Origin: Spirochaetales bacterium
GTDB lineage: Bacteria; Spirochaetota; Spirochaetia; SZUA-6; JAFGRV01
Direction: 5' to 3'
Assembly (NCBI GenBank): GCA_016930085.1
Contig: JAFGHO010000083.1
Location: forward strand, 1-64,000
DNA: 64,000 bases
Below, one piece after another: positions 1 to 64,000 of this stretch; the stretch's first letter is position 1; every line of letters begins with the position of its first letter. Made by a program: the position numbers and the translations under genes. The notes under the pieces were generated by a model. It had not been told where the DNA came from, made no database searches, and saw nothing but the letters and a program-made list of their open reading frames with translations.

Positions 1-1
1 C

Positions 2-49
2 GATCATAAGATCGACACGATAATTGAGAAGGATACACATCTTACGTAA
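2..49 (+). other. possible C-terminal end of an upstream gene
   Basis: An open frame enters from the left edge and ends at TAA (47-49), giving a 15-residue polar tail (DHKIDTIIEKDTHLT). It lies just before dnaJ, where a heat-shock operon partner could sit, but the tail is too short to assign and does not look like the end of DnaK or GrpE. It may be only chance open frame. Confidence 0.25.
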
Positions 50-64
50 GTATAGAGAACAGAC

Positions 65-1192
65 GTGGCAAAACGAGATTACTATGAAGTATTAGGTGTC
101 AAGAAGAACGCCTCAAAAGAAGAGATAAAGAAAGCCTATCGGCTGCTCGCGATCAAGTATCATCCGGATAAAAATCCCGGTAACAAGGATGCGGAGGAAA
201 AATTCAAGGAAGCCAGCGAAGCCTACGAGGTACTCGCGGATGAAAAGAAGCGTGCCGCCTATGACCAGTTCGGTTTCGCGGGTGTCGAAGGGATGGCGGG
301 AGGAGCCCATGATTTTTCCTCCGTTTTCAGGGATTTTGAAGATATTTTCGGGGATTTTAGTGGTATTTTCGATTCCTTTTTCGGAGGAGGATCGAGGAGC
401 AATCGTTCGCGGCGGGGTACGAACCAGCGCCGCGGGGCCGATCTGCGCTATGATGTCGAGATCGATTTCAAGGACGCGGTTTTCGGTACGCAGATCGAGG
501 TGGCGTTTCCCCATAACGAAACCTGTTCGCAATGTCATGGGACCGGTGCGGACAAAGGAAGCGGGAAGAAGCTCTGCCCCACCTGCGGCGGAAGCGGCCA
601 GGTGCGGCGAAGCTCAGGATTTTTTTCGATTGCGACAACCTGTTCGACATGCGGGGGTGAAGGTGAAATTATAGAATCGCCGTGCAGGACGTGCTCCGGA
701 CGGGGGCTCGTCAAGAAAAATGTGCGTATCAAGGTGACGATTCCAGCCGGTATCGAAAACGGTAAAAGGATCAATATTCCGGGACAGGGTGACGGCGGAT
801 TGAACGGCGGTCCCCCGGGAGACCTTTACGTCTATATTTCCATCAGACCGCACCTGTACTACCAGCGTGAAGGAAACGATATTTATTGCATGATACCGAT
901 ATCCGTCACACAGGCCGCTCTCGGGGGAGAAATATATGTCAACACGCTGGAAGACAAAAAAATAAAACTCAATATACCGTCCGGAACCCAGAACGGTAAA
1001 GTACTGAGATTAAAGGGGGAAGGCATCCCGTTTTTGCATAATCAGAACAAACGGGGTGATATGTATATCAAGATAAAGGTGAGGATTCCCACCAAATTAT
1101 CGTCACACGAGCAGACCCTTCTCAAGGAGTTCGCGAAACTCAAGGGAGAAGAAAAGAATCCGGACCCGATACCGCTTTCAGAGATTTATTAG
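65..1192 (+). CDS. dnaJ: chaperone protein DnaJ (Hsp40)
   Basis: Cytoplasmic co-chaperone that delivers unfolded clients to DnaK and stimulates its ATPase. The 375-aa product has the full class-I layout: J domain (about residues 1-70) with the HPD triad at 33-35, a Gly/Phe-rich segment (about 75-125, rich in DFSG and FGGG), a zinc region with four CxxCxGxG-type repeats ([32 protein letters not shown]), then the two-part C-terminal substrate domain. Start is GTG at 65; the upstream AGAGAA is only a weak ribosome site. Length is normal for the family. The histidine kinase gene starts 6 bp after the stop, so they probably share a transcript. Confidence 0.96.
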
Positions 1193-1197
1193 GCGAC

Positions 1198-2553
1198 ATG
1201 GATATCGGGAGTGTAATCAATACGGGGAGAATCGTATTTCTCACGCTTTTTGTTTCGAATCTCGCGGTGATTTTTCTTCGATACGATAGTCACGGCAACA
1301 GGCGGGAGTTTTTTCTTTTTGCGCTTATTGTCGTTTTTATCGGCGTAAAGAACATGTTCCCCCGCATTTCCGTTTTCGGTGTCATGGCTTCACTTGCTCT
1401 TGTCCTGGTTGCCGGTAACCTGCTTTTTACCCTCAAGGGCGTAAGGTTTCACTATTTGTGGAATATCTCAACCGGATTGCACGCCGTCGTCATTATTGCG
1501 CTTATGTCTGCGGGCGCGGGCCATACCGTCTGTTTTTCTTTATATTATTGTTTTATTGTCTGCGTTCTTCTTTTTCATCCGATGCATATCCTATTTGACC
1601 TGTACAAAAAAACACACCGCGGAGTCTTTCTGTACCTTTTGATTTGTTCGGTATTGTTAATGTTCGCCCGGCCGTTTGATTTTCTCTGTGACTCACTCTC
1701 TCTCGGGTATATCGATACGACACTCTGGGTTTCCATTTTTTTTCTTTGCGGCATCGGTTATATGCTTTTTCATGAGGGGTATCTGCTGAAAGAGGAATTG
1801 TACGGCTTTCATGCCAAACTGGGGAAAAAGGAAAAAAAGCTTTCGGAGGCGCTTTCACGTGTCGCACGCACAGAACACACACTCGTCGTTCAGGACCGTC
1901 TCGCTGCCGCTTCCCTCCTCGCGGCCGGGACGACACATGAGTTCAAGAATATGCTCGCCAACCTCAAAATACTTTCACAGTACGGACTGATAAAGCATGA
2001 TGTGAAACGGAAAGATGAAATTCTTTCCGCGGTCCTCGAATTGGCGCAGTCCGGAAGCGACATGGTTTCCCGTTTTATTGATACCATCACCCATAACGGC
2101 CGCCAAACCGTATGCCGGATCGATCTGAAAGAGGATCTCTTCCAGTTTTTCAAGCTTGTAAGAACCACATACAGACAGAACGCTGTTCTTTTTACTATCG
2201 ATGTCGAAGAGGGTTGTGCCGTTTTTGCCGGTAAAAGCGAAATCGAACAGATTATCTTCAATCTTATAAGAAACTCGGTCGAATCAGTAAAGACGGCAGG
2301 CGGAAGCGAAAAACACGTGGGTGTGACGATCAGGAGGATCGACGGCCATGTGGTGATCGATGTGACGGACAACGGGGCCGGCGTACCGGAAGGGTCGGAA
2401 AACATCATATTCGAACCGCATTTTTCCGGAAGGCAAAGTACCGGTATCGGTCTCTATATCGTAAAGGAGATCGTACGGAAAAATATGGGTCATATCGAAT
2501 ATATCGCGTGCGATAACGGCGCCTGTTTCAGGGTCGTATTCCCGGCGGCATAA
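1198..2553 (+). CDS. membrane sensor histidine kinase
   Basis: The 451-aa protein has an N-terminal half of about seven hydrophobic helices (roughly residues 10-200), a short linker helix, and a C-terminal kinase core. The phospho-acceptor region reads GTTHEFKNMLANL with the likely phospho-His near residue 247, a variant of the HExxN H-box. The ATPase domain shows an N-box (FNLIRNSVES), G1 (DNGAGVP), an F-box-like FEPHFSG and G2 (TGIGLYIVKE). It should autophosphorylate at the inner membrane in response to an unknown signal. No response regulator or output domain is adjacent, so it is an orphan here. ATG start with AGGCGA upstream. Confidence 0.88.
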   Translation: MDIGSVINTGRIVFLTLFVSNLAVIFLRYDSHGNRREFFLFALIVVFIGVKNMFPRISVFGVMASLALVLVAGNLLFTLKGVRFHYLWNISTGLHAVVIIALMSAGAGHTVCFSLYYCFIVCVLLFHPMHILFDLYKKTHRGVFLYLLICSVLLMFARPFDFLCDSLSLGYIDTTLWVSIFFLCGIGYMLFHEGYLLKEELYGFHAKLGKKEKKLSEALSRVARTEHTLVVQDRLAAASLLAAGTTHEFKNMLANLKILSQYGLIKHDVKRKDEILSAVLELAQSGSDMVSRFIDTITHNGRQTVCRIDLKEDLFQFFKLVRTTYRQNAVLFTIDVEEGCAVFAGKSEIEQIIFNLIRNSVESVKTAGGSEKHVGVTIRRIDGHVVIDVTDNGAGVPEGSENIIFEPHFSGRQSTGIGLYIVKEIVRKNMGHIEYIACDNGACFRVVFPAA

Positions 2554-2614
2554 AAAAAGGAAAAACCGAATTAATACTTGCGAACGGGACGGTGAGTGCA
2601 TATGATGTTAAGTA

Positions 2615-4204
2615 GTGGATACGACACATAAAGCTTCTATTATTATTGCCGACTGTAAAAAAGCTTTGTCGAAAGTTAACAAAGCCCTGAAAGCGAAGAA
2701 ACCGGAAGCGTCAATTGAAAAGAGAATAGAAAAAACGAAGATAATCGATAAGATATACTCATGCAGGAAATATATTGAACGGGCATTGGGACTTGTCCCG
2801 ATGCTCCTCGACATTATCAGTAAAACGAACAGTGTGATGTTTCCCGAACTCGTCCGTGCCTGCGTGGTGCTTCTCGGCGGACTCTCACCCGACGGCTTGA
2901 TCACGGGAGAACGATTCGAGGCGATCGCTTCGAGCATGAACCGTACGGCGGATGACGTTGTCAGGGAACTCGAAGACCGCGGTTATATAGAAAACGGGAT
3001 GATATCCCCGGCATTTCAACCGTCACGGAAAGATTTTTCTTTTACCCTTGATCGATCGTACGACCTTCACACATCAAGGATAAAGGAACTATTGCTCGAG
3101 GCATCTCGGGAGATGTCCGTCACACATGCTCTCATGGATTTGCTTCAGAATGATGAACTTTTATCGATTCATGACGATATCATACAGGCATTGGGAGATT
3201 GCGGAAATCCGATTGCTTTTCCCCTGCTTTTGGACAAGGCGAATTCGGGAAACGATGTCGCCCGGGACGTGCTGCTTGCCATGTGTTTTCGTGATATCGA
3301 CGATTTTGTCTCGCTCGTCGAAGAGGGAATCACGGAAGATCTCTGGGGTATGGAAATCAGAGAAAAGTTGTTTTTATCGATAAAACAGATAATGCCCTTT
3401 TTGTTCGAATCGCTTGAATCCGGGTCGGTTCCAATTGAAAGAAAGAAAAAGATATGTTTCGTGTTCGGTGAAATCGGGATAAAACGGGCGACGGAACTCG
3501 ATATCTTCGTTCGTCTGCTGCCCGTGCTTATGGAAGCCGACGCGGCTTCGTGTCCCGTCACAAGGATCCTCGTCGAGGGGGGAAGGCAATCGGTTCCCTA
3601 TCTTATCCGTTTTTATAAAGACGGCATAGAGAACGTTGATGTTTTGAACAGATTTGTTTTCATCCTCGCCGAAATCGGGGAAGACGCGCAGGAAGCCGTT
3701 CAGGTTCTCAAGGATTGCAGGGTCAGATATCCTTCATTGCGCACTCATGTGGAGCGGGCCCTGGGGAAAATACGCCCGTTTGAGGTGGCAGGAGGGCCGT
3801 CCGCTCATACCGTTGAAACGGAAAGAGGACCCGATACCGGCATCGCAGACCAAGTCACGGAAGGGCAGGCTCCGGGCATCGACGTCGTCAATGACGAAGA
3901 CGGCGTCAATGACGAAGACGTCGTCAATGACGAAGACGGCGTCAATGACGAAGACGTCGTCAGCGATCAGGATGATACGGAAGACGAAACGATCCGGTCC
4001 GGTAGTGACGAGGAGATCTCCGCCGATGCAATGAATGAAGTCCCGCTTCACAGTATCGCCTATTCCGCGCATTATGTTGATGAAGAGGAAGAGGATTCGG
4101 CGCGTGAAACAGATGAACAAAAGGAGCATTTTCACGATATGGAAGAAGAGAAAGGGAAAAAGGCGGCTATTGAAACGGATCCGAATGAATATATTCTTTA
4201 CTGA
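2615..4204 (+). CDS. HEAT-repeat-like protein with acidic repetitive C-terminal region
   Basis: Function unknown. The 529-aa product has a basic N-terminal helix-rich stretch, then alpha-helical repeats resembling HEAT/armadillo modules (for example LQNDELLSIHDDIIQALGD and NRFVFILAEIGEDAQEAVQ, residues about 150-390). Such modules are usually protein-interaction scaffolds. Residues from about 400 on are Asp/Glu-rich, probably disordered, and contain a perfect DNA repeat encoding VNDED units. There is no signal peptide or membrane segment. The GTG start lies inside a tiny overlapping frame (two consecutive ATG codons just upstream) and has a poor ribosome site, so the start is uncertain. It may share a transcript with the upstream kinase gene 61 bp away. 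Confidence 0.75.
   Translation: MDTTHKASIIIADCKKALSKVNKALKAKKPEASIEKRIEKTKIIDKIYSCRKYIERALGLVPMLLDIISKTNSVMFPELVRACVVLLGGLSPDGLITGERFEAIASSMNRTADDVVRELEDRGYIENGMISPAFQPSRKDFSFTLDRSYDLHTSRIKELLLEASREMSVTHALMDLLQNDELLSIHDDIIQALGDCGNPIAFPLLLDKANSGNDVARDVLLAMCFRDIDDFVSLVEEGITEDLWGMEIREKLFLSIKQIMPFLFESLESGSVPIERKKKICFVFGEIGIKRATELDIFVRLLPVLMEADAASCPVTRILVEGGRQSVPYLIRFYKDGIENVDVLNRFVFILAEIGEDAQEAVQVLKDCRVRYPSLRTHVERALGKIRPFEVAGGPSAHTVETERGPDTGIADQVTEGQAPGIDVVNDEDGVNDEDVVNDEDGVNDEDVVSDQDDTEDETIRSGSDEEISADAMNEVPLHSIAYSAHYVDEEEEDSARETDEQKEHFHDMEEEKGKKAAIETDPNEYILY
3884..3955 (+). repeat. 36-bp perfect tandem duplication (four 18-bp units) inside the HEAT-like gene
   Basis: Two exact 36-bp copies (3884-3919 and 3920-3955), each made of two 18-bp units, encode VVNDEDGVNDED twice. 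A degenerate further unit (3956-3973, VVSDQD) follows. The 18-bp period is a multiple of three, so copy-number change would keep the frame. Confidence 0.95.
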
Positions 4205-4306
4205 CAAAAAGGTTTTATCTTGATAATGCGGCAATCGATATTTCTCATACCGTGAACAAATCGGTCGTATAAACGATGGAAAAGCAGGCTCCGCTTCTCG
4301 GGGAGC

Positions 4307-5791
4307 TTGCAAGAAAGTCCTTTGTCATATATTATTGCGTCGATGAGGGCCTCTTTACTCTTCTCGTCAATTGAAAATCGCCGCATCCATATGGTCGGTG
4401 TAAAGGGTACCGGTATGACCGCGCTCGCTGAAATACTTCATGAGCGCGGGGCTGTGTTGTCCGGAAGCGATGTCGAAGACGAATTTTATACGGACAGGAT
4501 TTTGGGCGACCTCGGAATACCGGTTTCATCCGGATTCAGCGGCGACCATGTCCCCGGCGGTACGGAGCTGATCATTTATTCATCGGCTTATTCGAGAGAG
4601 ACGAACCCCGAATTGAATAAAGCGGGGAGGTCGGGCATACCGTGTATCACCTACCCCGAAGCCCTCGGTATGCTCTCCCAAAAACAGGATTCAAGCGGCG
4701 TATCCGGGGTTCACGGAAAAACAACGACGACCGCCATGACCGGTACGATAATAAAGGCCCTGAAACTTCCCGCCACGGTAATCGTCGGAAGCGAGGTGCC
4801 TGGCTTCGGCGGCAGATCGACACTCATTCTCGGAAAAAAGTATCTTGTGGCGGAAACCTGCGAATATCAGCGGCATTTTTTGCATTTCAAACCCTCGAGG
4901 ATTGTGATGACCTCGATAGAAGAAGATCACACCGACTATTTCAAGGATCGAGCCGATATCATGCGCGCCTTTGAAGAATACGGATTGTCGCTCGTTAAAA
5001 ACGGCACGCTCATCTACTGCATCGATGACGGGGGGGTGAGTGAGGTCGTTGAAAAAATCAGGGAAAAGAGGTCCGATATCGATTATATACAATACGGAAG
5101 AAAAGCGGAGGGTGATTTCAGGATAACCTCGATTATGACAGGAAACGGCGAAGTGCGATTCCGTCTCCGGCGCTTCGAAAAAGAGTTCTCGATACGAATT
5201 CCGGGTGAACACTCCGCCATGAACGCGACCGCGGCAATCGCATTGGCAGTTTCGATACTCGAACGTGAAAAAGGAATCATCGACAATCGGGATGAAATAT
5301 CGATCCGTACCGCGCTCTGCTCGTTTAGCGGAAGCAGGAGGAGGAGCGAGATACTCGGTGAGGCGGGCGGTATTCTTTTTATGGATGATTACGCGCACCA
5401 TCCCACCGCGGTTCGCACGACACTGAAAGGGATTCGTGATTTTTATCCGGAAAGAAGGCTGATCGTGGATTTCATGTCGCATACCTATTCGCGCACGTAT
5501 CGATTTCTCGAGGCCTTCGGCCGATGTTTTGAATACGCGGACAAGGTAATGCTTCACGAGATCTACGCCTCGGCACGTGAAAAGGACAAGGCAATCGTAT
5601 CCGGGGAAGCACTGTACCGGGAAGTATCGAAGCATCATGTCGAGGTGAGGTATATCGGAAAGGTTGCGGGTGCCGCCGCTTTGATCAAAAGAGAATTGAA
5701 AGAAGGCGACATTTTTATTACAATGGGGGCAGGCGACAACTGGAAGGTCGGCAGGGAACTATTCAAGCGGTTTTCAGGAGAAGACGTATGA
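4307..5791 (+). CDS. murC: UDP-N-acetylmuramate--L-alanine ligase (MurC)
   Basis: Cytoplasmic ATP-dependent ligase that adds the first amino acid to UDP-MurNAc in peptidoglycan synthesis. It has a Rossmann N-terminus (IHMVGVKGTGM), the Mur P-loop (GVHGKTTTT), a central-domain EDHTDYF motif, and a C-terminal domain with DDYAHHPTAVRTTL, SHTYSRT and MGAGDNW. DDYAHHP and HTYSRT point to MurC rather than MurD/E/F; the related recycling ligase Mpl is a weaker alternative. The start is uncertain: TTG 4307 has GGGGAG too close, while ATG 4343 is in frame, 12 codons later, without a ribosome site. The stop overlaps the yicC start by 4 bp (ATGA). Confidence 0.92.
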   Translation: MQESPLSYIIASMRASLLFSSIENRRIHMVGVKGTGMTALAEILHERGAVLSGSDVEDEFYTDRILGDLGIPVSSGFSGDHVPGGTELIIYSSAYSRETNPELNKAGRSGIPCITYPEALGMLSQKQDSSGVSGVHGKTTTTAMTGTIIKALKLPATVIVGSEVPGFGGRSTLILGKKYLVAETCEYQRHFLHFKPSRIVMTSIEEDHTDYFKDRADIMRAFEEYGLSLVKNGTLIYCIDDGGVSEVVEKIREKRSDIDYIQYGRKAEGDFRITSIMTGNGEVRFRLRRFEKEFSIRIPGEHSAMNATAAIALAVSILEREKGIIDNRDEISIRTALCSFSGSRRRSEILGEAGGILFMDDYAHHPTAVRTTLKGIRDFYPERRLIVDFMSHTYSRTYRFLEAFGRCFEYADKVMLHEIYASAREKDKAIVSGEALYREVSKHHVEVRYIGKVAGAAALIKRELKEGDIFITMGAGDNWKVGRELFKRFSGEDV

Positions 5792-6654
5792 AAAGTATGA
5801 CGGGATTCAGTTATCTCGAACATCAGTCTGAAAAATATCACCTCGTGATTAATCTCAAATCCTACAATAACCGTTTTCTTGATATCGTCGTCTATCTTCC
5901 TCCGTTTCTCGCGCAGCTCGAGCAGCGGTTGCGCGGCTTTATTGCCGAACGGGTGAACAGGGGAAGAGTGGAGGTAATTCTCAAGGTGAAGGAAATCGAG
6001 GAGGAAGTGGAAGTCCTTCTGGATAAGGAGATTATCCATACCTATGTCTCCGCCCTCAAAAAGCTTGCCGGGGAGGCGGGGATCCATGATAAGATCACAC
6101 TTTCGCATTTATTGCGGATCGAGGGTATCCTTAAACCGAAAAAAAATTACGACATCGAAAGATACTGGGAATCGATCCTGCCGCTTTTGGATCAATCATT
6201 CGCCGAGTTCGATGCATCGAGGATGGTCGAGGGAGGACGGACAAAGGAATATATCAAAACGATTATCGAAAAGATCGGTAAAAACGTGACCGTTATCGAT
6301 AAGCATATCCCCGAAATCGAAGAAAAGATAAAGGAAACACTCAGGAATAAATTTCACGAGCTTTTAGGAAATGAAATAGATGAAGGCCGTGTCATTTCGG
6401 AAACCGCCCTGATGCTCATAAAATTCGATATCAGGGAAGAAGTTTCCCGCATGAAATCCCACCTTCTGAGTTTTTCGTCGATTATCGAGGAAGAGGGGAG
6501 TGTCGGAAAAAAACTCGATTTCATCTGTCAGGAATTGAACCGGGAGATAAATACGATCGGATCGAAAAGCATATTTTTAGACGTGAACAACGCCGTTATC
6601 ACGGTGAAGGATTCGATTGAAACCATACGGGAGCTGCTTCGGAATGTCGAATAA
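5788..6654 (+). CDS. yicC: YicC/YloC family endoribonuclease-like protein
   Basis: The 288-aa product has both family domains. The YicC N-terminal domain begins MKSMTGFSY and includes NNRFLD and NRGRVEV. The C-terminal DUF1732 domain ends with the conserved block around REEVSRMKSHL, GKKLDFICQE and EINTIGSKS. Family members are cytoplasmic and have been linked to RNA decay and stress survival. ATG start overlaps the murC stop by 4 bp, and the gene overlaps the cmk start by 11 bp, implying translational coupling through murC-yicC-cmk. Confidence 0.93.
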   Translation: MKSMTGFSYLEHQSEKYHLVINLKSYNNRFLDIVVYLPPFLAQLEQRLRGFIAERVNRGRVEVILKVKEIEEEVEVLLDKEIIHTYVSALKKLAGEAGIHDKITLSHLLRIEGILKPKKNYDIERYWESILPLLDQSFAEFDASRMVEGGRTKEYIKTIIEKIGKNVTVIDKHIPEIEEKIKETLRNKFHELLGNEIDEGRVISETALMLIKFDIREEVSRMKSHLLSFSSIIEEEGSVGKKLDFICQELNREINTIGSKSIFLDVNNAVITVKDSIETIRELLRNVE

Positions 6655-7189
6655 AATAACGATAGCGATATCCGGAAAAAGCGGGTGCGGCAACACCTCC
6701 GTCTCGAAGATTGTCGCGGATACACTGGGTTTGCGTCTTATTAATTTTACTTTTCGGGATATGGCAAAGGAATGGGGGATCGATTTCGAGGAGATGTGCG
6801 AACTCGCGGAAAAGGATCCGCAGTACGACCGATACCTCGATAATATGTTGATCATGCTCGCGTCCAAGGGTGATTGTGTGCTCGGTTCGAGGCTTGCAAT
6901 CTGGCATTTGAAAAATGCCGATTTGAAGGCCTATCTCATGAGTTCGATCGAAGTCCGCGCAGCACGGATCGCGAAGCGGGAGAAAATCCCGTATGAAACG
7001 TCGATTGCGCGAACAATCGAGAGGGACAGGAGGGACCACGCGCGCTATCTCAGGCAGTACGGCATCGATATCGACGGCTATGATTTTGCCGACTGTATCA
7101 TCGATACGGAAAAGGGCGACCAGTACTATGTCGCCGGTTTGATCATCGATCGTGCAAAAGGAATAATCTCAGACGAAACCGGCCGCTGA
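6644..7189 (+). CDS. cmk: (d)CMP kinase, archaeal-type cytidylate kinase
   Basis: Phosphorylates CMP/dCMP to the diphosphate using ATP. At 181 aa it is shorter than the usual bacterial enzyme and matches the archaeal-type form: P-loop SGKSGCGNTSV, then FRDMAKE, an acidic helix, GSRLAIWH, EVRAARIAKRE and RDHARYLRQYGIDIDGYDFAD with a late IDT. ATG 6644 lies inside the yicC end and is preferred to an upstream TTG, because the protein then begins four residues before the first beta strand. Its stop lies in the loop of a GGCCGC/GCGGCC hairpin. Confidence 0.85.
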   Translation: MSNKITIAISGKSGCGNTSVSKIVADTLGLRLINFTFRDMAKEWGIDFEEMCELAEKDPQYDRYLDNMLIMLASKGDCVLGSRLAIWHLKNADLKAYLMSSIEVRAARIAKREKIPYETSIARTIERDRRDHARYLRQYGIDIDGYDFADCIIDTEKGDQYYVAGLIIDRAKGIISDETGR

Positions 7190-7221
7190 CCCGCGGCCAT
7201 GTCCATGACAAGGCGGCCGCG
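7181..7221 (+). promoter_or_regulatory. mutually exclusive hairpins at the cmk 3' end
   Basis: GGCCGC (7181-7186), GCGGCC (7193-7198) and GGCCGC (7215-7220) are arranged so that the middle segment can pair with either flank. The first pairing places the cmk stop codon in its loop. The second extends to 7 bp (7192-7198 with 7215-7221). A further inverted repeat, ATCCCCC/GGGGGAT, follows at 7254-7260/7276-7282. No U-tract is present, so this is not a standard terminator. Function is inferred only. Confidence 0.4.
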
Positions 7222-7313
7222 ATAAAGCACGGAGCAGCAAACAATATGACGCAATCCCCCTTTTTTGTCATAAACGGGGGATCGATACGGTATATATTGC
7301 TGAAACGTGTGTT

Positions 7314-7342
7314 TTGATAAAAGAATTATCGAAATATATATT
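7314..7342 (+). promoter_or_regulatory. predicted sigma-70 promoter for rpoZ-miaA
   Basis: TTGATA (7314-7319) and TATATT (7337-7342) are separated by exactly 17 bp. Transcription would begin near 7349. This matters for annotation: a TTG that could be taken as the rpoZ start is the -35 box itself and would not be in the mRNA. Confidence 0.6.
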
Positions 7343-7379
7343 TACAGAATCGAAAAAAAATGGTACGTTCTCTTCTGTT

Positions 7380-7604
7380 ATGGGTAGAAAAAACAATATC
7401 GGCGATTCGGACAGGGTGCTCCCGCTGGATCTTCTCGTCAGTTACGAAGGGAATATGTATGAACTTACCTGTGCGGCGATAAAGCGTGCCGCGCAGATTA
7501 ACCTTGCAGGAGACATTCAACTCGAAGAGAGTTTCGGCAGGGTCGTTTCTCTTGCAATAAAGCAAATTCTTACAAAAAAGGTAGAATATCGACTCGAAGA
7601 ATAA
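7380..7604 (+). CDS. rpoZ: DNA-directed RNA polymerase omega subunit
   Basis: Small subunit that helps assemble and stabilise the beta' subunit. The 74-aa product has the omega core: LPLDLLVSYEGNMYELTCAA followed by IKRAAQI, and a second helix GRVVSLAIKQIL. ATG 7380 is chosen because the predicted start of transcription (about 7349) lies after the upstream TTG. No clear Shine-Dalgarno precedes ATG 7380. The position between cmk and miaA fits what I recall of spirochaete genomes. The last 17 bp overlap the proposed miaA start in another frame. Confidence 0.72.
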   Translation: MGRKNNIGDSDRVLPLDLLVSYEGNMYELTCAAIKRAAQINLAGDIQLEESFGRVVSLAIKQILTKKVEYRLEE

Positions 7605-8574
7605 GAAACGGCTACCCGCTGTCATTCTTGTCGGGCCGACGGCTGTCGGAAAATCCTCGTTCATTTACGGTAACTTCAATGAGAAGTGGGAAATCATTAA
7701 CGCGGATTCCCAGCAGGTATACATGTACCTTTCGATCGGGACGGCGAAACCGGACCCCGGCCGGTTCAATAAAATGGCCCATCACCTCTTTGATTTTGTC
7801 GATCCCTCACGCCAATTCAACGCGGGTGAGTTTGTAAAAATGGCCGATGCATGTATCGAAGAGATTCACGCGCGAAAGAACATACCGCTCATTGTCGGGG
7901 GGACGGGTTTTTATATAAAAAATTTTCTGTATGGTTTGCCGGAAACACCACCCTCGGATCAGAAAATACGCAGGAAATTGAAAAAGGAAGCTGCGGAAAA
8001 GGGGTTGGCGAACCTGTACGACAGACTCGCCCTCATCGATCCGGTATACGCGGAAAAAGTCAGGAAAAAAGATTTGTTGAGGATTATCCGGGCCCTCGAA
8101 GTATATGAGTTAACGGGAAAACCCGTCACGTCGTTTGATGTGCCGGGGGATAAAAGGGACGGACTCAACGTTCACATCACGGGTCTTACCCTTGAACGTG
8201 CCGAACTCTACAAACGTATTGATGACCGTGTGGATGCGATGTTCGAACGGGGACTCCCGGATGAGGTGAAACGTCTTCTCGAAATGGGATTCACGGAAGA
8301 CGATCCCGGGATGAAAGGGATCGGTTATCGTGAGTTTTTTCTTATGCAACAAGGTTGTTTTACCTTTCCGGAAATAAAGGAACTGATAAAACAGAATACC
8401 CGCCGCTACGCGAAAAGGCAGATAACCTATTTTAAAACGCTTCCCGGTATCCGCTGGCACCATCCGGATGAAACGGAGACAATGCTTGTGGAGATCATGG
8501 ACTTTCTTCGGCAATCATATGATCGAGACCTCCGGATACAGGAATTCTTTCATCCCACCGCCTTTTCAGAATGA
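7588..8574 (+). CDS. miaA: tRNA dimethylallyltransferase (MiaA), apparently with an AUC start
   Basis: Adds an isopentenyl group to A37 of tRNAs reading UNN codons, using dimethylallyl diphosphate. Motifs in order: P-loop GPTAVGKSS, NADSQQVYMYLSIGTAKP, HHLFDFVDP, GGTGFYIKNFLYG, GIGYREF and TRRYAKRQITYF. The first ATG in this frame (7723) comes after the P-loop and would give a dead enzyme. Between the upstream stop (7582-7584) and the P-loop there is no ATG, GTG or TTG. AUC at 7588 follows AAAAGG (7576-7581) with a six-base spacer and gives 328 aa, a normal family length; AUU at 7624 is another option. A sequencing indel is the main alternative. Confidence 0.88.
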   Translation: MDSKNKKRLPAVILVGPTAVGKSSFIYGNFNEKWEIINADSQQVYMYLSIGTAKPDPGRFNKMAHHLFDFVDPSRQFNAGEFVKMADACIEEIHARKNIPLIVGGTGFYIKNFLYGLPETPPSDQKIRRKLKKEAAEKGLANLYDRLALIDPVYAEKVRKKDLLRIIRALEVYELTGKPVTSFDVPGDKRDGLNVHITGLTLERAELYKRIDDRVDAMFERGLPDEVKRLLEMGFTEDDPGMKGIGYREFFLMQQGCFTFPEIKELIKQNTRRYAKRQITYFKTLPGIRWHHPDETETMLVEIMDFLRQSYDRDLRIQEFFHPTAFSE

Positions 8575-8633
8575 GGGTTTTAGAGAAAACATAATCAACC
8601 CGTAAATCATGTACATAAATAACCCGGAACCCC

Positions 8634-8662
8634 TTGACAAATAATGAATAAATTGTGAATAT
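8634..8662 (+). promoter_or_regulatory. predicted promoter ahead of the structured region
   Basis: TTGACA (8634-8639) lies 17 bp before GAATAT (8657-8662), a perfect -35 with a moderate -10. A transcript would start near 8669, just before the first long stem (8681), and could run through to the small ribosomal protein gene at 9090. Confidence 0.5.
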
Positions 8663-8668
8663 TGCAAT

Positions 8669-9089
8669 AGTAAAAAAAGACGGATTTCAGTGTCCTTTTT
8701 TAACTAGTAAGGTGTAAAATAGCCCTATGGGATTGAAATCCGGTCCCAGTCATAACGAATTTGGAACGGTACGTTTGTTCTTTGGTTTAAAGGATAAATA
8801 CGTTATTGAATAAATATCATGCTGTTTGCTGCGGAAGCGGCAACAGGCTTAATCCGCAGTTTGGGGGAAGCCGGAGAAATATATCGGTATTCGCCTTATG
8901 AGAGGTGAATAATGTAAGCAAACGACCTCCAAAAGAGGTGGTTCACAAGACTGTTAACGATATTTTGATAAAGGCTATGCCTTTTGTTCTTCGGTATGCT
9001 TTAGTAAAAATGTCACCGTCGTTCCGAGAACGTCCTTCGAAGGTGGATTTTTACTTTCTGCGGGATTATCGAGAAAGGAGTATGATCAG
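8669..9089 (+). ncRNA. candidate long structured leader or ncRNA of unknown class
   Basis: About 420 bases without a convincing gene but with many strong hairpins: CGGATTTCA/TGAAATCCG (8681-8689 with 8734-8742); TTCTTT/AAAGGA inside ACGT arms (8771-8803); a 10-bp stem with one bulge capped by a GGAA tetraloop of the GNRA type (8822-8846); a 9-bp stem with GU pairs (8889-8910); GACCTC...GAGGT (8924-8939); AAAGGC-TAT-GCCTTT followed by a T-rich stretch (about 8974-8995); and an 8-bp outer stem GTAAAAAT/ATTTTTAC (9004-9011 with 9047-9054) enclosing CGTTC-CGA-GAACG. I recognised no known riboswitch, RNase P, tmRNA or SRP core. A leader controlling the r-protein gene at 9090 is my preferred reading. 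Confidence 0.45.
8915..8939 (+). repeat. dispersed hairpin element, copy 1
   Basis: The 25-bp sequence TAAGCAAACGACCTCCAAAA plus GAGGT recurs after the uracil-DNA glycosylase gene (16359-16383) with few changes. Here the hairpin is ACCTC/GAGGT. One position changes from a C-G pair to a T-A pair in the other copy, so pairing is kept. Confidence 0.55.
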
Positions 9090-9185
9090 GTGCCCTGTGG
9101 ACGAAAGAGAAAACGACACAAAATTGCGACACACAAGCGAAAAAAGAAGCTGAGAAAAAACAGGCATAAAAAGAAAGTCAGGTAA
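9090..9185 (+). CDS. bS22 / AURKAIP1-COX24 domain small ribosomal protein
   Basis: A 31-codon gene. GTG 9090 follows AGAAAGGAG (9072-9080) with a nine-base spacer. The product is almost entirely basic (MPCGRKRKRHKIATHKRKKK, then LRKNRHKKKVR), matching the short family related to mitochondrial mS38 (AURKAIP1/COX24) and mycobacterial bS22: a Lys/Arg-rich helix bound in the small ribosomal subunit. The HKIATHKRKKKLRKNRHKKK core supports the family. It sits directly after a highly structured leader, which would suit autoregulation. Its small size makes it easy to miss. Confidence 0.82.
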   Translation: MPCGRKRKRHKIATHKRKKKLRKNRHKKKVR

Positions 9186-9240
9186 TTGATGACCGAATAG
9201 TCATAAAATTGATGACCGAATAGTCATAAAATTGATGACT
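9185..9240 (+). repeat. 23-bp tandem repeat, 2.4 copies
   Basis: ATTGATGACCGAATAGTCAT plus AAA occurs at 9185-9207 and 9208-9230, with a third copy broken after ATTGATGAC. Each unit contains the short inverted pair ATGAC/GTCAT around a six-base loop. It begins at the stop codon of the bS22-like gene. Confidence 0.85.
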
Positions 9241-9316
9241 GATCTGCTGGGGAAAGCGTTCTGTCTTGCATTGCAAAGTGCTTTGTCTTACAGAGTGAAC
9301 CGGCTTCAGGATATGG

Positions 9317-9345
9317 TTGAATACCGGAGTGAGTTGTGATAAATT
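9317..9345 (+). promoter_or_regulatory. predicted promoter for the FlgH-like gene
   Basis: TTGAAT (9317-9322) and TAAATT (9340-9345) are 17 bp apart, 38 bp before the ATG at 9383. The remaining bases between 9241 and 9316 show no gene. Confidence 0.45.
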
Positions 9346-9382
9346 AAATAGCGAAACGTTACGATACTAATAACAGGTTGCT

Positions 9383-10132
9383 ATGAGAATAAAATATCTT
9401 CTTTTTTTGCTGCTTATATGCTGTGTATTGTCTGCCAATGGCGAAAGCTTGTGGGATGATGATTTTCGCGGATATCTATCGGGCGAAAAAATGCTGCAGG
9501 AAGGAGATATTGTCATCGTTGAAATCGACACATCACTTTCGCTTTCTTTTATCTCAGCCTCAAAAGATTCGAAAAACATGACATTCAACTTTTCCGGCGG
9601 CGATTACGGACACATTTTTTCTTTTCTTCCGCTCGCGCAAACACAGGCGGATTATTCGGCGCGTGGTAACGAGAAATATTCCTTTTCAACCACCCTGGTT
9701 ACCCGGATCATCCGTATCGAGGATGACCGTCATGTTTCGATCGAAGGTGCACGAAGTATTTCCTTTGACGGGAAAGAAGAATCGTTGCGGCTTTCCGGTT
9801 ATATCGATGTGAGGGATCTTGACGGCGAGAGAAAAATCCCTTTTTCCAAAATAGCCGATTCCAGACTCGTGTTTCAAAGTTTTATGATTCCCGGCTCGGA
9901 TATTTTATCGGCAGGGGATATCGAGGAATTGTTCAGCGGTATGGAAAACGCTTTAACCGGAGAACCGGAATCCGCCGGGGCGGGACCTGAAGAAGGCGGT
10001 CCTGCTGCGGAAACCGCGATGACTTCCACCGGAACGGGAACGGGGATAAGGAAGGTGTCGCTTTCCGATGAAAAAAAGAGAGAACTTTTTCTGCGTTATA
10101 TCAACAAATTGATCGACCTGTTGTTTCAGTAG
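9383..10132 (+). CDS. FlgH-like (flagellar L-ring-related) exported protein
   Basis: A 249-aa protein with a clear signal peptide (hydrophobic residues 5-19, likely cleavage near SANGES). The mature part begins SLWDDDF, followed by GDIVIVEID, a Ser-rich strand region, RIIRIEDDRHVSIEG, ESLRLSGYIDVRDLD and KIADSRLVF. This succession resembles the L-ring protein FlgH (SLW..., GDIvtV, G.l.i.G.r, LSG.VRp.DI, va.A.i). No other flagellar gene is near, and the C-terminal third (a Gly/Thr/Glu-rich linker plus a terminal helix) is unlike classical FlgH. It could be a ring-like outer-membrane or periplasmic protein with another role. Confidence 0.5.
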   Translation: MRIKYLLFLLLICCVLSANGESLWDDDFRGYLSGEKMLQEGDIVIVEIDTSLSLSFISASKDSKNMTFNFSGGDYGHIFSFLPLAQTQADYSARGNEKYSFSTTLVTRIIRIEDDRHVSIEGARSISFDGKEESLRLSGYIDVRDLDGERKIPFSKIADSRLVFQSFMIPGSDILSAGDIEELFSGMENALTGEPESAGAGPEEGGPAAETAMTSTGTGTGIRKVSLSDEKKRELFLRYINKLIDLLFQ

Positions 10133-10147
10133 AAAGGACGAAATATC

Positions 10148-12076
10148 ATGAATACCCGTTATCCCCTCCTGAGTGGCATCAAACAGCCGGACGATCTAAA
10201 AAGAATTCCAATCGATTCCCTCCCCGCGCTCGCTGCGGAAATCAGGCGGATGATAATCAATGTCGTAAGCGAGAACGGTGGACATCTCGCCTCGAATCTC
10301 GGAGCCGTGGAACTCACGATCGCCCTTCACCGGGTATTCAATTCTCCGATCGATAAAATAATCTGGGATGTGGGCCACCAGGCGTACACGCACAAACTGC
10401 TTACCGGAAGAATGAAATCGTTTCCGACACTCAGAAAACTGAACGGGATAAGCGGGTTCCCGAAACGGACGGAAAGTCCCCACGATATTCTCGACGCCGG
10501 CCACGCCTCGACTTCGATTTCCGCTGCGCTCGGTATTCTCGTCGGACAAAAACTGAATGGCGCGGACGGCAGTGTTATCGCCGTTATCGGCGACGGGGCT
10601 CTGACCGGAGGTCTGGCGTTCGAGGGCTTGAATCATGCCGGACATTTGAACAAAGAACTCATCATCGTTCTCAATGACAATACCATGTCGATTTCACCGA
10701 ATGTCGGCGCGCTCTCTTCCTACCTTTCGCAGATTACGGCAACGAAACTGTATCAGGGTATCAAACGCGGCTTTTCACAAATAATACTGAAAATGCCTTT
10801 GTTCGGAAAAATTTTATTCGACTTCCTGTTCAGACTCAAAAAGGGAATCAAGGCCTTCCTTTTTCATGAGAGTATTTTTTCAGATCTCGGTTTTGAATAC
10901 ATCGGGCCGATCGACGGCCATAATATACGGCTCATGATCAAGGTTTTCAACCAGGTAAGGCATATCCGGGAAAAACCGATCGTCGTTCATATAAAAACAC
11001 GGAAAGGGAAGGGGTACAGCCATGCGGAAGGCGATCCCGCTGGATATCACGGCGTCAGTGCTTTTTCGATCGTCAACGGAAAAGTGGAAAAAAAGGGGAA
11101 TATGACATTCACCGAGGCATTTTCGGACAGTATCGCCAGATTAGGGGCGGAAAACGGCCGGATTATCGCCATTACCGCGGCGATGAAAATCGGAACGGGA
11201 CTCTCCACTTTTCAGACAAAGTATCCGGACCGGTTTTTTGACGTCGGTATCACGGAGCAGCACGCGCTCACCTTCGCGGCCGGACTCGCGCTTTCGGGCC
11301 ACAGGCCGGTCGTCGCCATATATTCGACCTTTATGCAGCGCGCGGTCGATCAGTTTATCCATGATGTGGCACTGCAGAAATTACCCGTTATCGTCATGAT
11401 GGACAGGTCGGGACTCGTCGGCGGCGACGGGGAAACACATCAGGGTATTTACGACATCCCTCTCTTCAAGGCGATTCCCGGCATTACCTACCTGGCGCCG
11501 GCTTCGAAGGCCGAAATAGATCTCATGCTTCGCTATGCTTTATCCTTAAATGAACCGGTCCTTATCCGGTATCCAAAAGCCCTCTGTATGCCGGATTCGG
11601 CTTCATTGGAAAGCCCCATTGAAAAAGGAAAGGGAGTATTTATCCGCAGGAACTCAGCCGATATCCTGCTTATCGCGTTGGGGGGACTCCTTAACGAGGC
11701 GCTGGAAGCTTCGAACCTGCTTTCACAAAAAGGAATTCTTTCGGACGTTTATAATCTTCGTTTTATCAAACCGATCGATACAATGTTTTTATGCGGGCAC
11801 GCCGCCGGTTACTCATATATCGTGGTGATAGAAGACGGGGCAACCACCGGCGGGATCGGCGAATCGATACAGTCGGTCATTGAGTCGGCGGGAATGAAAA
11901 AACCTTTCAGAAAACTCGGCGTTCCGGAAATCTTTCCAGGTCAGGGAACACGGGAAGAACTGATCAGCCAATGCGGAATCGACAGCGAGGGTATTGCCGA
12001 GGCGGTCGAAGAGATGCTCGAGTCATCGGGAAAGTTGCGTATCGTCAAAACAGCTGCCGAAGGTGTCAAAGAATGA
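10148..12076 (+). CDS. dxs: 1-deoxy-D-xylulose-5-phosphate synthase (Dxs)
   Basis: Thiamine-diphosphate enzyme that condenses pyruvate with glyceraldehyde-3-phosphate, first step of the MEP isoprenoid pathway, which also supplies the MiaA substrate. The 642-aa product has WDVGHQAYTHK, the ThDP motif GDGALTGG through NDNTMSISPNVG, KGKGYSHAE, DVGITEQHALTFAAG with the catalytic Glu, and DRSGLVGGDGETHQG. Full length. ATG start with AGAAAGGA upstream, 15 bp after the FlgH-like gene. The stop codon is inside the 3' arm of an 11-bp hairpin. Confidence 0.97.
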   Translation: MNTRYPLLSGIKQPDDLKRIPIDSLPALAAEIRRMIINVVSENGGHLASNLGAVELTIALHRVFNSPIDKIIWDVGHQAYTHKLLTGRMKSFPTLRKLNGISGFPKRTESPHDILDAGHASTSISAALGILVGQKLNGADGSVIAVIGDGALTGGLAFEGLNHAGHLNKELIIVLNDNTMSISPNVGALSSYLSQITATKLYQGIKRGFSQIILKMPLFGKILFDFLFRLKKGIKAFLFHESIFSDLGFEYIGPIDGHNIRLMIKVFNQVRHIREKPIVVHIKTRKGKGYSHAEGDPAGYHGVSAFSIVNGKVEKKGNMTFTEAFSDSIARLGAENGRIIAITAAMKIGTGLSTFQTKYPDRFFDVGITEQHALTFAAGLALSGHRPVVAIYSTFMQRAVDQFIHDVALQKLPVIVMMDRSGLVGGDGETHQGIYDIPLFKAIPGITYLAPASKAEIDLMLRYALSLNEPVLIRYPKALCMPDSASLESPIEKGKGVFIRRNSADILLIALGGLLNEALEASNLLSQKGILSDVYNLRFIKPIDTMFLCGHAAGYSYIVVIEDGATTGGIGESIQSVIESAGMKKPFRKLGVPEIFPGQGTREELISQCGIDSEGIAEAVEEMLESSGKLRIVKTAAEGVKE

Positions 12077-12084
12077 CACCTTCG
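12058..12084 (+). promoter_or_regulatory. 11-bp perfect hairpin spanning the dxs stop codon
   Basis: CGAAGGTGTCA (12058-12068) pairs perfectly with TGACACCTTCG (12074-12084) around AAGAA. The TGA stop opens the 3' arm. There is no U-tract, so it is not a canonical intrinsic terminator; it could protect the mRNA end or be a terminator of another type. Confidence 0.55.
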
Positions 12085-12119
12085 CGCAATCGGCGTGGTC
12101 GGGTTATTGACGGAATCAT

Positions 12120-12146
12120 TTGACAGTATTTCAAAAAAACTATAAT
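12120..12146 (+). promoter_or_regulatory. predicted promoter for cdaA-cdaR
   Basis: TTGACA (12120-12125) and TATAAT (12141-12146) are both perfect boxes but only 15 bp apart. Transcription would begin about 12153, at or within a few bases of the GTG start at 12155, which implies a leaderless or nearly leaderless mRNA. Confidence 0.5.
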
Positions 12147-12154
12147 GTTGAGGC

Positions 12155-12958
12155 GTGGATTGGCTCGTAAAGCTCTTCATGAATTACCTGAGACCCGGTC
12201 TCGATATCCTGATTCTGGCATTCATCATATATAAATGTTATCAGATCCTCGTTCAGACAAGGGCGATTCAACTTCTCAAGGGTACATTTATGCTCGTCAT
12301 CATCATTTCATTGACGTTCCTTCTCGATTTAAAAACCTTGAGCTGGCTTTTTCGCTATATCGGCCCGTCGATTATTCTTTTTCTCGCCGTTATTTTTCAA
12401 CCCGAATTGAGAAAGATTTTCACGAAAATCGGTCAGGATAAATGGTTCCGGTTCAGATCGATCGCCAAAAAATATCATTTCGAATCGGTATTGAATTCCG
12501 TCGAGGTGCTTTCGGCAAAAAAACGGGGGAGTCTGATCGTCCTCGCACGAAATATCGGACTCAAGAATATCATCGAAACGGGGACGCGGCTCGATGCTGC
12601 ACTCTCCTCGAGCCTGATCCTTACCGTTTTCACCGAAGATACGCCCCTTCACGATGGGGCGATCGTTATCAAGGAAGACACGATTATCGCGGCCGGTTGT
12701 TTCCTGCCCCTTTCCGAACAGCTCGATATACGCCGGAGTTTCGGAACCAGGCACCGGGCGGCATTGGGATTGACGGAAGAAACCGACGCGGTCGTTCTTA
12801 TCGTTTCGGAAGAAACCGGCGCCATTTCGCTGTCCTACGACGCTCATTTGCTTTACGACATATCGATCGAAGAGGCGGCGAGAAGACTAAAAACCCTCTT
12901 TGAATTCGGGGAAGACGAAGGCGACGGCGAGGGAGAAGAGGGAGGCCTTGAAGATTAG
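12155..12958 (+). CDS. cdaA: diadenylate cyclase CdaA
   Basis: Makes the second messenger c-di-AMP from two ATP. The 267-aa protein has three N-terminal membrane helices (about residues 13-80) and a DisA_N cyclase domain with HDGAIVI (DGA motif) and TRHRAALGL (RHR motif). The Glu/Asp/Gly-rich tail is unusual but short. GTG start; the only Shine-Dalgarno-like bases (GAGG) lie one base before it, consistent with a leaderless mRNA. It overlaps the downstream YbbR gene, the usual CdaA-CdaR pairing. Confidence 0.93.
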   Translation: MDWLVKLFMNYLRPGLDILILAFIIYKCYQILVQTRAIQLLKGTFMLVIIISLTFLLDLKTLSWLFRYIGPSIILFLAVIFQPELRKIFTKIGQDKWFRFRSIAKKYHFESVLNSVEVLSAKKRGSLIVLARNIGLKNIIETGTRLDAALSSSLILTVFTEDTPLHDGAIVIKEDTIIAAGCFLPLSEQLDIRRSFGTRHRAALGLTEETDAVVLIVSEETGAISLSYDAHLLYDISIEEAARRLKTLFEFGEDEGDGEGEEGGLED

Positions 12959-13898
12959 ATCGTTTATCAGAAAAATGCTTCTCAACTGGCCCGTCAAGAT
13001 CATTTCATTGATCGTCGCTATTTTTCTCTTCGTGTTCAACCGGATGAGCAACCGTGAAGAACATCAGTTGTATATCCCCCTGACGGTAAAGCTTCAGGAC
13101 AATCTGGCGATCGCCGATCCGATCAAGGAGAATATTTTCGTGGTGATCATGGGCGATCCGGAAAAGGAAATCAAGCAGATACGGCGAGAGGATATCGAGG
13201 TGTTTATCGATTTGCTCGATAAAACCGAAGAAGGCGAATATACGGTTCCGGTCGAGTACAGAAAAGTCGGATCGATTCTTTCGGATCTCGAGATTTCGAT
13301 CGAATTGGAACCGAACATCATGAAGGTGAAACTGGAAAAACGGCAGGAAAAGAACGTCGAGATAAAAATAAAGACAAAGGGTGAACCGGCCAGGGGGTAC
13401 AAGCTCGAAGGATTTTCATTCACTCCCGTTTTCGCCAAGATTACGGGCCCCCATTCACGTGTGGGCCGGATCGAAACGGTCTATACGGAAGATATCGATA
13501 TTACGGGACGAACGAGAAATTTCAACGGCAGCATCAAATTAAAATCGGAAGATCCGGTAATCGATTTCAAAGGCGGCACCGTGGTCGAGTTCAACGCGGC
13601 GATAAAGGAGATTATCGAGGAAAGAACCTTCGAAGGTGAAAAGATCATTCTCAACAACCTCGCGCCGATATTGAAAAACGGGAGACCGCTTCCCGACGGC
13701 ATGATCAAAGTGAAGGCTCCGCTTGTGACGCTTGACAGACTCGATCCCGATGATATGACGCTGTTTATCGATTGTGAAAAGATCGTCTATCCCGGCAAAG
13801 TGGAAGTTCAGATACAAACACATACGCCGGATACAGTCGAGGTCGTCGATTTCGAGCCGAAACAGCTTATCATCGATTTCGTATTGCGGGAAAAATAG
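12948..13898 (+). CDS. cdaR: YbbR-domain protein, CdaR-like regulator of CdaA
   Basis: A 316-aa protein with one N-terminal membrane helix (WPVKIISLIVAIFLFVF) followed by extracytoplasmic YbbR repeats, seen as alternating strands such as VKLEKRQEKNVEIKIKTKG and FTPVFAKITGP. YbbR/CdaR proteins bind CdaA and tune its activity. TTG 12948 follows GGGAGG and overlaps the cdaA end by 11 bp; ATG 12975 is an alternative, and an ATG at 12900 would overlap cdaA by 59 bp. Confidence 0.85.
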   Translation: MKIRSFIRKMLLNWPVKIISLIVAIFLFVFNRMSNREEHQLYIPLTVKLQDNLAIADPIKENIFVVIMGDPEKEIKQIRREDIEVFIDLLDKTEEGEYTVPVEYRKVGSILSDLEISIELEPNIMKVKLEKRQEKNVEIKIKTKGEPARGYKLEGFSFTPVFAKITGPHSRVGRIETVYTEDIDITGRTRNFNGSIKLKSEDPVIDFKGGTVVEFNAAIKEIIEERTFEGEKIILNNLAPILKNGRPLPDGMIKVKAPLVTLDRLDPDDMTLFIDCEKIVYPGKVEVQIQTHTPDTVEVVDFEPKQLIIDFVLREK

Positions 13899-13971
13899 CG
13901 GGACGGATCGTGGGAAGGGGCGAACGTCCGGTCCGTCACGACGGTGTTTCCGTGGCAGTAAGGGGGACTCG

Positions 13972-14823
13972 ATAAAAAAGATAACCTATTTTTCTAAAAA
14001 TCAATTGATTTGTCCCGTATGCGGAACGCGGTTTTATCGCGAAGAAATGCACAGCGGCGGGGGAAGGCTTCTGGCCGGCAAACTCACACGGGATCTGCGG
14101 CGCCTGTACGAACCCTCGAAAAAATACGGGGAACAATGCCCCCTCATCTATGTCATAACGGTGTGCCCGTCCTGTTATTACGCGACATTTCCCGATGATT
14201 TCAGCCAGGCATCCTCTGCGGCAAAAGAACGGATAGAATCGGAGACGATGAAACGTAAAGAGAGTATTTCAATGATTTTTCCGAATCTCAATTTCACCGA
14301 ACCGCGCGATCTGAAAGAGGGTGTCTCGAGTTACTATTTCGCTGTGATGTGCTATGAACACTTCGACAAACGGTTTTCTCCGACGATCAAGCGTGCTATC
14401 GCTTCGATCAGGTCCGCCTGGCTGTATGCGGATCTTCACAGGAAATATCCCGATGAAAACTTCGACTATCTTTCACTGCTGTTCTACCGCAAGGCACGTT
14501 TTTTCTATGGACTCGCGATCGAATGGGAACAGAAAGGGAAAGAATTGTTGAGCGGCATCAGGACATTCGGCCCCGATATCGATAAAAATTACGGTTATGA
14601 AGGGCTGCTTTATCTCTCGAGTCTTCTGGAGTTTCTTTACGGTCCGACAAAGGATGTAGAAAAACGGGTAAAATCCCTCGAAAACATAAAAAGGGTCATT
14701 TCGAAAACGCACGGCATCGGCAAAGCAACCAAGGCGAAACCATCGACGATTCTGGAAAAAGCGAAGGATCTTTACAACGACGTCGGAAAAGAGATCCAGC
14801 AGTTGAAGATAGAGTTGTCCTGA
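13972..14823 (+). CDS. DUF2225 family protein, apparently with an AUA start
   Basis: Function unknown; a family I associate with spirochaetes and Firmicutes. Two CxxC pairs (CPVCGTRF and CPSCYYATF) suggest a zinc-binding N-terminal module, followed by RRLYEPSKKYGEQCPLIYVI and a helical, TPR-like second half (about residues 100-270). The homologous N-terminus (KKITYFSKNQLICPVC) has no ATG/GTG/TTG upstream in frame, except an ATG 198 bp earlier inside cdaR. AUA 13972 follows AAGGGGG with a five-base gap, giving 283 aa. No signal peptide. Confidence 0.82.
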   Translation: MKKITYFSKNQLICPVCGTRFYREEMHSGGGRLLAGKLTRDLRRLYEPSKKYGEQCPLIYVITVCPSCYYATFPDDFSQASSAAKERIESETMKRKESISMIFPNLNFTEPRDLKEGVSSYYFAVMCYEHFDKRFSPTIKRAIASIRSAWLYADLHRKYPDENFDYLSLLFYRKARFFYGLAIEWEQKGKELLSGIRTFGPDIDKNYGYEGLLYLSSLLEFLYGPTKDVEKRVKSLENIKRVISKTHGIGKATKAKPSTILEKAKDLYNDVGKEIQQLKIELS

Positions 14824-14896
14824 AACGCGGCGCCGTGCAGTCGGGCGGTCTTGCCATGAGGCGCGCACCGGTACCGGGTTCGGAGAGGATCGGGTT

Positions 14897-15655
14897 ATGA
14901 GAAACATTCGCGCCACCCTCTGCTATGACGGGACGGATTTTTCGGGGTGGCAGATTCAGAAGGAAGACCGGACGGTACAGGGCCGCATCGAGGCCGCGCT
15001 GGCGGCCGTACATGGTCACCCGGTCGGCGTCATCGCGGCGGGAAGAACCGACTCCGGCGTCCATGCGACGGGTCAGGTCATCCATTTTTTATCGGATATC
15101 GATTCGATCGAAGGTTCGCGGTTCCGGGAGGCGATCAATTCGGGTCTCGATCGAGACGTGAGGGTAATCGAAAGCCGCGAGGCTTCCTTTGATTTTCACG
15201 CGCGGTATTCGGCGAGGGTCCGGATTTACCGGTATTTTCTCTATTTTGGTCCGGTGGTGCTTCCGCATTATCACCGGTATGCACTGAGAAGATACCGACG
15301 GCCAAATCTCAAAAAGATAAACAGGATGGCCGGATACCTGATCGGCGAACACGATTTTACCAGTTTTTGCGCCTCAGGTGATGAGAGTACGTCGAAGAAG
15401 CGGGTCGTTTTTTCTTCATGTTTTTATCCGCAGGGAGATTTTCTGGTCTACAAGATCGCGGCGGACGCATTTTTATACCGGATGGTGCGGAATATCGTGG
15501 GAACGATTCTGGAATGCGAAGAAAAAGCGATGCCGGCCGAAATCATCAATGATATTCTTGCGGCACGCGAACGGCGCCGTGCGGGACAGACGATCGAATC
15601 GAGAGGACTTTTTCTTGACAAGGTGTTGTATGACGGAGAAGAAAAATCTTTATAA
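14897..15655 (+). CDS. truA: tRNA pseudouridine(38-40) synthase TruA
   Basis: Isomerises uridines 38-40 in the tRNA anticodon stem. The 252-aa product has the N-terminal YDGTDFSGWQ, the catalytic motif GRTDSGVHA with Asp52, and C-terminal LYRMVRNIVGTI. ATG start with GAGAGGA upstream. It overlaps the downstream uracil-DNA glycosylase start by 26 bp. Confidence 0.96.
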   Translation: MRNIRATLCYDGTDFSGWQIQKEDRTVQGRIEAALAAVHGHPVGVIAAGRTDSGVHATGQVIHFLSDIDSIEGSRFREAINSGLDRDVRVIESREASFDFHARYSARVRIYRYFLYFGPVVLPHYHRYALRRYRRPNLKKINRMAGYLIGEHDFTSFCASGDESTSKKRVVFSSCFYPQGDFLVYKIAADAFLYRMVRNIVGTILECEEKAMPAEIINDILAARERRRAGQTIESRGLFLDKVLYDGEEKSL

Positions 15656-16352
15656 ACGATTGTGGAATGTGTTGAACCTGATCGAGGACGATGCCTTATC
15701 CGGATACAGAAAGACGCATCCCCCACTCACAATGAATACCGTTCCCCAAAAAAGGACGATACAAGAGGATCGGAACAAAGCCCTTGCGGCGTGCGCGGGT
15801 GAAATAGCGGGCTGCATGAAATGCCATCTTCACTTCAGCAGAAAAACAGCCGTTCCGGGAGACGGAGTTATCGATCCGCTTTTGATGATAGTGGGTGAGG
15901 GGCCGGGTGAAGAAGAAGACAGGACGGGAAGGCCGTTTGTCGGCAGGGCGGGTAAATATCTCGACAAATGGCTTGCCGCGATAGGGCTGTCGAGGGCTTC
16001 TCATTGCTTTATCGGCAACATCGTCAAATGCCGTCCGCCCCACAATCGCGATCCGCGGGAAGAGGAAATATCATCCTGCCTGCCGTACCTCGAAAAACAG
16101 ATCGCTTTACTGCGGCCCCGCGCGATTCTCTGCGTGGGAAGAATCGCCGCGCAGATTCTCTCAGAAAGGCCGGGGACGAGTATCGGGGCGATCCGCGGAA
16201 AGCAATACGGTTATCGGGGTATTCCCCTTTTCGCCACATACCATCCGAGCGCCGTGTTGCGGGACCAGTCGCTCAGGCAGCCGGTGTGGGACGATTTGAA
16301 ACGACTCAAAGCCTTTTTGGACGGCCTCGCGCGTCCTGAGAAAGGCGGTTGA
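15630..16352 (+). CDS. family-4 uracil-DNA glycosylase (iron-sulphur type)
   Basis: Removes uracil from DNA to start base-excision repair. Motifs of the family-4 group: the Cys-rich start (CAGEIAGCMKC), active-site GEGPGEEEDRTGRPFVG, NIVKCRPPHNRDP, a further Cys (EISSCLPYL) and the late motif TYHPSAVLR. Spaced cysteines fit a 4Fe-4S cluster. ATG 15630 (240 aa) lies within the truA end and is preferred to a start 252 bp upstream, because residues before it are a truA shadow. A repeated hairpin element follows seven bases after the stop. Confidence 0.9.
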   Translation: MTEKKNLYKRLWNVLNLIEDDALSGYRKTHPPLTMNTVPQKRTIQEDRNKALAACAGEIAGCMKCHLHFSRKTAVPGDGVIDPLLMIVGEGPGEEEDRTGRPFVGRAGKYLDKWLAAIGLSRASHCFIGNIVKCRPPHNRDPREEEISSCLPYLEKQIALLRPRAILCVGRIAAQILSERPGTSIGAIRGKQYGYRGIPLFATYHPSAVLRDQSLRQPVWDDLKRLKAFLDGLARPEKGG

Positions 16353-16358
16353 TTGATA

Positions 16359-16384
16359 TAAGCAAACGACTTCCAAAGGAAGTC
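16359..16384 (+). repeat. dispersed hairpin element, copy 2, between convergent genes
   Basis: TAAGCAAACGACTTCCAAAG plus GAAGTC, nearly identical to 8915-8939. GACTTCC (16368-16374) pairs with GGAAGTC (16378-16384) around AAA, and outer GCAAA can pair with a TTTGC eight bases further on. It could serve as a bidirectional barrier between the converging glycosylase and peptidase genes, but no U-tract follows. Confidence 0.55.
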
Positions 16385-16416
16385 ACTCCTTTGCAGGCGG
16401 TATTTTCACTTCCCGT

Positions 16417-17340
16417 TCAGAGCCCGAATCTGCCTGTTTCGATCCATTCGTTTTTTATGAGCGACCACCAGTCGACCGCGAGTCCCCGGAGGACATATTC
16501 ATAAGGAAGCCACCCGTAGCCCACGTCGCCCCATCCCGTTCCCCACGAGTTTCGTATCAAAAGCGCGCCGGTCGTTTTGTTCGCCCCGCCGCCGGCTGTG
16601 GTATTGACGATCTCCATCTTATCGTCGTAACCCGCGGCAATGACGGCGTGGCCGCCGAGGATGCTTTCCCCCGAGGACGGGAAGGGAATTTTCCCCGAGG
16701 ATGAGGCCTGATCGATGGAATCATAGACCGTGAACCCGAACATCGACGGAAGGCCGCTGGAAATATTTGTCTTGATAAGGGAAAGCAGTTCGTTTTTTTC
16801 CGTTCCCGGGGGATCGAGGCGGTAATAGCTGATCGCCTGGTAGTTCAGGCCGAACGAATAACAGAACGCCGTCGGTTCCTCATCGAATGTGCTTTCCGAA
16901 TACGGCCAGTAAGCCTCCGGCGGAACCCCGAAGAGGACCATGGCGCCCATGGTCGTCCGGATGAACGCGCCCGTATCGCCATTTGTCCGCATGAGGTTCC
17001 GAGTCGCCTTGTAGAGGAAGAGACGAGAGGCGTCGATGTGCCTGTCGAACGACCTCCGTTCGAAATACTCCAAAAGTCCCACGCCCGCATGCGAGGTACA
17101 CGAACCGAGGGACAGCTGGTTTTCGACCGGGGAAAACCATTCCCGGAGAGACACAGCAGCCGGGACTCCGGTTTTACTTTTTTTCCCCGCTTTTACCGCA
17201 CCCAGCATGTCACTGATGGATCTTTTCAGTCCCAGTTCCCGCTGCTTTTGCGAGAGTGACGTGCGGTCGACCGTATAGTCCCTGAAATCGGGATAATCCG
17301 GTATCCATCCCATGCCGTAACCTCTATTACCTTCTCCCAT
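16417..17340 (-). CDS. papain-like cysteine peptidase (C1A family)
   Basis: The 307-aa protein has a complete papain catalytic set: oxyanion Gln75 and nucleophile Cys81 in ENQLSLGSC, His231 in LGGHAVIAAGYDD, and Asn264 in RNSWGTGWGDVGYGW. The N-terminal GWIPDYPDFRDY is typical of bacterial members. No signal peptide or membrane segment is seen, so it may be cytoplasmic or exported by another route; the absence of a long propeptide is notable. ATG start with a strong AAGGAGG site. It is 128 bp downstream of the A2M operon's last gene and may be transcribed separately. Confidence 0.9.
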   Translation of the reverse strand: MGEGNRGYGMGWIPDYPDFRDYTVDRTSLSQKQRELGLKRSISDMLGAVKAGKKSKTGVPAAVSLREWFSPVENQLSLGSCTSHAGVGLLEYFERRSFDRHIDASRLFLYKATRNLMRTNGDTGAFIRTTMGAMVLFGVPPEAYWPYSESTFDEEPTAFCYSFGLNYQAISYYRLDPPGTEKNELLSLIKTNISSGLPSMFGFTVYDSIDQASSSGKIPFPSSGESILGGHAVIAAGYDDKMEIVNTTAGGGANKTTGALLIRNSWGTGWGDVGYGWLPYEYVLRGLAVDWWSLIKNEWIETGRFGL

Positions 17341-17468
17341 ATGAACGTTCCTCCTTATGTATGAAAAATTATTGTATAACCGAATCGTTGTCGTGTTTGG
17401 ATATATAGTCTATCACATTTCGTATTTTTAACAGGAGTTCATACGTCGTTTTTAAAAAAATATTTCTC

Positions 17469-18167
17469 TCATTCAATAGCTCTCACGATTACCTCGTCGA
17501 TCCCGATCGAAAGACTGTTCGTTCTGAAGGAGATATACATCCCCGGCTGTATGACCGTGTCCAGGTCAAAGGGGTAATAATATTCAGGTTTACGGGGATG
17601 ATAAAACCTGCCTTTTCCGTTAGTGCAATCGATGCGTATTCTGAACCGGAGATGATCATTGTCCCGTCCCGTCGCCGTAAAATCCTCAGGAGAAAGAATA
17701 TCGGGATCGAGGGGGTATTCGTCGCCCTTTTTATTGTGAAGGAAATCCATATGTACCGGAGACGTACTCCGGTAGACCTGGAGGAAAAAGCAGTCGTCCC
17801 GGCCGTAGGCTTTGGGATCGAAGGTCATCCAGAGGAGGAAAGAGCGTCCCATCCCCCAGCTTCTTCCGGATGTCGGGGAATCGATGCAGATATGGATGCC
17901 GAACCCCCCGTAACGATCGGAAAGTCCGCCTCTATAGAAGCAATCAAACTCGTATTCCATGATTCCTTCCTGTTTGACCATTCTTGCCGAATGGGTCATC
18001 GTATCGGCGGTATCTTCCTGGACGAGGACCCCGTTTTTTATCGTCCATGATCCATTGATACGCTTCCATTCGCCCATGATGGCAAAGCCGTCCCGGATGA
18101 GATAATCTTCAGCGAGGCAGGGAAACGTCGCTGCGAATATCAGGATGAGGAAATGGAAAAGTTTCAT
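17469..18167 (-). CDS. exported protein with LamG/DUF1080-like beta-sandwich
   Basis: A 232-aa protein with a signal peptide (MKLFHFLILIFAATFPCLA). The mature part has the pattern of a concanavalin-like sandwich: GEWKRINGSWTIKNGVLVQE, IMEYEFDCFYRGG, GGFGIHICID and LRFRIRIDCTNGKGRFY. Such folds often bind carbohydrate, but no catalytic motif is visible. A Cys in the signal region (TFPCLAE) could be a loose lipobox. It starts 15 bp after pbpC, so it belongs to the A2M-PbpC operon. Confidence 0.65.
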   Translation of the reverse strand: MKLFHFLILIFAATFPCLAEDYLIRDGFAIMGEWKRINGSWTIKNGVLVQEDTADTMTHSARMVKQEGIMEYEFDCFYRGGLSDRYGGFGIHICIDSPTSGRSWGMGRSFLLWMTFDPKAYGRDDCFFLQVYRSTSPVHMDFLHNKKGDEYPLDPDILSPEDFTATGRDNDHLRFRIRIDCTNGKGRFYHPRKPEYYYPFDLDTVIQPGMYISFRTNSLSIGIDEVIVRAIE

Positions 18168-18182
18168 TGTATACTCCTTGTC

Positions 18183-20567
18183 TCAGTAGTCATCGACGTC
18201 GATCACGACTTTTTTGCTGTAGATATGGGCGCGGGCGAATTTCGCCTGTATCGTATGTGTTCCCTGTTCGAGGTTCCACCGGATACTGTAGGGGAATCCG
18301 GTTACCTGATACGCTTCCCCGTCGACGAGCCAGACGATTTCCTTAACAAGGGGCTCAACGTGCGCCCTGAGGGGGATCGATTGGCAGGCGCGGGGTGTTT
18401 CCGGATCGATAAGAAGACTTGAGCCGTTTTGGGGATCGAGAATGGTGATCGATGCATCATCGAGGGTTTCATAGGCGACTTCGGGTGTTTTATAGCCGTG
18501 TTTGACGGCCCACGCGCCGTATTCGGGGGGAAGAACGGCATATGACTGTGTGACGACCCTGTTAACGGGGGTTGTTTTTCCCGCGGGTTTGCCCGTCGCG
18601 CCGTCGATGGCAAACTCCCTGTGGAAACCGCAATATTCGAGGGGCTCTTCACCAGGACGGAAATATTCGATCGAAATATCGGTACAAAAAGAACCGGCAC
18701 ATTTTCCCGAGAGCTTGCATATCTTCCGCGGAATGGTATCCGGTGGCTTTTTGAACGGTTCTTCCCGTATTCCCTGCTTTTTTTCCGGGTCCAGGAAGGT
18801 GAAGACGGAATATACCGCAAGGGCCGCCTCACCGCCCGTGAGGTGATTCATACGGTGGTTTTTCGGATGCCCCATCCATATCCCGACGATGTAATCGGCG
18901 TTATAGCCGACCGCCCATGCGTCGCGGTAACCCTGGGAGGTTCCCGTTTTTATGGCGATGGGATAGGAAAAGCCGATTCTGCTCAATTGTTTGAAAGAAG
19001 GCGAGCGGGCAAGCGGATCGGAGAGAAACAGCGAGATCTGCCTTGCGGCATTGACGGACATGAGCCGCCTTCCTTTCTCCTCCCGGCTTTTATACTCGAA
19101 ACAAAGCCGGAATGTCTCCCCGTCTCGGGCGAGCATTCCGTAGGCGGAAACCAGTTGTTCGAGGGTGACATACAGCCCGCCGACGGCAAGCCCGTAGCCG
19201 TAATAATCAGACGGGTGTTCAGCGCCGCTTCCGAGACCGAGTTCGCTGAAATATCCGAGTGTCCTGTCGATGCCGATTGCATCGAGCACCCGAATGGCGG
19301 GAATATTCCTGCTGTTGGCAAGGGCGTGGCGGTACAGCAGCGGGCCGAGGTAATCGTCGTCAAAATTACCCGGCCTGTATTCACCTTTAATACTCAGGAT
19401 GGAAAGGGGAAGATCGGGAATGATACTGGCCGGCGTAAAGGTCCCGGTATCGAGCCCCAATCCGTAAAGAAACGGTTTCAGGGTACTCCCGGAAGAGCGG
19501 GGGGTGTCGGCGTAATTGATCGCCCCGGCGTTTTCTTTGTCATCGTAGCGCTCGCTCCCGATATATCCCAAAATATTTCCTGTTTTCGTTTCAGCGACGA
19601 TCACGGCGATATTGCCCGCGCCGCACGGCCTGTATTGCGCCATACACTGCGCCGCCGTCCGGTCGAGAAATTGCTGGATTTCCCGATCGAGACTCGTTCG
19701 TACCGGGCGGGAATAATTTTGGGTTCCGTTTTCCCCCGTTTTTTTTCCGTACGTTTCGAGCAGCCTGAAAAGATAGTGATAGGCGTATTCGGGACGGCAC
19801 TCTTTTATCTGATAGCTTTTATCATACAGCACACCAAGCGCGGTCCGGTATTCTTCTCCGGACATATGTCCTTCCGAATACAGTATTTCCAGAATAATAC
19901 GAGCCCGTTTCGCCGCCTTGAGCGAACCGTCGAACGTATAGAGGTTCATTTCTCCCGGCGCCTTGATCACCGCAGTGAGAAGCGCTGCTTCGGCCCAGCT
20001 GATGTCGGAGAGGGGTTTCCGGAAATACCGCCGCGCCGCGTACGCGACGCCGTGCATCTGGTTTCCCTGCGGGACGATCCTCAAATAGTGGCGGAGTATT
20101 TCCTCCCGCGGATACTTCAGCACGAGCAGCATCGCCGTGTAGATTTCACTCAGTTTGTTGAGGAGTTCTCTTTTTTTGGGATTCTGCATGCGCGCGACCT
20201 GCATCGGAATGGTTGACCCACCCTGTACGGGTTTTCCGCTTATGTTATTGAGTAAGGCCCGGAGAAGTGATCTGAAATCACAGCCGATATGGGAATAAAA
20301 ACGTTTGTCTTCGATCGCGATAAACGCCGCTTTTATCCTTTCGGGAACCGGTCCCTCGATCTTCCAGAATCCGTATTTACCGTCTCCGTTCTGGAAATCG
20401 GTCAAATATTCGTTGTCTCTGTCCTCGAAAAGGGGTGTCGCGGGAGGGCCCGCCAATCGTGCGGTGAGGAACGCATGAACGAACAACATAAAATGGGCAA
20501 GGAAAAGAATAATGAATGACAAGGCAACAAGGGGTTTGATTGTCTCTCTTATCGGCGTTCGTCTCAT
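18183..20567 (-). CDS. pbpC: penicillin-binding protein 1C (PbpC)
   Basis: Bifunctional peptidoglycan synthase anchored in the inner membrane. The 794-aa product has one N-terminal helix (LVALSFIILFLAHFMLFVHA), a GT51 glycosyltransferase domain with EDKRFYSH (Glu near residue 86) and QGGSTIPMQVAR, and a transpeptidase domain with STLK (near residue 360), SRN and KTGTS (near residue 540). The C-terminal BiPBP_C domain begins ITILDPQNGS and ends FPYSIRWNLEQGTHTIQAKF, diagnostic for PbpC. ATG 20567 is chosen, 11 bp after the A2M stop with GGACGGAAAG upstream; a longer form would overlap A2M. Confidence 0.94.
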   Translation of the reverse strand: MRRTPIRETIKPLVALSFIILFLAHFMLFVHAFLTARLAGPPATPLFEDRDNEYLTDFQNGDGKYGFWKIEGPVPERIKAAFIAIEDKRFYSHIGCDFRSLLRALLNNISGKPVQGGSTIPMQVARMQNPKKRELLNKLSEIYTAMLLVLKYPREEILRHYLRIVPQGNQMHGVAYAARRYFRKPLSDISWAEAALLTAVIKAPGEMNLYTFDGSLKAAKRARIILEILYSEGHMSGEEYRTALGVLYDKSYQIKECRPEYAYHYLFRLLETYGKKTGENGTQNYSRPVRTSLDREIQQFLDRTAAQCMAQYRPCGAGNIAVIVAETKTGNILGYIGSERYDDKENAGAINYADTPRSSGSTLKPFLYGLGLDTGTFTPASIIPDLPLSILSIKGEYRPGNFDDDYLGPLLYRHALANSRNIPAIRVLDAIGIDRTLGYFSELGLGSGAEHPSDYYGYGLAVGGLYVTLEQLVSAYGMLARDGETFRLCFEYKSREEKGRRLMSVNAARQISLFLSDPLARSPSFKQLSRIGFSYPIAIKTGTSQGYRDAWAVGYNADYIVGIWMGHPKNHRMNHLTGGEAALAVYSVFTFLDPEKKQGIREEPFKKPPDTIPRKICKLSGKCAGSFCTDISIEYFRPGEEPLEYCGFHREFAIDGATGKPAGKTTPVNRVVTQSYAVLPPEYGAWAVKHGYKTPEVAYETLDDASITILDPQNGSSLLIDPETPRACQSIPLRAHVEPLVKEIVWLVDGEAYQVTGFPYSIRWNLEQGTHTIQAKFARAHIYSKKVVIDVDDY

Positions 20568-20578
20568 TGACCGGTCCG

Positions 20579-23500
20579 CTACTTTCCGTCCTTTTTGGTA
20601 TCGATCTTTATTCTCGTTCCGTCGCTTCTCCCGTATTTCGACAGGTCGTACATGAGGCCGCATGTCGCGGGGGGCTGGATGCACTGACCTTCGAAGCCGG
20701 CACGGACGCGAAAATAAAAATCGTAGGTGCCGCGGGGAAGGTAGTCGTAATAAAAGGTGACATGATCGTCTGCGTACACGCTGTATGAGGGCTGCCGCGT
20801 GAAACTTCCGGCCGGTTTTGCCTCTTTGGGGGCCGTTTTCAGTTCCGGATTCAGCGGTTCGAATCCCGATGCGAGGGGAACGCGGATCGCCACATAGTAC
20901 TCGTCAGAGGCACTGACAAGCCGGATGTGTTCTTCGACAATGTCTTCCGTTTCATACCGGATCGTGCCGCCAGCCTGTACCGCGTTTTTTGCCGCAAGCC
21001 GGTTGTCGCTGTGGTAGCGGAGATGTTCCCTGCTCAAGACAAATCCCTTTGATACGGCGGTTACCGTGTCCCCCGGTCCGGCGGGGACGTATTCGATGGA
21101 ATAAAAGCAGGCGGGATCTGTCTTCGCGTTCGAGGAAGAGAGGGTGAGGGAACATTCGTCCGCCTGCGTGTCTTCGTGAATGAGAAGGGGCGAGTCTTTC
21201 AGCACGAGGTCGCTTTTTCTCCCCCCTGATTCGAGGGTGAACACGACGTTGTCCCGGCGCTTTGCCTCGATCGAGAGGATATCGCCGAGTGCAAGAAGCA
21301 CCGCGACATTCGTGGCCGTGTTCCCCCAGCCGTCTTCGTCGGAACGTGAAACCAGGTAATCGAGCATCAGCCGGACGTCTTTCGATGACGGATCGGCATG
21401 GTAAAGAGCGCGCAGCACGGAAGCAAAACTCTGCATTTCGTAAGAAAGAACGGGACCACCCCACCTGGTGTTCGTATATTGAAGCCCCTCGAACACCCTT
21501 TTCCTTTTCTCATCGAGGGAAAACACGGTACGTTCCCGCAGCAGCGCGAGGAGTTTTTTCGCCTGCTCGTTCGATTTTTTACCGTTTTTGATAAAGTAAT
21601 ACAGGATTCGACCCTGTTCATAGAGATCCGAATGATAGGCGGCAACGAGGAGGTCCTGCGCGTATTCCTCTTCATAGATGCCGATCTCACCCAACGCGAG
21701 CAGGGCCTCGATCCGTTCGCGCAGGGCGTATCCCGATGTGAGGAAAGCGTAGTCGCTTCTCAGGGCGCGTTTCAGGGCGGCAACCGGTCTGTCGAGGAGA
21801 TCCCCGGGGAAATCGAATCCGGCGGTTCTTGCCAGAGAGAGAAACTCGACCACATAGGCGGTCAGAAAGACATACCCCGCAGAGCCGGGCCAGAACGAGT
21901 AGAGGCCGTCATCCGTCAGACACGAACCGAGGTAGGCGACCAGTTCGCTCATCTGATGGGTATCCGGATAATAGGCGTCTTTTAATCCGAGTGTGTTGAA
22001 GAGATTGAAGAGTGCGAGGCCTGGATAGAGTTTGCTGATACGCTGTTCGGTGCAGAGGTGGGCGTAATTCGAAAGATAGGTCATCCCGTTCAGGATGGAA
22101 AGAAGGACCGGTTCGGTGGTGATGATGAAACGTCGGCGGACGCTGTTTTTTCTGTACGCCTCCCCGATTCCCGGAAACTGAAGCGGCTTTTTACCGGTCA
22201 GCAGTCCGAAGCGGTCGATCCTGTTTTTCGCGATATCATATTGCCACGGAAGCCGCAGGCTGAATCCGTCGGACGCGTTGTCCGCGTCGCGCTTGACGGC
22301 AAGGGTGATTCTGACCTCCTTCATGTACGGTTCCGATGTTTCTTCAGGAACATGAAAGGGGAAATAGAGACGGTGCGGCCTTCCCGTTTCCCACACAAGG
22401 TGTCCCGATTGTTCGATAAAAAGCCCGCCGTCGCGTCTGATATACATTCCGTCCGTTTTAATCTGATACGAACCCGGACCCCCTTCGCCTTCGACGACCC
22501 GACCGATGCCGCCGGCGACGAAATCGTCGAACGGCCGGACAAAGCGGGGAAGCGATGACTGGACGATGAGTGGAAGGCGGACCGAGATTCTGGATGATGC
22601 GGTTCCGAACTTATCCGGGCCGGAGATACCGATCGCCCTGACGGCAAAATCGGTGAGGTTGTCGGGGAGGGTTATGCGGACCGAAGCTTTCCCGTTTCGT
22701 ACGACAATTGTATCGTTGAAATACGGCACGGTCTGGAATACACGGCGTATCGATGTTCGTTCGATGAGACCGATCTCCTTTTCGAATTCGCCGCCGCCGC
22801 CGGGATTTTCCTCGACGGCGAGATTGCCCACCACATCGTTTCTCGTTTCGCGAATTCTGATGTGGGAACGGACGTCCCCGATAAACGAATACAGCGGGTT
22901 TTTGAATTGTTCCGTTCCCAGCGCCAGGACCGCCCTGTCGACGAGCCAGAGGGAGACAGCCCCGTCAAGGGGGACACCCCGGGCATCGGTCATGGTAACG
23001 GTGAGGGTTATCTCCTCACCCGGTTCCGTTTTATTAGGATGATCCAATGTGATGAGCGCCTTGTTTTCATCGGGTTCCACGTATATCCAGGTGGTATTTG
23101 CCATCGCCTGGGGCTTTCGCCTGTCGTCTTTGAAACGGACCTGTTCCGTTCCGCCGCCCGGAAGCCTTCCTCGTATAAGGAGGGTATGAACGGGAAGCCT
23201 GGGGATCATGTTTTTGGTCACGGGAATGGAAAAAAGCCCCGTGCCGTTTTTGATATCGATCCAGTGATATTCATTTGCGTCCGGCTTTTCCACCGCGATC
23301 AAAGCGCGCGCGGACTGAAAGGGGCTTTTCAAAAGAAGGGTGGCGAGGTCTCCTGGTGAATATGATGATTTGTCGAGGGTGGTCTCGAATATATTGGCCT
23401 CCGTTTTTTTCCATGTGACGGGGGTGTCCCCGGTCACGAAACAATCGGTATATACCTTCTGCATCCGGCCCAGGTTGTCCCAGCCGAGGACTTCCGCCAC

Positions 23501-26377
23501 ATAGATGCCGGATTCCGTCACCGGGACGGACAGACGGATCGGTTTTTCACCGGAAACATATTCCTTTTCGAAAATAAGTTTGTCGACGATATCGGAATTG
23601 TAAGCGGCCTCCCCGGTGGTAATATCGGTTTCGGTCAGGTAGGAGTGCCACTCGCGGTGATAGAGGCGCACTTTTATTTCCTTTCCCGCAAGGGGCGCCT
23701 CGTTATGGCCGATCACGAGTATTTCCGGTGTGACGGCGAGTCCCTCCCGTATCAGCTTTTCGAGTTTCAGTCCGATAACGAACGGCGGGAGGGCGAGTAC
23801 GCTCGTCGAAGCGGTAACCGTCTGAATATCGGCCCCGCGGACTGTCGCGTGGATGACATACCGCTGCGGGATCGAGGTGTTTTCCGTCGAGGGATCGATA
23901 GTGAGGGTCGCCGATCCGTTAGCGTCGGTCAGGTCCTCGAGTGAGTAGCTTCCCAGAAATCCCCCGGCTCGGACTGCGGTAAACCGCTCGTCGGATGAAA
24001 AAAGATAACCCGGAAAATCATGGGAAGTGATCTGGTAGCCATAGCGGTTGACTTCCCAGGTTATCTGCTGGTCGACCACCCGGCCGCCTGAGTAGTAGTC
24101 GGCGGTCATGGTCACGGTAAACACTTCATCCAGGGGAGTCTTCTCCGGGGCGGAAAGATTAATTTCAAAACGGGGAATTCGGTAGGCTTCCTTTTTAAAG
24201 GAAGTTGAAGCAAGCTGCGACCCGGAATCAGTATCCATCAAATATACCGTGTACGTACCGGTGGGTATATTCTGTTTGTCGAAGAGAAGGGAAAAATAAC
24301 CGTATTCGTTCAAGGTTACCTTGTAATCCCATGATTTCCCGCCGGGACCGCTAACGATCACCTGCGCTCCCGTCTCGCGATCGATTCGTATAATACCCTG
24401 CTTCCAGACACGTTTGTAGCCGAGGACATGAACCGACTCTTCCGGGCGGTAAATGGGGCGTTCTGTGAGAATAAAGCCTTTTTTAGCCGCTTCCTCTTTT
24501 ATGGTGACGGGTTTACTGTTCAGCCAGGAAAGCCAGTTGCCCGAAGACCCGAACCAGTGATTGTTCATGAACTCGGGCGGCGGATTTTGCGGGTCTAAAA
24601 CCAGATAATCCCCGTCGAGGGATACAACGATTCGCTTTATACGTTCCGGTATTTCGACCATATGGGAATAGTAAAACCGGCCTTCCCGGTCTGTCGATCC
24701 GCGGATGATCGTTTTCCATTGTTTGTCTTCGTAAGACTGTATCGATATATCGGCCCCGGAAAGCGGCTGTCCGGTTTTCAGGGATGTGACGATAAAATTG
24801 ATACCCTGTTCTTCTTCGATCGTACTCAGACTCAGGTCCGTGACGGTCATTTTAACGTAATACCGCCGCGAGGAACCCTCGAGTTCGCGGTAACCGAGGA
24901 GATAGGTTCCCGGCGCGCCGGGACCCGAAATTTCTGCGAGCATGGAGGCGACATCGATACCGAAATCGGCGTTCGAGGTGCTTTTATCGATGGGAAGGGA
25001 TATCACCCGGGAGATGAGGGGGGTGCCGAGAAGCCTGATCTGCTCCGCGATCTGTGTCCCGTATTCCGGTTCCTCGCCGGGCATCCTGGGCGGGGTCGAT
25101 TCATCGATGATCACGGGATTCGTGGGAAACGGCCAGAAATTGAGATCGAGGGGACTGACTTTATGGATTCTCAGATCTATTTTTTCCATGGCCCGGCCGG
25201 TCATCGGGTGGTACTGGGGCCCGTACCGTTCGACGATCGCGCTTGCCTGCAGCCACCGTATGGAGGGACTCAACGAGGTGTAATAGAAATACATCGACGA
25301 TTGTCCGAAAGAGGAAAGCCGCCGTCCCGATCTGCTTTCAAGGGGGATATGGGAGAGGGCCATCTGATAAGGTGTTTCGCGTTCAGCGTCAAAGTAGAGG
25401 ATGATTCTTTTCCCGTAGGCGTTATAGGTGAGGTTGCGGACGGCGGGCGTGATTTTGACGAGCTTTTTCACCTCCTCGACCGAAGGCGATGCTAAGTCTT
25501 CAGAGAATTCGATGAAGAGAGGATTTTTTCTTGTTCCGCAATTAATCGCCTGTTCCAGTGAATAAACGCTGCCGTTTCGCGCGATCGGATATTTGACAGA
25601 GCCGCTTCCCATACCGGCGATCGTAAACTCCCGTTTTGTCTCGAAGGTGTAGGTGGCAACCGAGCCCGGGATCGCGGGGTTCAGTGAAAGATCGAGCGAG
25701 AGGACCGCGCGTTTGCCGTATTCGACAGGGGAGGAAAGTGTGACAATATATATCGAATCGGAAGAACGTTTTTCCCGGTCGAATTCCTTGATCCGTATAT
25801 CCTCTCCCGTGATCCAGCGTGTTTCCTGTTCATCGAGGCCGGGCAGCTGCTGTATTGTGATGGTGATCATTTCCGCAAGGTCGCGGGGTTCGATTCGTTC
25901 GCCGAAGGTAAGGGTGATTTCCGAAAAAGGCTCCAGATCCGTTCTTCGGGACGGAGACACGTGCTTGGGCGGGATCATGAGGGTGGCAATGCGGTGCGTA
26001 CAGGTGCCGGTCGAAACTTCGAACTCCGCAAGCGGGGGCCAGGGGATCGCGGGTAAAAACTGGAGTATATGGTCGTCGAGCCATTTGTATTCACCCGGAT
26101 GATCCGGGGTTATTGAAATGATTCCTTCCGGATTATCGAGAGGTCCACCGGAAGCGGGGCCCCGTGATTCGGAGTAAAATACCGTGACCGGATCATAGCT
26201 GCGTAAAAAGGATTCGGGAAGGACGAGACAGTCTTGGTTTGCCGTGAGGCCGGCGGTGTCATCCGGAAGATGTTTCCCATACCGGATATCCGCCGTTTCA
26301 CCTTCCCCCAGCGAATATAATATGGGGTTGCAGATGAAGATGAGTACGATAATAATAGGTATATGCCTGGTATTCAT
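20579..26377 (-). CDS. bacterial alpha-2-macroglobulin (large, thioester-containing)
   Basis: Large periplasmic protease trap, thought to protect the cell when the outer membrane is breached. The 1932-aa product has a signal peptide (residues 1-25), many macroglobulin beta-sandwich domains, a bait/thioester half with YAHLCTEQ (Cys near residue 1441, which forms the internal thioester with Gln), an alpha/alpha-toroid complement-like domain around it, and a C-terminal receptor-like domain rich in PRGTYDFYFRVRAG. It matches the YfhM type that is co-encoded with pbpC in many Gram-negatives, as here. A Cys in the signal segment (IFIC) is a poor lipobox. Confidence 0.93.
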   Translation of the reverse strand: MNTRHIPIIIVLIFICNPILYSLGEGETADIRYGKHLPDDTAGLTANQDCLVLPESFLRSYDPVTVFYSESRGPASGGPLDNPEGIISITPDHPGEYKWLDDHILQFLPAIPWPPLAEFEVSTGTCTHRIATLMIPPKHVSPSRRTDLEPFSEITLTFGERIEPRDLAEMITITIQQLPGLDEQETRWITGEDIRIKEFDREKRSSDSIYIVTLSSPVEYGKRAVLSLDLSLNPAIPGSVATYTFETKREFTIAGMGSGSVKYPIARNGSVYSLEQAINCGTRKNPLFIEFSEDLASPSVEEVKKLVKITPAVRNLTYNAYGKRIILYFDAERETPYQMALSHIPLESRSGRRLSSFGQSSMYFYYTSLSPSIRWLQASAIVERYGPQYHPMTGRAMEKIDLRIHKVSPLDLNFWPFPTNPVIIDESTPPRMPGEEPEYGTQIAEQIRLLGTPLISRVISLPIDKSTSNADFGIDVASMLAEISGPGAPGTYLLGYRELEGSSRRYYVKMTVTDLSLSTIEEEQGINFIVTSLKTGQPLSGADISIQSYEDKQWKTIIRGSTDREGRFYYSHMVEIPERIKRIVVSLDGDYLVLDPQNPPPEFMNNHWFGSSGNWLSWLNSKPVTIKEEAAKKGFILTERPIYRPEESVHVLGYKRVWKQGIIRIDRETGAQVIVSGPGGKSWDYKVTLNEYGYFSLLFDKQNIPTGTYTVYLMDTDSGSQLASTSFKKEAYRIPRFEINLSAPEKTPLDEVFTVTMTADYYSGGRVVDQQITWEVNRYGYQITSHDFPGYLFSSDERFTAVRAGGFLGSYSLEDLTDANGSATLTIDPSTENTSIPQRYVIHATVRGADIQTVTASTSVLALPPFVIGLKLEKLIREGLAVTPEILVIGHNEAPLAGKEIKVRLYHREWHSYLTETDITTGEAAYNSDIVDKLIFEKEYVSGEKPIRLSVPVTESGIYVAEVLGWDNLGRMQKVYTDCFVTGDTPVTWKKTEANIFETTLDKSSYSPGDLATLLLKSPFQSARALIAVEKPDANEYHWIDIKNGTGLFSIPVTKNMIPRLPVHTLLIRGRLPGGGTEQVRFKDDRRKPQAMANTTWIYVEPDENKALITLDHPNKTEPGEEITLTVTMTDARGVPLDGAVSLWLVDRAVLALGTEQFKNPLYSFIGDVRSHIRIRETRNDVVGNLAVEENPGGGGEFEKEIGLIERTSIRRVFQTVPYFNDTIVVRNGKASVRITLPDNLTDFAVRAIGISGPDKFGTASSRISVRLPLIVQSSLPRFVRPFDDFVAGGIGRVVEGEGGPGSYQIKTDGMYIRRDGGLFIEQSGHLVWETGRPHRLYFPFHVPEETSEPYMKEVRITLAVKRDADNASDGFSLRLPWQYDIAKNRIDRFGLLTGKKPLQFPGIGEAYRKNSVRRRFIITTEPVLLSILNGMTYLSNYAHLCTEQRISKLYPGLALFNLFNTLGLKDAYYPDTHQMSELVAYLGSCLTDDGLYSFWPGSAGYVFLTAYVVEFLSLARTAGFDFPGDLLDRPVAALKRALRSDYAFLTSGYALRERIEALLALGEIGIYEEEYAQDLLVAAYHSDLYEQGRILYYFIKNGKKSNEQAKKLLALLRERTVFSLDEKRKRVFEGLQYTNTRWGGPVLSYEMQSFASVLRALYHADPSSKDVRLMLDYLVSRSDEDGWGNTATNVAVLLALGDILSIEAKRRDNVVFTLESGGRKSDLVLKDSPLLIHEDTQADECSLTLSSSNAKTDPACFYSIEYVPAGPGDTVTAVSKGFVLSREHLRYHSDNRLAAKNAVQAGGTIRYETEDIVEEHIRLVSASDEYYVAIRVPLASGFEPLNPELKTAPKEAKPAGSFTRQPSYSVYADDHVTFYYDYLPRGTYDFYFRVRAGFEGQCIQPPATCGLMYDLSKYGRSDGTRIKIDTKKDGK

Positions 26378-26388
26378 TGTTTCCTTCC

Positions 26389-29300
26389 TTATCTCGCACC
26401 GTAATTTTTCAAAACATCGTGGGGAATATCCTGTCTTGAGCCCCTTGTTCCGAGAAGCCTTGGCGTGTATTGAATCGCTTTATCCCCGGAGAAGACAAGG
26501 TAGTAATAATCGCCGGGGAAAAGGGTATGAAAGATAAGGGGCCCCTCTTCAATAATCCCGAATTGCCGGTCATAGAGAATCCCGGAGAGCCCGTCGGCCT
26601 CCCCCCTTATCCCGATCCCGATGAGTCCTTCCTTTTCGACAGAAAAGACAAAAGCCTGATATTCACCCGCCCCGATAAAATAGCCTTTCTCGTCCCCGTT
26701 TTCGGTAATCCGATGCGGGACGAGAAAAGAATACCAGAGCATTCCCGCTTCCTTCCCGTCTCCGGCGGATTCGAGATACACGCCGTAGGTGCCGGGTTCG
26801 ACATTGCGGAAGAGGGTATTACCGGTTGCCGTTCGGGAAAGGTTGATCGAAAGCAGTTTTTTGCGGTCGAACAAAGCGAGAGTACCGGGCAGTTCGCTCC
26901 GGATATGAAGAAATCCCGGTGTTTTCACATTGACGGTAAAAAGTCCGGGGCCATCGCCGGTTATCATCCCGTTTTTCAGTGGTTCAGGCACGCGGTTCAA
27001 CGCGTTTTTTACCATGGGGGCGTATACTTCGGATGAGTCGGCCTGCCAGACAAAGACACAGCCCGGTTTGTGGTATATTTCACAGATACCATTGTAAAGC
27101 GGAAGTGTGATTAGCCCGCGCGCGTCCGAGAACATCTCTCCCTGATAGATGATACCGTTTTCCGCTTTCAGTACGGCCGATGCGATATTACCTGATACAC
27201 AAAGAAGCCCCTCCCGTTTTTTCGAAGTAACGGTCAGCCTGAGTGTTCCGTGATCCAAAAACAATTCCCTGAAGCGTGTCTTCTCATCGACGCACGTTAT
27301 GATGTCACGGCCGCCTTCGGCACGGCCGCCTTCGGCACGGCCGCCTTCGGCACGGCCGCCTTCGGCACGGCCGCCTTCGGCACGCGATGCTTCAATCCTG
27401 AAAAGCAGCGGTTTTCCCGTCGTATTGACGATTGAAAAGCTTCCGCCGTTCGCCGGAACGATGTGGCTTTGATTCGCCGATGTCGCGGCATAAAGCTGCC
27501 GCGGCCCGCCGTTTTCCCAGTGAAAGGCGATGAGCCCTTTTGATAAAAGAAGCCGGATGAGCTGCGGTTCTGCGGTCAGCGTGAACGTGTATCCGTTTCC
27601 GGGTCCCAGAGTAACCGTTTTTTCGCTGTAAAAAGGAAGTGTTTCCTTGTTTTGAAGCGCAAAGGATGTGGCGGAAATAGTGCAGGGGGGGAGGTCTTCT
27701 CTTGCAGGGCTGTCTTCCGCTATCCATAATCGACCGCGGAACTCTCCTTTGATTGGCAGCCCGAACATTGTTTTTTCATTGTCCATCCCCATTCCTTCCC
27801 ACCGGTAGGAAGCGGCCGCCCGTTCTCCTTCCCCGGCCACCGAAAGACCGATTTTTTTCCCAGGCAGCCATGCCTCGAGAAGAAGAATATCGTTTGCGTA
27901 GTAGGAGAGTGAAAAGGAGTGTTCCGTTCTGTTTAACGGAAATGAGACGGTCGAGGGCTTATTGATTATTACAGGCTCGATACCGATGGTACCGTGTTCG
28001 TCATTCGTATTGAAAATCCAGCCGGTATCTTCGATCATGTTATATGGGACCGGGGTCACCGGTTCTGCGGGGACCTCGTATCCGGGGGAAAAAAGGAGTC
28101 CTTTACGGACACCTGAAATCGTAAAACTCGTGTTCATGGTATTGACGAGTCGTAATGCCCTGTCGATGTCCGCCTCCTTCTTCCCGTCGAGCGTCAGGTG
28201 TTTGGTTTCGACCTGCTCAATGGCGATTGTCGCCTCGATATCTTTCTGCAGACGGTGGGAGAGGATGAGGTCGTAGCGACGGTCCGGTTTTAAGGGGATT
28301 GTCAACTCGTTCTGAAACGATGCACAGCGTCTGTCACCCTGATAAAGCGTTCCGGTAACGGTGAGTTCCGCGGTACAGAGGATGCGTGCGAGTCCCCCGC
28401 GAGCGCCGGAAAAAAACGGTATCCTCGTTATCGTGTTTTCACCCAGAACGAGATTTTCCGTTAATGGAAAATTTTTCCGTGATTGAAGCGGTGTTCGTTC
28501 CCGTATTCTGTCAAGAAAGACCGTGCTTGTATTGTCATAACCCTTGTCCTGTTTTTCAATATATAGCAGATAACTGCCCGCATCGTATTGTGAGAGCATC
28601 TCGAAATTCCAGTCATGTTCCATATCGTCGTTTCGATCGAGGAGAAGAGATCTGTCGCTGTTGTAGAGGGAGGCTTTCAGATCCGGCTTTCCGTAACTCC
28701 ACATGCGAAGGATTCCCTTTTCATCGTTCCTCACCTCGATTGTTGCAGGATATCGGGTGATCTGTTTGCTGAGTCCCGGAGCAAGCTGGTCCGTCCTGAC
28801 GGTAATGGTATACGGGTATGCGTTGTTTTCTTCATTACTCGAAAGTTCGATCCGGTACTCACCCCCGTCACATTCGAATGTATTTCGTTCGGCGCCGGGA
28901 AAAGCGATTTGTGTTTCGGTTTTCAGATGGATCATGCTTCCCTTCATCCCGGCCGAAAGATCGATCGTGATCGTCATTGCGGCGGGAAGCGAAAGGGAAT
29001 AGACATCGGGCGGTCTGCCCGGCCTTTCGTTCCATATCCCTTTTTTCACGCCGTTCAGTACGATTTCCCGTTCGTTTTCTCCAACCGGATCCGTTTTCCT
29101 CATTGAGGTAATCCTTCGGGTACGGTAATCAAGCGGGAGGGAATAATAGGTATACTCACCGGGTGTGCAATACCCCCTGTATGCTCCGTTTCCGTCAAGA
29201 ACCAGGGGCCATCCCCCTTCCTCCTCGAAGCGGTATGGAAAATCGGACTGGAATCCGATCGTTTCGATAAGGTAATTTCCCGCTTCTCCCACCGAAACCC

Positions 29301-31566
29301 CGAACCGTATCGCCCGGTCTCCCTCCAGGGTATACCTGCAGATTGATTCGTCACGGATCGTAGCGCCTTCCGTTATGCCGGTCTTATTGCAGTGAATGCC
29401 GCATCTGCCCGCCGATTGTCCGAGGGTTTCGACCTGCACGAGATACGTGCCTTGTTTCAGGTATGTTTGAAAGAGCGCGTTTCTTCCCACGCCGTTTTGT
29501 GAAACACTGAAGACATCGGTTTTGACCGGTGTTCGCATCGTTATTTTGGTCGCGAGTCTGCCCGAGGTTTCGATACGGTAGAGGGCGGGCTGCGAAACGA
29601 GCAGAAGGTACGGCTTAAGCTCACGGCGCGAAAAATCGGTATAGACCGGTTGTTCTGTGGTGAGTACCTGATAGACCGTTTCGGGGTCTTTGACGGAAAG
29701 GGGCCGTTTCGGGGCTTTTAATGGAATAGGCCGGGTGTTGAGTGAAAAATAATCCCCGTAATCAAGAGTGTTCGTGAGCGTCAGACTATGCAGGCCTCCT
29801 TCGAGTCTGAAAGCGTTTCCCGCCTTTCTGTTATCGATCGACAGCGTAAAGGAGATTCCTTCCACTTCGAGCAGGGATTCGGCATCGACTGAGATAGAAA
29901 GGGTAACGGATTCGCCGCGATTCAGGTAAAGGGGCAGGGGATCGTCGAGCGAGAGGGGAAGTTCTCGCTTTATCAGTGCCGTGCTTACCCCCGGTATCTC
30001 ATTACATTGAATCGTGTGGTTTCTTTCGTTTCCGCTTACCGAAAGGCGCGGCCAGATGAATTGGTTGGCGGGTTCCTGTGGAATAGTCCCGCCGATCGCC
30101 TTTACCTTCCCCTCATCGTCACGGTGATAAACGGCAAAGTGAAGGATTCCCGCTTCGACAGGCCTGATTTCGAATACATAGTACCCGTTCGTCAATTCGA
30201 CCTGATTGCCTGCTTTCGTGAATGGCGCGTGGTATCGTGATTCCGAATCATTGCTGAGATAAAAACGATATTCCGCCTTCGCCCCCGTACCGAACTCCTT
30301 TATCCGGTAGGTGCCTTTTGTTTGGACCGCGAGAAAAGCGTATGCATGTTCTAAAAGATTGATCTGTCTGTATAACTGTCTGCCTTTCGCGATCCGGATT
30401 ACCTCATCATGAACGATGTTGATTTCATTCAGATCCCCGTATTCGGAATAAAAAGCGGTTAGATCGAGGCGTTGTTTTCCTTCGATCGATCGCATACCGG
30501 AAATAAACCAGCTTTTTCCCGCTTCTTCCCGTGAAAATGACACCGAGTTTTTATTGTTGAAAAAAAGCAGCCTGACGCGATGCCCGGGCTTTGCGGTGAT
30601 TGAAACGATGTGGTCGTCTCGCTGGGAATACCGCGACAGGGAACACCATGGATGCTTCGATTCTTTATGGATGGAACCGGTGCTCGAATCGACACGTAAT
30701 GTAAGCGGCTCCCGATCTTCCTGTATCGCCTGGAAAAATGAGGCACTTCCTGAGGCGAGATAGTGATCCGTCCCAAAGGGGGATACCTCCAGTTCCAAGA
30801 AGTTTTCACCGCCCAGATGGCGGAGACCGCGCCTGAGATAAAAAGGAGACGTTTTCTCATCATCCGGCCATTCTGCTTTTACTCCGCCCACACACAGGAG
30901 AAGGTATGTCCCGGCCGGAAGCCGTGCCGTGATATTGTAATGGTGTAACGGTTTCCCGGATCGCGGATCGATACGGTGTTCCGATATATGCAATGATTCT
31001 TTCCAGTAGCCGTCACGCCAAAGGGAAACGGATGAAAGCGAGCGGCCGGCTGCATCGATCACGAGCTGTTCATCCTCAACGGTTTCCACCCAGAAGGAAT
31101 AGATTTCCAGATCGTCGAGTTCACCCTCGAAAGAATCGAGATCCTCGATGCGGGGAAAAGACCGGTTTGCGGGTATGATGTTTTTTTCCGTATATTCGAT
31201 GACGTCGACGGAAAGGTCCCCTGTTGTTTCCGGTTGTTTTTTCATCCTGATTTTATATTCACCCTTATCGAGGAGGATATCGAGTCTTCCTTCTTTCCCT
31301 TCCTGCTTTGTTTGTGATTGAAGGGTACCGGACATCCTGTCACAGACGGCGAATGACGCCGGGGGGATACCGTTCACCCTGATGCTGTACCACCCGCGTT
31401 TACCGACGGACAGTATCGTCTCTGTTTTCTCACCGGATGTGAAAGCGGTTTTTGAAAGATGAACATCATTCCCGCATAAAAGCGGCGGGCTGATACAGAT
31501 AAACAATGCAAATAAAAGCGTTTTAAGCGAATAACGAATCACGTTTCGATGAGCGTGGGAGGGCAT
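26389..31566 (-). CDS. giant exported multi-beta-sandwich protein (PPC-like repeats)
   Basis: Function unknown. The 1725-aa protein has a signal peptide (SLKTLLFALFICISPPLLC, possibly a relaxed lipobox). The rest is many repeats of the pattern 'sensor strand, G-Y-x-I/V, then L-x-x-G-x-Y-x-L-x-V', for example ARLPAGTYLLLCVGG, TYLKQGTYLVQVETLG, RNVEPGTYGVYLESAG and LFPGDYYYLVFSG. These resemble prepeptidase-C-terminal jelly-roll domains. A five-copy RAEGG repeat lies near residue 1395. ATG 31566 has GAGGTG upstream; longer frames start before the promoter. It is 11 bp ahead of the A2M gene, so the two are co-transcribed and probably act together in the periplasm or on the outer membrane. Confidence 0.75.
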   Translation of the reverse strand: MPSHAHRNVIRYSLKTLLFALFICISPPLLCGNDVHLSKTAFTSGEKTETILSVGKRGWYSIRVNGIPPASFAVCDRMSGTLQSQTKQEGKEGRLDILLDKGEYKIRMKKQPETTGDLSVDVIEYTEKNIIPANRSFPRIEDLDSFEGELDDLEIYSFWVETVEDEQLVIDAAGRSLSSVSLWRDGYWKESLHISEHRIDPRSGKPLHHYNITARLPAGTYLLLCVGGVKAEWPDDEKTSPFYLRRGLRHLGGENFLELEVSPFGTDHYLASGSASFFQAIQEDREPLTLRVDSSTGSIHKESKHPWCSLSRYSQRDDHIVSITAKPGHRVRLLFFNNKNSVSFSREEAGKSWFISGMRSIEGKQRLDLTAFYSEYGDLNEINIVHDEVIRIAKGRQLYRQINLLEHAYAFLAVQTKGTYRIKEFGTGAKAEYRFYLSNDSESRYHAPFTKAGNQVELTNGYYVFEIRPVEAGILHFAVYHRDDEGKVKAIGGTIPQEPANQFIWPRLSVSGNERNHTIQCNEIPGVSTALIKRELPLSLDDPLPLYLNRGESVTLSISVDAESLLEVEGISFTLSIDNRKAGNAFRLEGGLHSLTLTNTLDYGDYFSLNTRPIPLKAPKRPLSVKDPETVYQVLTTEQPVYTDFSRRELKPYLLLVSQPALYRIETSGRLATKITMRTPVKTDVFSVSQNGVGRNALFQTYLKQGTYLVQVETLGQSAGRCGIHCNKTGITEGATIRDESICRYTLEGDRAIRFGVSVGEAGNYLIETIGFQSDFPYRFEEEGGWPLVLDGNGAYRGYCTPGEYTYYSLPLDYRTRRITSMRKTDPVGENEREIVLNGVKKGIWNERPGRPPDVYSLSLPAAMTITIDLSAGMKGSMIHLKTETQIAFPGAERNTFECDGGEYRIELSSNEENNAYPYTITVRTDQLAPGLSKQITRYPATIEVRNDEKGILRMWSYGKPDLKASLYNSDRSLLLDRNDDMEHDWNFEMLSQYDAGSYLLYIEKQDKGYDNTSTVFLDRIRERTPLQSRKNFPLTENLVLGENTITRIPFFSGARGGLARILCTAELTVTGTLYQGDRRCASFQNELTIPLKPDRRYDLILSHRLQKDIEATIAIEQVETKHLTLDGKKEADIDRALRLVNTMNTSFTISGVRKGLLFSPGYEVPAEPVTPVPYNMIEDTGWIFNTNDEHGTIGIEPVIINKPSTVSFPLNRTEHSFSLSYYANDILLLEAWLPGKKIGLSVAGEGERAAASYRWEGMGMDNEKTMFGLPIKGEFRGRLWIAEDSPAREDLPPCTISATSFALQNKETLPFYSEKTVTLGPGNGYTFTLTAEPQLIRLLLSKGLIAFHWENGGPRQLYAATSANQSHIVPANGGSFSIVNTTGKPLLFRIEASRAEGGRAEGGRAEGGRAEGGRAEGGRDIITCVDEKTRFRELFLDHGTLRLTVTSKKREGLLCVSGNIASAVLKAENGIIYQGEMFSDARGLITLPLYNGICEIYHKPGCVFVWQADSSEVYAPMVKNALNRVPEPLKNGMITGDGPGLFTVNVKTPGFLHIRSELPGTLALFDRKKLLSINLSRTATGNTLFRNVEPGTYGVYLESAGDGKEAGMLWYSFLVPHRITENGDEKGYFIGAGEYQAFVFSVEKEGLIGIGIRGEADGLSGILYDRQFGIIEEGPLIFHTLFPGDYYYLVFSGDKAIQYTPRLLGTRGSRQDIPHDVLKNYGAR
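27309..27383 (-). repeat. 15-bp tandem repeat, five perfect copies, encoding RAEGG
   Basis: GGCCGCCTTCGGCAC occurs five times without a mismatch. On the coding strand it gives (RAEGG)5. The perfect identity suggests recent or ongoing copy-number change, always in frame. Confidence 0.96.
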
Positions 31567-31650
31567 CGTCACCTCATGTAATATTGAAGATACCGTTTTA
31601 ATGCCGATATGACGTTTTTCTGAACACTTTTTTTTATACAACATGGATAA

Positions 31651-31679
31651 AGCATATAGTGAACGGGGCGAAATGTCAA
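31651..31679 (-). promoter_or_regulatory. predicted promoter of the A2M-PbpC operon
   Basis: Read on the minus strand, TTGACA (31679-31674) and TATGCT (31656-31651) are 17 bp apart. Transcription would begin near 31644, leaving a leader of about 78 bases before the ATG at 31566. No competing strong promoter is seen inside the next three genes, whose gaps are only 11-15 bp. Confidence 0.55.
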
Positions 31680-31719
31680 TTTCGGTAACGGCCGGCGATG
31701 GCGGGTATATAGGGATAAG

Positions 31720-32949
31720 ATGAGGATAATTAATTGCGGCAGGTACTTGCCGTATCATATGATTTTTGTTTACCATATACCGATGTCGGGAAGAAAATCC
31801 AATGTCGAAAGATGCCTGAGGGCGGTCGCGGATGCAGTGATATCCGCCTCTACCTTTCGCTTTATCGATCCTGAAAGCGGTGTGCAGTATGACTCGCCGT
31901 CGTCCGCCCCCCGCGATGCCGCGCTGGCCCTCCAAAGCCCGTATAATGATTGGCGGTACTGGAACGGGGTGCTCAATATCGGCATGAGGAAAGCAGGGGA
32001 GGCGGTAAAGGACGCCACCTATCGGTCGTTTCCGGACAAGAATATCGCGTTCTGCTTCGATCATGCCGGGTATTTCAGAAAAAAATACAAAGGTGATAAA
32101 AAATGGGTATACCCTTTTGCTCAGCATTATATTATCGAGGAACTGGATGATTGCGGTGCGATGGGGGCAAGCCTTATCGAGATATATCGATATGACAAAC
32201 AGAAACGCTACAGGAAGTATATCGAACGCGCGGCGGATCATATCATGAACAAACAGCACCGCCTCAAGGACGGTACATTCGTCAGGCATTTTCCCTGTTA
32301 CGGCACGATCTGGGCAGATGATTGTTATATGAGTGTCTCTTTTTTATCCCGCATGGGTGAACTGGAGGGGTTGGCGCGGTTTTTTGATGAAGCGGTCATC
32401 CAGGTACTCAACTTTCATTCCCACCTTTTCGACGGCGGGAAGGGCATCTGCCGCCATTGCTGGTTCTCTCATACGGGGAAGCCGGGTGTTGCGTTCTGGG
32501 GACGCGCAAACGGATGGATACTCCTCGCACAGGTTGACCTCCTCGACAGGCTGCCCGAAGAACATCCCGATCGCCCCCGGTTGATTTCGATATTCCGGAA
32601 GGAAATAGAGGGTATCGTGCGATATCAGGATACCGGGGGCTTCTGGCACCAACTCCTCGACAGGGAAGACTCCTTTCCGGAAACATCATGCTCCGCGATG
32701 CTCACCTACGCGATCGCCCGCGCGATCAACGTTGGGTACGTCGATGAATCTTTCAAAACAAACGCACGGAACGGCTGGAAAGGCCTTGAATCGGTCATCG
32801 GGCCGGACGGAACGGTTTTTGGGACAAGTACCGGAACGTGCATCGGAGGCGACCTGCATTATTATTACAAACGCCCCCGGCCGGTCAATGATATTCATGG
32901 AATCGGTCCCGTCATTCTCGCCGCCTCTGAAATACTGGCAATGTCATGA
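31720..32949 (+). CDS. GH105/GH88-type unsaturated glucuronyl (rhamnogalacturonyl) hydrolase
   Basis: Likely cleaves the unsaturated sugar from the end of oligosaccharides made by polysaccharide lyases. The 409-aa product has the family's alpha/alpha-barrel motifs: TIWADDCYMSVSFLSRMGEL with the catalytic Asp region, KPGVAFWGRANGWILLAQVD, GGFWHQLLDREDSFPETSCS and GTSTGTCIGGDLHYYYKRP. No signal peptide, so it probably acts on imported oligosaccharides. No lyase, transporter or sugar regulator is adjacent. ATG 31720 has AGGGATAAG upstream; ATG 31783 is a weaker alternative. Divergent from the A2M operon. Confidence 0.85.
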   Translation: MRIINCGRYLPYHMIFVYHIPMSGRKSNVERCLRAVADAVISASTFRFIDPESGVQYDSPSSAPRDAALALQSPYNDWRYWNGVLNIGMRKAGEAVKDATYRSFPDKNIAFCFDHAGYFRKKYKGDKKWVYPFAQHYIIEELDDCGAMGASLIEIYRYDKQKRYRKYIERAADHIMNKQHRLKDGTFVRHFPCYGTIWADDCYMSVSFLSRMGELEGLARFFDEAVIQVLNFHSHLFDGGKGICRHCWFSHTGKPGVAFWGRANGWILLAQVDLLDRLPEEHPDRPRLISIFRKEIEGIVRYQDTGGFWHQLLDREDSFPETSCSAMLTYAIARAINVGYVDESFKTNARNGWKGLESVIGPDGTVFGTSTGTCIGGDLHYYYKRPRPVNDIHGIGPVILAASEILAMS

Positions 32950-32955
32950 AAACTG

Positions 32956-32984
32956 TTGCAATCATCGTAAAAATATTCTATCCT
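32956..32984 (+). promoter_or_regulatory. predicted promoter for the CNNM pair
   Basis: TTGCAA (32956-32961) and TATCCT (32979-32984) are 17 bp apart. Transcription near 32991 supports ATG 33026 as the start of the following gene, rather than GTG 32996. Confidence 0.45.
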
Positions 32985-33025
32985 GAATAATTCATGTGCT
33001 TGATTATTTTTGTGTAGAAACCGGT

Positions 33026-34321
33026 ATGGAAGAGGGTAATATAATCGATTTTCTGGTTTCTTTGATACTCCTCGTCCTTTTTATGATCCTTTCATCTTTT
33101 TTTTCCGGAACAGAGACGGCTTTTTTTTCATTGAACAGCCTGGAACGGGAAAAATTGAGGGGGATAAAAGGAAAATGGAATAAATCCGTCATCGAACTCT
33201 TTTTTTCTTCTCCCGACCGGATACTCGTCACCATTCTTACCGGAAACATGATCGTCAATATTTTCGCAACTGATATATTCGCGCTGTCCTTTTCGGAGAT
33301 GATTGTCGAACGTATCCCGTTTATGGATTCGGAGTTGTTTTCCGTTGTGGTGATGACACTCATTATTCTTCTTTTCGGGGAAATGACACCCAAAAACCTG
33401 GCGATCCGGCATCCACTCGCCTTTGCGCAATCTTCCCTTATTCCGTTGTCGTTTTTTACGAAACTTTTTTTACCACTCACCTGTATATTCAATTTCATGC
33501 GATCAAAGATCCTGATGAGTCTGCCGGCAAAAAACTCGCAAGACGATACAAAAAAAAAGGCCCTTATCGGATTTGCCATGAAAGTCGGATTTCAGGGCGG
33601 GCTTATCACAAAATACGAACTCGATATACTTGAATCGTATCTCGATTTTATCGATAAGACCGCGGCCGATGTCATGATTCCCAGGACGGAGATCCGGGGA
33701 ATCGATATCTCAACTGAGATCGGGCATATATTCTCACTTATTTCCGAGGGCAAGGCGAAACTGGATGGTTCGTTTTTATATGTTTATCAAAATGATTTCG
33801 ATCACCCTGTCGGATATATAGAAATAAAGGATTTGCTGCCGTTAAAATATAATGTCTATCCCGATGAAGGCGGCGCTGTCCTGAAATCGATTGTAAGGCC
33901 GTACTACTCGGTTCCGGGGTCGAAAAATCTCGGAGAATTGACCCGTGAACTGAGGCATTCGAACAGTGCAGTCGCCCTTGTGATCGATGAGTTCGGCGGT
34001 ACCTCGGGTATCGTCACATTCAAGACGATCGTCCAGGATCTGCTGGATTATTTCTATTCATCGGAAAAGGATTCGATTCTCCGTATCGGGGACGACCTGT
34101 TTTCCATACCCGGATCGATTGAAATAGAGACCCTCGAGAATTTTTTCGGGGTCTCTTTCCCTTCGGAAAGCAGAACGATATCGGGAATGATTATTGAAAA
34201 ACTGGGAGAAATTCCGGAACAGGGAGTTTCCCTCGATGTGTCGGGAATACGCTTTACCGTCAGAAAGGCGGGGAAGAACAGAATCGTCCGCCTCGAGGCC
34301 GGAAAAGGAAAGGAAGCATGA
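33026..34321 (+). CDS. CNNM/CorC (HlyC) family membrane protein
   Basis: A 431-aa protein with a CNNM (DUF21) membrane domain of about three to four helices (FLVSLILLVLFMILSSFFSG start, SGTETAFFSLN, LTGNMIVNIFATDIF, LFGEMTPKNLA), a CBS pair in the middle (MIPRTEIRGIDI ... VALVIDEFGGTSGIVT) and a C-terminal CorC/HlyC domain. Family members export Mg2+ or Co2+, or affect divalent-metal tolerance. ATG 33026 is chosen from the predicted transcription start. It overlaps the next CNNM gene by 4 bp. Confidence 0.88.
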   Translation: MEEGNIIDFLVSLILLVLFMILSSFFSGTETAFFSLNSLEREKLRGIKGKWNKSVIELFFSSPDRILVTILTGNMIVNIFATDIFALSFSEMIVERIPFMDSELFSVVVMTLIILLFGEMTPKNLAIRHPLAFAQSSLIPLSFFTKLFLPLTCIFNFMRSKILMSLPAKNSQDDTKKKALIGFAMKVGFQGGLITKYELDILESYLDFIDKTAADVMIPRTEIRGIDISTEIGHIFSLISEGKAKLDGSFLYVYQNDFDHPVGYIEIKDLLPLKYNVYPDEGGAVLKSIVRPYYSVPGSKNLGELTRELRHSNSAVALVIDEFGGTSGIVTFKTIVQDLLDYFYSSEKDSILRIGDDLFSIPGSIEIETLENFFGVSFPSESRTISGMIIEKLGEIPEQGVSLDVSGIRFTVRKAGKNRIVRLEAGKGKEA

Positions 34322-35550
34322 TAATCACCGGTATCGTCATTTGTATCGTGATGGCGGGATTTTTCGCGGGCCTTGAAACAGGCCTGCTCGCCGCGGATCA
34401 GCTTTCCCTGTTTATAAAAAAAGAGAAAAAGCTTCTCTACGCCCGGGCGGCCCATTATCTTCTCATAAAACCCGAACGGCTTCTTTCGACGACACTGATC
34501 GGGACGAATATCGCGGTGGTGAGTGCGACGGTTCTGTTGAAGAGTCTTTTTTTACGAATGGGTTATCCCCTCTGGTTATCCTGGCCGGGCAGCCTCCTTT
34601 TGAGTATCGTCCTGCTTGTCTTTTCCGAAATTATTCCCAAATCGTTTTTCAGGCAGCACGCAGACGGTCTGAGTGTTCGCATTGCACCGCTTCTCACTGT
34701 TTTCTATATCCTTTTCATTCCCCTTTCCTTTTTCCTTAACAGGATCGTCGCGTTCATGCTTTTTGTTTTCCGTCAACGATCCGTGAAGCGGTTGCCGCGT
34801 TCCCGGGAAGATCTTCGATTACTGATGAAACTCATTTGCAGGGAATCGGGTATGCAGATAACGGGTCAAAAAATAATAGATGATATTTTTGATTTCAAAG
34901 AAACAATGGCCCGTGAAGTAATGGTGCCTTTTCATGAAGTACCGGTATGCAGCAGGGGCTCGTCGATCAGGGAAATCATCATGTTTTATACTGAAAGAAA
35001 ATCCCGTTTTATCCCCGTGTTTCTCGAACGCGCCGATAATGTCGTCGGAATCATCGACATGGATACGGCATTGACCGTTCAGGCGACGTCGATCAATGAT
35101 ATAATGAAGAAGGCGATTTATTACCCGGAAACAAAAAAGATTCCGGATCTCCTTAAAGCCATGATCGAAAAGAATGAAGAAGTGGTTTTTCTCGTCGATG
35201 AATACGGCGGTATTTCCGGTATGATCTCAAAAAACGATATCGCTGCCGAGATCGTCGGTTATATACCGGAAGAACACAGAAGCCAGGCAATCGATATCTC
35301 CATTATTTCCAGGAATGTCGTTCATGTCTCCGGTACGACCGACCTCGAGGATCTTTTCAGGGAGACGGGAATACGCATCGAAAAAGGTAATTATGATACG
35401 GTCGGCGGATATATCTGTTTCAAAACCGGTGAAATACCCAGGGCCGGAACGGCCTTTACCGATAAAGGGCTGGGCTTTTCCATTCTGGAAAGCGATGAAC
35501 GGCGTATAAAGCGTATCGAGATCAGGAGGATTAAAAAAGAAGAACTCTGA
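34318..35550 (+). CDS. CNNM/CorC (HlyC) family membrane protein, second copy
   Basis: A 410-aa paralogue with the same order: CNNM helices (GIVICIVMAGFFAGLETGLL, STTLIGTNIAVVSATV, LVFSEIIPKSFF), a CBS pair (VMVPFHEVPV, FLVDEYGGISGMIS) and a CorC/HlyC tail (GNYDTVGGYICFKTGEIP). Translationally coupled to the first (ATGA overlap). The two are quite divergent and could form a heteromer or have different metals. Confidence 0.88.
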   Translation: MIITGIVICIVMAGFFAGLETGLLAADQLSLFIKKEKKLLYARAAHYLLIKPERLLSTTLIGTNIAVVSATVLLKSLFLRMGYPLWLSWPGSLLLSIVLLVFSEIIPKSFFRQHADGLSVRIAPLLTVFYILFIPLSFFLNRIVAFMLFVFRQRSVKRLPRSREDLRLLMKLICRESGMQITGQKIIDDIFDFKETMAREVMVPFHEVPVCSRGSSIREIIMFYTERKSRFIPVFLERADNVVGIIDMDTALTVQATSINDIMKKAIYYPETKKIPDLLKAMIEKNEEVVFLVDEYGGISGMISKNDIAAEIVGYIPEEHRSQAIDISIISRNVVHVSGTTDLEDLFRETGIRIEKGNYDTVGGYICFKTGEIPRAGTAFTDKGLGFSILESDERRIKRIEIRRIKKEEL

Positions 35551-35825
35551 TCAATCGCGCACGGGGGTGCTGCCGGATGAGAAAGACGGCAATAAACGGA
35601 AATAGATGTAACTATTATAAAAGAACGTCATTATTATTAATAGGGAAATACGCATTTAACTTTCAGAAAGGCCGTCCGGTTATTTTTGTTTTTTTGTATC
35701 GGCATAATGATAAAATGTGAAAAATTGTATATATTTTCTTAATGATGATACTGCGTGATAATCATGAGGAGCCGTAAATTTGAGATGACGTTCCGGCGTT
35801 CCCGATTGACGTCACGGCAAAGCAG
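35551..35825 (+). other. intergenic region before the tamB-bamA-skp operon
   Basis: No gene is visible. The region is AT-rich, with several -10-like stretches (for example TAAAAT at about 35712), but none has a well-spaced -35 box. It probably carries the promoter of the outer-membrane assembly operon. Confidence 0.4.
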
Positions 35826-38800
35826 GTGACTGAAAAGGCATTGAAAACAAAAAAAACTTCCTGGCTGAGAAGGGGAATAGAAATACTCATACTTGTCGGG
35901 CTGACGATTGTCGCCACACTCATATATCGTTTTGTCGATAATGAACTGACGATACGAATGGAAGTACTCAAAGAGGATATACTCCACTATCTGGAATTAC
36001 AGCTTGGAAGAAAAATCAGCTATGATAATATTTCACCGTCGGTTTTCATGTATCTTGAAGTCCGCGACCTGAAAATCTACAGCATACGAAACAACGAGGA
36101 AGAACTATTCAGATTGAAAAGGGTGAGGGTGATGTATAATCTTTTCGTCCTGCTTTTTTCAAATGATCCCCTGGCTGCGGTTTCGGAAATAAATATATCC
36201 AATACCCTTTTCAAATTCAATCCGATGAATGCTTCCGGCAATGAAGCGGGAGAATTACAGAAAAATCTCCTTTCCAGACTCACCTCCTCGAATTATCTGT
36301 TCAGAATCACGGGCAACAATGTCAGCGTTCATCTCTATACGGAAAATGCCGAGATAACCTTTACGCATCTGTTCTTTGAAATAAACAGTATCGCCCAGGC
36401 CTACCAGCTGAATATCAAAAAGGGAGTCGCGACGATTGTGATAACCGATGAGAATGGTCCGCATTCGTTCGATATGGAATTGAAAACAAAAGGAAGCTTC
36501 GACCGTGATTTCAGCGGAGCCGATTTTATCGTGAAATTCCTTCATTTCTCGACCGATACGATTTCCTTTCAGCGGCAGACCCTGCAGATCACCCTTGACG
36601 ATAACCTGATCGATGTTCGAAAAATTCAGGATAAATCCCCGATCGATCTGCATCTCTTTGCGGATCTCAATACCGGTACGTTGACGTTTAATTTTAAAAC
36701 GGAAAAATTCCAGCCGCAGACCATGTTCCGTTTCACCGGACCATGGGAGCCGTTCAATCAATGGCTTTCATCGGCCATCACTTCATCCGGGACATTCGAT
36801 GTCAGCCTTGGAGACCCGCATGTCACGTATGAATTGAGCGCGGATATAGGATTGAATCATCCCTCCCTGCCGCCCGGGATTCTGGTTTCGGCCCGGCTGC
36901 ACGGCGATGAAGAAAAAGTATTTCTCGAACCACTCGTCGTCAACTCCCGGCTCGGCAGAATCGATTTTACCGGAAATGTCCTTTTCAGAAACTTTTTCCC
37001 GGAAGGGTTCCTGCGGCTGGTCAATGTAAAGGTGGCCGAGGATAAACGCGTTTCGGCAGATTTCAAGCTTGACAGAAGCGAAGAAAGCCTGAGTTTGCGG
37101 GGAACAAAGCTGACTGTCGGGGCGAGTGAGTTCGATCTTTTTGTCCTCGATATTTTTCCGCGATTCGATTCGTTTTTCTTTCGTTTGCAGACATCGTTTT
37201 CACAAACGCCCTATACGAATACGATTTCCTCGTGGGGTACGTTGACCCTTGATCATGCTGCAGGGCTTGAGCTTTACGGAGAATTATCATCCATCCCGGT
37301 CTCCCACATCTACAAACTCTTTATCAAGGATAACGCATTTTCGCAGGGGCGGTACGAGTTTTTACAACGATACTATCTGAGTTCGGAGTTTACCTTATGG
37401 ACTGATTTTGAAGATTTCAGGTTCGAAACGGATCAATTCATCGTACAGGATAAGAAGAATGATAAAAACTATCTGAGTATGGTGTTGAAGGGAAACAATA
37501 AAGAGGCGTTTGTCGAGGACTTCACCGCCGACTGGGAGAATTACGCGATTGAAGCTTATCTGAAAGCCGAGTTTGGAAACACCGGGGGATTTTCCTTTCA
37601 ATCATCGATTTCGGTCGAGGGGATTCCCTATAGCTTTTCAGGGTATTACACACCGCGAAAAACCCTGCACGTCGCGGGAAATTACGGTTTCACCGCCTCC
37701 TTTATTTTTTCCAGAAATGCCGATATTTTGTTTTCGGCAAAGGCACTCAAAATACCGATTCCCGTCAAAGCGGAAAAAGACACCACCGTCTATCTTGCCT
37801 TTACGATGAACGGCATCTTTCCGGCAAAGGGAAAGTGGCAGATCGTTTCTCCCCATACGATTTTCTATGACATTCCCCTTTTTATGTCTCGCACCAATGT
37901 GTGTGAGTGTGCTTTTGTTCTCAATAATGACGAGATGTATGTATCGGCGATAAATTACAAGGACGGAATTTCGGAATTATCCGGCAGCGGCGAAATTCTT
38001 TTTTCCGTCGAAGGCGAAGAGGGGATCTCCGGTGATTTTTATCTCGAGGGCGCGGCAACAGGTGAGCAGTATTCGTTGTCGGTGACATTTGAAAAGGAGA
38101 TCCTTGATTTCAGGCTTGTCTTCGACAACTCACCGGCAGAACGGATAGGGAAATTTCTGTTTTCCGGTTCTTTCAGCGGGGAAGTAGCGGTAACGGGGCC
38201 GCTCGGCGATATCGAGACAATCATCGATTGTAATCTTGTCAAGGGAAGCCTCATCGGCGATCATGTCGGTCTCGAGACCCGGATTGTATTAAAGGAAAAC
38301 AAGCTGATAGTCGAATCGCTCTCATTATCCTTTCTTTCCAACAAAATCACACGCTGCACGGGAGAATTCCACAGGACAAAGGGAGATTTCTCATTTACAG
38401 GTCATTATATCGGAGATTATTTCAGAAAGGATATACAGTGTAATTTTGTTTTCGCCGGAAATGTCGTTAATATGGATAAGCGAGCCAATATTTTTACTTT
38501 CCTGGACCAGGAGATGTCGAGTACGGTCGGGCTTTCCGATATTTCGGTGGATAACGATTCATTTGATCCATGGTCGTTATCCTTTACCAGAAAGCCCGAC
38601 GGCCTGATAGTAAAGGGGGGGCCGGAGGAAGTCTTTACAGGATTTATTGCCAAAAACGGTGATTTTGAGTTCACGATCGTGAAACCTTTTCCCATTCAGG
38701 GATATGCTAAAGGTAAGATAATCGACAAGAATATCGATGCCGCGATCGAACATATCTGGATCGATACCTCCGTTTTGAATGTTATCCTTGGCGAGGATAT

Positions 38801-40337
38801 TATCAAATTTACCCGGGGGAGTATTTACGGGAATGATATCGCAATCAGCGGTTTTTTCATAGATCCACTTTTCTCCGGCACCGCCCGTGCGGAAAATGTC
38901 AGATTGTCCTTTTTCCTCAGTAAATATGATACGGAGCCCTTTGATGTCGATCTTTACTTCAATGACAAACAATTCATTCTCGACAACAAGACCGTCCAGG
39001 TAGGAAGCGGATATGTTTCGGTTTCCCGCGCGATTTTCACGATCGATCATTGGCTTCCTACACAATATTATCTCAATTTCTCCTCCGATGAGTACATCGG
39101 CATCTATTGTGTTCATAATTTCGGACCTGCCTTTGTCGACGGCTATGGAATCGGCTCGATCAAGGTATTGGGCGACACAGAACGGGCAATTGTTTTGGGT
39201 GATATCGAGGCCAGTTACAGTACCGTTATGCTTCGGGATGAACCGGAGCAGCAGGAGGATGAGGATCTCGAGTTCGATTTTATTACCGATATAGCGTTGA
39301 CCAGCGGGAGAAAAGTAGAATTTGACTGGCCAACCGTAACTTTTCCCGTTTTGCGGTGTTATTCTACAAAAGGTTCGACCGTCACTGTTTCGTACAATAC
39401 GACAAACGAAAAAATCGAGTCGAAAGACCTGGAAAACATGTTCGAGCGTCGTGAGACTGAATATCGGGAAATTTGGGAGTTGTTTAAAAAAGACGAACAG
39501 GTGGCATCCCTAAAAACACACAGGGATTACCCCGTCATTATGCCGGGATTTGTCATGAGAGGGTCTGCCGGGATAAAAGGCGGTGAGGTTTTCTATTTCA
39601 ACAGAAACTTCTACCTGAAGTCGGGTAATATTGTTTTTAACGTATTTGATCCTGAAGATATCGATCCGACGGTGACCGTTCGGGCCGAAATCTGGGAGAT
39701 TGATAATGAAACTGAGGAGAAGGTGCAGATTTTTTTGATCGCGGAAAACAATAAGCTGAGTGAGTTTTCTCCACGTTTTGAATCCATTCCATCGAGAACG
39801 GAAACGGAAATTTTTGCCCTTTTGGGCAAATCGATTCAAGAACGGATCGAAGAAAGCGGATTCGGTCTTTCCGTTGTTTTGCTTTCGAGCGAGGTGCTGG
39901 GGGAGATCGGTATATTCAGGAGTTTCGAAGAAACGGTGAGAGAACTTTTTAATGTCGATCTCTTTTCAATACGAACACAAATTATCGAAAATGTGGTGCG
40001 CGATAAATTTATCGATGATCAGCCCGTCGATGAAGAATACACAATTTCTTTGGGCAAGTATCTTGACAATACGACCATAACTATAGGACAGTATGTCGGA
40101 GATGATTTATTCGTCACCGGTCTTGTAAGACTTACGGAAGTAGATTATTATTCCTCTGACAGTTTATTCGGCAGTGGATTTTTCGGGGTCGAACCTGAGT
40201 TTGAAATCAGTCTGGAATGGCCCACTCCGTTTTTCCTTCTGGAGTGGACGTTCAGTCCCGATCAGGAACACCTTGATGATCTCTTTTTTTATCTGACAGA
40301 TAATATAATAAAGCTGGAGTGGAATTGGAAATATTAA
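35826..40337 (+). CDS. TamB-like translocation/assembly protein (AsmA/DUF490 type)
   Basis: A 1503-aa periplasm-spanning protein with one N-terminal helix (GIEILILVGLTIVATLIYRF), then very long beta-helical repeats typical of AsmA/TamB proteins, and a C-terminal DUF490-like section (FALLGKSIQERIEESGFGLS, SLGKYLDNTTITIGQYVG, FFLLEWTF). TamB works with Omp85 proteins and has been linked to phospholipid transport to the outer membrane. GTG start with a weak ribosome site. It is 23 bp before bamA, making a tamB-bamA-skp operon. Confidence 0.85.
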   Translation: MTEKALKTKKTSWLRRGIEILILVGLTIVATLIYRFVDNELTIRMEVLKEDILHYLELQLGRKISYDNISPSVFMYLEVRDLKIYSIRNNEEELFRLKRVRVMYNLFVLLFSNDPLAAVSEINISNTLFKFNPMNASGNEAGELQKNLLSRLTSSNYLFRITGNNVSVHLYTENAEITFTHLFFEINSIAQAYQLNIKKGVATIVITDENGPHSFDMELKTKGSFDRDFSGADFIVKFLHFSTDTISFQRQTLQITLDDNLIDVRKIQDKSPIDLHLFADLNTGTLTFNFKTEKFQPQTMFRFTGPWEPFNQWLSSAITSSGTFDVSLGDPHVTYELSADIGLNHPSLPPGILVSARLHGDEEKVFLEPLVVNSRLGRIDFTGNVLFRNFFPEGFLRLVNVKVAEDKRVSADFKLDRSEESLSLRGTKLTVGASEFDLFVLDIFPRFDSFFFRLQTSFSQTPYTNTISSWGTLTLDHAAGLELYGELSSIPVSHIYKLFIKDNAFSQGRYEFLQRYYLSSEFTLWTDFEDFRFETDQFIVQDKKNDKNYLSMVLKGNNKEAFVEDFTADWENYAIEAYLKAEFGNTGGFSFQSSISVEGIPYSFSGYYTPRKTLHVAGNYGFTASFIFSRNADILFSAKALKIPIPVKAEKDTTVYLAFTMNGIFPAKGKWQIVSPHTIFYDIPLFMSRTNVCECAFVLNNDEMYVSAINYKDGISELSGSGEILFSVEGEEGISGDFYLEGAATGEQYSLSVTFEKEILDFRLVFDNSPAERIGKFLFSGSFSGEVAVTGPLGDIETIIDCNLVKGSLIGDHVGLETRIVLKENKLIVESLSLSFLSNKITRCTGEFHRTKGDFSFTGHYIGDYFRKDIQCNFVFAGNVVNMDKRANIFTFLDQEMSSTVGLSDISVDNDSFDPWSLSFTRKPDGLIVKGGPEEVFTGFIAKNGDFEFTIVKPFPIQGYAKGKIIDKNIDAAIEHIWIDTSVLNVILGEDIIKFTRGSIYGNDIAISGFFIDPLFSGTARAENVRLSFFLSKYDTEPFDVDLYFNDKQFILDNKTVQVGSGYVSVSRAIFTIDHWLPTQYYLNFSSDEYIGIYCVHNFGPAFVDGYGIGSIKVLGDTERAIVLGDIEASYSTVMLRDEPEQQEDEDLEFDFITDIALTSGRKVEFDWPTVTFPVLRCYSTKGSTVTVSYNTTNEKIESKDLENMFERRETEYREIWELFKKDEQVASLKTHRDYPVIMPGFVMRGSAGIKGGEVFYFNRNFYLKSGNIVFNVFDPEDIDPTVTVRAEIWEIDNETEEKVQIFLIAENNKLSEFSPRFESIPSRTETEIFALLGKSIQERIEESGFGLSVVLLSSEVLGEIGIFRSFEETVRELFNVDLFSIRTQIIENVVRDKFIDDQPVDEEYTISLGKYLDNTTITIGQYVGDDLFVTGLVRLTEVDYYSSDSLFGSGFFGVEPEFEISLEWPTPFFLLEWTFSPDQEHLDDLFFYLTDNIIKLEWNWKY

Positions 40338-40360
40338 GAAAAAGGATTTAAGGAGTTAAT

Positions 40361-42946
40361 ATGGCACTGATCAGGGATATGTCGTCCGTCCCGGGAAAGG
40401 CGGGATTATCCATCCGGAGGAAGGCGGGAGGTTCTTGTTGCATGGCGTTCGGCAACAATGCCGTGAAAATAGTATCGATTCTCATGGCTTTGTTTTTTAC
40501 CGTATCCCCCCTCATGGCCGAGGAGATGGAAGAAGAATGGTATCTTGAAAAAACGATCATCGATATAAAATTCGTCGGGCTCGATCATGTCAACATTAAT
40601 GATTTGAAACCGATTGTAGGAGAGTTCGTCGGTAAAAATTTTACCAAGGATATTTTCTATGAAATCGATCAAAAACTCTATGAACTCGAATATTTTAATG
40701 ATATCCAGCTCGTGGAGGTCCCCGGTGATGAAGACAAGACAACGGTTATCCTCGAATATCACGTCGAGGAAAAACCCATCGTTGCCGATATCAGGTTAAC
40801 CGGCCACAAGGCGGTTACCAGGAATGAAATCCTCGATAATGTTCAGACAAAGCGGGGGGACTTTGAAAACAGGGTTATGGTGCGTGAAGATGAAATAGCA
40901 ATAAAAAGCTTTTATATAGAGAAAGGCTTTACCGAAGCGGCGGTATCGAGCAGAATCGAAAAGGATGACGAGAAAAATGTCATCATTGTCTATTTTGATA
41001 TTGATGAGGGTTTTAAAACGACAATCAAGGAAATCCTTTTTTCCGGAAACGATTTTGTTACCGACAACACCCTCCGCGGAGAACTCGTATCGAAAAAACA
41101 GGATTTTTTCCATAATGGTGTTTTCAAGGAAAATAATCTCGCTGATGACAAAATAAAGATTCTGGATTATTATAATAAAAAAGGCTATATCGATGCCGAA
41201 GTCGAGAGAGTCGAGAAGACGGTCGAGCAGAACGAGGAAAAAAGCAGAAGTTACCTTATTCTCACTTTTTACATCAAGGAAGGCGAGCAATTTCTTTTCG
41301 GCGATGTGACATTTGAGGGAAACAATATATTTCCGACGGAAGATTTGAAAAAGCTGATCAAACAAAAACCCGGAAAGGTTTTCAATAAAGTGCAATGGGA
41401 GATGGACGTCCAGGCGATCAGATCATTCTATGCCGACAGCGGTTACATTCATAACAGTGTCAGCGAGCGGCCCGAAAAGGATGATACGAATAAAATCATT
41501 TCATATACGATAAGTATTATCGAAAAAGACAGGGCCCATATTGAAAATATCCTCATTGTCGGAAACGACAAGACCAAGGATTATGTTATCGAACGGGAAC
41601 TTCCCTTTGAAGTCGGTGATATTTTCAGCGCGGAGAAAATACGTCAGGGAATATTCAACCTCTACAATCTGCAATATTTTTCAAATATTCAGCCGCAGCC
41701 CATGCCGGGCAGTAATGAAGGACTTATGGATTTGATCATCAATGTGGAAGAAATGAGTTGGGCGGATTTTAAAATGGGTCTCGCATTTTCCGGGACGGAG
41801 TTCCCGATATCCGGACAATTCGGGTGGTCGGACAGAAATTTCCTGGGATTGGGCGTTGAAGTGGGGATTGATCTCGAGGCCTCGCCGATCAAACAGGGAT
41901 TGGCACTCCGGTATCAGGACAATTACCTCTTCGGTAAGGGCTGGGGAGGCGGTCTGAAATTTTCATTGTATCATTCGCTGATCCAGAACGCCTTCCAGGA
42001 TATCGCTCCTCCTCTTTTTACCGATAAGGATATCCCCGATCCTTTCACGAGCGAGGAAGAGTATACCGATGCGATCAGGGAAGGAATCGATACAAACGAG
42101 CTTTCACTCATGGAGTATGATTCTCTCGATATCGAACTCGGCGCAAATACGAGTATCTATTTCAGAACACTTCTTGGAAAATTCGGTATCAGCACGAGTT
42201 TCACGACAAACGCCTCCTACGTGTGGTATGATTCGAAGAAGTACAGACATTACAACAAAACAGTGAGGGAGAATCTCGAACAATGGAATTTCATCAATAC
42301 GTGGGGTAATACATTAAGCTGGGATACGCGTGATATTTTTTATAATCCGGAATCGGGCTTTTACCTGGCACAATCCTTTATATTTTCGGGTTTCTGGGGC
42401 AAAAGAAATTATACGAAAACCATCTCAAAAGCCGAAGCCTTTGTAACGCTTTTTGATATTCCGGTATCCGAAGACTTTGATTTTAAAACGGTACTGGCGC
42501 TTCATGCCTCAGCCTCGTTCATGCTCGATCCTTGGTTCGGTCTCATGGACAACTATGAGGCGACCGAACGTGAAAAATTATGGATTGACGGGATGAATGT
42601 CGCGCGCGGTTGGCCTTTCAGAAGAAACGGCGAGGCCCTGCTTGATTTTTCTCTCGAACTCAGGCATCCGCTGGTAAAGCAGTTACTCTGGTGGACGTGG
42701 TTTTTTGATGCCGCTTCCATGTGGGACAATCGTGATGAGGCTGATTTTTCAATACTCGATAATTACCTTTTCAGTTTCGGTGCCGGGTTGCGTGTCATAA
42801 TGCCCGGCCTTCCAATCCGTCTCTATTTCTGTCAGCGGTTCAGATTTGAAGACGACCGGGTCATTTGGGAACAGGGTGAAATTCCACTCTTTGATCCGTT
42901 GAGTCTGCGTTTTGTCGTGGCAATTACGCAACCCGGTTTCTTTTAG
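40361..42946 (+). CDS. bamA: outer membrane protein assembly factor BamA (Omp85)
   Basis: Core of the beta-barrel insertion machine. The 861-aa product has a signal peptide (VKIVSILMALFFTVSPLMAEE) preceded by an unusual basic extension of about 35 residues, five POTRA domains (for example IIDIKFVGLDHVNINDL, IVADIRLTGHKAVTRNE, IKEILFSGNDFVTDN, FLFGDVTFEGNNIFPTE, IENILIVGNDKTKDYV) and a 16-strand barrel. The last residues, AITQPGFF, end in Phe as outer-membrane barrels usually do. ATG 40361 has AAGGAG; a second ATG at 40442 would give a shorter, more conventional signal peptide. Confidence 0.95.
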   Translation: MALIRDMSSVPGKAGLSIRRKAGGSCCMAFGNNAVKIVSILMALFFTVSPLMAEEMEEEWYLEKTIIDIKFVGLDHVNINDLKPIVGEFVGKNFTKDIFYEIDQKLYELEYFNDIQLVEVPGDEDKTTVILEYHVEEKPIVADIRLTGHKAVTRNEILDNVQTKRGDFENRVMVREDEIAIKSFYIEKGFTEAAVSSRIEKDDEKNVIIVYFDIDEGFKTTIKEILFSGNDFVTDNTLRGELVSKKQDFFHNGVFKENNLADDKIKILDYYNKKGYIDAEVERVEKTVEQNEEKSRSYLILTFYIKEGEQFLFGDVTFEGNNIFPTEDLKKLIKQKPGKVFNKVQWEMDVQAIRSFYADSGYIHNSVSERPEKDDTNKIISYTISIIEKDRAHIENILIVGNDKTKDYVIERELPFEVGDIFSAEKIRQGIFNLYNLQYFSNIQPQPMPGSNEGLMDLIINVEEMSWADFKMGLAFSGTEFPISGQFGWSDRNFLGLGVEVGIDLEASPIKQGLALRYQDNYLFGKGWGGGLKFSLYHSLIQNAFQDIAPPLFTDKDIPDPFTSEEEYTDAIREGIDTNELSLMEYDSLDIELGANTSIYFRTLLGKFGISTSFTTNASYVWYDSKKYRHYNKTVRENLEQWNFINTWGNTLSWDTRDIFYNPESGFYLAQSFIFSGFWGKRNYTKTISKAEAFVTLFDIPVSEDFDFKTVLALHASASFMLDPWFGLMDNYEATEREKLWIDGMNVARGWPFRRNGEALLDFSLELRHPLVKQLLWWTWFFDAASMWDNRDEADFSILDNYLFSFGAGLRVIMPGLPIRLYFCQRFRFEDDRVIWEQGEIPLFDPLSLRFVVAITQPGFF

Positions 42947-42993
42947 TTGTTATGACCTGAAGAATATAATAAATTGGCAGGGGAGGTTTCGAT

Positions 42994-43527
42994 ATGAAAA
43001 ATATGAGGGTGGCACGATATTGTGTATTATCTCTGGTTTTCTTTCTCATTGGAATCACGCTTTTTGCAAACCAGAACATGCCGAAAGTGGGAGTCGTCAA
43101 TATCAAAAAGATTGCACAGACTTATTTCAGGGATTCGAAGGCATTTCGTGATCTGCAGGAGGAAAAAGAAAAAAACGAAAAATATATCGAGCAGGTAAAA
43201 AAGGATATCCAGAATATAGAGAAACAGATACTCGAAGCGAATATGGCGAATAATTACGATCTGGGCTTTCGGCTTGAATCGGAGAAAAAGCGTAAAGTAG
43301 AACATCTGCGTGAATATATACGAATAACCAATCAACAAATCGAAGAGAAATTAAAAAAGCTTTATTATTCCGACGAGTATCTGGAAGAATTGATCGAAAA
43401 GATCGAAATGGTAGCACTCAAGCAGGGGTTTTCCCTGATACTCGATATCGATTCGTCTGAAATTTATTTTTATACACAGGAGATTGATATCACGGAATTG
43501 GTGATCGAAGAATTGATGACACGATAA
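42994..43527 (+). CDS. OmpH/Skp family periplasmic chaperone
   Basis: A 177-aa protein with a signal peptide (VLSLVFFLIGITLFANQ), a short first strand (PKVGVVNIKKIAQTYF), a long coiled-coil hairpin (about residues 50-130, Lys/Glu-rich) and a C-terminal strand region (FSLILDIDSSEIYFYTQ). This is the Skp/OmpH layout, which carries unfolded outer-membrane proteins to BamA. ATG start with GGGGAGG upstream. Immediately downstream of bamA, as in many diderms. Confidence 0.88.
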   Translation: MKNMRVARYCVLSLVFFLIGITLFANQNMPKVGVVNIKKIAQTYFRDSKAFRDLQEEKEKNEKYIEQVKKDIQNIEKQILEANMANNYDLGFRLESEKKRKVEHLREYIRITNQQIEEKLKKLYYSDEYLEELIEKIEMVALKQGFSLILDIDSSEIYFYTQEIDITELVIEELMTR

Positions 43528-43543
43528 AAAACAGGGGAGAGTA

Positions 43544-43963
43544 ATGGCACGGGCTTTATCGATCGATCTTGGAACAAAGCGGGTCGGTTTTGCGCTTTCC
43601 GATCCGTTGAAAATGATAGCCAGTCCTTATGATATGGTTCATTTTTCAACGGATGAAGATCTTGTGAGGACGATCGAATCCATCGTGAAAGAAAAAGACG
43701 TCGATATCGTCATCATCGGACTTCCGATTCGAGAAGACGGCAGGGAAGGTAAGGGATGTGAGGAATCTCGAAAACTCGCAGACAAATTAAAGGAAAAGAA
43801 TATAACGGTTGTTTTATGGGATGAACGATATTCGAGTAAAATAGCGGAATCCATTTTGAAAGAGTGCGGTGTAAAACAAAAGAATTCAAAGAAAAGGATT
43901 GATTCGCTTTCTGCATCGATTTTACTGGAAAATTATCTTCAGTCACTGAAATATAAAGAATAA
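43544..43963 (+). CDS. ruvX: RuvX/YqgF family pre-16S rRNA processing nuclease
   Basis: A 139-aa RNase H-fold protein with SIDLGTKRVGFALSD, the middle IVIIGLPIREDG, WDERYSS and the closing KRIDSLSASILLENYL. Family members complete 16S rRNA 5' maturation. ATG with GGGGAGAG upstream. Possibly the last gene of the tamB operon. It converges with the STAS gene, with only 9 bp between stops and no obvious terminator. Confidence 0.93.
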   Translation: MARALSIDLGTKRVGFALSDPLKMIASPYDMVHFSTDEDLVRTIESIVKEKDVDIVIIGLPIREDGREGKGCEESRKLADKLKEKNITVVLWDERYSSKIAESILKECGVKQKNSKKRIDSLSASILLENYLQSLKYKE

Positions 43964-43972
43964 AAATCAACG

Positions 43973-44488
43973 TTATTTCGGATTTCCAGACGTTTCGTTT
44001 CCTTTTTTTTCCTTTATTTGCTTTGAAAGCAATTCTTTAACGATTTTGAATTTTTTACGGTTATCTTCAGAAATTTCAATAAGATTTTCATGCGCCTTGA
44101 GAATGAACTCGGGCGATATCTTTTCCTTCTGCGATATCGTTTCCATCGATTCAGGAAAGGTTATGTCCCGTTCACTGTAGGAAAGAATCTTGTCAAGGCC
44201 CAGATCGGCGAAATGAGAAAGTGATTCCTGTGAGGGGTGAATGACGCAGAGTTTTCGCCTGTAGAGGTTGTAAAATTTCTTGTTGAAACCGATAAGAAGC
44301 CCCATGAAGGTGGAGTCCATATATTCACAGTGAGAAAGATCCACGTAAATATCTCTTATTTCAGGTTTTTCCTCAAGACGTCTGAAAACCCGTTGTCTCA
44401 ACCCGAAACAAATTTGCGCCGTTATATGTCCTTTGGCTTTGATAAATAACTTGTTGTTATTTTCTGTATAAAATATAGAGTTTTTCAT
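43973..44488 (-). CDS. STAS-domain protein (anti-sigma factor antagonist-like)
   Basis: A 171-aa cytoplasmic protein with a STAS domain in the first 110 residues: KLFIKAKGHITAQICFGL, then IYVDLSHCEYMDSTFMGLLI, where the Ser of MDST is the usual phosphorylation site. A charged helical tail follows (SPEFILKAHENLIEISEDN to the end). No kinase or phosphatase partner is next to it. A small proline-rich protein is encoded 54 bp upstream on the same strand. Confidence 0.85.
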   Translation of the reverse strand: MKNSIFYTENNNKLFIKAKGHITAQICFGLRQRVFRRLEEKPEIRDIYVDLSHCEYMDSTFMGLLIGFNKKFYNLYRRKLCVIHPSQESLSHFADLGLDKILSYSERDITFPESMETISQKEKISPEFILKAHENLIEISEDNRKKFKIVKELLSKQIKEKKGNETSGNPK

Positions 44489-44542
44489 CCGGTCGCCTGT
44501 TTGAAATATCTTTTTGATACTTCTCGAACATTCTACACTGTT

Positions 44543-44704
44543 TCACGCCAATAAGTCAACAACCCGTTGAGGTTCCGGAACCGGTGTCGTCGTTTCCGAA
44601 ATGGTTGCGGTATTCTCCGGGGGGGGTTGCGTAATGGTTTCTTCCGGGGGTAAAGGCGGCTCGAGCGGTTGAACGGGTATCTGATCAATTCTTTCTATCT
44701 CCAT
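44543..44704 (-). CDS. 53-aa proline/glutamate/threonine-rich small protein
   Basis: Not recognised. ATG 44704 follows AAAGGAG with a six-base spacer, a strong ribosome site. The product (MEIERIDQIPVQPLEPPLPP start, PEPQRVVDLLA end) is acidic, rich in Pro, Glu and Thr, and probably disordered. It contains eight consecutive C residues on the coding strand (44620-44627), encoding Pro-Pro-Pro; slippage there would shift the frame. Same strand as, and 54 bp before, the STAS gene. Confidence 0.6.
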   Translation of the reverse strand: MEIERIDQIPVQPLEPPLPPEETITQPPPENTATISETTTPVPEPQRVVDLLA

Positions 44705-44705
44705 A

Positions 44706-44734
44706 TTGTACTCCTTTATTAATTAAAATATAAT
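44706..44734 (+). promoter_or_regulatory. predicted mutS promoter, nearly leaderless
   Basis: TTGTAC (44706-44711) and TATAAT (44729-44734) are 17 bp apart. Transcription near 44741 would leave about three bases before the mutS ATG at 44744. A divergent minus-strand candidate (TTGCCG, 18 bp, TATATT) for the small protein overlaps this region. Confidence 0.55.
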
Positions 44735-44743
44735 GCATACAGG

Positions 44744-47335
44744 ATGACCGCGGCAACCCCAATGATGCGACAGTACAAAAAAATAAAGGAACAATACCGG
44801 GATACTATCCTTTTCTTTCGTCTTGGTGATTTCTATGAAATGTTTGAGCAGGATGCGAAAGAAGCGTCACAAATCCTGGACATTACCCTCACAAAAAGAA
44901 ACGATATTCCCATGTGCGGCATTCCCTATCATGCCGCACAGAATTATATCGCGAAACTCCTCAAAGCGCAAAAAAAAATAGCGATTTGCGAACAGACTCA
45001 TATTCCGAAACCCGGCAAGGGAATTGCAACAAGGGAAGTCGTCGAAGTGATTACGCCGGGGACAGTCATTGACGAAAATCTGCTTGAACGGAATGAAAAC
45101 AATTATATAGTATCAATCGGCCGGTACAAGGGAGAGTATGCCATAGCCTATATCGATTGTTCAACCGCGGAGTTCTTTGCGGGAAATTTTTCTCCGGATG
45201 AACGCGTGGAACGTCTAAAACAGGAACTCCTTCGCCTGTCTCCGAAAGAAATCATTGTCTCCGAAGCCCTGGTCGAAGAAGACGACCGCATAAGCAGAAT
45301 TCTATTTCAGCGTGAAGGGCTGATTGTCAACCGATATCCGGATTGGAGTTTTGATTATGATGCGAATCATACGATTCTCAAGAATCAATTGGGGGTGTCA
45401 AATCTGAAAGGATTCGGTATTCGGGAGGATTCAGCCCTGATTCCGGTTGCCGGCGTGCTGCTTGATTATATCCGTCAGACCTCAAAAAGCATGCTTCCCC
45501 ATATCCGGTCGATCGAGATTATCACCGACGCTTCATTTGTCTGCCTCGATGAATCCACACAGCGTAATCTCGAACTGGTCAGTAATCTCCAGGACGGAAG
45601 TAAACGATATACCCTGCTTGAAGTCCTTGATTTCACAAAAACGTCGATGGGGGCAAGAAGACTGAAAAAGTGGATACTGCACCCCCTTGTCGATGAAAAA
45701 GAGATTGAAACGAGGTTGGACAGCGTCGGGCTATTATACAGAAATCAGATGCTTTTATCGCAACTCAGGGATCTCCTCGGCCGAATCCTCGACCTTGAAC
45801 GTATTTCGGCTAAAATCGCCACGGAAAAAGCACATGCAAAAGACCTGCTGAGTATTCGGTTTTCACTGGAAGGGATCATTTCGATCTTTGATCTTTTATC
45901 ACCGTTTAAAGCAATGGAACACATCAATAAGGCGATCGGACCCCTTGTGGCGGGCGGTAGAGAAATAATCGGTATTATCAGTGAATCGATTGCCGAAGAA
46001 CCGTCTATTCTTCTTACTGAAGGAAACCTTATCAAAAAAGGCTATCATAAGGAACTCGATAACCTGCGGGAACTCACCGAAAACGTACGTGAGGTGCTTC
46101 AGAAACTGCTTATAAAAGAAAAGAAGAAGACGGGGATTTCATCGCTTAAATTACGCTATAATCGAATAATCGGGTATTATTTTGAAGTAACGAAATCGAA
46201 TTTGAATCTAGTTCCTGAGTATTTCATACGGCGCCAATCACTTGTGTCCGGGGAGCGATTTTCGACGGATGAATTGGTTGAAAAGGAGTCGGAGATCAAT
46301 TCGGCCTCCGAGCGGATTGTCAGTCTCGAAAAGGAACTATTTCTGGGGATAAGAGATCGGGTCAAGGATAACATATCCATGCTTCTGGATCTGGCTGATT
46401 CGGTGGCCAAGCTGGATGTGCTGCATTCCTTTGCCTTCTCGGCGACGACTTACGGATTTTCTAGACCGGTCTTGAAGAACGAAGCGTCGCTTGAAATAAA
46501 GGGCGGCCGGCACCCCGTGGTTGAGGCGCATATGAGGTCCGGTTCGTTTGTTCCGAACAGTATCACGATGAGCGATGAGGAAGGCTTGTTCATCCTCCTT
46601 ACCGGGCCGAATATGGCGGGAAAATCGACATTTTTACGTCAGGTCGCCCTTATCGTCCATATGGCGCATTGCGGTTGTTTTATCCCGGCCGATGAGGCGG
46701 TTATCGGTATCGTGGATAAAATATTCTGCAGGGTCGGGGCGATGGATAATCTCGCGCGCGGGGAATCGACGTTCCTGGTTGAAATGAATGAAACTGCTAA
46801 TATTCTTCGTTCCGCGACGGATAAAAGCCTTCTGATACTGGATGAAGTGGGAAGGGGGACATCGACAAACGACGGGCTATCCATTGCCTGGGCGGTCACC
46901 GAGTATATCCTTTCACGCAAACACGCAAAAACACTGTTTGCAACCCATTATCATGAACTTACCTCTATTGTTCATCCCCAGCTTGTCAATTATTCGATGA
47001 GTGTCCTCGAAAGGGGAGAAGATATTGTTTTTTTAAAAAGGGTAAAAAAAGGTCCGGCCGACAATTCATATGGAATCCATGTGGCAAGGCTCGCGGGACT
47101 TCCGGAAGAGGTGATCGATCGGGCCGAGGACATTCTTCATGAAATATGCGGTAAACGTGAAGTGGCCGGGAATAAAACGGTTCGTGAACCAGTCATGAAG
47201 CAATCAATGCTTTTCTCGTCATCGGAGCTGGTCATCAGGGAAATAGAAGGATTCGATATCGATACGGTCACTCCGCTTGAGGCACTCACCGCCATATCGC
47301 GGTGGAAGAAAGAACTCGCGGAAGAAAAAAAATAG
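44744..47335 (+). CDS. mutS: DNA mismatch repair protein MutS
   Basis: Recognises mismatches and recruits MutL. The 863-aa product has the MutS-I mismatch-binding motif (FFRLGDFYEMFEQDA, with the Phe-x-Glu wedge in GDFYEMF), connector and lever domains, a clamp, and the ABC-type ATPase: Walker A GPNMAGKSTF (about residue 620), Walker B LLILDEVGRGTST, and the late ATHYHEL. Full length, so MutS1 rather than MutS2. The ATG has only AGG just before it and lies almost at the predicted transcription start. Confidence 0.97.
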   Translation: MTAATPMMRQYKKIKEQYRDTILFFRLGDFYEMFEQDAKEASQILDITLTKRNDIPMCGIPYHAAQNYIAKLLKAQKKIAICEQTHIPKPGKGIATREVVEVITPGTVIDENLLERNENNYIVSIGRYKGEYAIAYIDCSTAEFFAGNFSPDERVERLKQELLRLSPKEIIVSEALVEEDDRISRILFQREGLIVNRYPDWSFDYDANHTILKNQLGVSNLKGFGIREDSALIPVAGVLLDYIRQTSKSMLPHIRSIEIITDASFVCLDESTQRNLELVSNLQDGSKRYTLLEVLDFTKTSMGARRLKKWILHPLVDEKEIETRLDSVGLLYRNQMLLSQLRDLLGRILDLERISAKIATEKAHAKDLLSIRFSLEGIISIFDLLSPFKAMEHINKAIGPLVAGGREIIGIISESIAEEPSILLTEGNLIKKGYHKELDNLRELTENVREVLQKLLIKEKKKTGISSLKLRYNRIIGYYFEVTKSNLNLVPEYFIRRQSLVSGERFSTDELVEKESEINSASERIVSLEKELFLGIRDRVKDNISMLLDLADSVAKLDVLHSFAFSATTYGFSRPVLKNEASLEIKGGRHPVVEAHMRSGSFVPNSITMSDEEGLFILLTGPNMAGKSTFLRQVALIVHMAHCGCFIPADEAVIGIVDKIFCRVGAMDNLARGESTFLVEMNETANILRSATDKSLLILDEVGRGTSTNDGLSIAWAVTEYILSRKHAKTLFATHYHELTSIVHPQLVNYSMSVLERGEDIVFLKRVKKGPADNSYGIHVARLAGLPEEVIDRAEDILHEICGKREVAGNKTVREPVMKQSMLFSSSELVIREIEGFDIDTVTPLEALTAISRWKKELAEEKK

Positions 47336-47340
47336 CGTCC

Positions 47341-47934
47341 TCAGTCCTTTAAAAGGTCTTCAATTCTTTGACGCGGTGGAAGGAAAAAATCGGGAACCCC
47401 TTCTTTTTTAATTGAAGCGATGGTTTTTCGTATTAGTTGATCGGGATGTTCGGTTTCCGAAACACTTTTTAACGATCTCATATTCTGTTGTATTATTTTT
47501 GTTCTTTCTATTGCCTGTGAATACTCACCGAGATTTTTCATGGACTTTTTTTTAAGTGCTCGGATAAGTGAAATATCATGACGGGTAATCGCATCCGTGA
47601 TTGTCTTCCTGTATTTATCGAGTACCTTCTCGTTATTGAATCGTGTTTTATCGATTATTTCATCGATATAGGATTCATTACTTCCCTTGTCATGGTGGTG
47701 TGAAAGGAGAACGACCTCGATATTTTCCAGACCGGCCAAAACGGCCTCTTCTTTAGCAAGCAGTTTTTTGGCCTTTGCGGCTGTTTCCGTTAAGTGCTGA
47801 TTCGATTGCCGTATGATATTATCGGACGTTCCTGTTTTTCCCTTTTTTGTCACTTCATTCATGTTCGATGATTCCTTCGCTTTCTTTATGTTATTTGATT
47901 TGTTTGGCGATACATGCCCGTTTGTAATTTCCAT
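47341..47934 (-). CDS. hypothetical helical protein
   Basis: Not recognised. The 197-aa product is charged and helical, with predicted coiled-coil stretches (about residues 45-75 and 95-150) and no signal peptide or membrane segment. Notable bits are a HHHDKGS turn and a C-terminal PDFFLPPRQRIEDLLKD. ATG 47934 follows GGGGAGGG and is preferred to the TTG directly before it. It converges with mutS, only 5 bp from its stop. It has its own strong promoter. Confidence 0.65.
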   Translation of the reverse strand: MEITNGHVSPNKSNNIKKAKESSNMNEVTKKGKTGTSDNIIRQSNQHLTETAAKAKKLLAKEEAVLAGLENIEVVLLSHHHDKGSNESYIDEIIDKTRFNNEKVLDKYRKTITDAITRHDISLIRALKKKSMKNLGEYSQAIERTKIIQQNMRSLKSVSETEHPDQLIRKTIASIKKEGVPDFFLPPRQRIEDLLKD

Positions 47935-48053
47935 CAATCCCTCCCCGGGAAGTATTTTACAGACGACTTACTCCCATACCCGGCAGGCATTCGTCACATC
48001 CGCCCTTCCGAAGGCAATAATCGATTAATTGTATGGTTGTACGCATCAACATT

Positions 48054-48083
48054 ATTATAAATGAATCCTTCCCCGTTTGTCAA
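48054..48083 (-). promoter_or_regulatory. strong predicted promoter for the 47341-47934 gene
   Basis: Read on the minus strand, TTGACA (48083-48078) and TATAAT (48059-48054) are both perfect, 18 bp apart. Transcription would start near 48047, leaving a leader of about 113 bases, which contains a small CCTT/AAGG hairpin around CGG. Confidence 0.65.
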
Positions 48084-48176
48084 TTTTTTTCCGTGTATCG
48101 TCCATTATGCGTTTTTCGGATTTTTTTCGAGTACGAATCAAAGCCTGTTTGAGAGAAAATCGCAAAAATCATCTCC

Positions 48177-49490
48177 TCACGACAACGGCGATGCATGATG
48201 CGGGGTTGATGGCGGCCGGGAAGGTTTTTTTCTTAAAAGAAGGCCCCGATACCCCTGATATTTTTTATCTTTTACAACGGAAAAATGCCTGAGGTGTTTG
48301 TTGATTCTATACAAAGGCGTACTTTTCCCGGTAACGAGTAGCGATCCGTCCGGAGCGAGAATATTTTCAAGGATGGGGGATAGGTCGTCATACGGCGTCA
48401 CGGCGGAATCAGCTTCCGGGAAATATATGATATGGTTGACCGGTTCTCCGCATATTTCCGAGAGTGAATGAACTGTCGGAAAATGATGCAGGAAGATCGA
48501 TACGCCGACGTTATCATTCGTGAGAAGGTTGTGGCGGGATATCTCGAGTTCGAGAAGATCGCGTCCTGCAAGGATATATTGTGTAACACTTTTATTATAA
48601 TATTCCCGTAGAAAAAGGGGGATATGTCCCTGACCGGGCCGCCAGATGAGGATTCTCCCTGCAATGTGTTCCCTGTAGAGAATATCCATGGCAATACGCG
48701 TACCGTAACTCAGTGTATCAAAATCCGGGATGTTGAAAACAGTATCCAGCGTGTATGCTGTTTCATGGTATTCAAATGAAACATTGTCCCGTATATAGGG
48801 ACGTAACGTGGTTCCGTCATCGGGCACGGCCGGTGTTGAGGAGTTTTTACCTTTAGTGAAATGAAAGACCTTGTAATCCTTCGTCTCTTCCGTATAAAGG
48901 ATTTCCGAACCGCATGCCGCAATCGCATCTTCGACAATACCTTTAAGATTTTGAATAATGACGCAAGCGGCGCACCCCTTTTCGTTGAGTGAACGGCAAA
49001 AGCGTGCTATCATTGATCGGATGACGGGATTTCCTGCTTTTGCGGGGATATTCGATATGATCATATCAAAATTTTCATTTTCCGCATTTTCCAGTCCCAG
49101 TCCTCCTTTATAACACACCCCGTCTTTTACATTATTGAGTGTCGCATTAAGGCGGCTTATGGAAACGGCGAGGGCATCCCGGTCGATCCCCGTTACCTGT
49201 AGGTGCGGATATTTCTTTTTCACGGAAAGTCCCAATACACCGATGCCGCAGCCCACATCTGCACATGTTTCATACGATGAAATATCCACGTGCTGGGCGA
49301 TCGTTTTCAGAAGGAGTCTGGTTCCCCTGTCGATATCAAAACTGCTGAAAAGAGATTGGGAAAGGTAAAAACGAAGATTTTCTCCCTGAAATCTGAACGG
49401 TATTTCTTTATTGATCAAGGTTTTGGGTATCGATAAGGACGCAGAATTCTTTTTTGACAAAACAAGGGACTGTTTCTTTTTCTTTTTCAT
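48177..49490 (-). CDS. MTS-type methyltransferase with two Rossmann-like halves
   Basis: A 437-aa protein resembling the RsmC/RlmG guanine-N2 rRNA methyltransferases. After a Lys-rich start, the first half has FDIDRGTRLLL, the SAM-binding ADVGCGIGVLGLSVK, VTGIDRDALAVS and the catalytic loop ISNIPAKAG (equivalent to NPPF). The second half (about residues 235-420) looks like a degenerate Rossmann domain (ILIWRPGQGHIPLFLREYY and later GSLLVTGK) without a catalytic motif. In E. coli RsmC/RlmG the inactive domain comes first, so the order seems reversed. ATG with GGAG upstream. Confidence 0.75.
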   Translation of the reverse strand: MKKKKKQSLVLSKKNSASLSIPKTLINKEIPFRFQGENLRFYLSQSLFSSFDIDRGTRLLLKTIAQHVDISSYETCADVGCGIGVLGLSVKKKYPHLQVTGIDRDALAVSISRLNATLNNVKDGVCYKGGLGLENAENENFDMIISNIPAKAGNPVIRSMIARFCRSLNEKGCAACVIIQNLKGIVEDAIAACGSEILYTEETKDYKVFHFTKGKNSSTPAVPDDGTTLRPYIRDNVSFEYHETAYTLDTVFNIPDFDTLSYGTRIAMDILYREHIAGRILIWRPGQGHIPLFLREYYNKSVTQYILAGRDLLELEISRHNLLTNDNVGVSIFLHHFPTVHSLSEICGEPVNHIIYFPEADSAVTPYDDLSPILENILAPDGSLLVTGKSTPLYRINKHLRHFSVVKDKKYQGYRGLLLRKKPSRPPSTPHHASPLS

Positions 49491-49947
49491 GGACTGCTCC
49501 GCATATCAGGAAAACATATCGGTAAGAGGGTCTTCCTTTTCATATTCAATTCATCGAAGTAATGATTGTGATCCTATTCGACTTTTTTAGGAATGTCAAT
49601 AAGGACAAGTCTGTTATGGAAGGGAGTTCGTCGTAACGGCATGCGGGTGAAAGATCAGCAGTTTCCGCTTAATGAACTGACAGGTGGCGGTGTGTTGCTT
49701 TACCGGGTGATCCGGTGGTGATTCTAAAAAATTTTTTATTACCATATATACTGGATTTTTTTAATGAGGCGTGATACATATTGATCCTGATCAAAGCGAC
49801 ATCCTCTTGCGGGTTATGTTTTATCGCGTATGTATGCGGTGAATTGCAAGGCAAAACCGAGCAGATTCATGCAAGACCGGTAAATAGCGGTCAGGGCTGT
49901 CCGTAACCAAATGCATCCGGGGATTCAGGACAAAACAACAGGAGATT
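49491..49947 (+). other. 457-bp intergenic region
   Basis: Between the divergent methyltransferase and comF genes. No convincing gene on either strand. Small inverted repeats are present (CCGG/CCGG at about 49706-49718; GACCG/CGGTC around 49880), and an A/T-rich tract with an ATTTTTTT run near 49730-49763. The comF ribosome site (ACAGGAGATT) is at the right end. Confidence 0.4.
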
Positions 49948-50661
49948 ATGAAAGGAATAACAAGCTTTTTTGAACAAATCTTGGATATTATATTTCCCGG
50001 AAAATGTCGTATGTGCGGACAGGTCCTCCTTTTCTCTTCTCAACCCGGCATTCCCCTTTGCGAAGCATGCCGGAAGCAGATCAAACCCCTTGAAGGCAGA
50101 CGATGTGCAAAGTGCAGTATGCCGCTTATTTCCGAGCATATGGTATGCACCCGATGCCGGGAACAGGATTTTCATTTCCATTCCAATTTTTCGTTATTCG
50201 AATATTGCGGGGCGGTAAAGGAAATTCTCTACTCATACAAGTTCAGGGGGATACGTCGATTTGCGGAACTTTTTGCACACATGACGGGAAAGATGATTAA
50301 AACACATTATCCCGGGCTTCCGATTATTCCCGTACCGCCGGCGAAACGAAAGAGACGACGAAAGGGCGGTAATCATCTTAAACCCATACTGGCCATCATT
50401 ACAAGGGAGTATGGTATTCCCTTGTTTGATTGTCTGGAAAAAAAAATCCATATACCCCAAAAAGTCCTCGATTTTCAAAACCGAAAGGAAAATCTCAAAG
50501 GCAATATCGTTTTAAGACGCAGGAAAATCTGCGATTACTCTCATATTATCCTTTTTGATGATATTTTTACGACAGGCGCGACAGCGGATGAATGTTCCAG
50601 GGTACTTCTCGAGGCGGGTGTGAAGCGGATATATGTCGTTACGCTGGCGATTGATAAATAA
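49948..50661 (+). CDS. ComF family protein (double zinc ribbon, phosphoribosyltransferase domain)
   Basis: A 237-aa protein of the ComFC type linked to DNA uptake. It has N-terminal zinc-ribbon cysteines (CRMCGQ, CEACRK, CAKCSM, CTRCRE) and a phosphoribosyltransferase fold with PVPPAKRKRRRKGGNHLKP and the PRPP-binding motif ILFDDIFTTGATADEC. ATG with AGGAG upstream. No other competence genes are in view, and many family members are of unproven role. Confidence 0.92.
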   Translation: MKGITSFFEQILDIIFPGKCRMCGQVLLFSSQPGIPLCEACRKQIKPLEGRRCAKCSMPLISEHMVCTRCREQDFHFHSNFSLFEYCGAVKEILYSYKFRGIRRFAELFAHMTGKMIKTHYPGLPIIPVPPAKRKRRRKGGNHLKPILAIITREYGIPLFDCLEKKIHIPQKVLDFQNRKENLKGNIVLRRRKICDYSHIILFDDIFTTGATADECSRVLLEAGVKRIYVVTLAIDK

Positions 50662-50759
50662 AACCACGCTTATATGAAATCTATGCTTCTCATTTGTAAT
50701 CCGGGTAGGACCTGAGACGTTCGCGGAGAATAACCGACAAAAATATATACTTTTATAGC

Positions 50760-50788
50760 TTGACATAATAATAGAGGAGTATTATATT
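50760..50788 (+). promoter_or_regulatory. strong predicted promoter of the rimP-nusA-infB operon
   Basis: TTGACA (50760-50765) and TATATT (50783-50788) are 17 bp apart, with A/T-rich sequence upstream. Transcription would begin near 50795, about 68 bases before rimP. Confidence 0.7.
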
Positions 50789-50820
50789 AATTTAAGTCGT
50801 TGTTGTTTAGCAAATGTTGA

Positions 50821-50850
50821 AAGAGTCGGAGAAATCGACTCTTTTTTTAT
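50821..50850 (+). terminator. intrinsic terminator in the rimP leader (attenuator candidate)
   Basis: AGAGTCG (50823-50829) pairs with CGACTCT (50837-50843) around GAGAAAT and is followed by a run of T. It lies after the strong promoter and just before the rimP start, so it would stop most transcripts unless read through. A terminator for comF alone is less likely, because the promoter lies between them. Confidence 0.75.
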
Positions 50851-50862
50851 AGGTATAAAAAA

Positions 50863-51324
50863 GTGTTTGAATCAGAGCTTGCTGAGCGTTTATTAAAAGA
50901 TATTGAGCCAGTCGTTAACGGGATGGGATTTGATATTGTCGAGGTCCGAATCGGACGGACAAAACATATATCCGAAGTATTGGTTGTTGTTTACGGACCG
51001 GAAGGTGTCGGTATCGATGACTGTGTCAGGATATCGAAGACGATTCATCCGAGGCTTCAGCTATGTGAAGAACTGGATAACGTTGTCCTGAAGGTTTCGT
51101 CTCCCGGACTTGACCGGATCTTCAAGTCCAGGAGAGAATATGATATATTTAAAAAAAAGGGGATAAAAGTATTGCTGTATGATGCTAATACCTGGTTGGG
51201 AGGTATCCTGGAAGGAGTGACGGATGATACTCTCCTTCTCGGCATTGGTGATGAATCACGAAAGATTGATTTATCCCGGATAAAAAAGGTGAAACTTGAT
51301 GACACGCAGGAGGTAATAAAATAA
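50863..51324 (+). CDS. rimP: ribosome maturation factor RimP
   Basis: Needed for assembly of the 30S subunit. The 153-aa product has the two expected domains: an alpha/beta N-terminal half (LLKDIEPVVNGMGFDIVEVR, then CVRISKTIHPRL and VSSPGLDRIF) and a C-terminal SH3-like barrel (VLLYDANTWLGGILEGV, IDLSRIKKVKL). GTG 50863, about 20 bases after the leader terminator. First gene of the nusA-infB operon. Confidence 0.95.
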   Translation: MFESELAERLLKDIEPVVNGMGFDIVEVRIGRTKHISEVLVVVYGPEGVGIDDCVRISKTIHPRLQLCEELDNVVLKVSSPGLDRIFKSRREYDIFKKKGIKVLLYDANTWLGGILEGVTDDTLLLGIGDESRKIDLSRIKKVKLDDTQEVIK

Positions 51325-51326
51325 GT

Positions 51327-52850
51327 ATGGCCACAGATATGTCCCTTGCGATAAAACAGCTTGTGCAGGATAAAGGTATATCGGAGGAACTTGTTTTAAA
51401 AAGTATAGAAGAGGGGCTGATAGCAGCATATAAAAGGAAATTCGGTACGGCCGACAATGTGGTTGTCAGATTCAACGATGACAATACGGAGGTGACCGTT
51501 TTCGCTCAAAAGAAGATTGTCGAGATTGTTGAAGATCCTGTGACCGAGATAGCCTTGAATGACGCACTCGGCTTTAACAAGGAGTGTGAAGTGGGCGATG
51601 AACTCCTTATCGAAATCAACCCGAAAGAGTTTGACAGATCAGCCGTTCAAAGCGCCAAACAGAAATATCGGCAGAGTCTGAAAGAGATACAGAAAGACAC
51701 GATCTATTCGGAGTTCAAGGAAAAAGTGGGTGAAATGATCATCGGCTATTATCAGCGTGAACGAAACGGAAATATTTTCGTCGATCTGGGGAAGGTAGAG
51801 GGCATTCTTCCGAAAAAATATCAATCGCCACGGGAAATTTACCACCTGAATGACAGAATCAAGGCACTTATTTACGAAGTGACCAAAAATCAGTCCGGTC
51901 TGCAGATTATCCTCTCACGGACACATGCCGAGTTTGTAAGGAGAATTTTCGAACTCGAAGTGCCCGAGATTTATGACAGAACTGTCGAAATATTCAAAAT
52001 CGTTCGCGAACCGGGCTATAGAACAAAAATCGCGGTCTTTTCGAACAGGGACGATGTCGATCCCGTTGGCGCCTGTGTGGGACTCAAGGGGGTGAGAATA
52101 CAGGCGATTGTCAAGGAACTTGAAGGAGAAAAAATCGATATTTTGAAGTATGATCCGGATCCGCGTATTTTTATCAAGAATGCCCTCTCACCTTCTGAAG
52201 TTAAAGAGGTACTTATCCTTGATGAACCAAAAAAACAGGCGCTGGTTATCGTGACGGAGAATAATTTCGCACTTGCTATCGGAAAACAGGGATTGAATGT
52301 CAGGTTGGCAAATAAACTGGTTGACTGGAATATCGATGTTAAAACAGAAACACAGTTTGCTTCAATGGACATCTCACTGGAAACAAAGAAAGCGGTATCG
52401 GCCCTTTTTAGCGATGTGAGGGAGGAGATCAGCCAGATTTCGGAACTTCCGGATATTCCTCCCCATCTGGTCAAAATACTGGCTGATAATAAAATCTATC
52501 TTATCGAGGAACTTGTTTCGATGGGAGAGGAAGAACTGCTTCAACTCAAGGGTATCAATGAAGAAGATGTCAGTAAAATAATGCAGATAATCGAAGAGAA
52601 TGTGGAGATTGTCGAAGAAGAGAAGGAGGTCGAGACGGAGGTTGAAACGGAAGAACAGGTTGAAACAGAAGCGGAGGACTCCGGTGAAGAAATAACTGAT
52701 CAGGAGAGTGAACCGGAGGAAGGTGAGGAAGAAGGAGAATTGGAAACCTATGAATGTCCCGAATGCGGGGCGCCCATCAATCAGACAATGGACAGTTGCC
52801 CAAACTGTGGTATTGGGATAAGTTTTGAAGATGAAGAAAAGGAAGAATAG
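51327..52850 (+). CDS. nusA: transcription termination/antitermination factor NusA, with C-terminal zinc ribbon
   Basis: Binds RNA polymerase and modulates pausing and termination. The 507-aa product has the N-terminal domain (MSLAIKQLVQDKGISEE), S1 domain (VGEMIIGYYQRERNGNIFVDLGKV in two stretches), KH1 (DDVDPVGACVGLKGVRIQ), KH2 (NFALAIGKQGLNVRLANKL) and a helix-hairpin-helix (LLQLKGINEEDVSKI). A Glu-rich linker (about residues 425-470) and a four-Cys ribbon (CPECGAP ... CPNCGIG) follow, not part of standard NusA. ATG 51327; a second in-frame ATG is at 51339. Confidence 0.95.
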   Translation: MATDMSLAIKQLVQDKGISEELVLKSIEEGLIAAYKRKFGTADNVVVRFNDDNTEVTVFAQKKIVEIVEDPVTEIALNDALGFNKECEVGDELLIEINPKEFDRSAVQSAKQKYRQSLKEIQKDTIYSEFKEKVGEMIIGYYQRERNGNIFVDLGKVEGILPKKYQSPREIYHLNDRIKALIYEVTKNQSGLQIILSRTHAEFVRRIFELEVPEIYDRTVEIFKIVREPGYRTKIAVFSNRDDVDPVGACVGLKGVRIQAIVKELEGEKIDILKYDPDPRIFIKNALSPSEVKEVLILDEPKKQALVIVTENNFALAIGKQGLNVRLANKLVDWNIDVKTETQFASMDISLETKKAVSALFSDVREEISQISELPDIPPHLVKILADNKIYLIEELVSMGEEELLQLKGINEEDVSKIMQIIEENVEIVEEEKEVETEVETEEQVETEAEDSGEEITDQESEPEEGEEEGELETYECPECGAPINQTMDSCPNCGIGISFEDEEKEE

Positions 52851-52867
52851 GGGAAATAAGAATTTTT

Positions 52868-55294
52868 ATGGCTAGTGAACAGGATAAGAAAAAGAAACCT
52901 AAAACGACACTCATCAAACACAGGAAAAAAAGTCCGCCGGAATCGGTAAAAGAGACGAAGAAAAAAGAAGTCAAGAAGGTGGTTGTCGTAAAAAAAAAGG
53001 TCGTCAAAGTCAAGAAAAAACTTCCTTCGACAATGATAAAAACAGAGAAAGAAACAAAAGACCGGACTGTCCCGGGAAAAAAGGATTACAAATCCACAAG
53101 ACGGGAGTTCGATAACAAAAAGCCGGGTAAAACAGATCAGAATAAGGGTTTTAAAGATAAAGAGAGGAAGTTCCATGAACGTGATCACGGAAAGCAAAAT
53201 CGGTCGTATTATAAAGACGGCGGTATAAAAGATAAACGACCGGGCGGTGCCTTGCGGCGCGGCAAGGAAGGCGGCAAACAGGCCCCTTATGGTAAAAAGG
53301 AAACCCCGCCGGTCGCAAAACAAAAATCCGCAATAGGCGAAGGTAAAAAACAAAGCGGCAGGAAATTCTATTTCACAAAGAAGAAAAACAATTATCAGAA
53401 GAAAAAGTTCGAAGAACACCAGGAAAAATGCATTCAGGTCAAGAAAAAGCAGTCATACAAGAAGGCAAATCCTATACCAAAAGAAATATCAATCATGGAA
53501 GTCATAACGGTGTCTGAGCTCGCGAAAAAGATGAACCTGAAAGCCTCGGAACTGATTACCAAACTGATGGTTATGGGAATGATGGTGACGATCAATCAAC
53601 AGATCGATGCCGAAACCGCTTCGATCCTTGCGGATGAATACGGCTGCAAGGTAAATATCGTGTCGTTGTACGATGAAACGGTTATCGAGTGTGAGGACGA
53701 CCGTGAAGAGGATATGACCTCTCGGCCGCCGATTGTCACGGTGATGGGTCATGTCGATCACGGAAAAACGAAACTCCTCGACGCAATCCGTACGGAGAAT
53801 GTCGTCGATTCCGAGTTTGGCGGGATTACCCAGCATATCGGCGCATACACGGTCGATATACACGACCAGAAAATCGTGTTTCTCGATACCCCGGGACATG
53901 AAGCGTTCACCCTGATGCGCGCGAGAGGCGCCCAGCTGACCGATATTGTCGTACTGGTCGTTGCCGCAGACGACGGCGTAATGCCGCAGACAATAGAGGC
54001 GATCAATCATGCCCGCGAGGCAAAAGTCCAGATCATCGTCGCGATCAATAAAATCGACCTTCCGGACGCGAATATCGAGAAGGTGAAGAAACAACTCGCC
54101 GATTTCGATCTTATGCCGGAAGAATGGGGAGGCCATACCATCTTCAATGAAATATCGGCCCTTAAAAAAACGGGCATCGCCGAGTTGCTGGAAAGTATTC
54201 TTCTTCAGTCTGAAATGCTGGAACTCAAGGCAAATGACAAATGCAGGGCACAGGGACGGGTCATAGAATCGAAAATCGAAAAAGGGAGGGGCATCGTCGC
54301 GACAGTCCTGGTCGAAAGGGGTACATTGCGGATTGGCGATTCGTTTGTTGCGGGAGTATATCCGGGGAAAATACGAACCATATTCAATGACAAGGGAGAT
54401 AAAATCGATGAAGTCACTCCGGGCCTCCCGGCGGAGATTATCGGGTTGTCGGGTATACCGGACGCGGGGGATCCCTTTCAGGTGACAGAGAATGAGAAAA
54501 TCGCCAGAATGATCGGGACCAAACGGCAGGAACTCAAAAAACTCGAGGAAGCAAAGAATCTTTCGCGTGTAACACTCGACAATCTGTACGAAAAGTTCAA
54601 GGAAGGTGAAATAAAGGAATTAAAGGTCATTATTAAGGGAGATGTTCATGGATCGGTCGAGGCGTTGAAAACGGCCCTCGAGAAGCTTTCGACGCGGGAG
54701 ATTAAACTCACGGTAATCAACGCGCTGGCCGGCGCCATCAATGAAAGCGATGTCAACCTCGCTGCGGCCTCGAACGCCATCGTTATCGGGTTCCATGTCC
54801 GTCCGTCGCCGGCGGCCACGATGATCGCGGAACGGGAAAAGGTCGAAATACGCAAATACAATGTGATTTATGATGCGATCGATGACATTAAAAAGGCCAT
54901 GGAGGGATTGCTTTCTCCTGAAATCAGAGAGGAAGTCGTCGGCACCGCTGAGGTGCGAAAGGTATTCAAGGTACCGAAAATCGGAACGATCGCCGGATGT
55001 TATGTCCTGACAGGCCGGATCAAGCGCGGCGGATTCGTCCACCTGGTCAGGGACGGTATCGAGCTTTACCGGGGAAAGATATCCTCACTCAAACGGTTCA
55101 AGGACGACGCGAAAGAAGTGGAAACGGGTTTCGAGTGTGGAATCGGTATTGAAAATTATAATGATCTCAAGGAAGGCGATATTATCGAGAGTATCGAAGT
55201 GAAGGAGTTCGCGAAAACTCTGGAAGAGAGCGGTAAAGATGGGAGAAATAAGGCAAAAGAAAATAAGAAGTCTTCTCAGACAGAAGATAAGTGA
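52868..55294 (+). CDS. infB: translation initiation factor IF-2
   Basis: GTPase that brings initiator tRNA to the 30S subunit. The 808-aa product has a long Lys-rich N-terminal part (about residues 1-200), the IF2_N module ([20 protein letters not shown]), the GTPase with GHVDHGKT (near residue 294), DTPGHEAF and NKIDLP, and beta-barrel/C-terminal domains including [14 protein letters not shown] and [12 protein letters not shown] 52868. The last 56 bp overlap rbfA in another frame, so the Lys-rich tail of IF-2 and the start of RbfA share DNA. Confidence 0.97.
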
Positions 55295-55586
55295 AATAAT
55301 TCTGAAGAACGAGTTGAGAGATCCGCGTATTACGTCGTTCATTTGTGTGACCGATGTGACCGTATCGAACGACAATCAATACGCGAAAGTGTATATATCA
55401 AGCTACGGCGGGGATGTGGGGTGCGAAACAATAGTGAAAATACTCAATAATGCCGCCGGTTATATTCAGGGGCTTCTCGGAAAACGAATCCATTTACGGT
55501 ATACGCCGAAACTCAGTTTTTATGAGGACAACTCGATTGAACGGGGCTTCCGGATCATTCAGAAGCTGAAGGAAATCAGTCATTGA
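55239..55586 (+). CDS. rbfA: ribosome-binding factor A
   Basis: Cold-shock and 16S rRNA maturation factor of the 30S subunit. The 115-aa product has the KH-like fold: [47 protein letters not shown] and RYTPKLSFYEDNSIERG. ATG 55239 gives the homologous N-terminus, so the 56-bp overlap with infB appears genuine. It overlaps the truB start by 4 bp. Confidence 0.95.
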   Translation: MGEIRQKKIRSLLRQKISEIILKNELRDPRITSFICVTDVTVSNDNQYAKVYISSYGGDVGCETIVKILNNAAGYIQGLLGKRIHLRYTPKLSFYEDNSIERGFRIIQKLKEISH

Positions 55587-56473
55587 ATCACTCCGGTACA
55601 AACGGACTCGTTCTTCTCAACAAGCAGCCGGGAATAAGCTCGTTTCGTTCTCTTGGAGATATCAAGAACAGGCTGAAGACGCAAAAAGTCGGACATACGG
55701 GAACGCTCGATCCTTTTGCCGGGGGATTGCTGCTTGTCCTTGTCGGAAAATACACGAGACTCGCACCGCTTTTTTCGGGTCTCGAAAAAGAATATGAAGC
55801 CTGTATCGAGTTCGGGCGGAGGACGGATACACTCGATCCTGAAGGAACGGTTGTGGAGGAAGGCAGCGTACCGGGACCGGCTGTTGTTGAAACCGCCGTG
55901 TCAGGGTTCCATGGGACGATCGAACAGGTGCCCCCCCTCTTTTCAGCCGTGCACTATAAAGGGAAACGGGCCTACAAGAGAATCAGGGAGGGAGAGCGGT
56001 TCGAACTTCCGTCAAGGAAGGTCAGTATCGATGAGATCGATATTCTCTCATACGTTCCTCCTTTTCTCACCGTGAGGGTGAGGTGTTCCGGCGGTACCTA
56101 TATCCGTGCCCTTGCCAGGGATATCGGAGAGGCGGCGGGAACATGTGCCTTTGTGCCGGCGTTGAAGCGGACCGGGATCGGTAATTTCAGGCTCGCCGAC
56201 GCGGTTATTCCATCGGATTTTAATCCCTCGACCGACGTACGCGGCTACGGGTATTTTTTACCGCTGATCGATACAATAAAAAGTATCCGGATAAAGGATT
56301 CATGTGCGGCGAAGGTACGGAACGGTTCGAAAATCCATGACGATTTCTTCGAAGAGCCTCCCCGGGAAGAAGGGTGTTATGCCTTGTGCGGCAAAGGCGA
56401 CCTGCATGCCATCGTCGAGAAAAAAGGAAACGACTGTAAATATATTCTCGTCGTCGGAGGAAGCCTGACGTGA
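55583..56473 (+). CDS. truB: tRNA pseudouridine(55) synthase TruB
   Basis: Makes the universal pseudouridine 55 in the tRNA T-loop. The 296-aa product has GLVLLNKQPGISSF, the catalytic VGHTGTLDPFAGGLLL with Asp43, GRRTDTLDPEG, VPPLFSAVHYKGKRAY and the late CSGGTYIRALARDIG. Start is TTG within the rbfA stop (TTGA overlap). Confidence 0.96.
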   Translation: MNHSGTNGLVLLNKQPGISSFRSLGDIKNRLKTQKVGHTGTLDPFAGGLLLVLVGKYTRLAPLFSGLEKEYEACIEFGRRTDTLDPEGTVVEEGSVPGPAVVETAVSGFHGTIEQVPPLFSAVHYKGKRAYKRIREGERFELPSRKVSIDEIDILSYVPPFLTVRVRCSGGTYIRALARDIGEAAGTCAFVPALKRTGIGNFRLADAVIPSDFNPSTDVRGYGYFLPLIDTIKSIRIKDSCAAKVRNGSKIHDDFFEEPPREEGCYALCGKGDLHAIVEKKGNDCKYILVVGGSLT

Positions 56474-57267
56474 ATATCCTCATATGGGATGATTTTATGC
56501 AACACGGGGAGGATATCTCCGGCGATATCGGGATGACGATCGGGGTTTTTGACGGGATCCATCTCGGACATCAAAAACTGATAGGGGAAATAACAGAGAC
56601 CGGCGAAACCCTCGTTCCCGTTGTCGTGACGTTCAGGGAGAATCCGCTTGCGATCCTCTCCCCGGCGGCGTTTGACGGGAACATTTTAAGCGCAGAGCAG
56701 AAATATGAAAAATTGAAATTATTTGCGATTCAATTCGTCGTAATGATTGACTTTTCCCGGAATTTCAGTAAAATGACGGGAAGGGAATTCTGGCTTTTGC
56801 TTAATCAACGGTTGAACGTCAAGCGGGTTGTTGTGGGAAGTGACTTCCGTTTCGGTTCGGGGCGGGCTTTTACCGCCGAATCCCTGCCGGGGCTGGCCGG
56901 GAGTACCGACATTCGGGTCATCGAACCCGTTACCTGTAAAGGAGAGCCGATAAGTTCAACACGAATCAGAAAATGCATCCGGGACGGGGAATTTGACGAT
57001 GCCCGCAGAATGCTCGGAGATGATTACAAACTGGATATGAGGACCTTGCGTCCGGTTTTTAGAAACGACGGAACGTTTGAAATAGAACGGGGGACGGTAA
57101 AACAGATTGTTCCCAATGACGGAAAATACAAGGTTGTATTCGATACCGATGCCGGAAATACCGCCGGTACCGTCACTATAAGGGGGAACGATCTCGGGTT
57201 TGCAACCCCGGAAAAAAGCGAATATACACGGATGATATCCGTACGATTTATCGAAAGAGTTACATGA
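56470..57267 (+). CDS. RibF-like FMN adenylyltransferase, flavokinase domain apparently absent
   Basis: The 265-aa product has the FAD synthetase domain of RibF: GVFDGIHLGHQKLI (nucleotidyltransferase HxGH-type motif), TFRENPL, VVVGSDFRFGSGR and ISSTRIRKCIRDGEFDDA. The usual C-terminal riboflavin kinase core, with a GFPTAN-like motif after the LLGRPY region, is not seen. After MLGDDYKLD come about 80 residues of unrelated beta-rich sequence. FMN would then have to come from another kinase or from uptake. GTG 56470 overlaps truB by 4 bp. Confidence 0.82.
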   Translation: MNILIWDDFMQHGEDISGDIGMTIGVFDGIHLGHQKLIGEITETGETLVPVVVTFRENPLAILSPAAFDGNILSAEQKYEKLKLFAIQFVVMIDFSRNFSKMTGREFWLLLNQRLNVKRVVVGSDFRFGSGRAFTAESLPGLAGSTDIRVIEPVTCKGEPISSTRIRKCIRDGEFDDARRMLGDDYKLDMRTLRPVFRNDGTFEIERGTVKQIVPNDGKYKVVFDTDAGNTAGTVTIRGNDLGFATPEKSEYTRMISVRFIERVT

Positions 57268-57283
57268 AAGGAGTATAACACGT

Positions 57284-57553
57284 ATGCCTTTAAGCAGTGC
57301 CATGAAAGAGAAGATCATCAATCAGCATGGAAAAAACGAAAAGGACACCGGTTCAACGGTTGTTCAGATTGCGCTTATTACCCAGCGGATCAAGGATCTC
57401 ACCGAACATTTCAAGGTGAACAAAAAAGATCATAATTCACGACGGGGGTTGAGACAGCTTATCGGGAAGAGACGACGGCTGCTCAATTACCTGAAAAAGA
57501 CGAATCTGGACAAGTACAGAGAAACACTCGCGTTATTGAAGCTGAGAAGATAA
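57284..57553 (+). CDS. rpsO: 30S ribosomal protein S15 (uS15)
   Basis: The 89-aa product is a complete uS15: GSTVVQIALITQRIKDLTEH, then HNSRRGLRQLIGKRRRLLNY and the closing RETLALLKLRR. It binds 16S rRNA and, in many bacteria, its own mRNA leader. ATG with AAAGGAGT upstream. The rpsO-pnp order is the usual bacterial one. Confidence 0.98.
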   Translation: MPLSSAMKEKIINQHGKNEKDTGSTVVQIALITQRIKDLTEHFKVNKKDHNSRRGLRQLIGKRRRLLNYLKKTNLDKYRETLALLKLRR

Positions 57554-57577
57554 CAAGAATAAAGGAAGTACCTTATA

Positions 57578-59734
57578 ATGATACAACAAGTTGCAATTAA
57601 ACTGGGAGCGGAAGAACTGATACTCGAAACGGGAAGGATGGCGAAACAGGCCAATGGCGCTGTTTTTGCTTCATACGGCGGAACATCCTGTCTCGCGACA
57701 ATATGTGTTTCCGAACGGTCGGATGACTGCGGGTATCTGCCGCTTTCCGTCGAATATAATGAAAAATATTACGCCGCCGGTAAAATTCCGGGGGGGTTTA
57801 TCAAACGGGAAGCCAAACCGCATCCAAAAGAAATTCTCGTAAGCCGCTTGATCGACAGGCCCATGAGGCCGCTTTTTCCTAAAAACTACAGAAACGATAT
57901 ACAGATCATCCCGACGACCGTCTCGGCCGACCAGATCAATCCGCCGGATGTCGTGGCGATGGTAGCGGCGGCCGCCGCCGTTCATATCTCCGGCGTACCG
58001 TTCAAAGGCCCCGTTGCCGCGGTACGGATAGCCGCGGTCGGTGACGAGCTGATTGTCAACCCGACCTTCGAGCAGATGGAAAACTGCACGCTCGATATCG
58101 TCGTCGCGGGGACGGAATCCGGAATCACGATGGTCGAAGGCGGTTCGAAGGAAGTGAGTGAAGAACTCATGATCGACGCGATCGAGGAAGCGCATCGGTG
58201 GATCAAACTCCTCTGTGAAAAACAGAAGGAACTCGCCGCTTTGATCGGCAGGGAAAAAACGGTGATGCCGGAAGAAGAGGCGCGGCTTGAGAACGGGGAT
58301 GAAATACGGAACGAGGTATATCCCGCGTTAAAAGAGGCCTGTTTTGTAAAAGGAAAAATCGAACGGCAGGCCGCCATAAAAAAGGTTTACAAAGAGACAC
58401 TTGAACGATACAAGGAGACCATTCCGGACGAGAAGGAAAAGCTTCTCGTCGAGCTGTTCGAAACCATGGAATCGGAGATCGTAAGGGCTTCGATTATCAA
58501 GGACGGAGTGCGGACGGACGGACGAAAATCCGACGAAATAAGGTCCATCACCTGTGAAATCGATATTCTCAAAAGGACGCACGGCGCAGCGCTGTTTACG
58601 AGGGGTGAAACCCAGGCTCTCGTCGTCTCGACGCTGGGAACCGTGTATGATGAAAAAATTCTCGACGATATCGACGGCGATACGAGGAAAACCTTCATGC
58701 TCCATTATAATTTTCCGCCGTTTTCCGTCGGGGAAACCGGCAGGCTTATGACCGGGAGAAGAGAGATCGGCCACGGCCACCTCGCCGAACGGGCGCTCAA
58801 GGCCGTTCTGCCGCCGAAAGAGGAATTCCCCTATACGATCAGAATCGTATCCGAGGTTCTCGAATCAAACGGTTCGTCTTCGATGGCCACCGTCTGCGGC
58901 GGAACGCTGAGTCTGTTGAATGCAGGTGTTCCCATCAAAAAGTCGGTTGCGGGAATCGCGATGGGACTCGTGAAGGAAGGAGATGGTTTTGTCGTTCTTT
59001 CAGATATTCTGGGTGAAGAGGATCATCTTGGCGATATGGATTTCAAGGTTGCGGGAACCGAAGACGGCATTACCGCATTCCAGATGGATATCAAGATCGA
59101 GAGTGTCGACAGAAAGATACTCGAAGCCGCGTTGAAACAGGCAAAAGAAGGGCGGCTCAAGATACTCGCGACTATGGCGGAAACAATAAAGGAACCGCGG
59201 ACCGCCATTTCCGAGTATGCCCCGAAAATAATCATTTTCCGCATCAATCCGGAAAAGATCGGAATCGTTATCGGGCCGGGCGGTAAAATGATTCGAACAC
59301 TAAGCGAGAAATACGACGCGCAGATCAATATCGAAAGCGACGGCGAGGTGACCGTCTACTGCAAAATGCAGAAAGAAGCGGATGACGTCAAGAAGGAGAT
59401 TCTCGCGCTCGTCGAAGAGCCGGAAGTGGGCAAGATATATCAGGGCAAGGTAAAGCGGATTATGGATTTCGGCGCGTTTATCGAATTTCTGCCGGGCAAG
59501 GAAGGTCTCTGCCATATTTCGAATCTGTCGCATCAACGCGTCAGGTCGGTAAGGGATGTTCTTACAGAAGAGCAGGAAATACCGGTCAAACTCATCGAAA
59601 TCGATAAACTCGGACGTGTCAGCCTGAGTTATATCGCGGCGATTTCAGACGGCGACGAACCGGACTCGAGAAAAGACCAGCAGCGGGGCCATCATCGTAA
59701 ACCGAATAACTCACGCTACGATAAACGGAGATAG
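57578..59734 (+). CDS. pnp: polyribonucleotide nucleotidyltransferase (PNPase)
   Basis: Phosphorolytic 3'-to-5' exoribonuclease, core of mRNA decay. The 718-aa product has two RNase PH domains (first: [20 protein letters not shown]; second: RDGVRTDGR-type [15 protein letters not shown], then [14 protein letters not shown] and [14 protein letters not shown]), a KH domain ([15 protein letters not shown]) and an S1 domain ([20 protein letters not shown]). Full length. ATG 57578. Confidence 0.98.
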
Positions 59735-59736
59735 TA

Positions 59737-60999
59737 TTGGTCCTGATACGACAACTGGAAGGGGGGACGATTCTTCTGCTGGAACAGGTGTCCACGACAG
59801 AAACGGCGTCGATCGGCTTCTGGTTTACTCATGGCTCGCGGGATGAAAAAGATAACGAGCACGGATATGCACATTTTCTCGAACACATGCTTTTCAAGGG
59901 AACCGAAAGGAGAAACGCTTTTACCATTGCCCAGGAGATCGACAGGGTCGGCGGGGTATTGAACGGATTTACCGAAAAGGAATGCAGCTGCTACTACTGC
60001 ACGATCCCGGGCAATCACATCAGGCTGGCAATTGACGTACTCGGTGATATTGTCTTTCATTCCGTGCTGTCCGAAGCTGAAATCGAAAAAGAGAAGAATG
60101 TCGTCATCAATGAAATACAGATATCACTGGATAGTCCGGAAGAAGTCGCATACGAGTATTTCCTGAAAGAAATGTGGGGGACGCACCCGCTGTCATTGTC
60201 CATTACCGGGACCGTCCCCGAAGTAAAATCGATAACACGGGAGAGGCTCGATGCTTTTTACCGAGAGCGGTATACCCCTTCGAATTTGATCATCGCGGTT
60301 TCCGGTAATTTCGATATCGATGATGTCACGGAAAGTATCGAGTCCGTCACAGCGAACGCGGGAGGCGGGAGGTTCTCGGCAGAACGGATCAAACCGGTTC
60401 GCAGACCAAGCTGGAAAAGTAAATGGGAGAAGTTCAAACAGGTTCACCTTTATGCAGGGACATGCGATATTGCATGCGGTGAAATAAAGGATTACTACAC
60501 GCTTCTTCTCTTTTCAACGATATTCGGTGAATCGATGAGTTCACGGCTTTATCAGATGGTACGCGAGGAAGAAGGACTGTGTTATACGATCTACTCATTC
60601 AGAACAATCCATTCGGATTCGATCAGCTGGACCATGTACGCGAACACGAGGCCCCTCATGATCCCGCAGCTCATCAGGTCAATCGATAACGTCTGTTGTG
60701 GTTTTTTATCCAATCACGTTTCCGAAGATGAACTTAAGGATGCTAAAAACCATCTCAAGGGCGGGCTTATAATCGCCAGGGAGGACATGGAAGGAAGGAT
60801 GAAACGCCTTTTCAAGCTTTATCTGATAAGCGACAAGATTCTGGAGTTCGAAGATTCGATACGGATGATCGAAAGTGTCGGCCTTAAGGATATCGAAAAT
60901 GTGACACGAAACATACTCAAAGCCGATAACTTCAATCTCCTTGCGTTCGGGAATATCAAAAACAGTAAAGTCAAAGGGGAACGATTCACCTTTTCATGA
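59737..60999 (+). CDS. M16 family zinc peptidase (processing-protease-like)
   Basis: The 420-aa product has the inverted zinc motif HFLEH (His46, Glu49, His50) and the distal Glu in [15 protein letters not shown], followed by the second M16 domain ([40 protein letters not shown]). Homologues next to pnp are often called YmxG/PqqL-like; substrates are unknown. No signal peptide. TTG 59737, two bases after pnp, with CGGAGA upstream. It overlaps dut by 4 bp. Confidence 0.93.
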
Positions 61000-61442
61000 C
61001 AGTGATGAAAGAAATTGAAGTTGTTTGTAAAGTCAAGGACACCATGCTGCCGCATTACCATTCCGCCGGGGCCTCCGGCGCGGATATTATGGCGGCCTGT
61101 GATCCAGAAATTGTCCTCTCGCCCGGTGAGCGAACCCTGGTCCCGACCGGACTCTTTCTTCAGATACCGGAAGGGTTTGAAGCCCAGATCCGTCCGCGAT
61201 CCGGTCTAGCCTTTCGACAGGGGTTGACCGTTCTCAATACACCCGGGACGATCGACTCGGATTATCGCGGTGAGATCAAGGTAATCCTGATCAATCTGGG
61301 CAGGGAGCCTGTCGGTATCAAAAAAGGGGACAGAATCGCCCAGATCGTTTTTATGCCGGTCGTCCGGGCAACGTTTATTCCCGTACGGGAGGTTGGCGAA
61401 ACTGAAAGGGGAGAGGGCGGATTCGGTTCGACCGGTATCTGA
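60996..61442 (+). CDS. dut: deoxyuridine 5'-triphosphate nucleotidohydrolase (dUTPase)
   Basis: Hydrolyses dUTP to dUMP, limiting uracil in DNA and feeding thymidylate synthesis. All five trimeric dUTPase motifs are present in the 148 aa: [41 protein letters not shown] and the C-terminal [13 protein letters not shown] 60996 overlaps the peptidase stop by 4 bp. It complements the family-4 uracil-DNA glycosylase encoded earlier in the window. Confidence 0.97.
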
Positions 61443-61569
61443 GTCGTATTTGCGGATGAAAAACAACACCGTACCCTTTACCAGCGCCCGTCATTTTTGA
61501 TACATTTGACAATGGACGGTGCCGAGTGTCCAATACCGATTTCGATTCATGGTTATCGATTGATGGGAT

Positions 61570-62856
61570 ATGAAAAGAAATTATAAGCACATATATCTGT
61601 ATATGTTAAAGGAAATACTTGCCTCTTTTTCCGTCGCTTTCCTTTTCTTTTTTTTTATATTCTTTGTCAATTATATTCTGCTTATGGCGGAAAAAATACT
61701 CTCGAAACACGTGCCGTTTCTCGATGTCGTTGTTTTGCTCGTCTGCTATCTCCCCCAGATTATTTCACTTTCATTTCCCTTCAGCGCCCTGGTCGGCGCA
61801 CTCATGGCGATCGGAAGATTTTCCTCGGATAATGAGATCCTCGCTTTCAGGGCCTCAGGTGTTTCTCTTTTCAGGTTGTTTCTTCCCGTTATCTTTATCA
61901 GCCTGATTTTTACGTTTGTCTCGTTTGTTTTCAACGATTATTTTCTTCCACTCGGTTTTATAAAGAGCAGTGAAATCTACCGGACGCTTTTTTCAAGAAA
62001 TCCGGCTCTGGAACTCGAACCGTATACAGCGAAGAATTATGAGGACAAGGTCATCATAACGGGAAATGTGAAGAACAATCATATCGATGATGTCATCATC
62101 ATCGACAGAACGGACGACAACAGGAAACGAATCATTACGGCAAAAGATGCGCTGCTTGTCCAGCAAAAAAAACAGGAAGGGGTTATTTCGCTTGAATTGC
62201 AGGACGTGTTCAGCCATATCACCGATATCAACGACGCCTCCGAATATGAATATGCCTTTGCCCGGCAGATGATTTACAATATTCTGGTCGCAAATATCAT
62301 TACCCCCCCCTCTCTGAAACTCACGCCGCGGGAAATGACCTCCCTTGATGTCTGGCTTTCAATTGTCGAAAAAAATGAGGTCTTGAGCAGACGAAAAGTC
62401 GAACAGAAGGAGAAAGTGATCAAGCTTCTCTACGATCTCGCTCAGGAGGTTCGATATGCCGATGAGCGGGGCCGGGCCGCCGGTGACGCCTACCGCCAGC
62501 GGGAAAATAATCTCGAGAATGTGTATAATCAATTGAATCAGGAAAGGGCTAAAAAGATATCGGACCAGGATTTGCGTATGTATCTTCTGGAATTTCATAA
62601 AAAGTTTTCACATCCCTTTTCATGCGTCATTTTTATCATTTTCGCCTTTCCCGTCGGGCTCTTTGCAAGGAGAAGCGGTAAAATTGTCGGATTCGGGATC
62701 GGGGTTATCATGGCGGGCATTTATTGGGGAATGTTGTTCGTCAGCTACAGAACGGGCTACCGGGTTGATTTTTCACCCTTTCTGGTAATATGGGCGCCGA
62801 ATATAATCGTATTTATCGCGGGTATCGTCATGTTCATACTGAGGTTCAAACGATGA
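61570..62856 (+). CDS. LptF/LptG (YjgP/YjgQ) family permease, first copy
   Basis: A 428-aa membrane protein of the LPS-export permease family, with six helices in the usual 3+3 arrangement around a periplasmic beta-jellyroll. N-terminal helices are seen at EILASFSVAFLFFFFIFFVN, VVLLVCYLPQIISLSFPFSA and LFLPVIFISLIFTFVSFVF; C-terminal helices lie near the end. A charged insert (about residues 260-330, Glu/Lys/Arg-rich) is longer than usual. In spirochaetes the exported lipid need not be classical LPS. ATG 61570; the 127 bp before it contain a TGGAC/GTCCA hairpin. Confidence 0.85.
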   Translation: MKRNYKHIYLYMLKEILASFSVAFLFFFFIFFVNYILLMAEKILSKHVPFLDVVVLLVCYLPQIISLSFPFSALVGALMAIGRFSSDNEILAFRASGVSLFRLFLPVIFISLIFTFVSFVFNDYFLPLGFIKSSEIYRTLFSRNPALELEPYTAKNYEDKVIITGNVKNNHIDDVIIIDRTDDNRKRIITAKDALLVQQKKQEGVISLELQDVFSHITDINDASEYEYAFARQMIYNILVANIITPPSLKLTPREMTSLDVWLSIVEKNEVLSRRKVEQKEKVIKLLYDLAQEVRYADERGRAAGDAYRQRENNLENVYNQLNQERAKKISDQDLRMYLLEFHKKFSHPFSCVIFIIFAFPVGLFARRSGKIVGFGIGVIMAGIYWGMLFVSYRTGYRVDFSPFLVIWAPNIIVFIAGIVMFILRFKR

Positions 62857-63932
62857 AAACACTGCACGCGATGGTACTCCGGATATTTTTTCCGGTCTTT
62901 TTCGGCACGATATTTTTCTTTGTCTTCGTTTTTCAGCTTATGGATGTTTTTTCCAATATCGTCAGGTACCTGACGAAGGATGTCGGTATGGCTGAAATCG
63001 GATTGATCGCGCTTTATTATATTCCGAAATGTATCGTCTACTCGCTTCCCATCGGCCTTCTCTTTTCCATTACATTCACTATGGGTAATTTTTATATGAA
63101 CAACGAGTTGATTTCAATATACGGGTCGGGAATCAGTCTTTACAGACTCGTGATCCCGTTTATCGTCCTATCGATTCTGTTGAGCATATTCATGTTTTTC
63201 TTTGAGGAAAAAGTCGCGATCCATACGATCAAAACCAAAAACTCCCTGTATAAACAGGCCCTCGACCTGCCCGAACCCTTAAGCGATCATAATGTAGCGG
63301 TTAAATCCGCCGACAACCGAATCGTCTATCAGGCAAATTTTTATAATGACAAACAGAAAGTTCTCTCCGGGCTTACCATTCTCATTCGGGACGCCTCATG
63401 CCGCCTCGAGAGGCGGATCGAAGCGGAAACGGCGGAATGGAACGGGACGAACTGGGAACTTCAAAAATGCAGGATATATATCTGGGATGCGGAGCGAAGG
63501 CAGTTCGATGAACAAACCGTCCAGCACATGGATGGAACCGATTTTGTGGAAAAACCGGATGTTTTTCAAAAATTGACGAGGAATATCGATGAGATGGAAT
63601 ATACGGACGCCTATGAATGGATCGAATCACTCAAAAAAGCGGGGAGACCATATCAGAGCGCATTGAGCGAATACTACAAGAAGTTCTCATTTTCACTTAC
63701 ACCGATCATCGTCGCGCTTATTTCGTGTTCCGTCGGCGGTATACTCAAAAAGAATGTCCTTCTGATGAGTCTCTTTCTTTCGATCTGTATCGTCGTCGTT
63801 TACTATGTAACCCAGATGCTTTCGATGACACTGGCAAGTTACGGATATATTCCTCCCGAGGCCGGCGCATGGAGCGCGTTCGTTATCTTCAGCGGTATCG
63901 GCATATTGTTGTTGCGCCTCACAAAAACATAG
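62853..63932 (+). CDS. LptF/LptG (YjgP/YjgQ) family permease, second copy
   Basis: A 359-aa partner of the preceding gene, with the same 3 + jellyroll + 3 design (ILRIFFPVFFGTIFFFVFVFQ-like start, IALYYIPKCIVYSLPIGLLF, LYRLVIPFIVLSILLSIFMF; late NVLLMSLFLSICIVVVYYV). The two normally form one LptFG pair driven by LptB. ATG 62853 overlaps the first gene by 4 bp and is preferred to an upstream frame inside it. Confidence 0.85.
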   Translation: MKTLHAMVLRIFFPVFFGTIFFFVFVFQLMDVFSNIVRYLTKDVGMAEIGLIALYYIPKCIVYSLPIGLLFSITFTMGNFYMNNELISIYGSGISLYRLVIPFIVLSILLSIFMFFFEEKVAIHTIKTKNSLYKQALDLPEPLSDHNVAVKSADNRIVYQANFYNDKQKVLSGLTILIRDASCRLERRIEAETAEWNGTNWELQKCRIYIWDAERRQFDEQTVQHMDGTDFVEKPDVFQKLTRNIDEMEYTDAYEWIESLKKAGRPYQSALSEYYKKFSFSLTPIIVALISCSVGGILKKNVLLMSLFLSICIVVVYYVTQMLSMTLASYGYIPPEAGAWSAFVIFSGIGILLLRLTKT

Positions 63933-63980
63933 CTGTGCTGCCCCGATGATGCGGGACCATTACATGAAAGGAGACGTATC

Positions 63981-64000
63981 ATACTCTTCACGATAACTGC
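63981..64000 (+). CDS. possible start of tgt (queuine tRNA-ribosyltransferase), AUA start, cut by the window edge
   Basis: AAAGGAG (63967-63973) is followed after seven bases by AUA, and the next codons read LFTITA, which resembles the N-terminus of tRNA-guanine transglycosylase. Only about seven codons are visible. No ATG/GTG/TTG gives this frame; ATG 63964 opens a ten-codon frame that stops at TAA 63994-63996. Confidence 0.35.

Follow-up and report, generated by a model that had tools for sequence, protein, structure and literature searches.

The locus of interest lies in a 64,000 nt stretch of DNA (hereafter, the window; contig JAFGHO010000083.1, positions 1–64,000) from a Spirochaetales bacterium. 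All five genes that the original prediction claimed for it are present, and share the minus strand with two further features:

26389–31566, minus strand: giant (1725 aa), gene 1 of the cassette; signal peptide followed by predicted PPC/CUB-like beta-sandwiches of ~100 residues each
20579–26377, minus strand: A2M (alpha-2-macroglobulin, 1932 aa), gene 2; CTEQ thioester motif, signal peptide without a lipobox
18183–20567, minus strand: PbpC (bifunctional PBP 1C), gene 3; GT51 transglycosylase, transpeptidase motifs SxxK/SxN/KTG, BiPBP_C
17469–18167, minus strand: small exported sandwich-like protein (232 aa), adjoining PbpC
16417–17340, minus strand: C1A papain-like peptidase (307 aa); PF00112, catalytic Cys/His/Asn context present, no signal peptide
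31651–31679, minus strand: promoter-like sequence TTGACA-17-TATGCT, 85 nt upstream of the giant ATG
27306–27384, minus strand: 15 bp in-frame tandem repeat inside the giant gene (RAEGG, five copies); low model confidence

The longest open reading frame of the giant extends to 32289; its start was placed at 31566 because the signal peptide and the starts of relatives agree there, and this ATG gives exactly 1725 residues, signal peptide included. For PbpC, whose longest open reading frame starts at 20684, the ATG at 20567 is the more likely start. Intergenic gaps on the minus strand are short between giant and A2M (11 nt), A2M and PbpC (11 nt, with the PbpC ATG at 20567), and PbpC and the small protein (15 nt), with 128 nt between the small protein and the C1A gene. 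The window A2M matches MG2, A2M_BRD, A2M, and bMG10 in Pfam, and PbpC matches Transgly, Transpeptidase, and BiPBP_C (Pfam), together with PBP_1c; both of its catalytic domains are represented. On the opposite strand, beside the cassette, lie two adjoining CNNM/CorC-type genes (32996–35550) and a pair of envelope genes, TamB-like and then Omp85/POTRA (35826–42946). The RAEGG repeat of the giant is missing from aligned relatives; other tandem repeats in the window are found at 3881–3962 (18 bp × 4.6) and 9184–9239 (23 bp × 2.4).

A single promoter was originally proposed to drive the first four genes (giant, A2M, PbpC, and the small protein). The promoter-like sequence does exist, and is well placed in the gap between the giant and a divergent GH88 gene, but the match at 31679–31651 is not significant, since the number of promoter-like sites in the scan (19) is no higher than that expected in shuffled sequence (15.5 ± 3.8). 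Judged by gene spacing, transcription of the four genes from one promoter is plausible, and the small protein is probably co-transcribed with the cassette in the window genome. The C1A gene is preceded by a separate AT-rich gap of 128 bp, and has a Shine-Dalgarno sequence of its own.

No family match was obtained for the window giant in Pfam or NCBIfam, nor any match to the sequences of solved structures in a PDB sequence search. Two overlapping AlphaFold models cover residues 30–1725 (pLDDT 88.1 and 83.6) and are all beta, and profile self-comparison detects internal repetition (99% probability, offset 360 residues) with repeat units of ~100 residues; models and repeat analysis confirm the earlier 'multi-sandwich' description. 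The best Foldseek matches are (i) CUB domains (neuropilin, PCPE-1), and (ii) the ColG collagen-binding PPC-like tandem. TM scores over the whole chain are low, which is to be expected of many flexibly joined domains, and the fold assignment is valid at the level of the domain only. PF04151 (PPC) weakly matches two of 18 giants (best E 1.4e-4, below the Pfam cut-off) and does not match that of the window. The giant is an exported, internally repeated array of PPC/CUB-like beta-sandwiches. A degenerate A2M paralogue was also considered for the giant, and ruled out (hhalign probability of 0.4% against the A2M profile).

Some giants carry an additional, N-terminal LprI domain (PF07007). It scores above cut-off in L127, L128, and L244 (Methylocystaceae/Hyphomicrobiales and Rhizobium), and is readable in frame upstream of the annotated giant starts in Rhizobium loci L243 and L245, where public annotation misses it; it is present neither in the window giant nor in the scanned giants of other phyla. 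Lysozyme inhibition has been reported for a mycobacterial LprI-domain protein, but was not found for Salmonella ScwA (PMC7933661), and the domain is therefore weak support for envelope protection by the giant.

Among 118 relatives, 53 (the window genome counted in) carry an A2M of some kind. Only three others—G004, G007, and G012—encode an A2M that is 48–69% identical to the window A2M over its length, and all three, found with A2M as the query, contain the giant–A2M–PbpC trio. A fifth giant, in another class of Spirochaetota (G142), also precedes an A2M and a PbpC; a sixth (G026) is truncated where its contig ends, in an incomplete genome that yielded no A2M. The A2Ms of the other spirochaete A2M-PbpC pairs examined are 20–28% identical to that of the window, with no giant upstream. 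Conservation of the five-gene order across spirochaetes, the check proposed for the original prediction, thus fails for most spirochaete pairs. The window genome (G000) itself contains three more A2Ms, on contigs C32, C16, and C49 (L093, L094, and L095). The C49 copy belongs to an ordinary lipoprotein A2M-PbpC pair, which gives this genome two distinct A2M-PbpC systems. A congener of G004 contains a giant-type A2M fragment (L082:216-872, G002:C146; 66–77% identical, with two stops within the match) that is apparently the remnant of a lost cassette.

Beyond the spirochaetes, ~85,000 species genomes were scanned with giant peptide patterns; exact pattern matches were needed, making the resulting counts lower bounds. 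At least 21 loci were recovered, distributed among Spirochaetales, Aminicenantes, Poribacteria, Acidobacteria/Holophagaceae, Gammaproteobacteria, and Alphaproteobacteria. According to tblastn of 21 loci, an A2M follows the giant wherever there is room for one, Poribacteria excepted, and a PbpC follows the A2M in most. The order is rearranged in Holophagaceae, where PbpC comes first, and no PbpC adjoins the A2M in one Gammaproteobacterium (L119). Three Poribacteria genomes contain both the giant and a giant-type A2M (55–56% identical to the Aminicenantes A2M), unlinked and with no PbpC beside the A2M. The Poribacteria giant (L131:8030-18394 and L196) lies between LysM and DUF3108-like genes and LpxB/LpxK. 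Overall, both giant and giant-type A2M are present in 17 of the 18 giant-bearing genomes searched.

Further searches were begun from the A2M, in order to avoid picking loci via the giant. Across 297 genomes of the Methylosinus order, A2M scores fall into two groups (>3000 bits, or ≤133), with two high scorers: the seed, and a Rhizobiales genome (G719) in which giant, A2M, and PbpC were all present (one of one new genome). A giant profile run over the same 297 genomes matched only these two, with no giant in the other 295. In a set of 247 Acidobacteriota genomes, 11 encode a giant-type A2M (>1000 bits; the next score is 362), and the giant is directly upstream in all ten new cases, one of these across a contig break. 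In total, the giant was next door to 14 of 14 giant-type A2Ms found in this manner (three in Spirochaetota, one in Rhizobiales, and ten in Acidobacteriota).

The cassette is also carried on plasmids. Seven Rhizobium plasmids encode a giant (~44% identity). On the four inspected, the next gene, 5–10 bases further on, is that of an 'MG2 domain-containing protein' and the one after it that of a transglycosylase/PBP; the genes around the trio are largely different between plasmids. The giant is annotated in Rhizobium records as 'hypothetical protein' or 'lysozyme inhibitor LprI family protein'. On one plasmid, from Rhizobium sp. C104 (L246:12001-25424), giant, A2M, and PbpC are all annotated in pieces or shortened, reflecting either decay or sequencing frameshifts. 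Strains with the cassette include Methylosinus sporium DSM 17706, Rhizobium acidisoli FH23, and Rhizobium sp. CIAT894. The giant–A2M–PbpC trio is one conserved, horizontally mobile cassette in at least four phyla. The 14 of 14 A2M-first adjacencies and the recurrence of the trio across phyla and plasmids give strong support to a fixed partnership between the giant and A2M-PbpC; rather than rarely co-occurring with A2M in relatives, as the counter-case to the original prediction ran, the giant was found beside every giant-type A2M of the A2M-first searches.

Phylogenetic analysis places the giant-associated A2Ms in a clade of their own (SH-aLRT 100), apart from 38 others, among them E. coli YfhM and further A2Ms encoded in the same genomes. 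The giant-associated PbpCs likewise form their own clade (SH-aLRT 100; 21 versus 21). Both are quick trees in which no mixture model was used, and their deep branching order is not trustworthy. Giant and A2M distances are correlated (0.96), and in 19 of 22 cases giant and A2M have the same nearest neighbour, which shows co-inheritance rather than contact.

The A2Ms of the cassette have two properties of interest. Firstly, none of 29 giant-type A2Ms contains a lipobox, and all apparently have a signal peptide, as judged by sequence; the comparison set, consisting mostly of spirochaete A2M-PbpC pairs plus E. coli, has a lipobox in 25 of 32. The missing lipid anchor is suggestive but not exclusive to giant partners, because six Rhizobiales A2Ms without a giant, some of them truncated sequences, also have no lipobox (0/6). 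Secondly, CxEQ is kept in 25 of the 29 giant-type A2Ms, and lost in three from Rhizobium and one from Plastoroseomonas. In these four (L243:17139-23105, L244:17141-23068, L245:17135-23101, and L199) the thioester Cys is replaced (STEQ, PTEQ, GTEQ) and the cassette is kept. The published division of bacterial A2Ms assigns a thioester and pbpC to Type I, and the mag operon without a thioester to Type II (PMC5764988). This split is not clean within the cassette, since CxEQ is lost in some members, the lipid anchor is missing, and PbpC is kept.

How might the three proteins work together? An A2M traps proteases after cleavage of its bait region, and PBP1C is thought to repair peptidoglycan; the E. 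coli A2M has an inner-membrane anchor (PMC4498604). In P. aeruginosa, the operon partner MagB is needed both to hold the soluble MagD and to keep it intact (PMC5764988). By this precedent, we infer that the giant may be the holder of the unanchored A2M. The reading that we favour, at a little below even confidence, is a variant A2M-PbpC pair for envelope defence, whose soluble A2M is docked on, or scaffolded by, the giant. In the periplasm, the giant would act as a scaffold or capture platform, holding A2M, and perhaps PbpC, at the site of envelope attack, either standing in for the lipid anchor of Type I A2Ms or acting as MagB does for MagD. An intruding protease would cut the A2M bait region and become trapped—covalently, where CxEQ is present—as PbpC mends the wall. 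In Rhizobiales, the giant may also protect against wall-cutting enzymes through its LprI domain, a suggestion against which the ScwA result stands (PMC7933661).

Several observations weigh against a scaffold. Similar domain arrays also occur in adhesins and binding proteins, making scaffolding one role among several. The Rhizobiales A2Ms without a giant manage equally without a lipobox (0/6), giant and A2M are apart in Poribacteria with no PbpC beside the A2M, and the L119 Gammaproteobacterium likewise has no PbpC adjoining its A2M. A bolder version of the scaffold reading is a three-protein envelope immune complex: the giant would capture or sense damage and carry the untethered A2M, whether covalent or not, to work with PbpC; the complex would be passed on as a cassette in four or more phyla and on plasmids, join both textbook A2M types in one lineage, and gain LprI in Rhizobiales. 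In this full form, the proposal is rather unlikely. As to the roles originally suggested, a putative envelope-defence function draws on the known A2M-PbpC hypothesis and, in Rhizobiales, on the fusion of LprI to the giant; a predation-related role found no evidence.

The main rival is that the giant binds or inhibits targets in its own right (ligand capture, decoy, or anti-lysozyme), acting in parallel to A2M and PbpC to counter one and the same attack, and forming no complex with A2M. The closest folds, CUB and PPC/collagen-binding, are domains that bind ligands, although they also make protein–protein contacts. LprI fused to Rhizobiales giants also fits a parallel inhibitor, as do the unlinked genes of Poribacteria, where the giant sits beside a LysM protein and LpxB/LpxK. 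The near-fixed adjacency of giant and A2M, the tight correlation of their distances, and the absence of a lipid anchor from the A2M suggest a closer tie, and we consider independent action of the giant unlikely.

A second alternative concerns the cassette as a whole, which could serve envelope maintenance—wall repair, quality control under stress, or control of the cell's own periplasmic proteases—rather than defence against other organisms. Hosts include free-living methanotrophs, rhizobia from soil, and MAGs of environmental origin, and no defence genes were noted adjoining the cassette; PbpC is a wall enzyme, and the Poribacteria giant lies among lipid A genes. Set against this, the sparse, patchy spread and plasmid carriage of the cassette look accessory rather than housekeeping, and an A2M with a bait region and thioester is built for protease trapping. 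A maintenance function is, on this evidence, improbable.

The C1A peptidase was originally proposed as a possible target or partner of the A2M in a five-gene unit. Support for this comes from its position, adjoining the operon on the same strand in the window, and from an orthologue in G012 (61% identity; L063:9330-10238, G012:C33:19329-20237) that lies 9.4 kb downstream of the cassette, again on the same strand, with no other conserved gene between the two. Orthologues of >55% identity occur in just two other relatives, G012 and G062, the latter with no A2M near. The peptidase is not beside the operon in any other phylum, or in G004 and G007; neither the window protein nor its G012 counterpart has a signal peptide; and the gene is set apart by its 128-bp gap. 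The G012 placement reflects coincidence or weak linkage, and cannot carry a claim of partnership. Membership of the module was rejected on distribution and the missing signal peptide, and a functional unit of five genes is very improbable. The small exported protein, for which no Pfam or NCBIfam family was found, recurs only in G004; present in two genomes only, it was ruled out as a core member, and is a local addition to the cassette. The weakest reading, that the giant is merely inherited beside A2M through chance or hitch-hiking, draws on the synteny that close relatives share by descent, and has a negligible probability given linkage kept among giants only 20–30% identical, in at least four phyla and with different flanks, a trio kept despite the rearranged Holophagaceae order, and co-presence even where the genes are unlinked.

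The discussion of A2M and PbpC as a two-protein pair for defence and repair goes back to 2004. The mechanism family is thus known; a cassette with a giant third gene was not found described, and our literature search returned no account of a giant A2M partner, with coverage that was incomplete and an earlier mention possible. The closest known system is the Type I A2M-PBP1C pair (E. coli YfhM/ECAM-PbpC), in which an A2M with MG, bait, and A2M domains and CxEQ is encoded directly upstream of a bifunctional PBP1C. The window locus has the corresponding MG2/bait-region/A2M/MG10 architecture, CxEQ, and pbpC beside A2M (among relatives, L119 and Poribacteria are exceptions to the last). It differs in the extra giant gene at the head of the operon, and in an A2M that has no predicted lipid anchor and shares only ~20–28% identity with A2Ms from typical pairs; within the giant-type clade, some members have, in addition, lost the thioester.

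The Type II mag/yfa operon (P. aeruginosa MagA-F) shares with the cassette a soluble A2M encoded with partner proteins (PMC5764988). Here, the A2M usually has a thioester (CTEQ in the window), PbpC is in the operon, and the partner is one 1700-residue sandwich array, with no mag-type accessory family detected in the giant by Pfam/NCBIfam search. The giant itself resembles PPC/collagen-binding and CUB proteins (ColG s3as3b, neuropilin, PCPE-1) in its repeated-domain fold (Foldseek) and in the weak PPC matches of some giants, but that of the window reaches no Pfam cut-off, and no solved structure matches it from end to end. LprI proteins (PF07007), whose inhibitor function is not generally established, share the N-terminal domain of the Methylocystaceae/Hyphomicrobiales and Rhizobium giants. 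With its fixed third partner, this separate A2M lineage offers a way into the question of how the envelope retains soluble A2Ms, and is testable through its occurrence in named strains; those of Rhizobium have the giant annotated as hypothetical or LprI family. A cassette with unanchored and thioester-less members also bears on whether PbpC works with soluble A2Ms.
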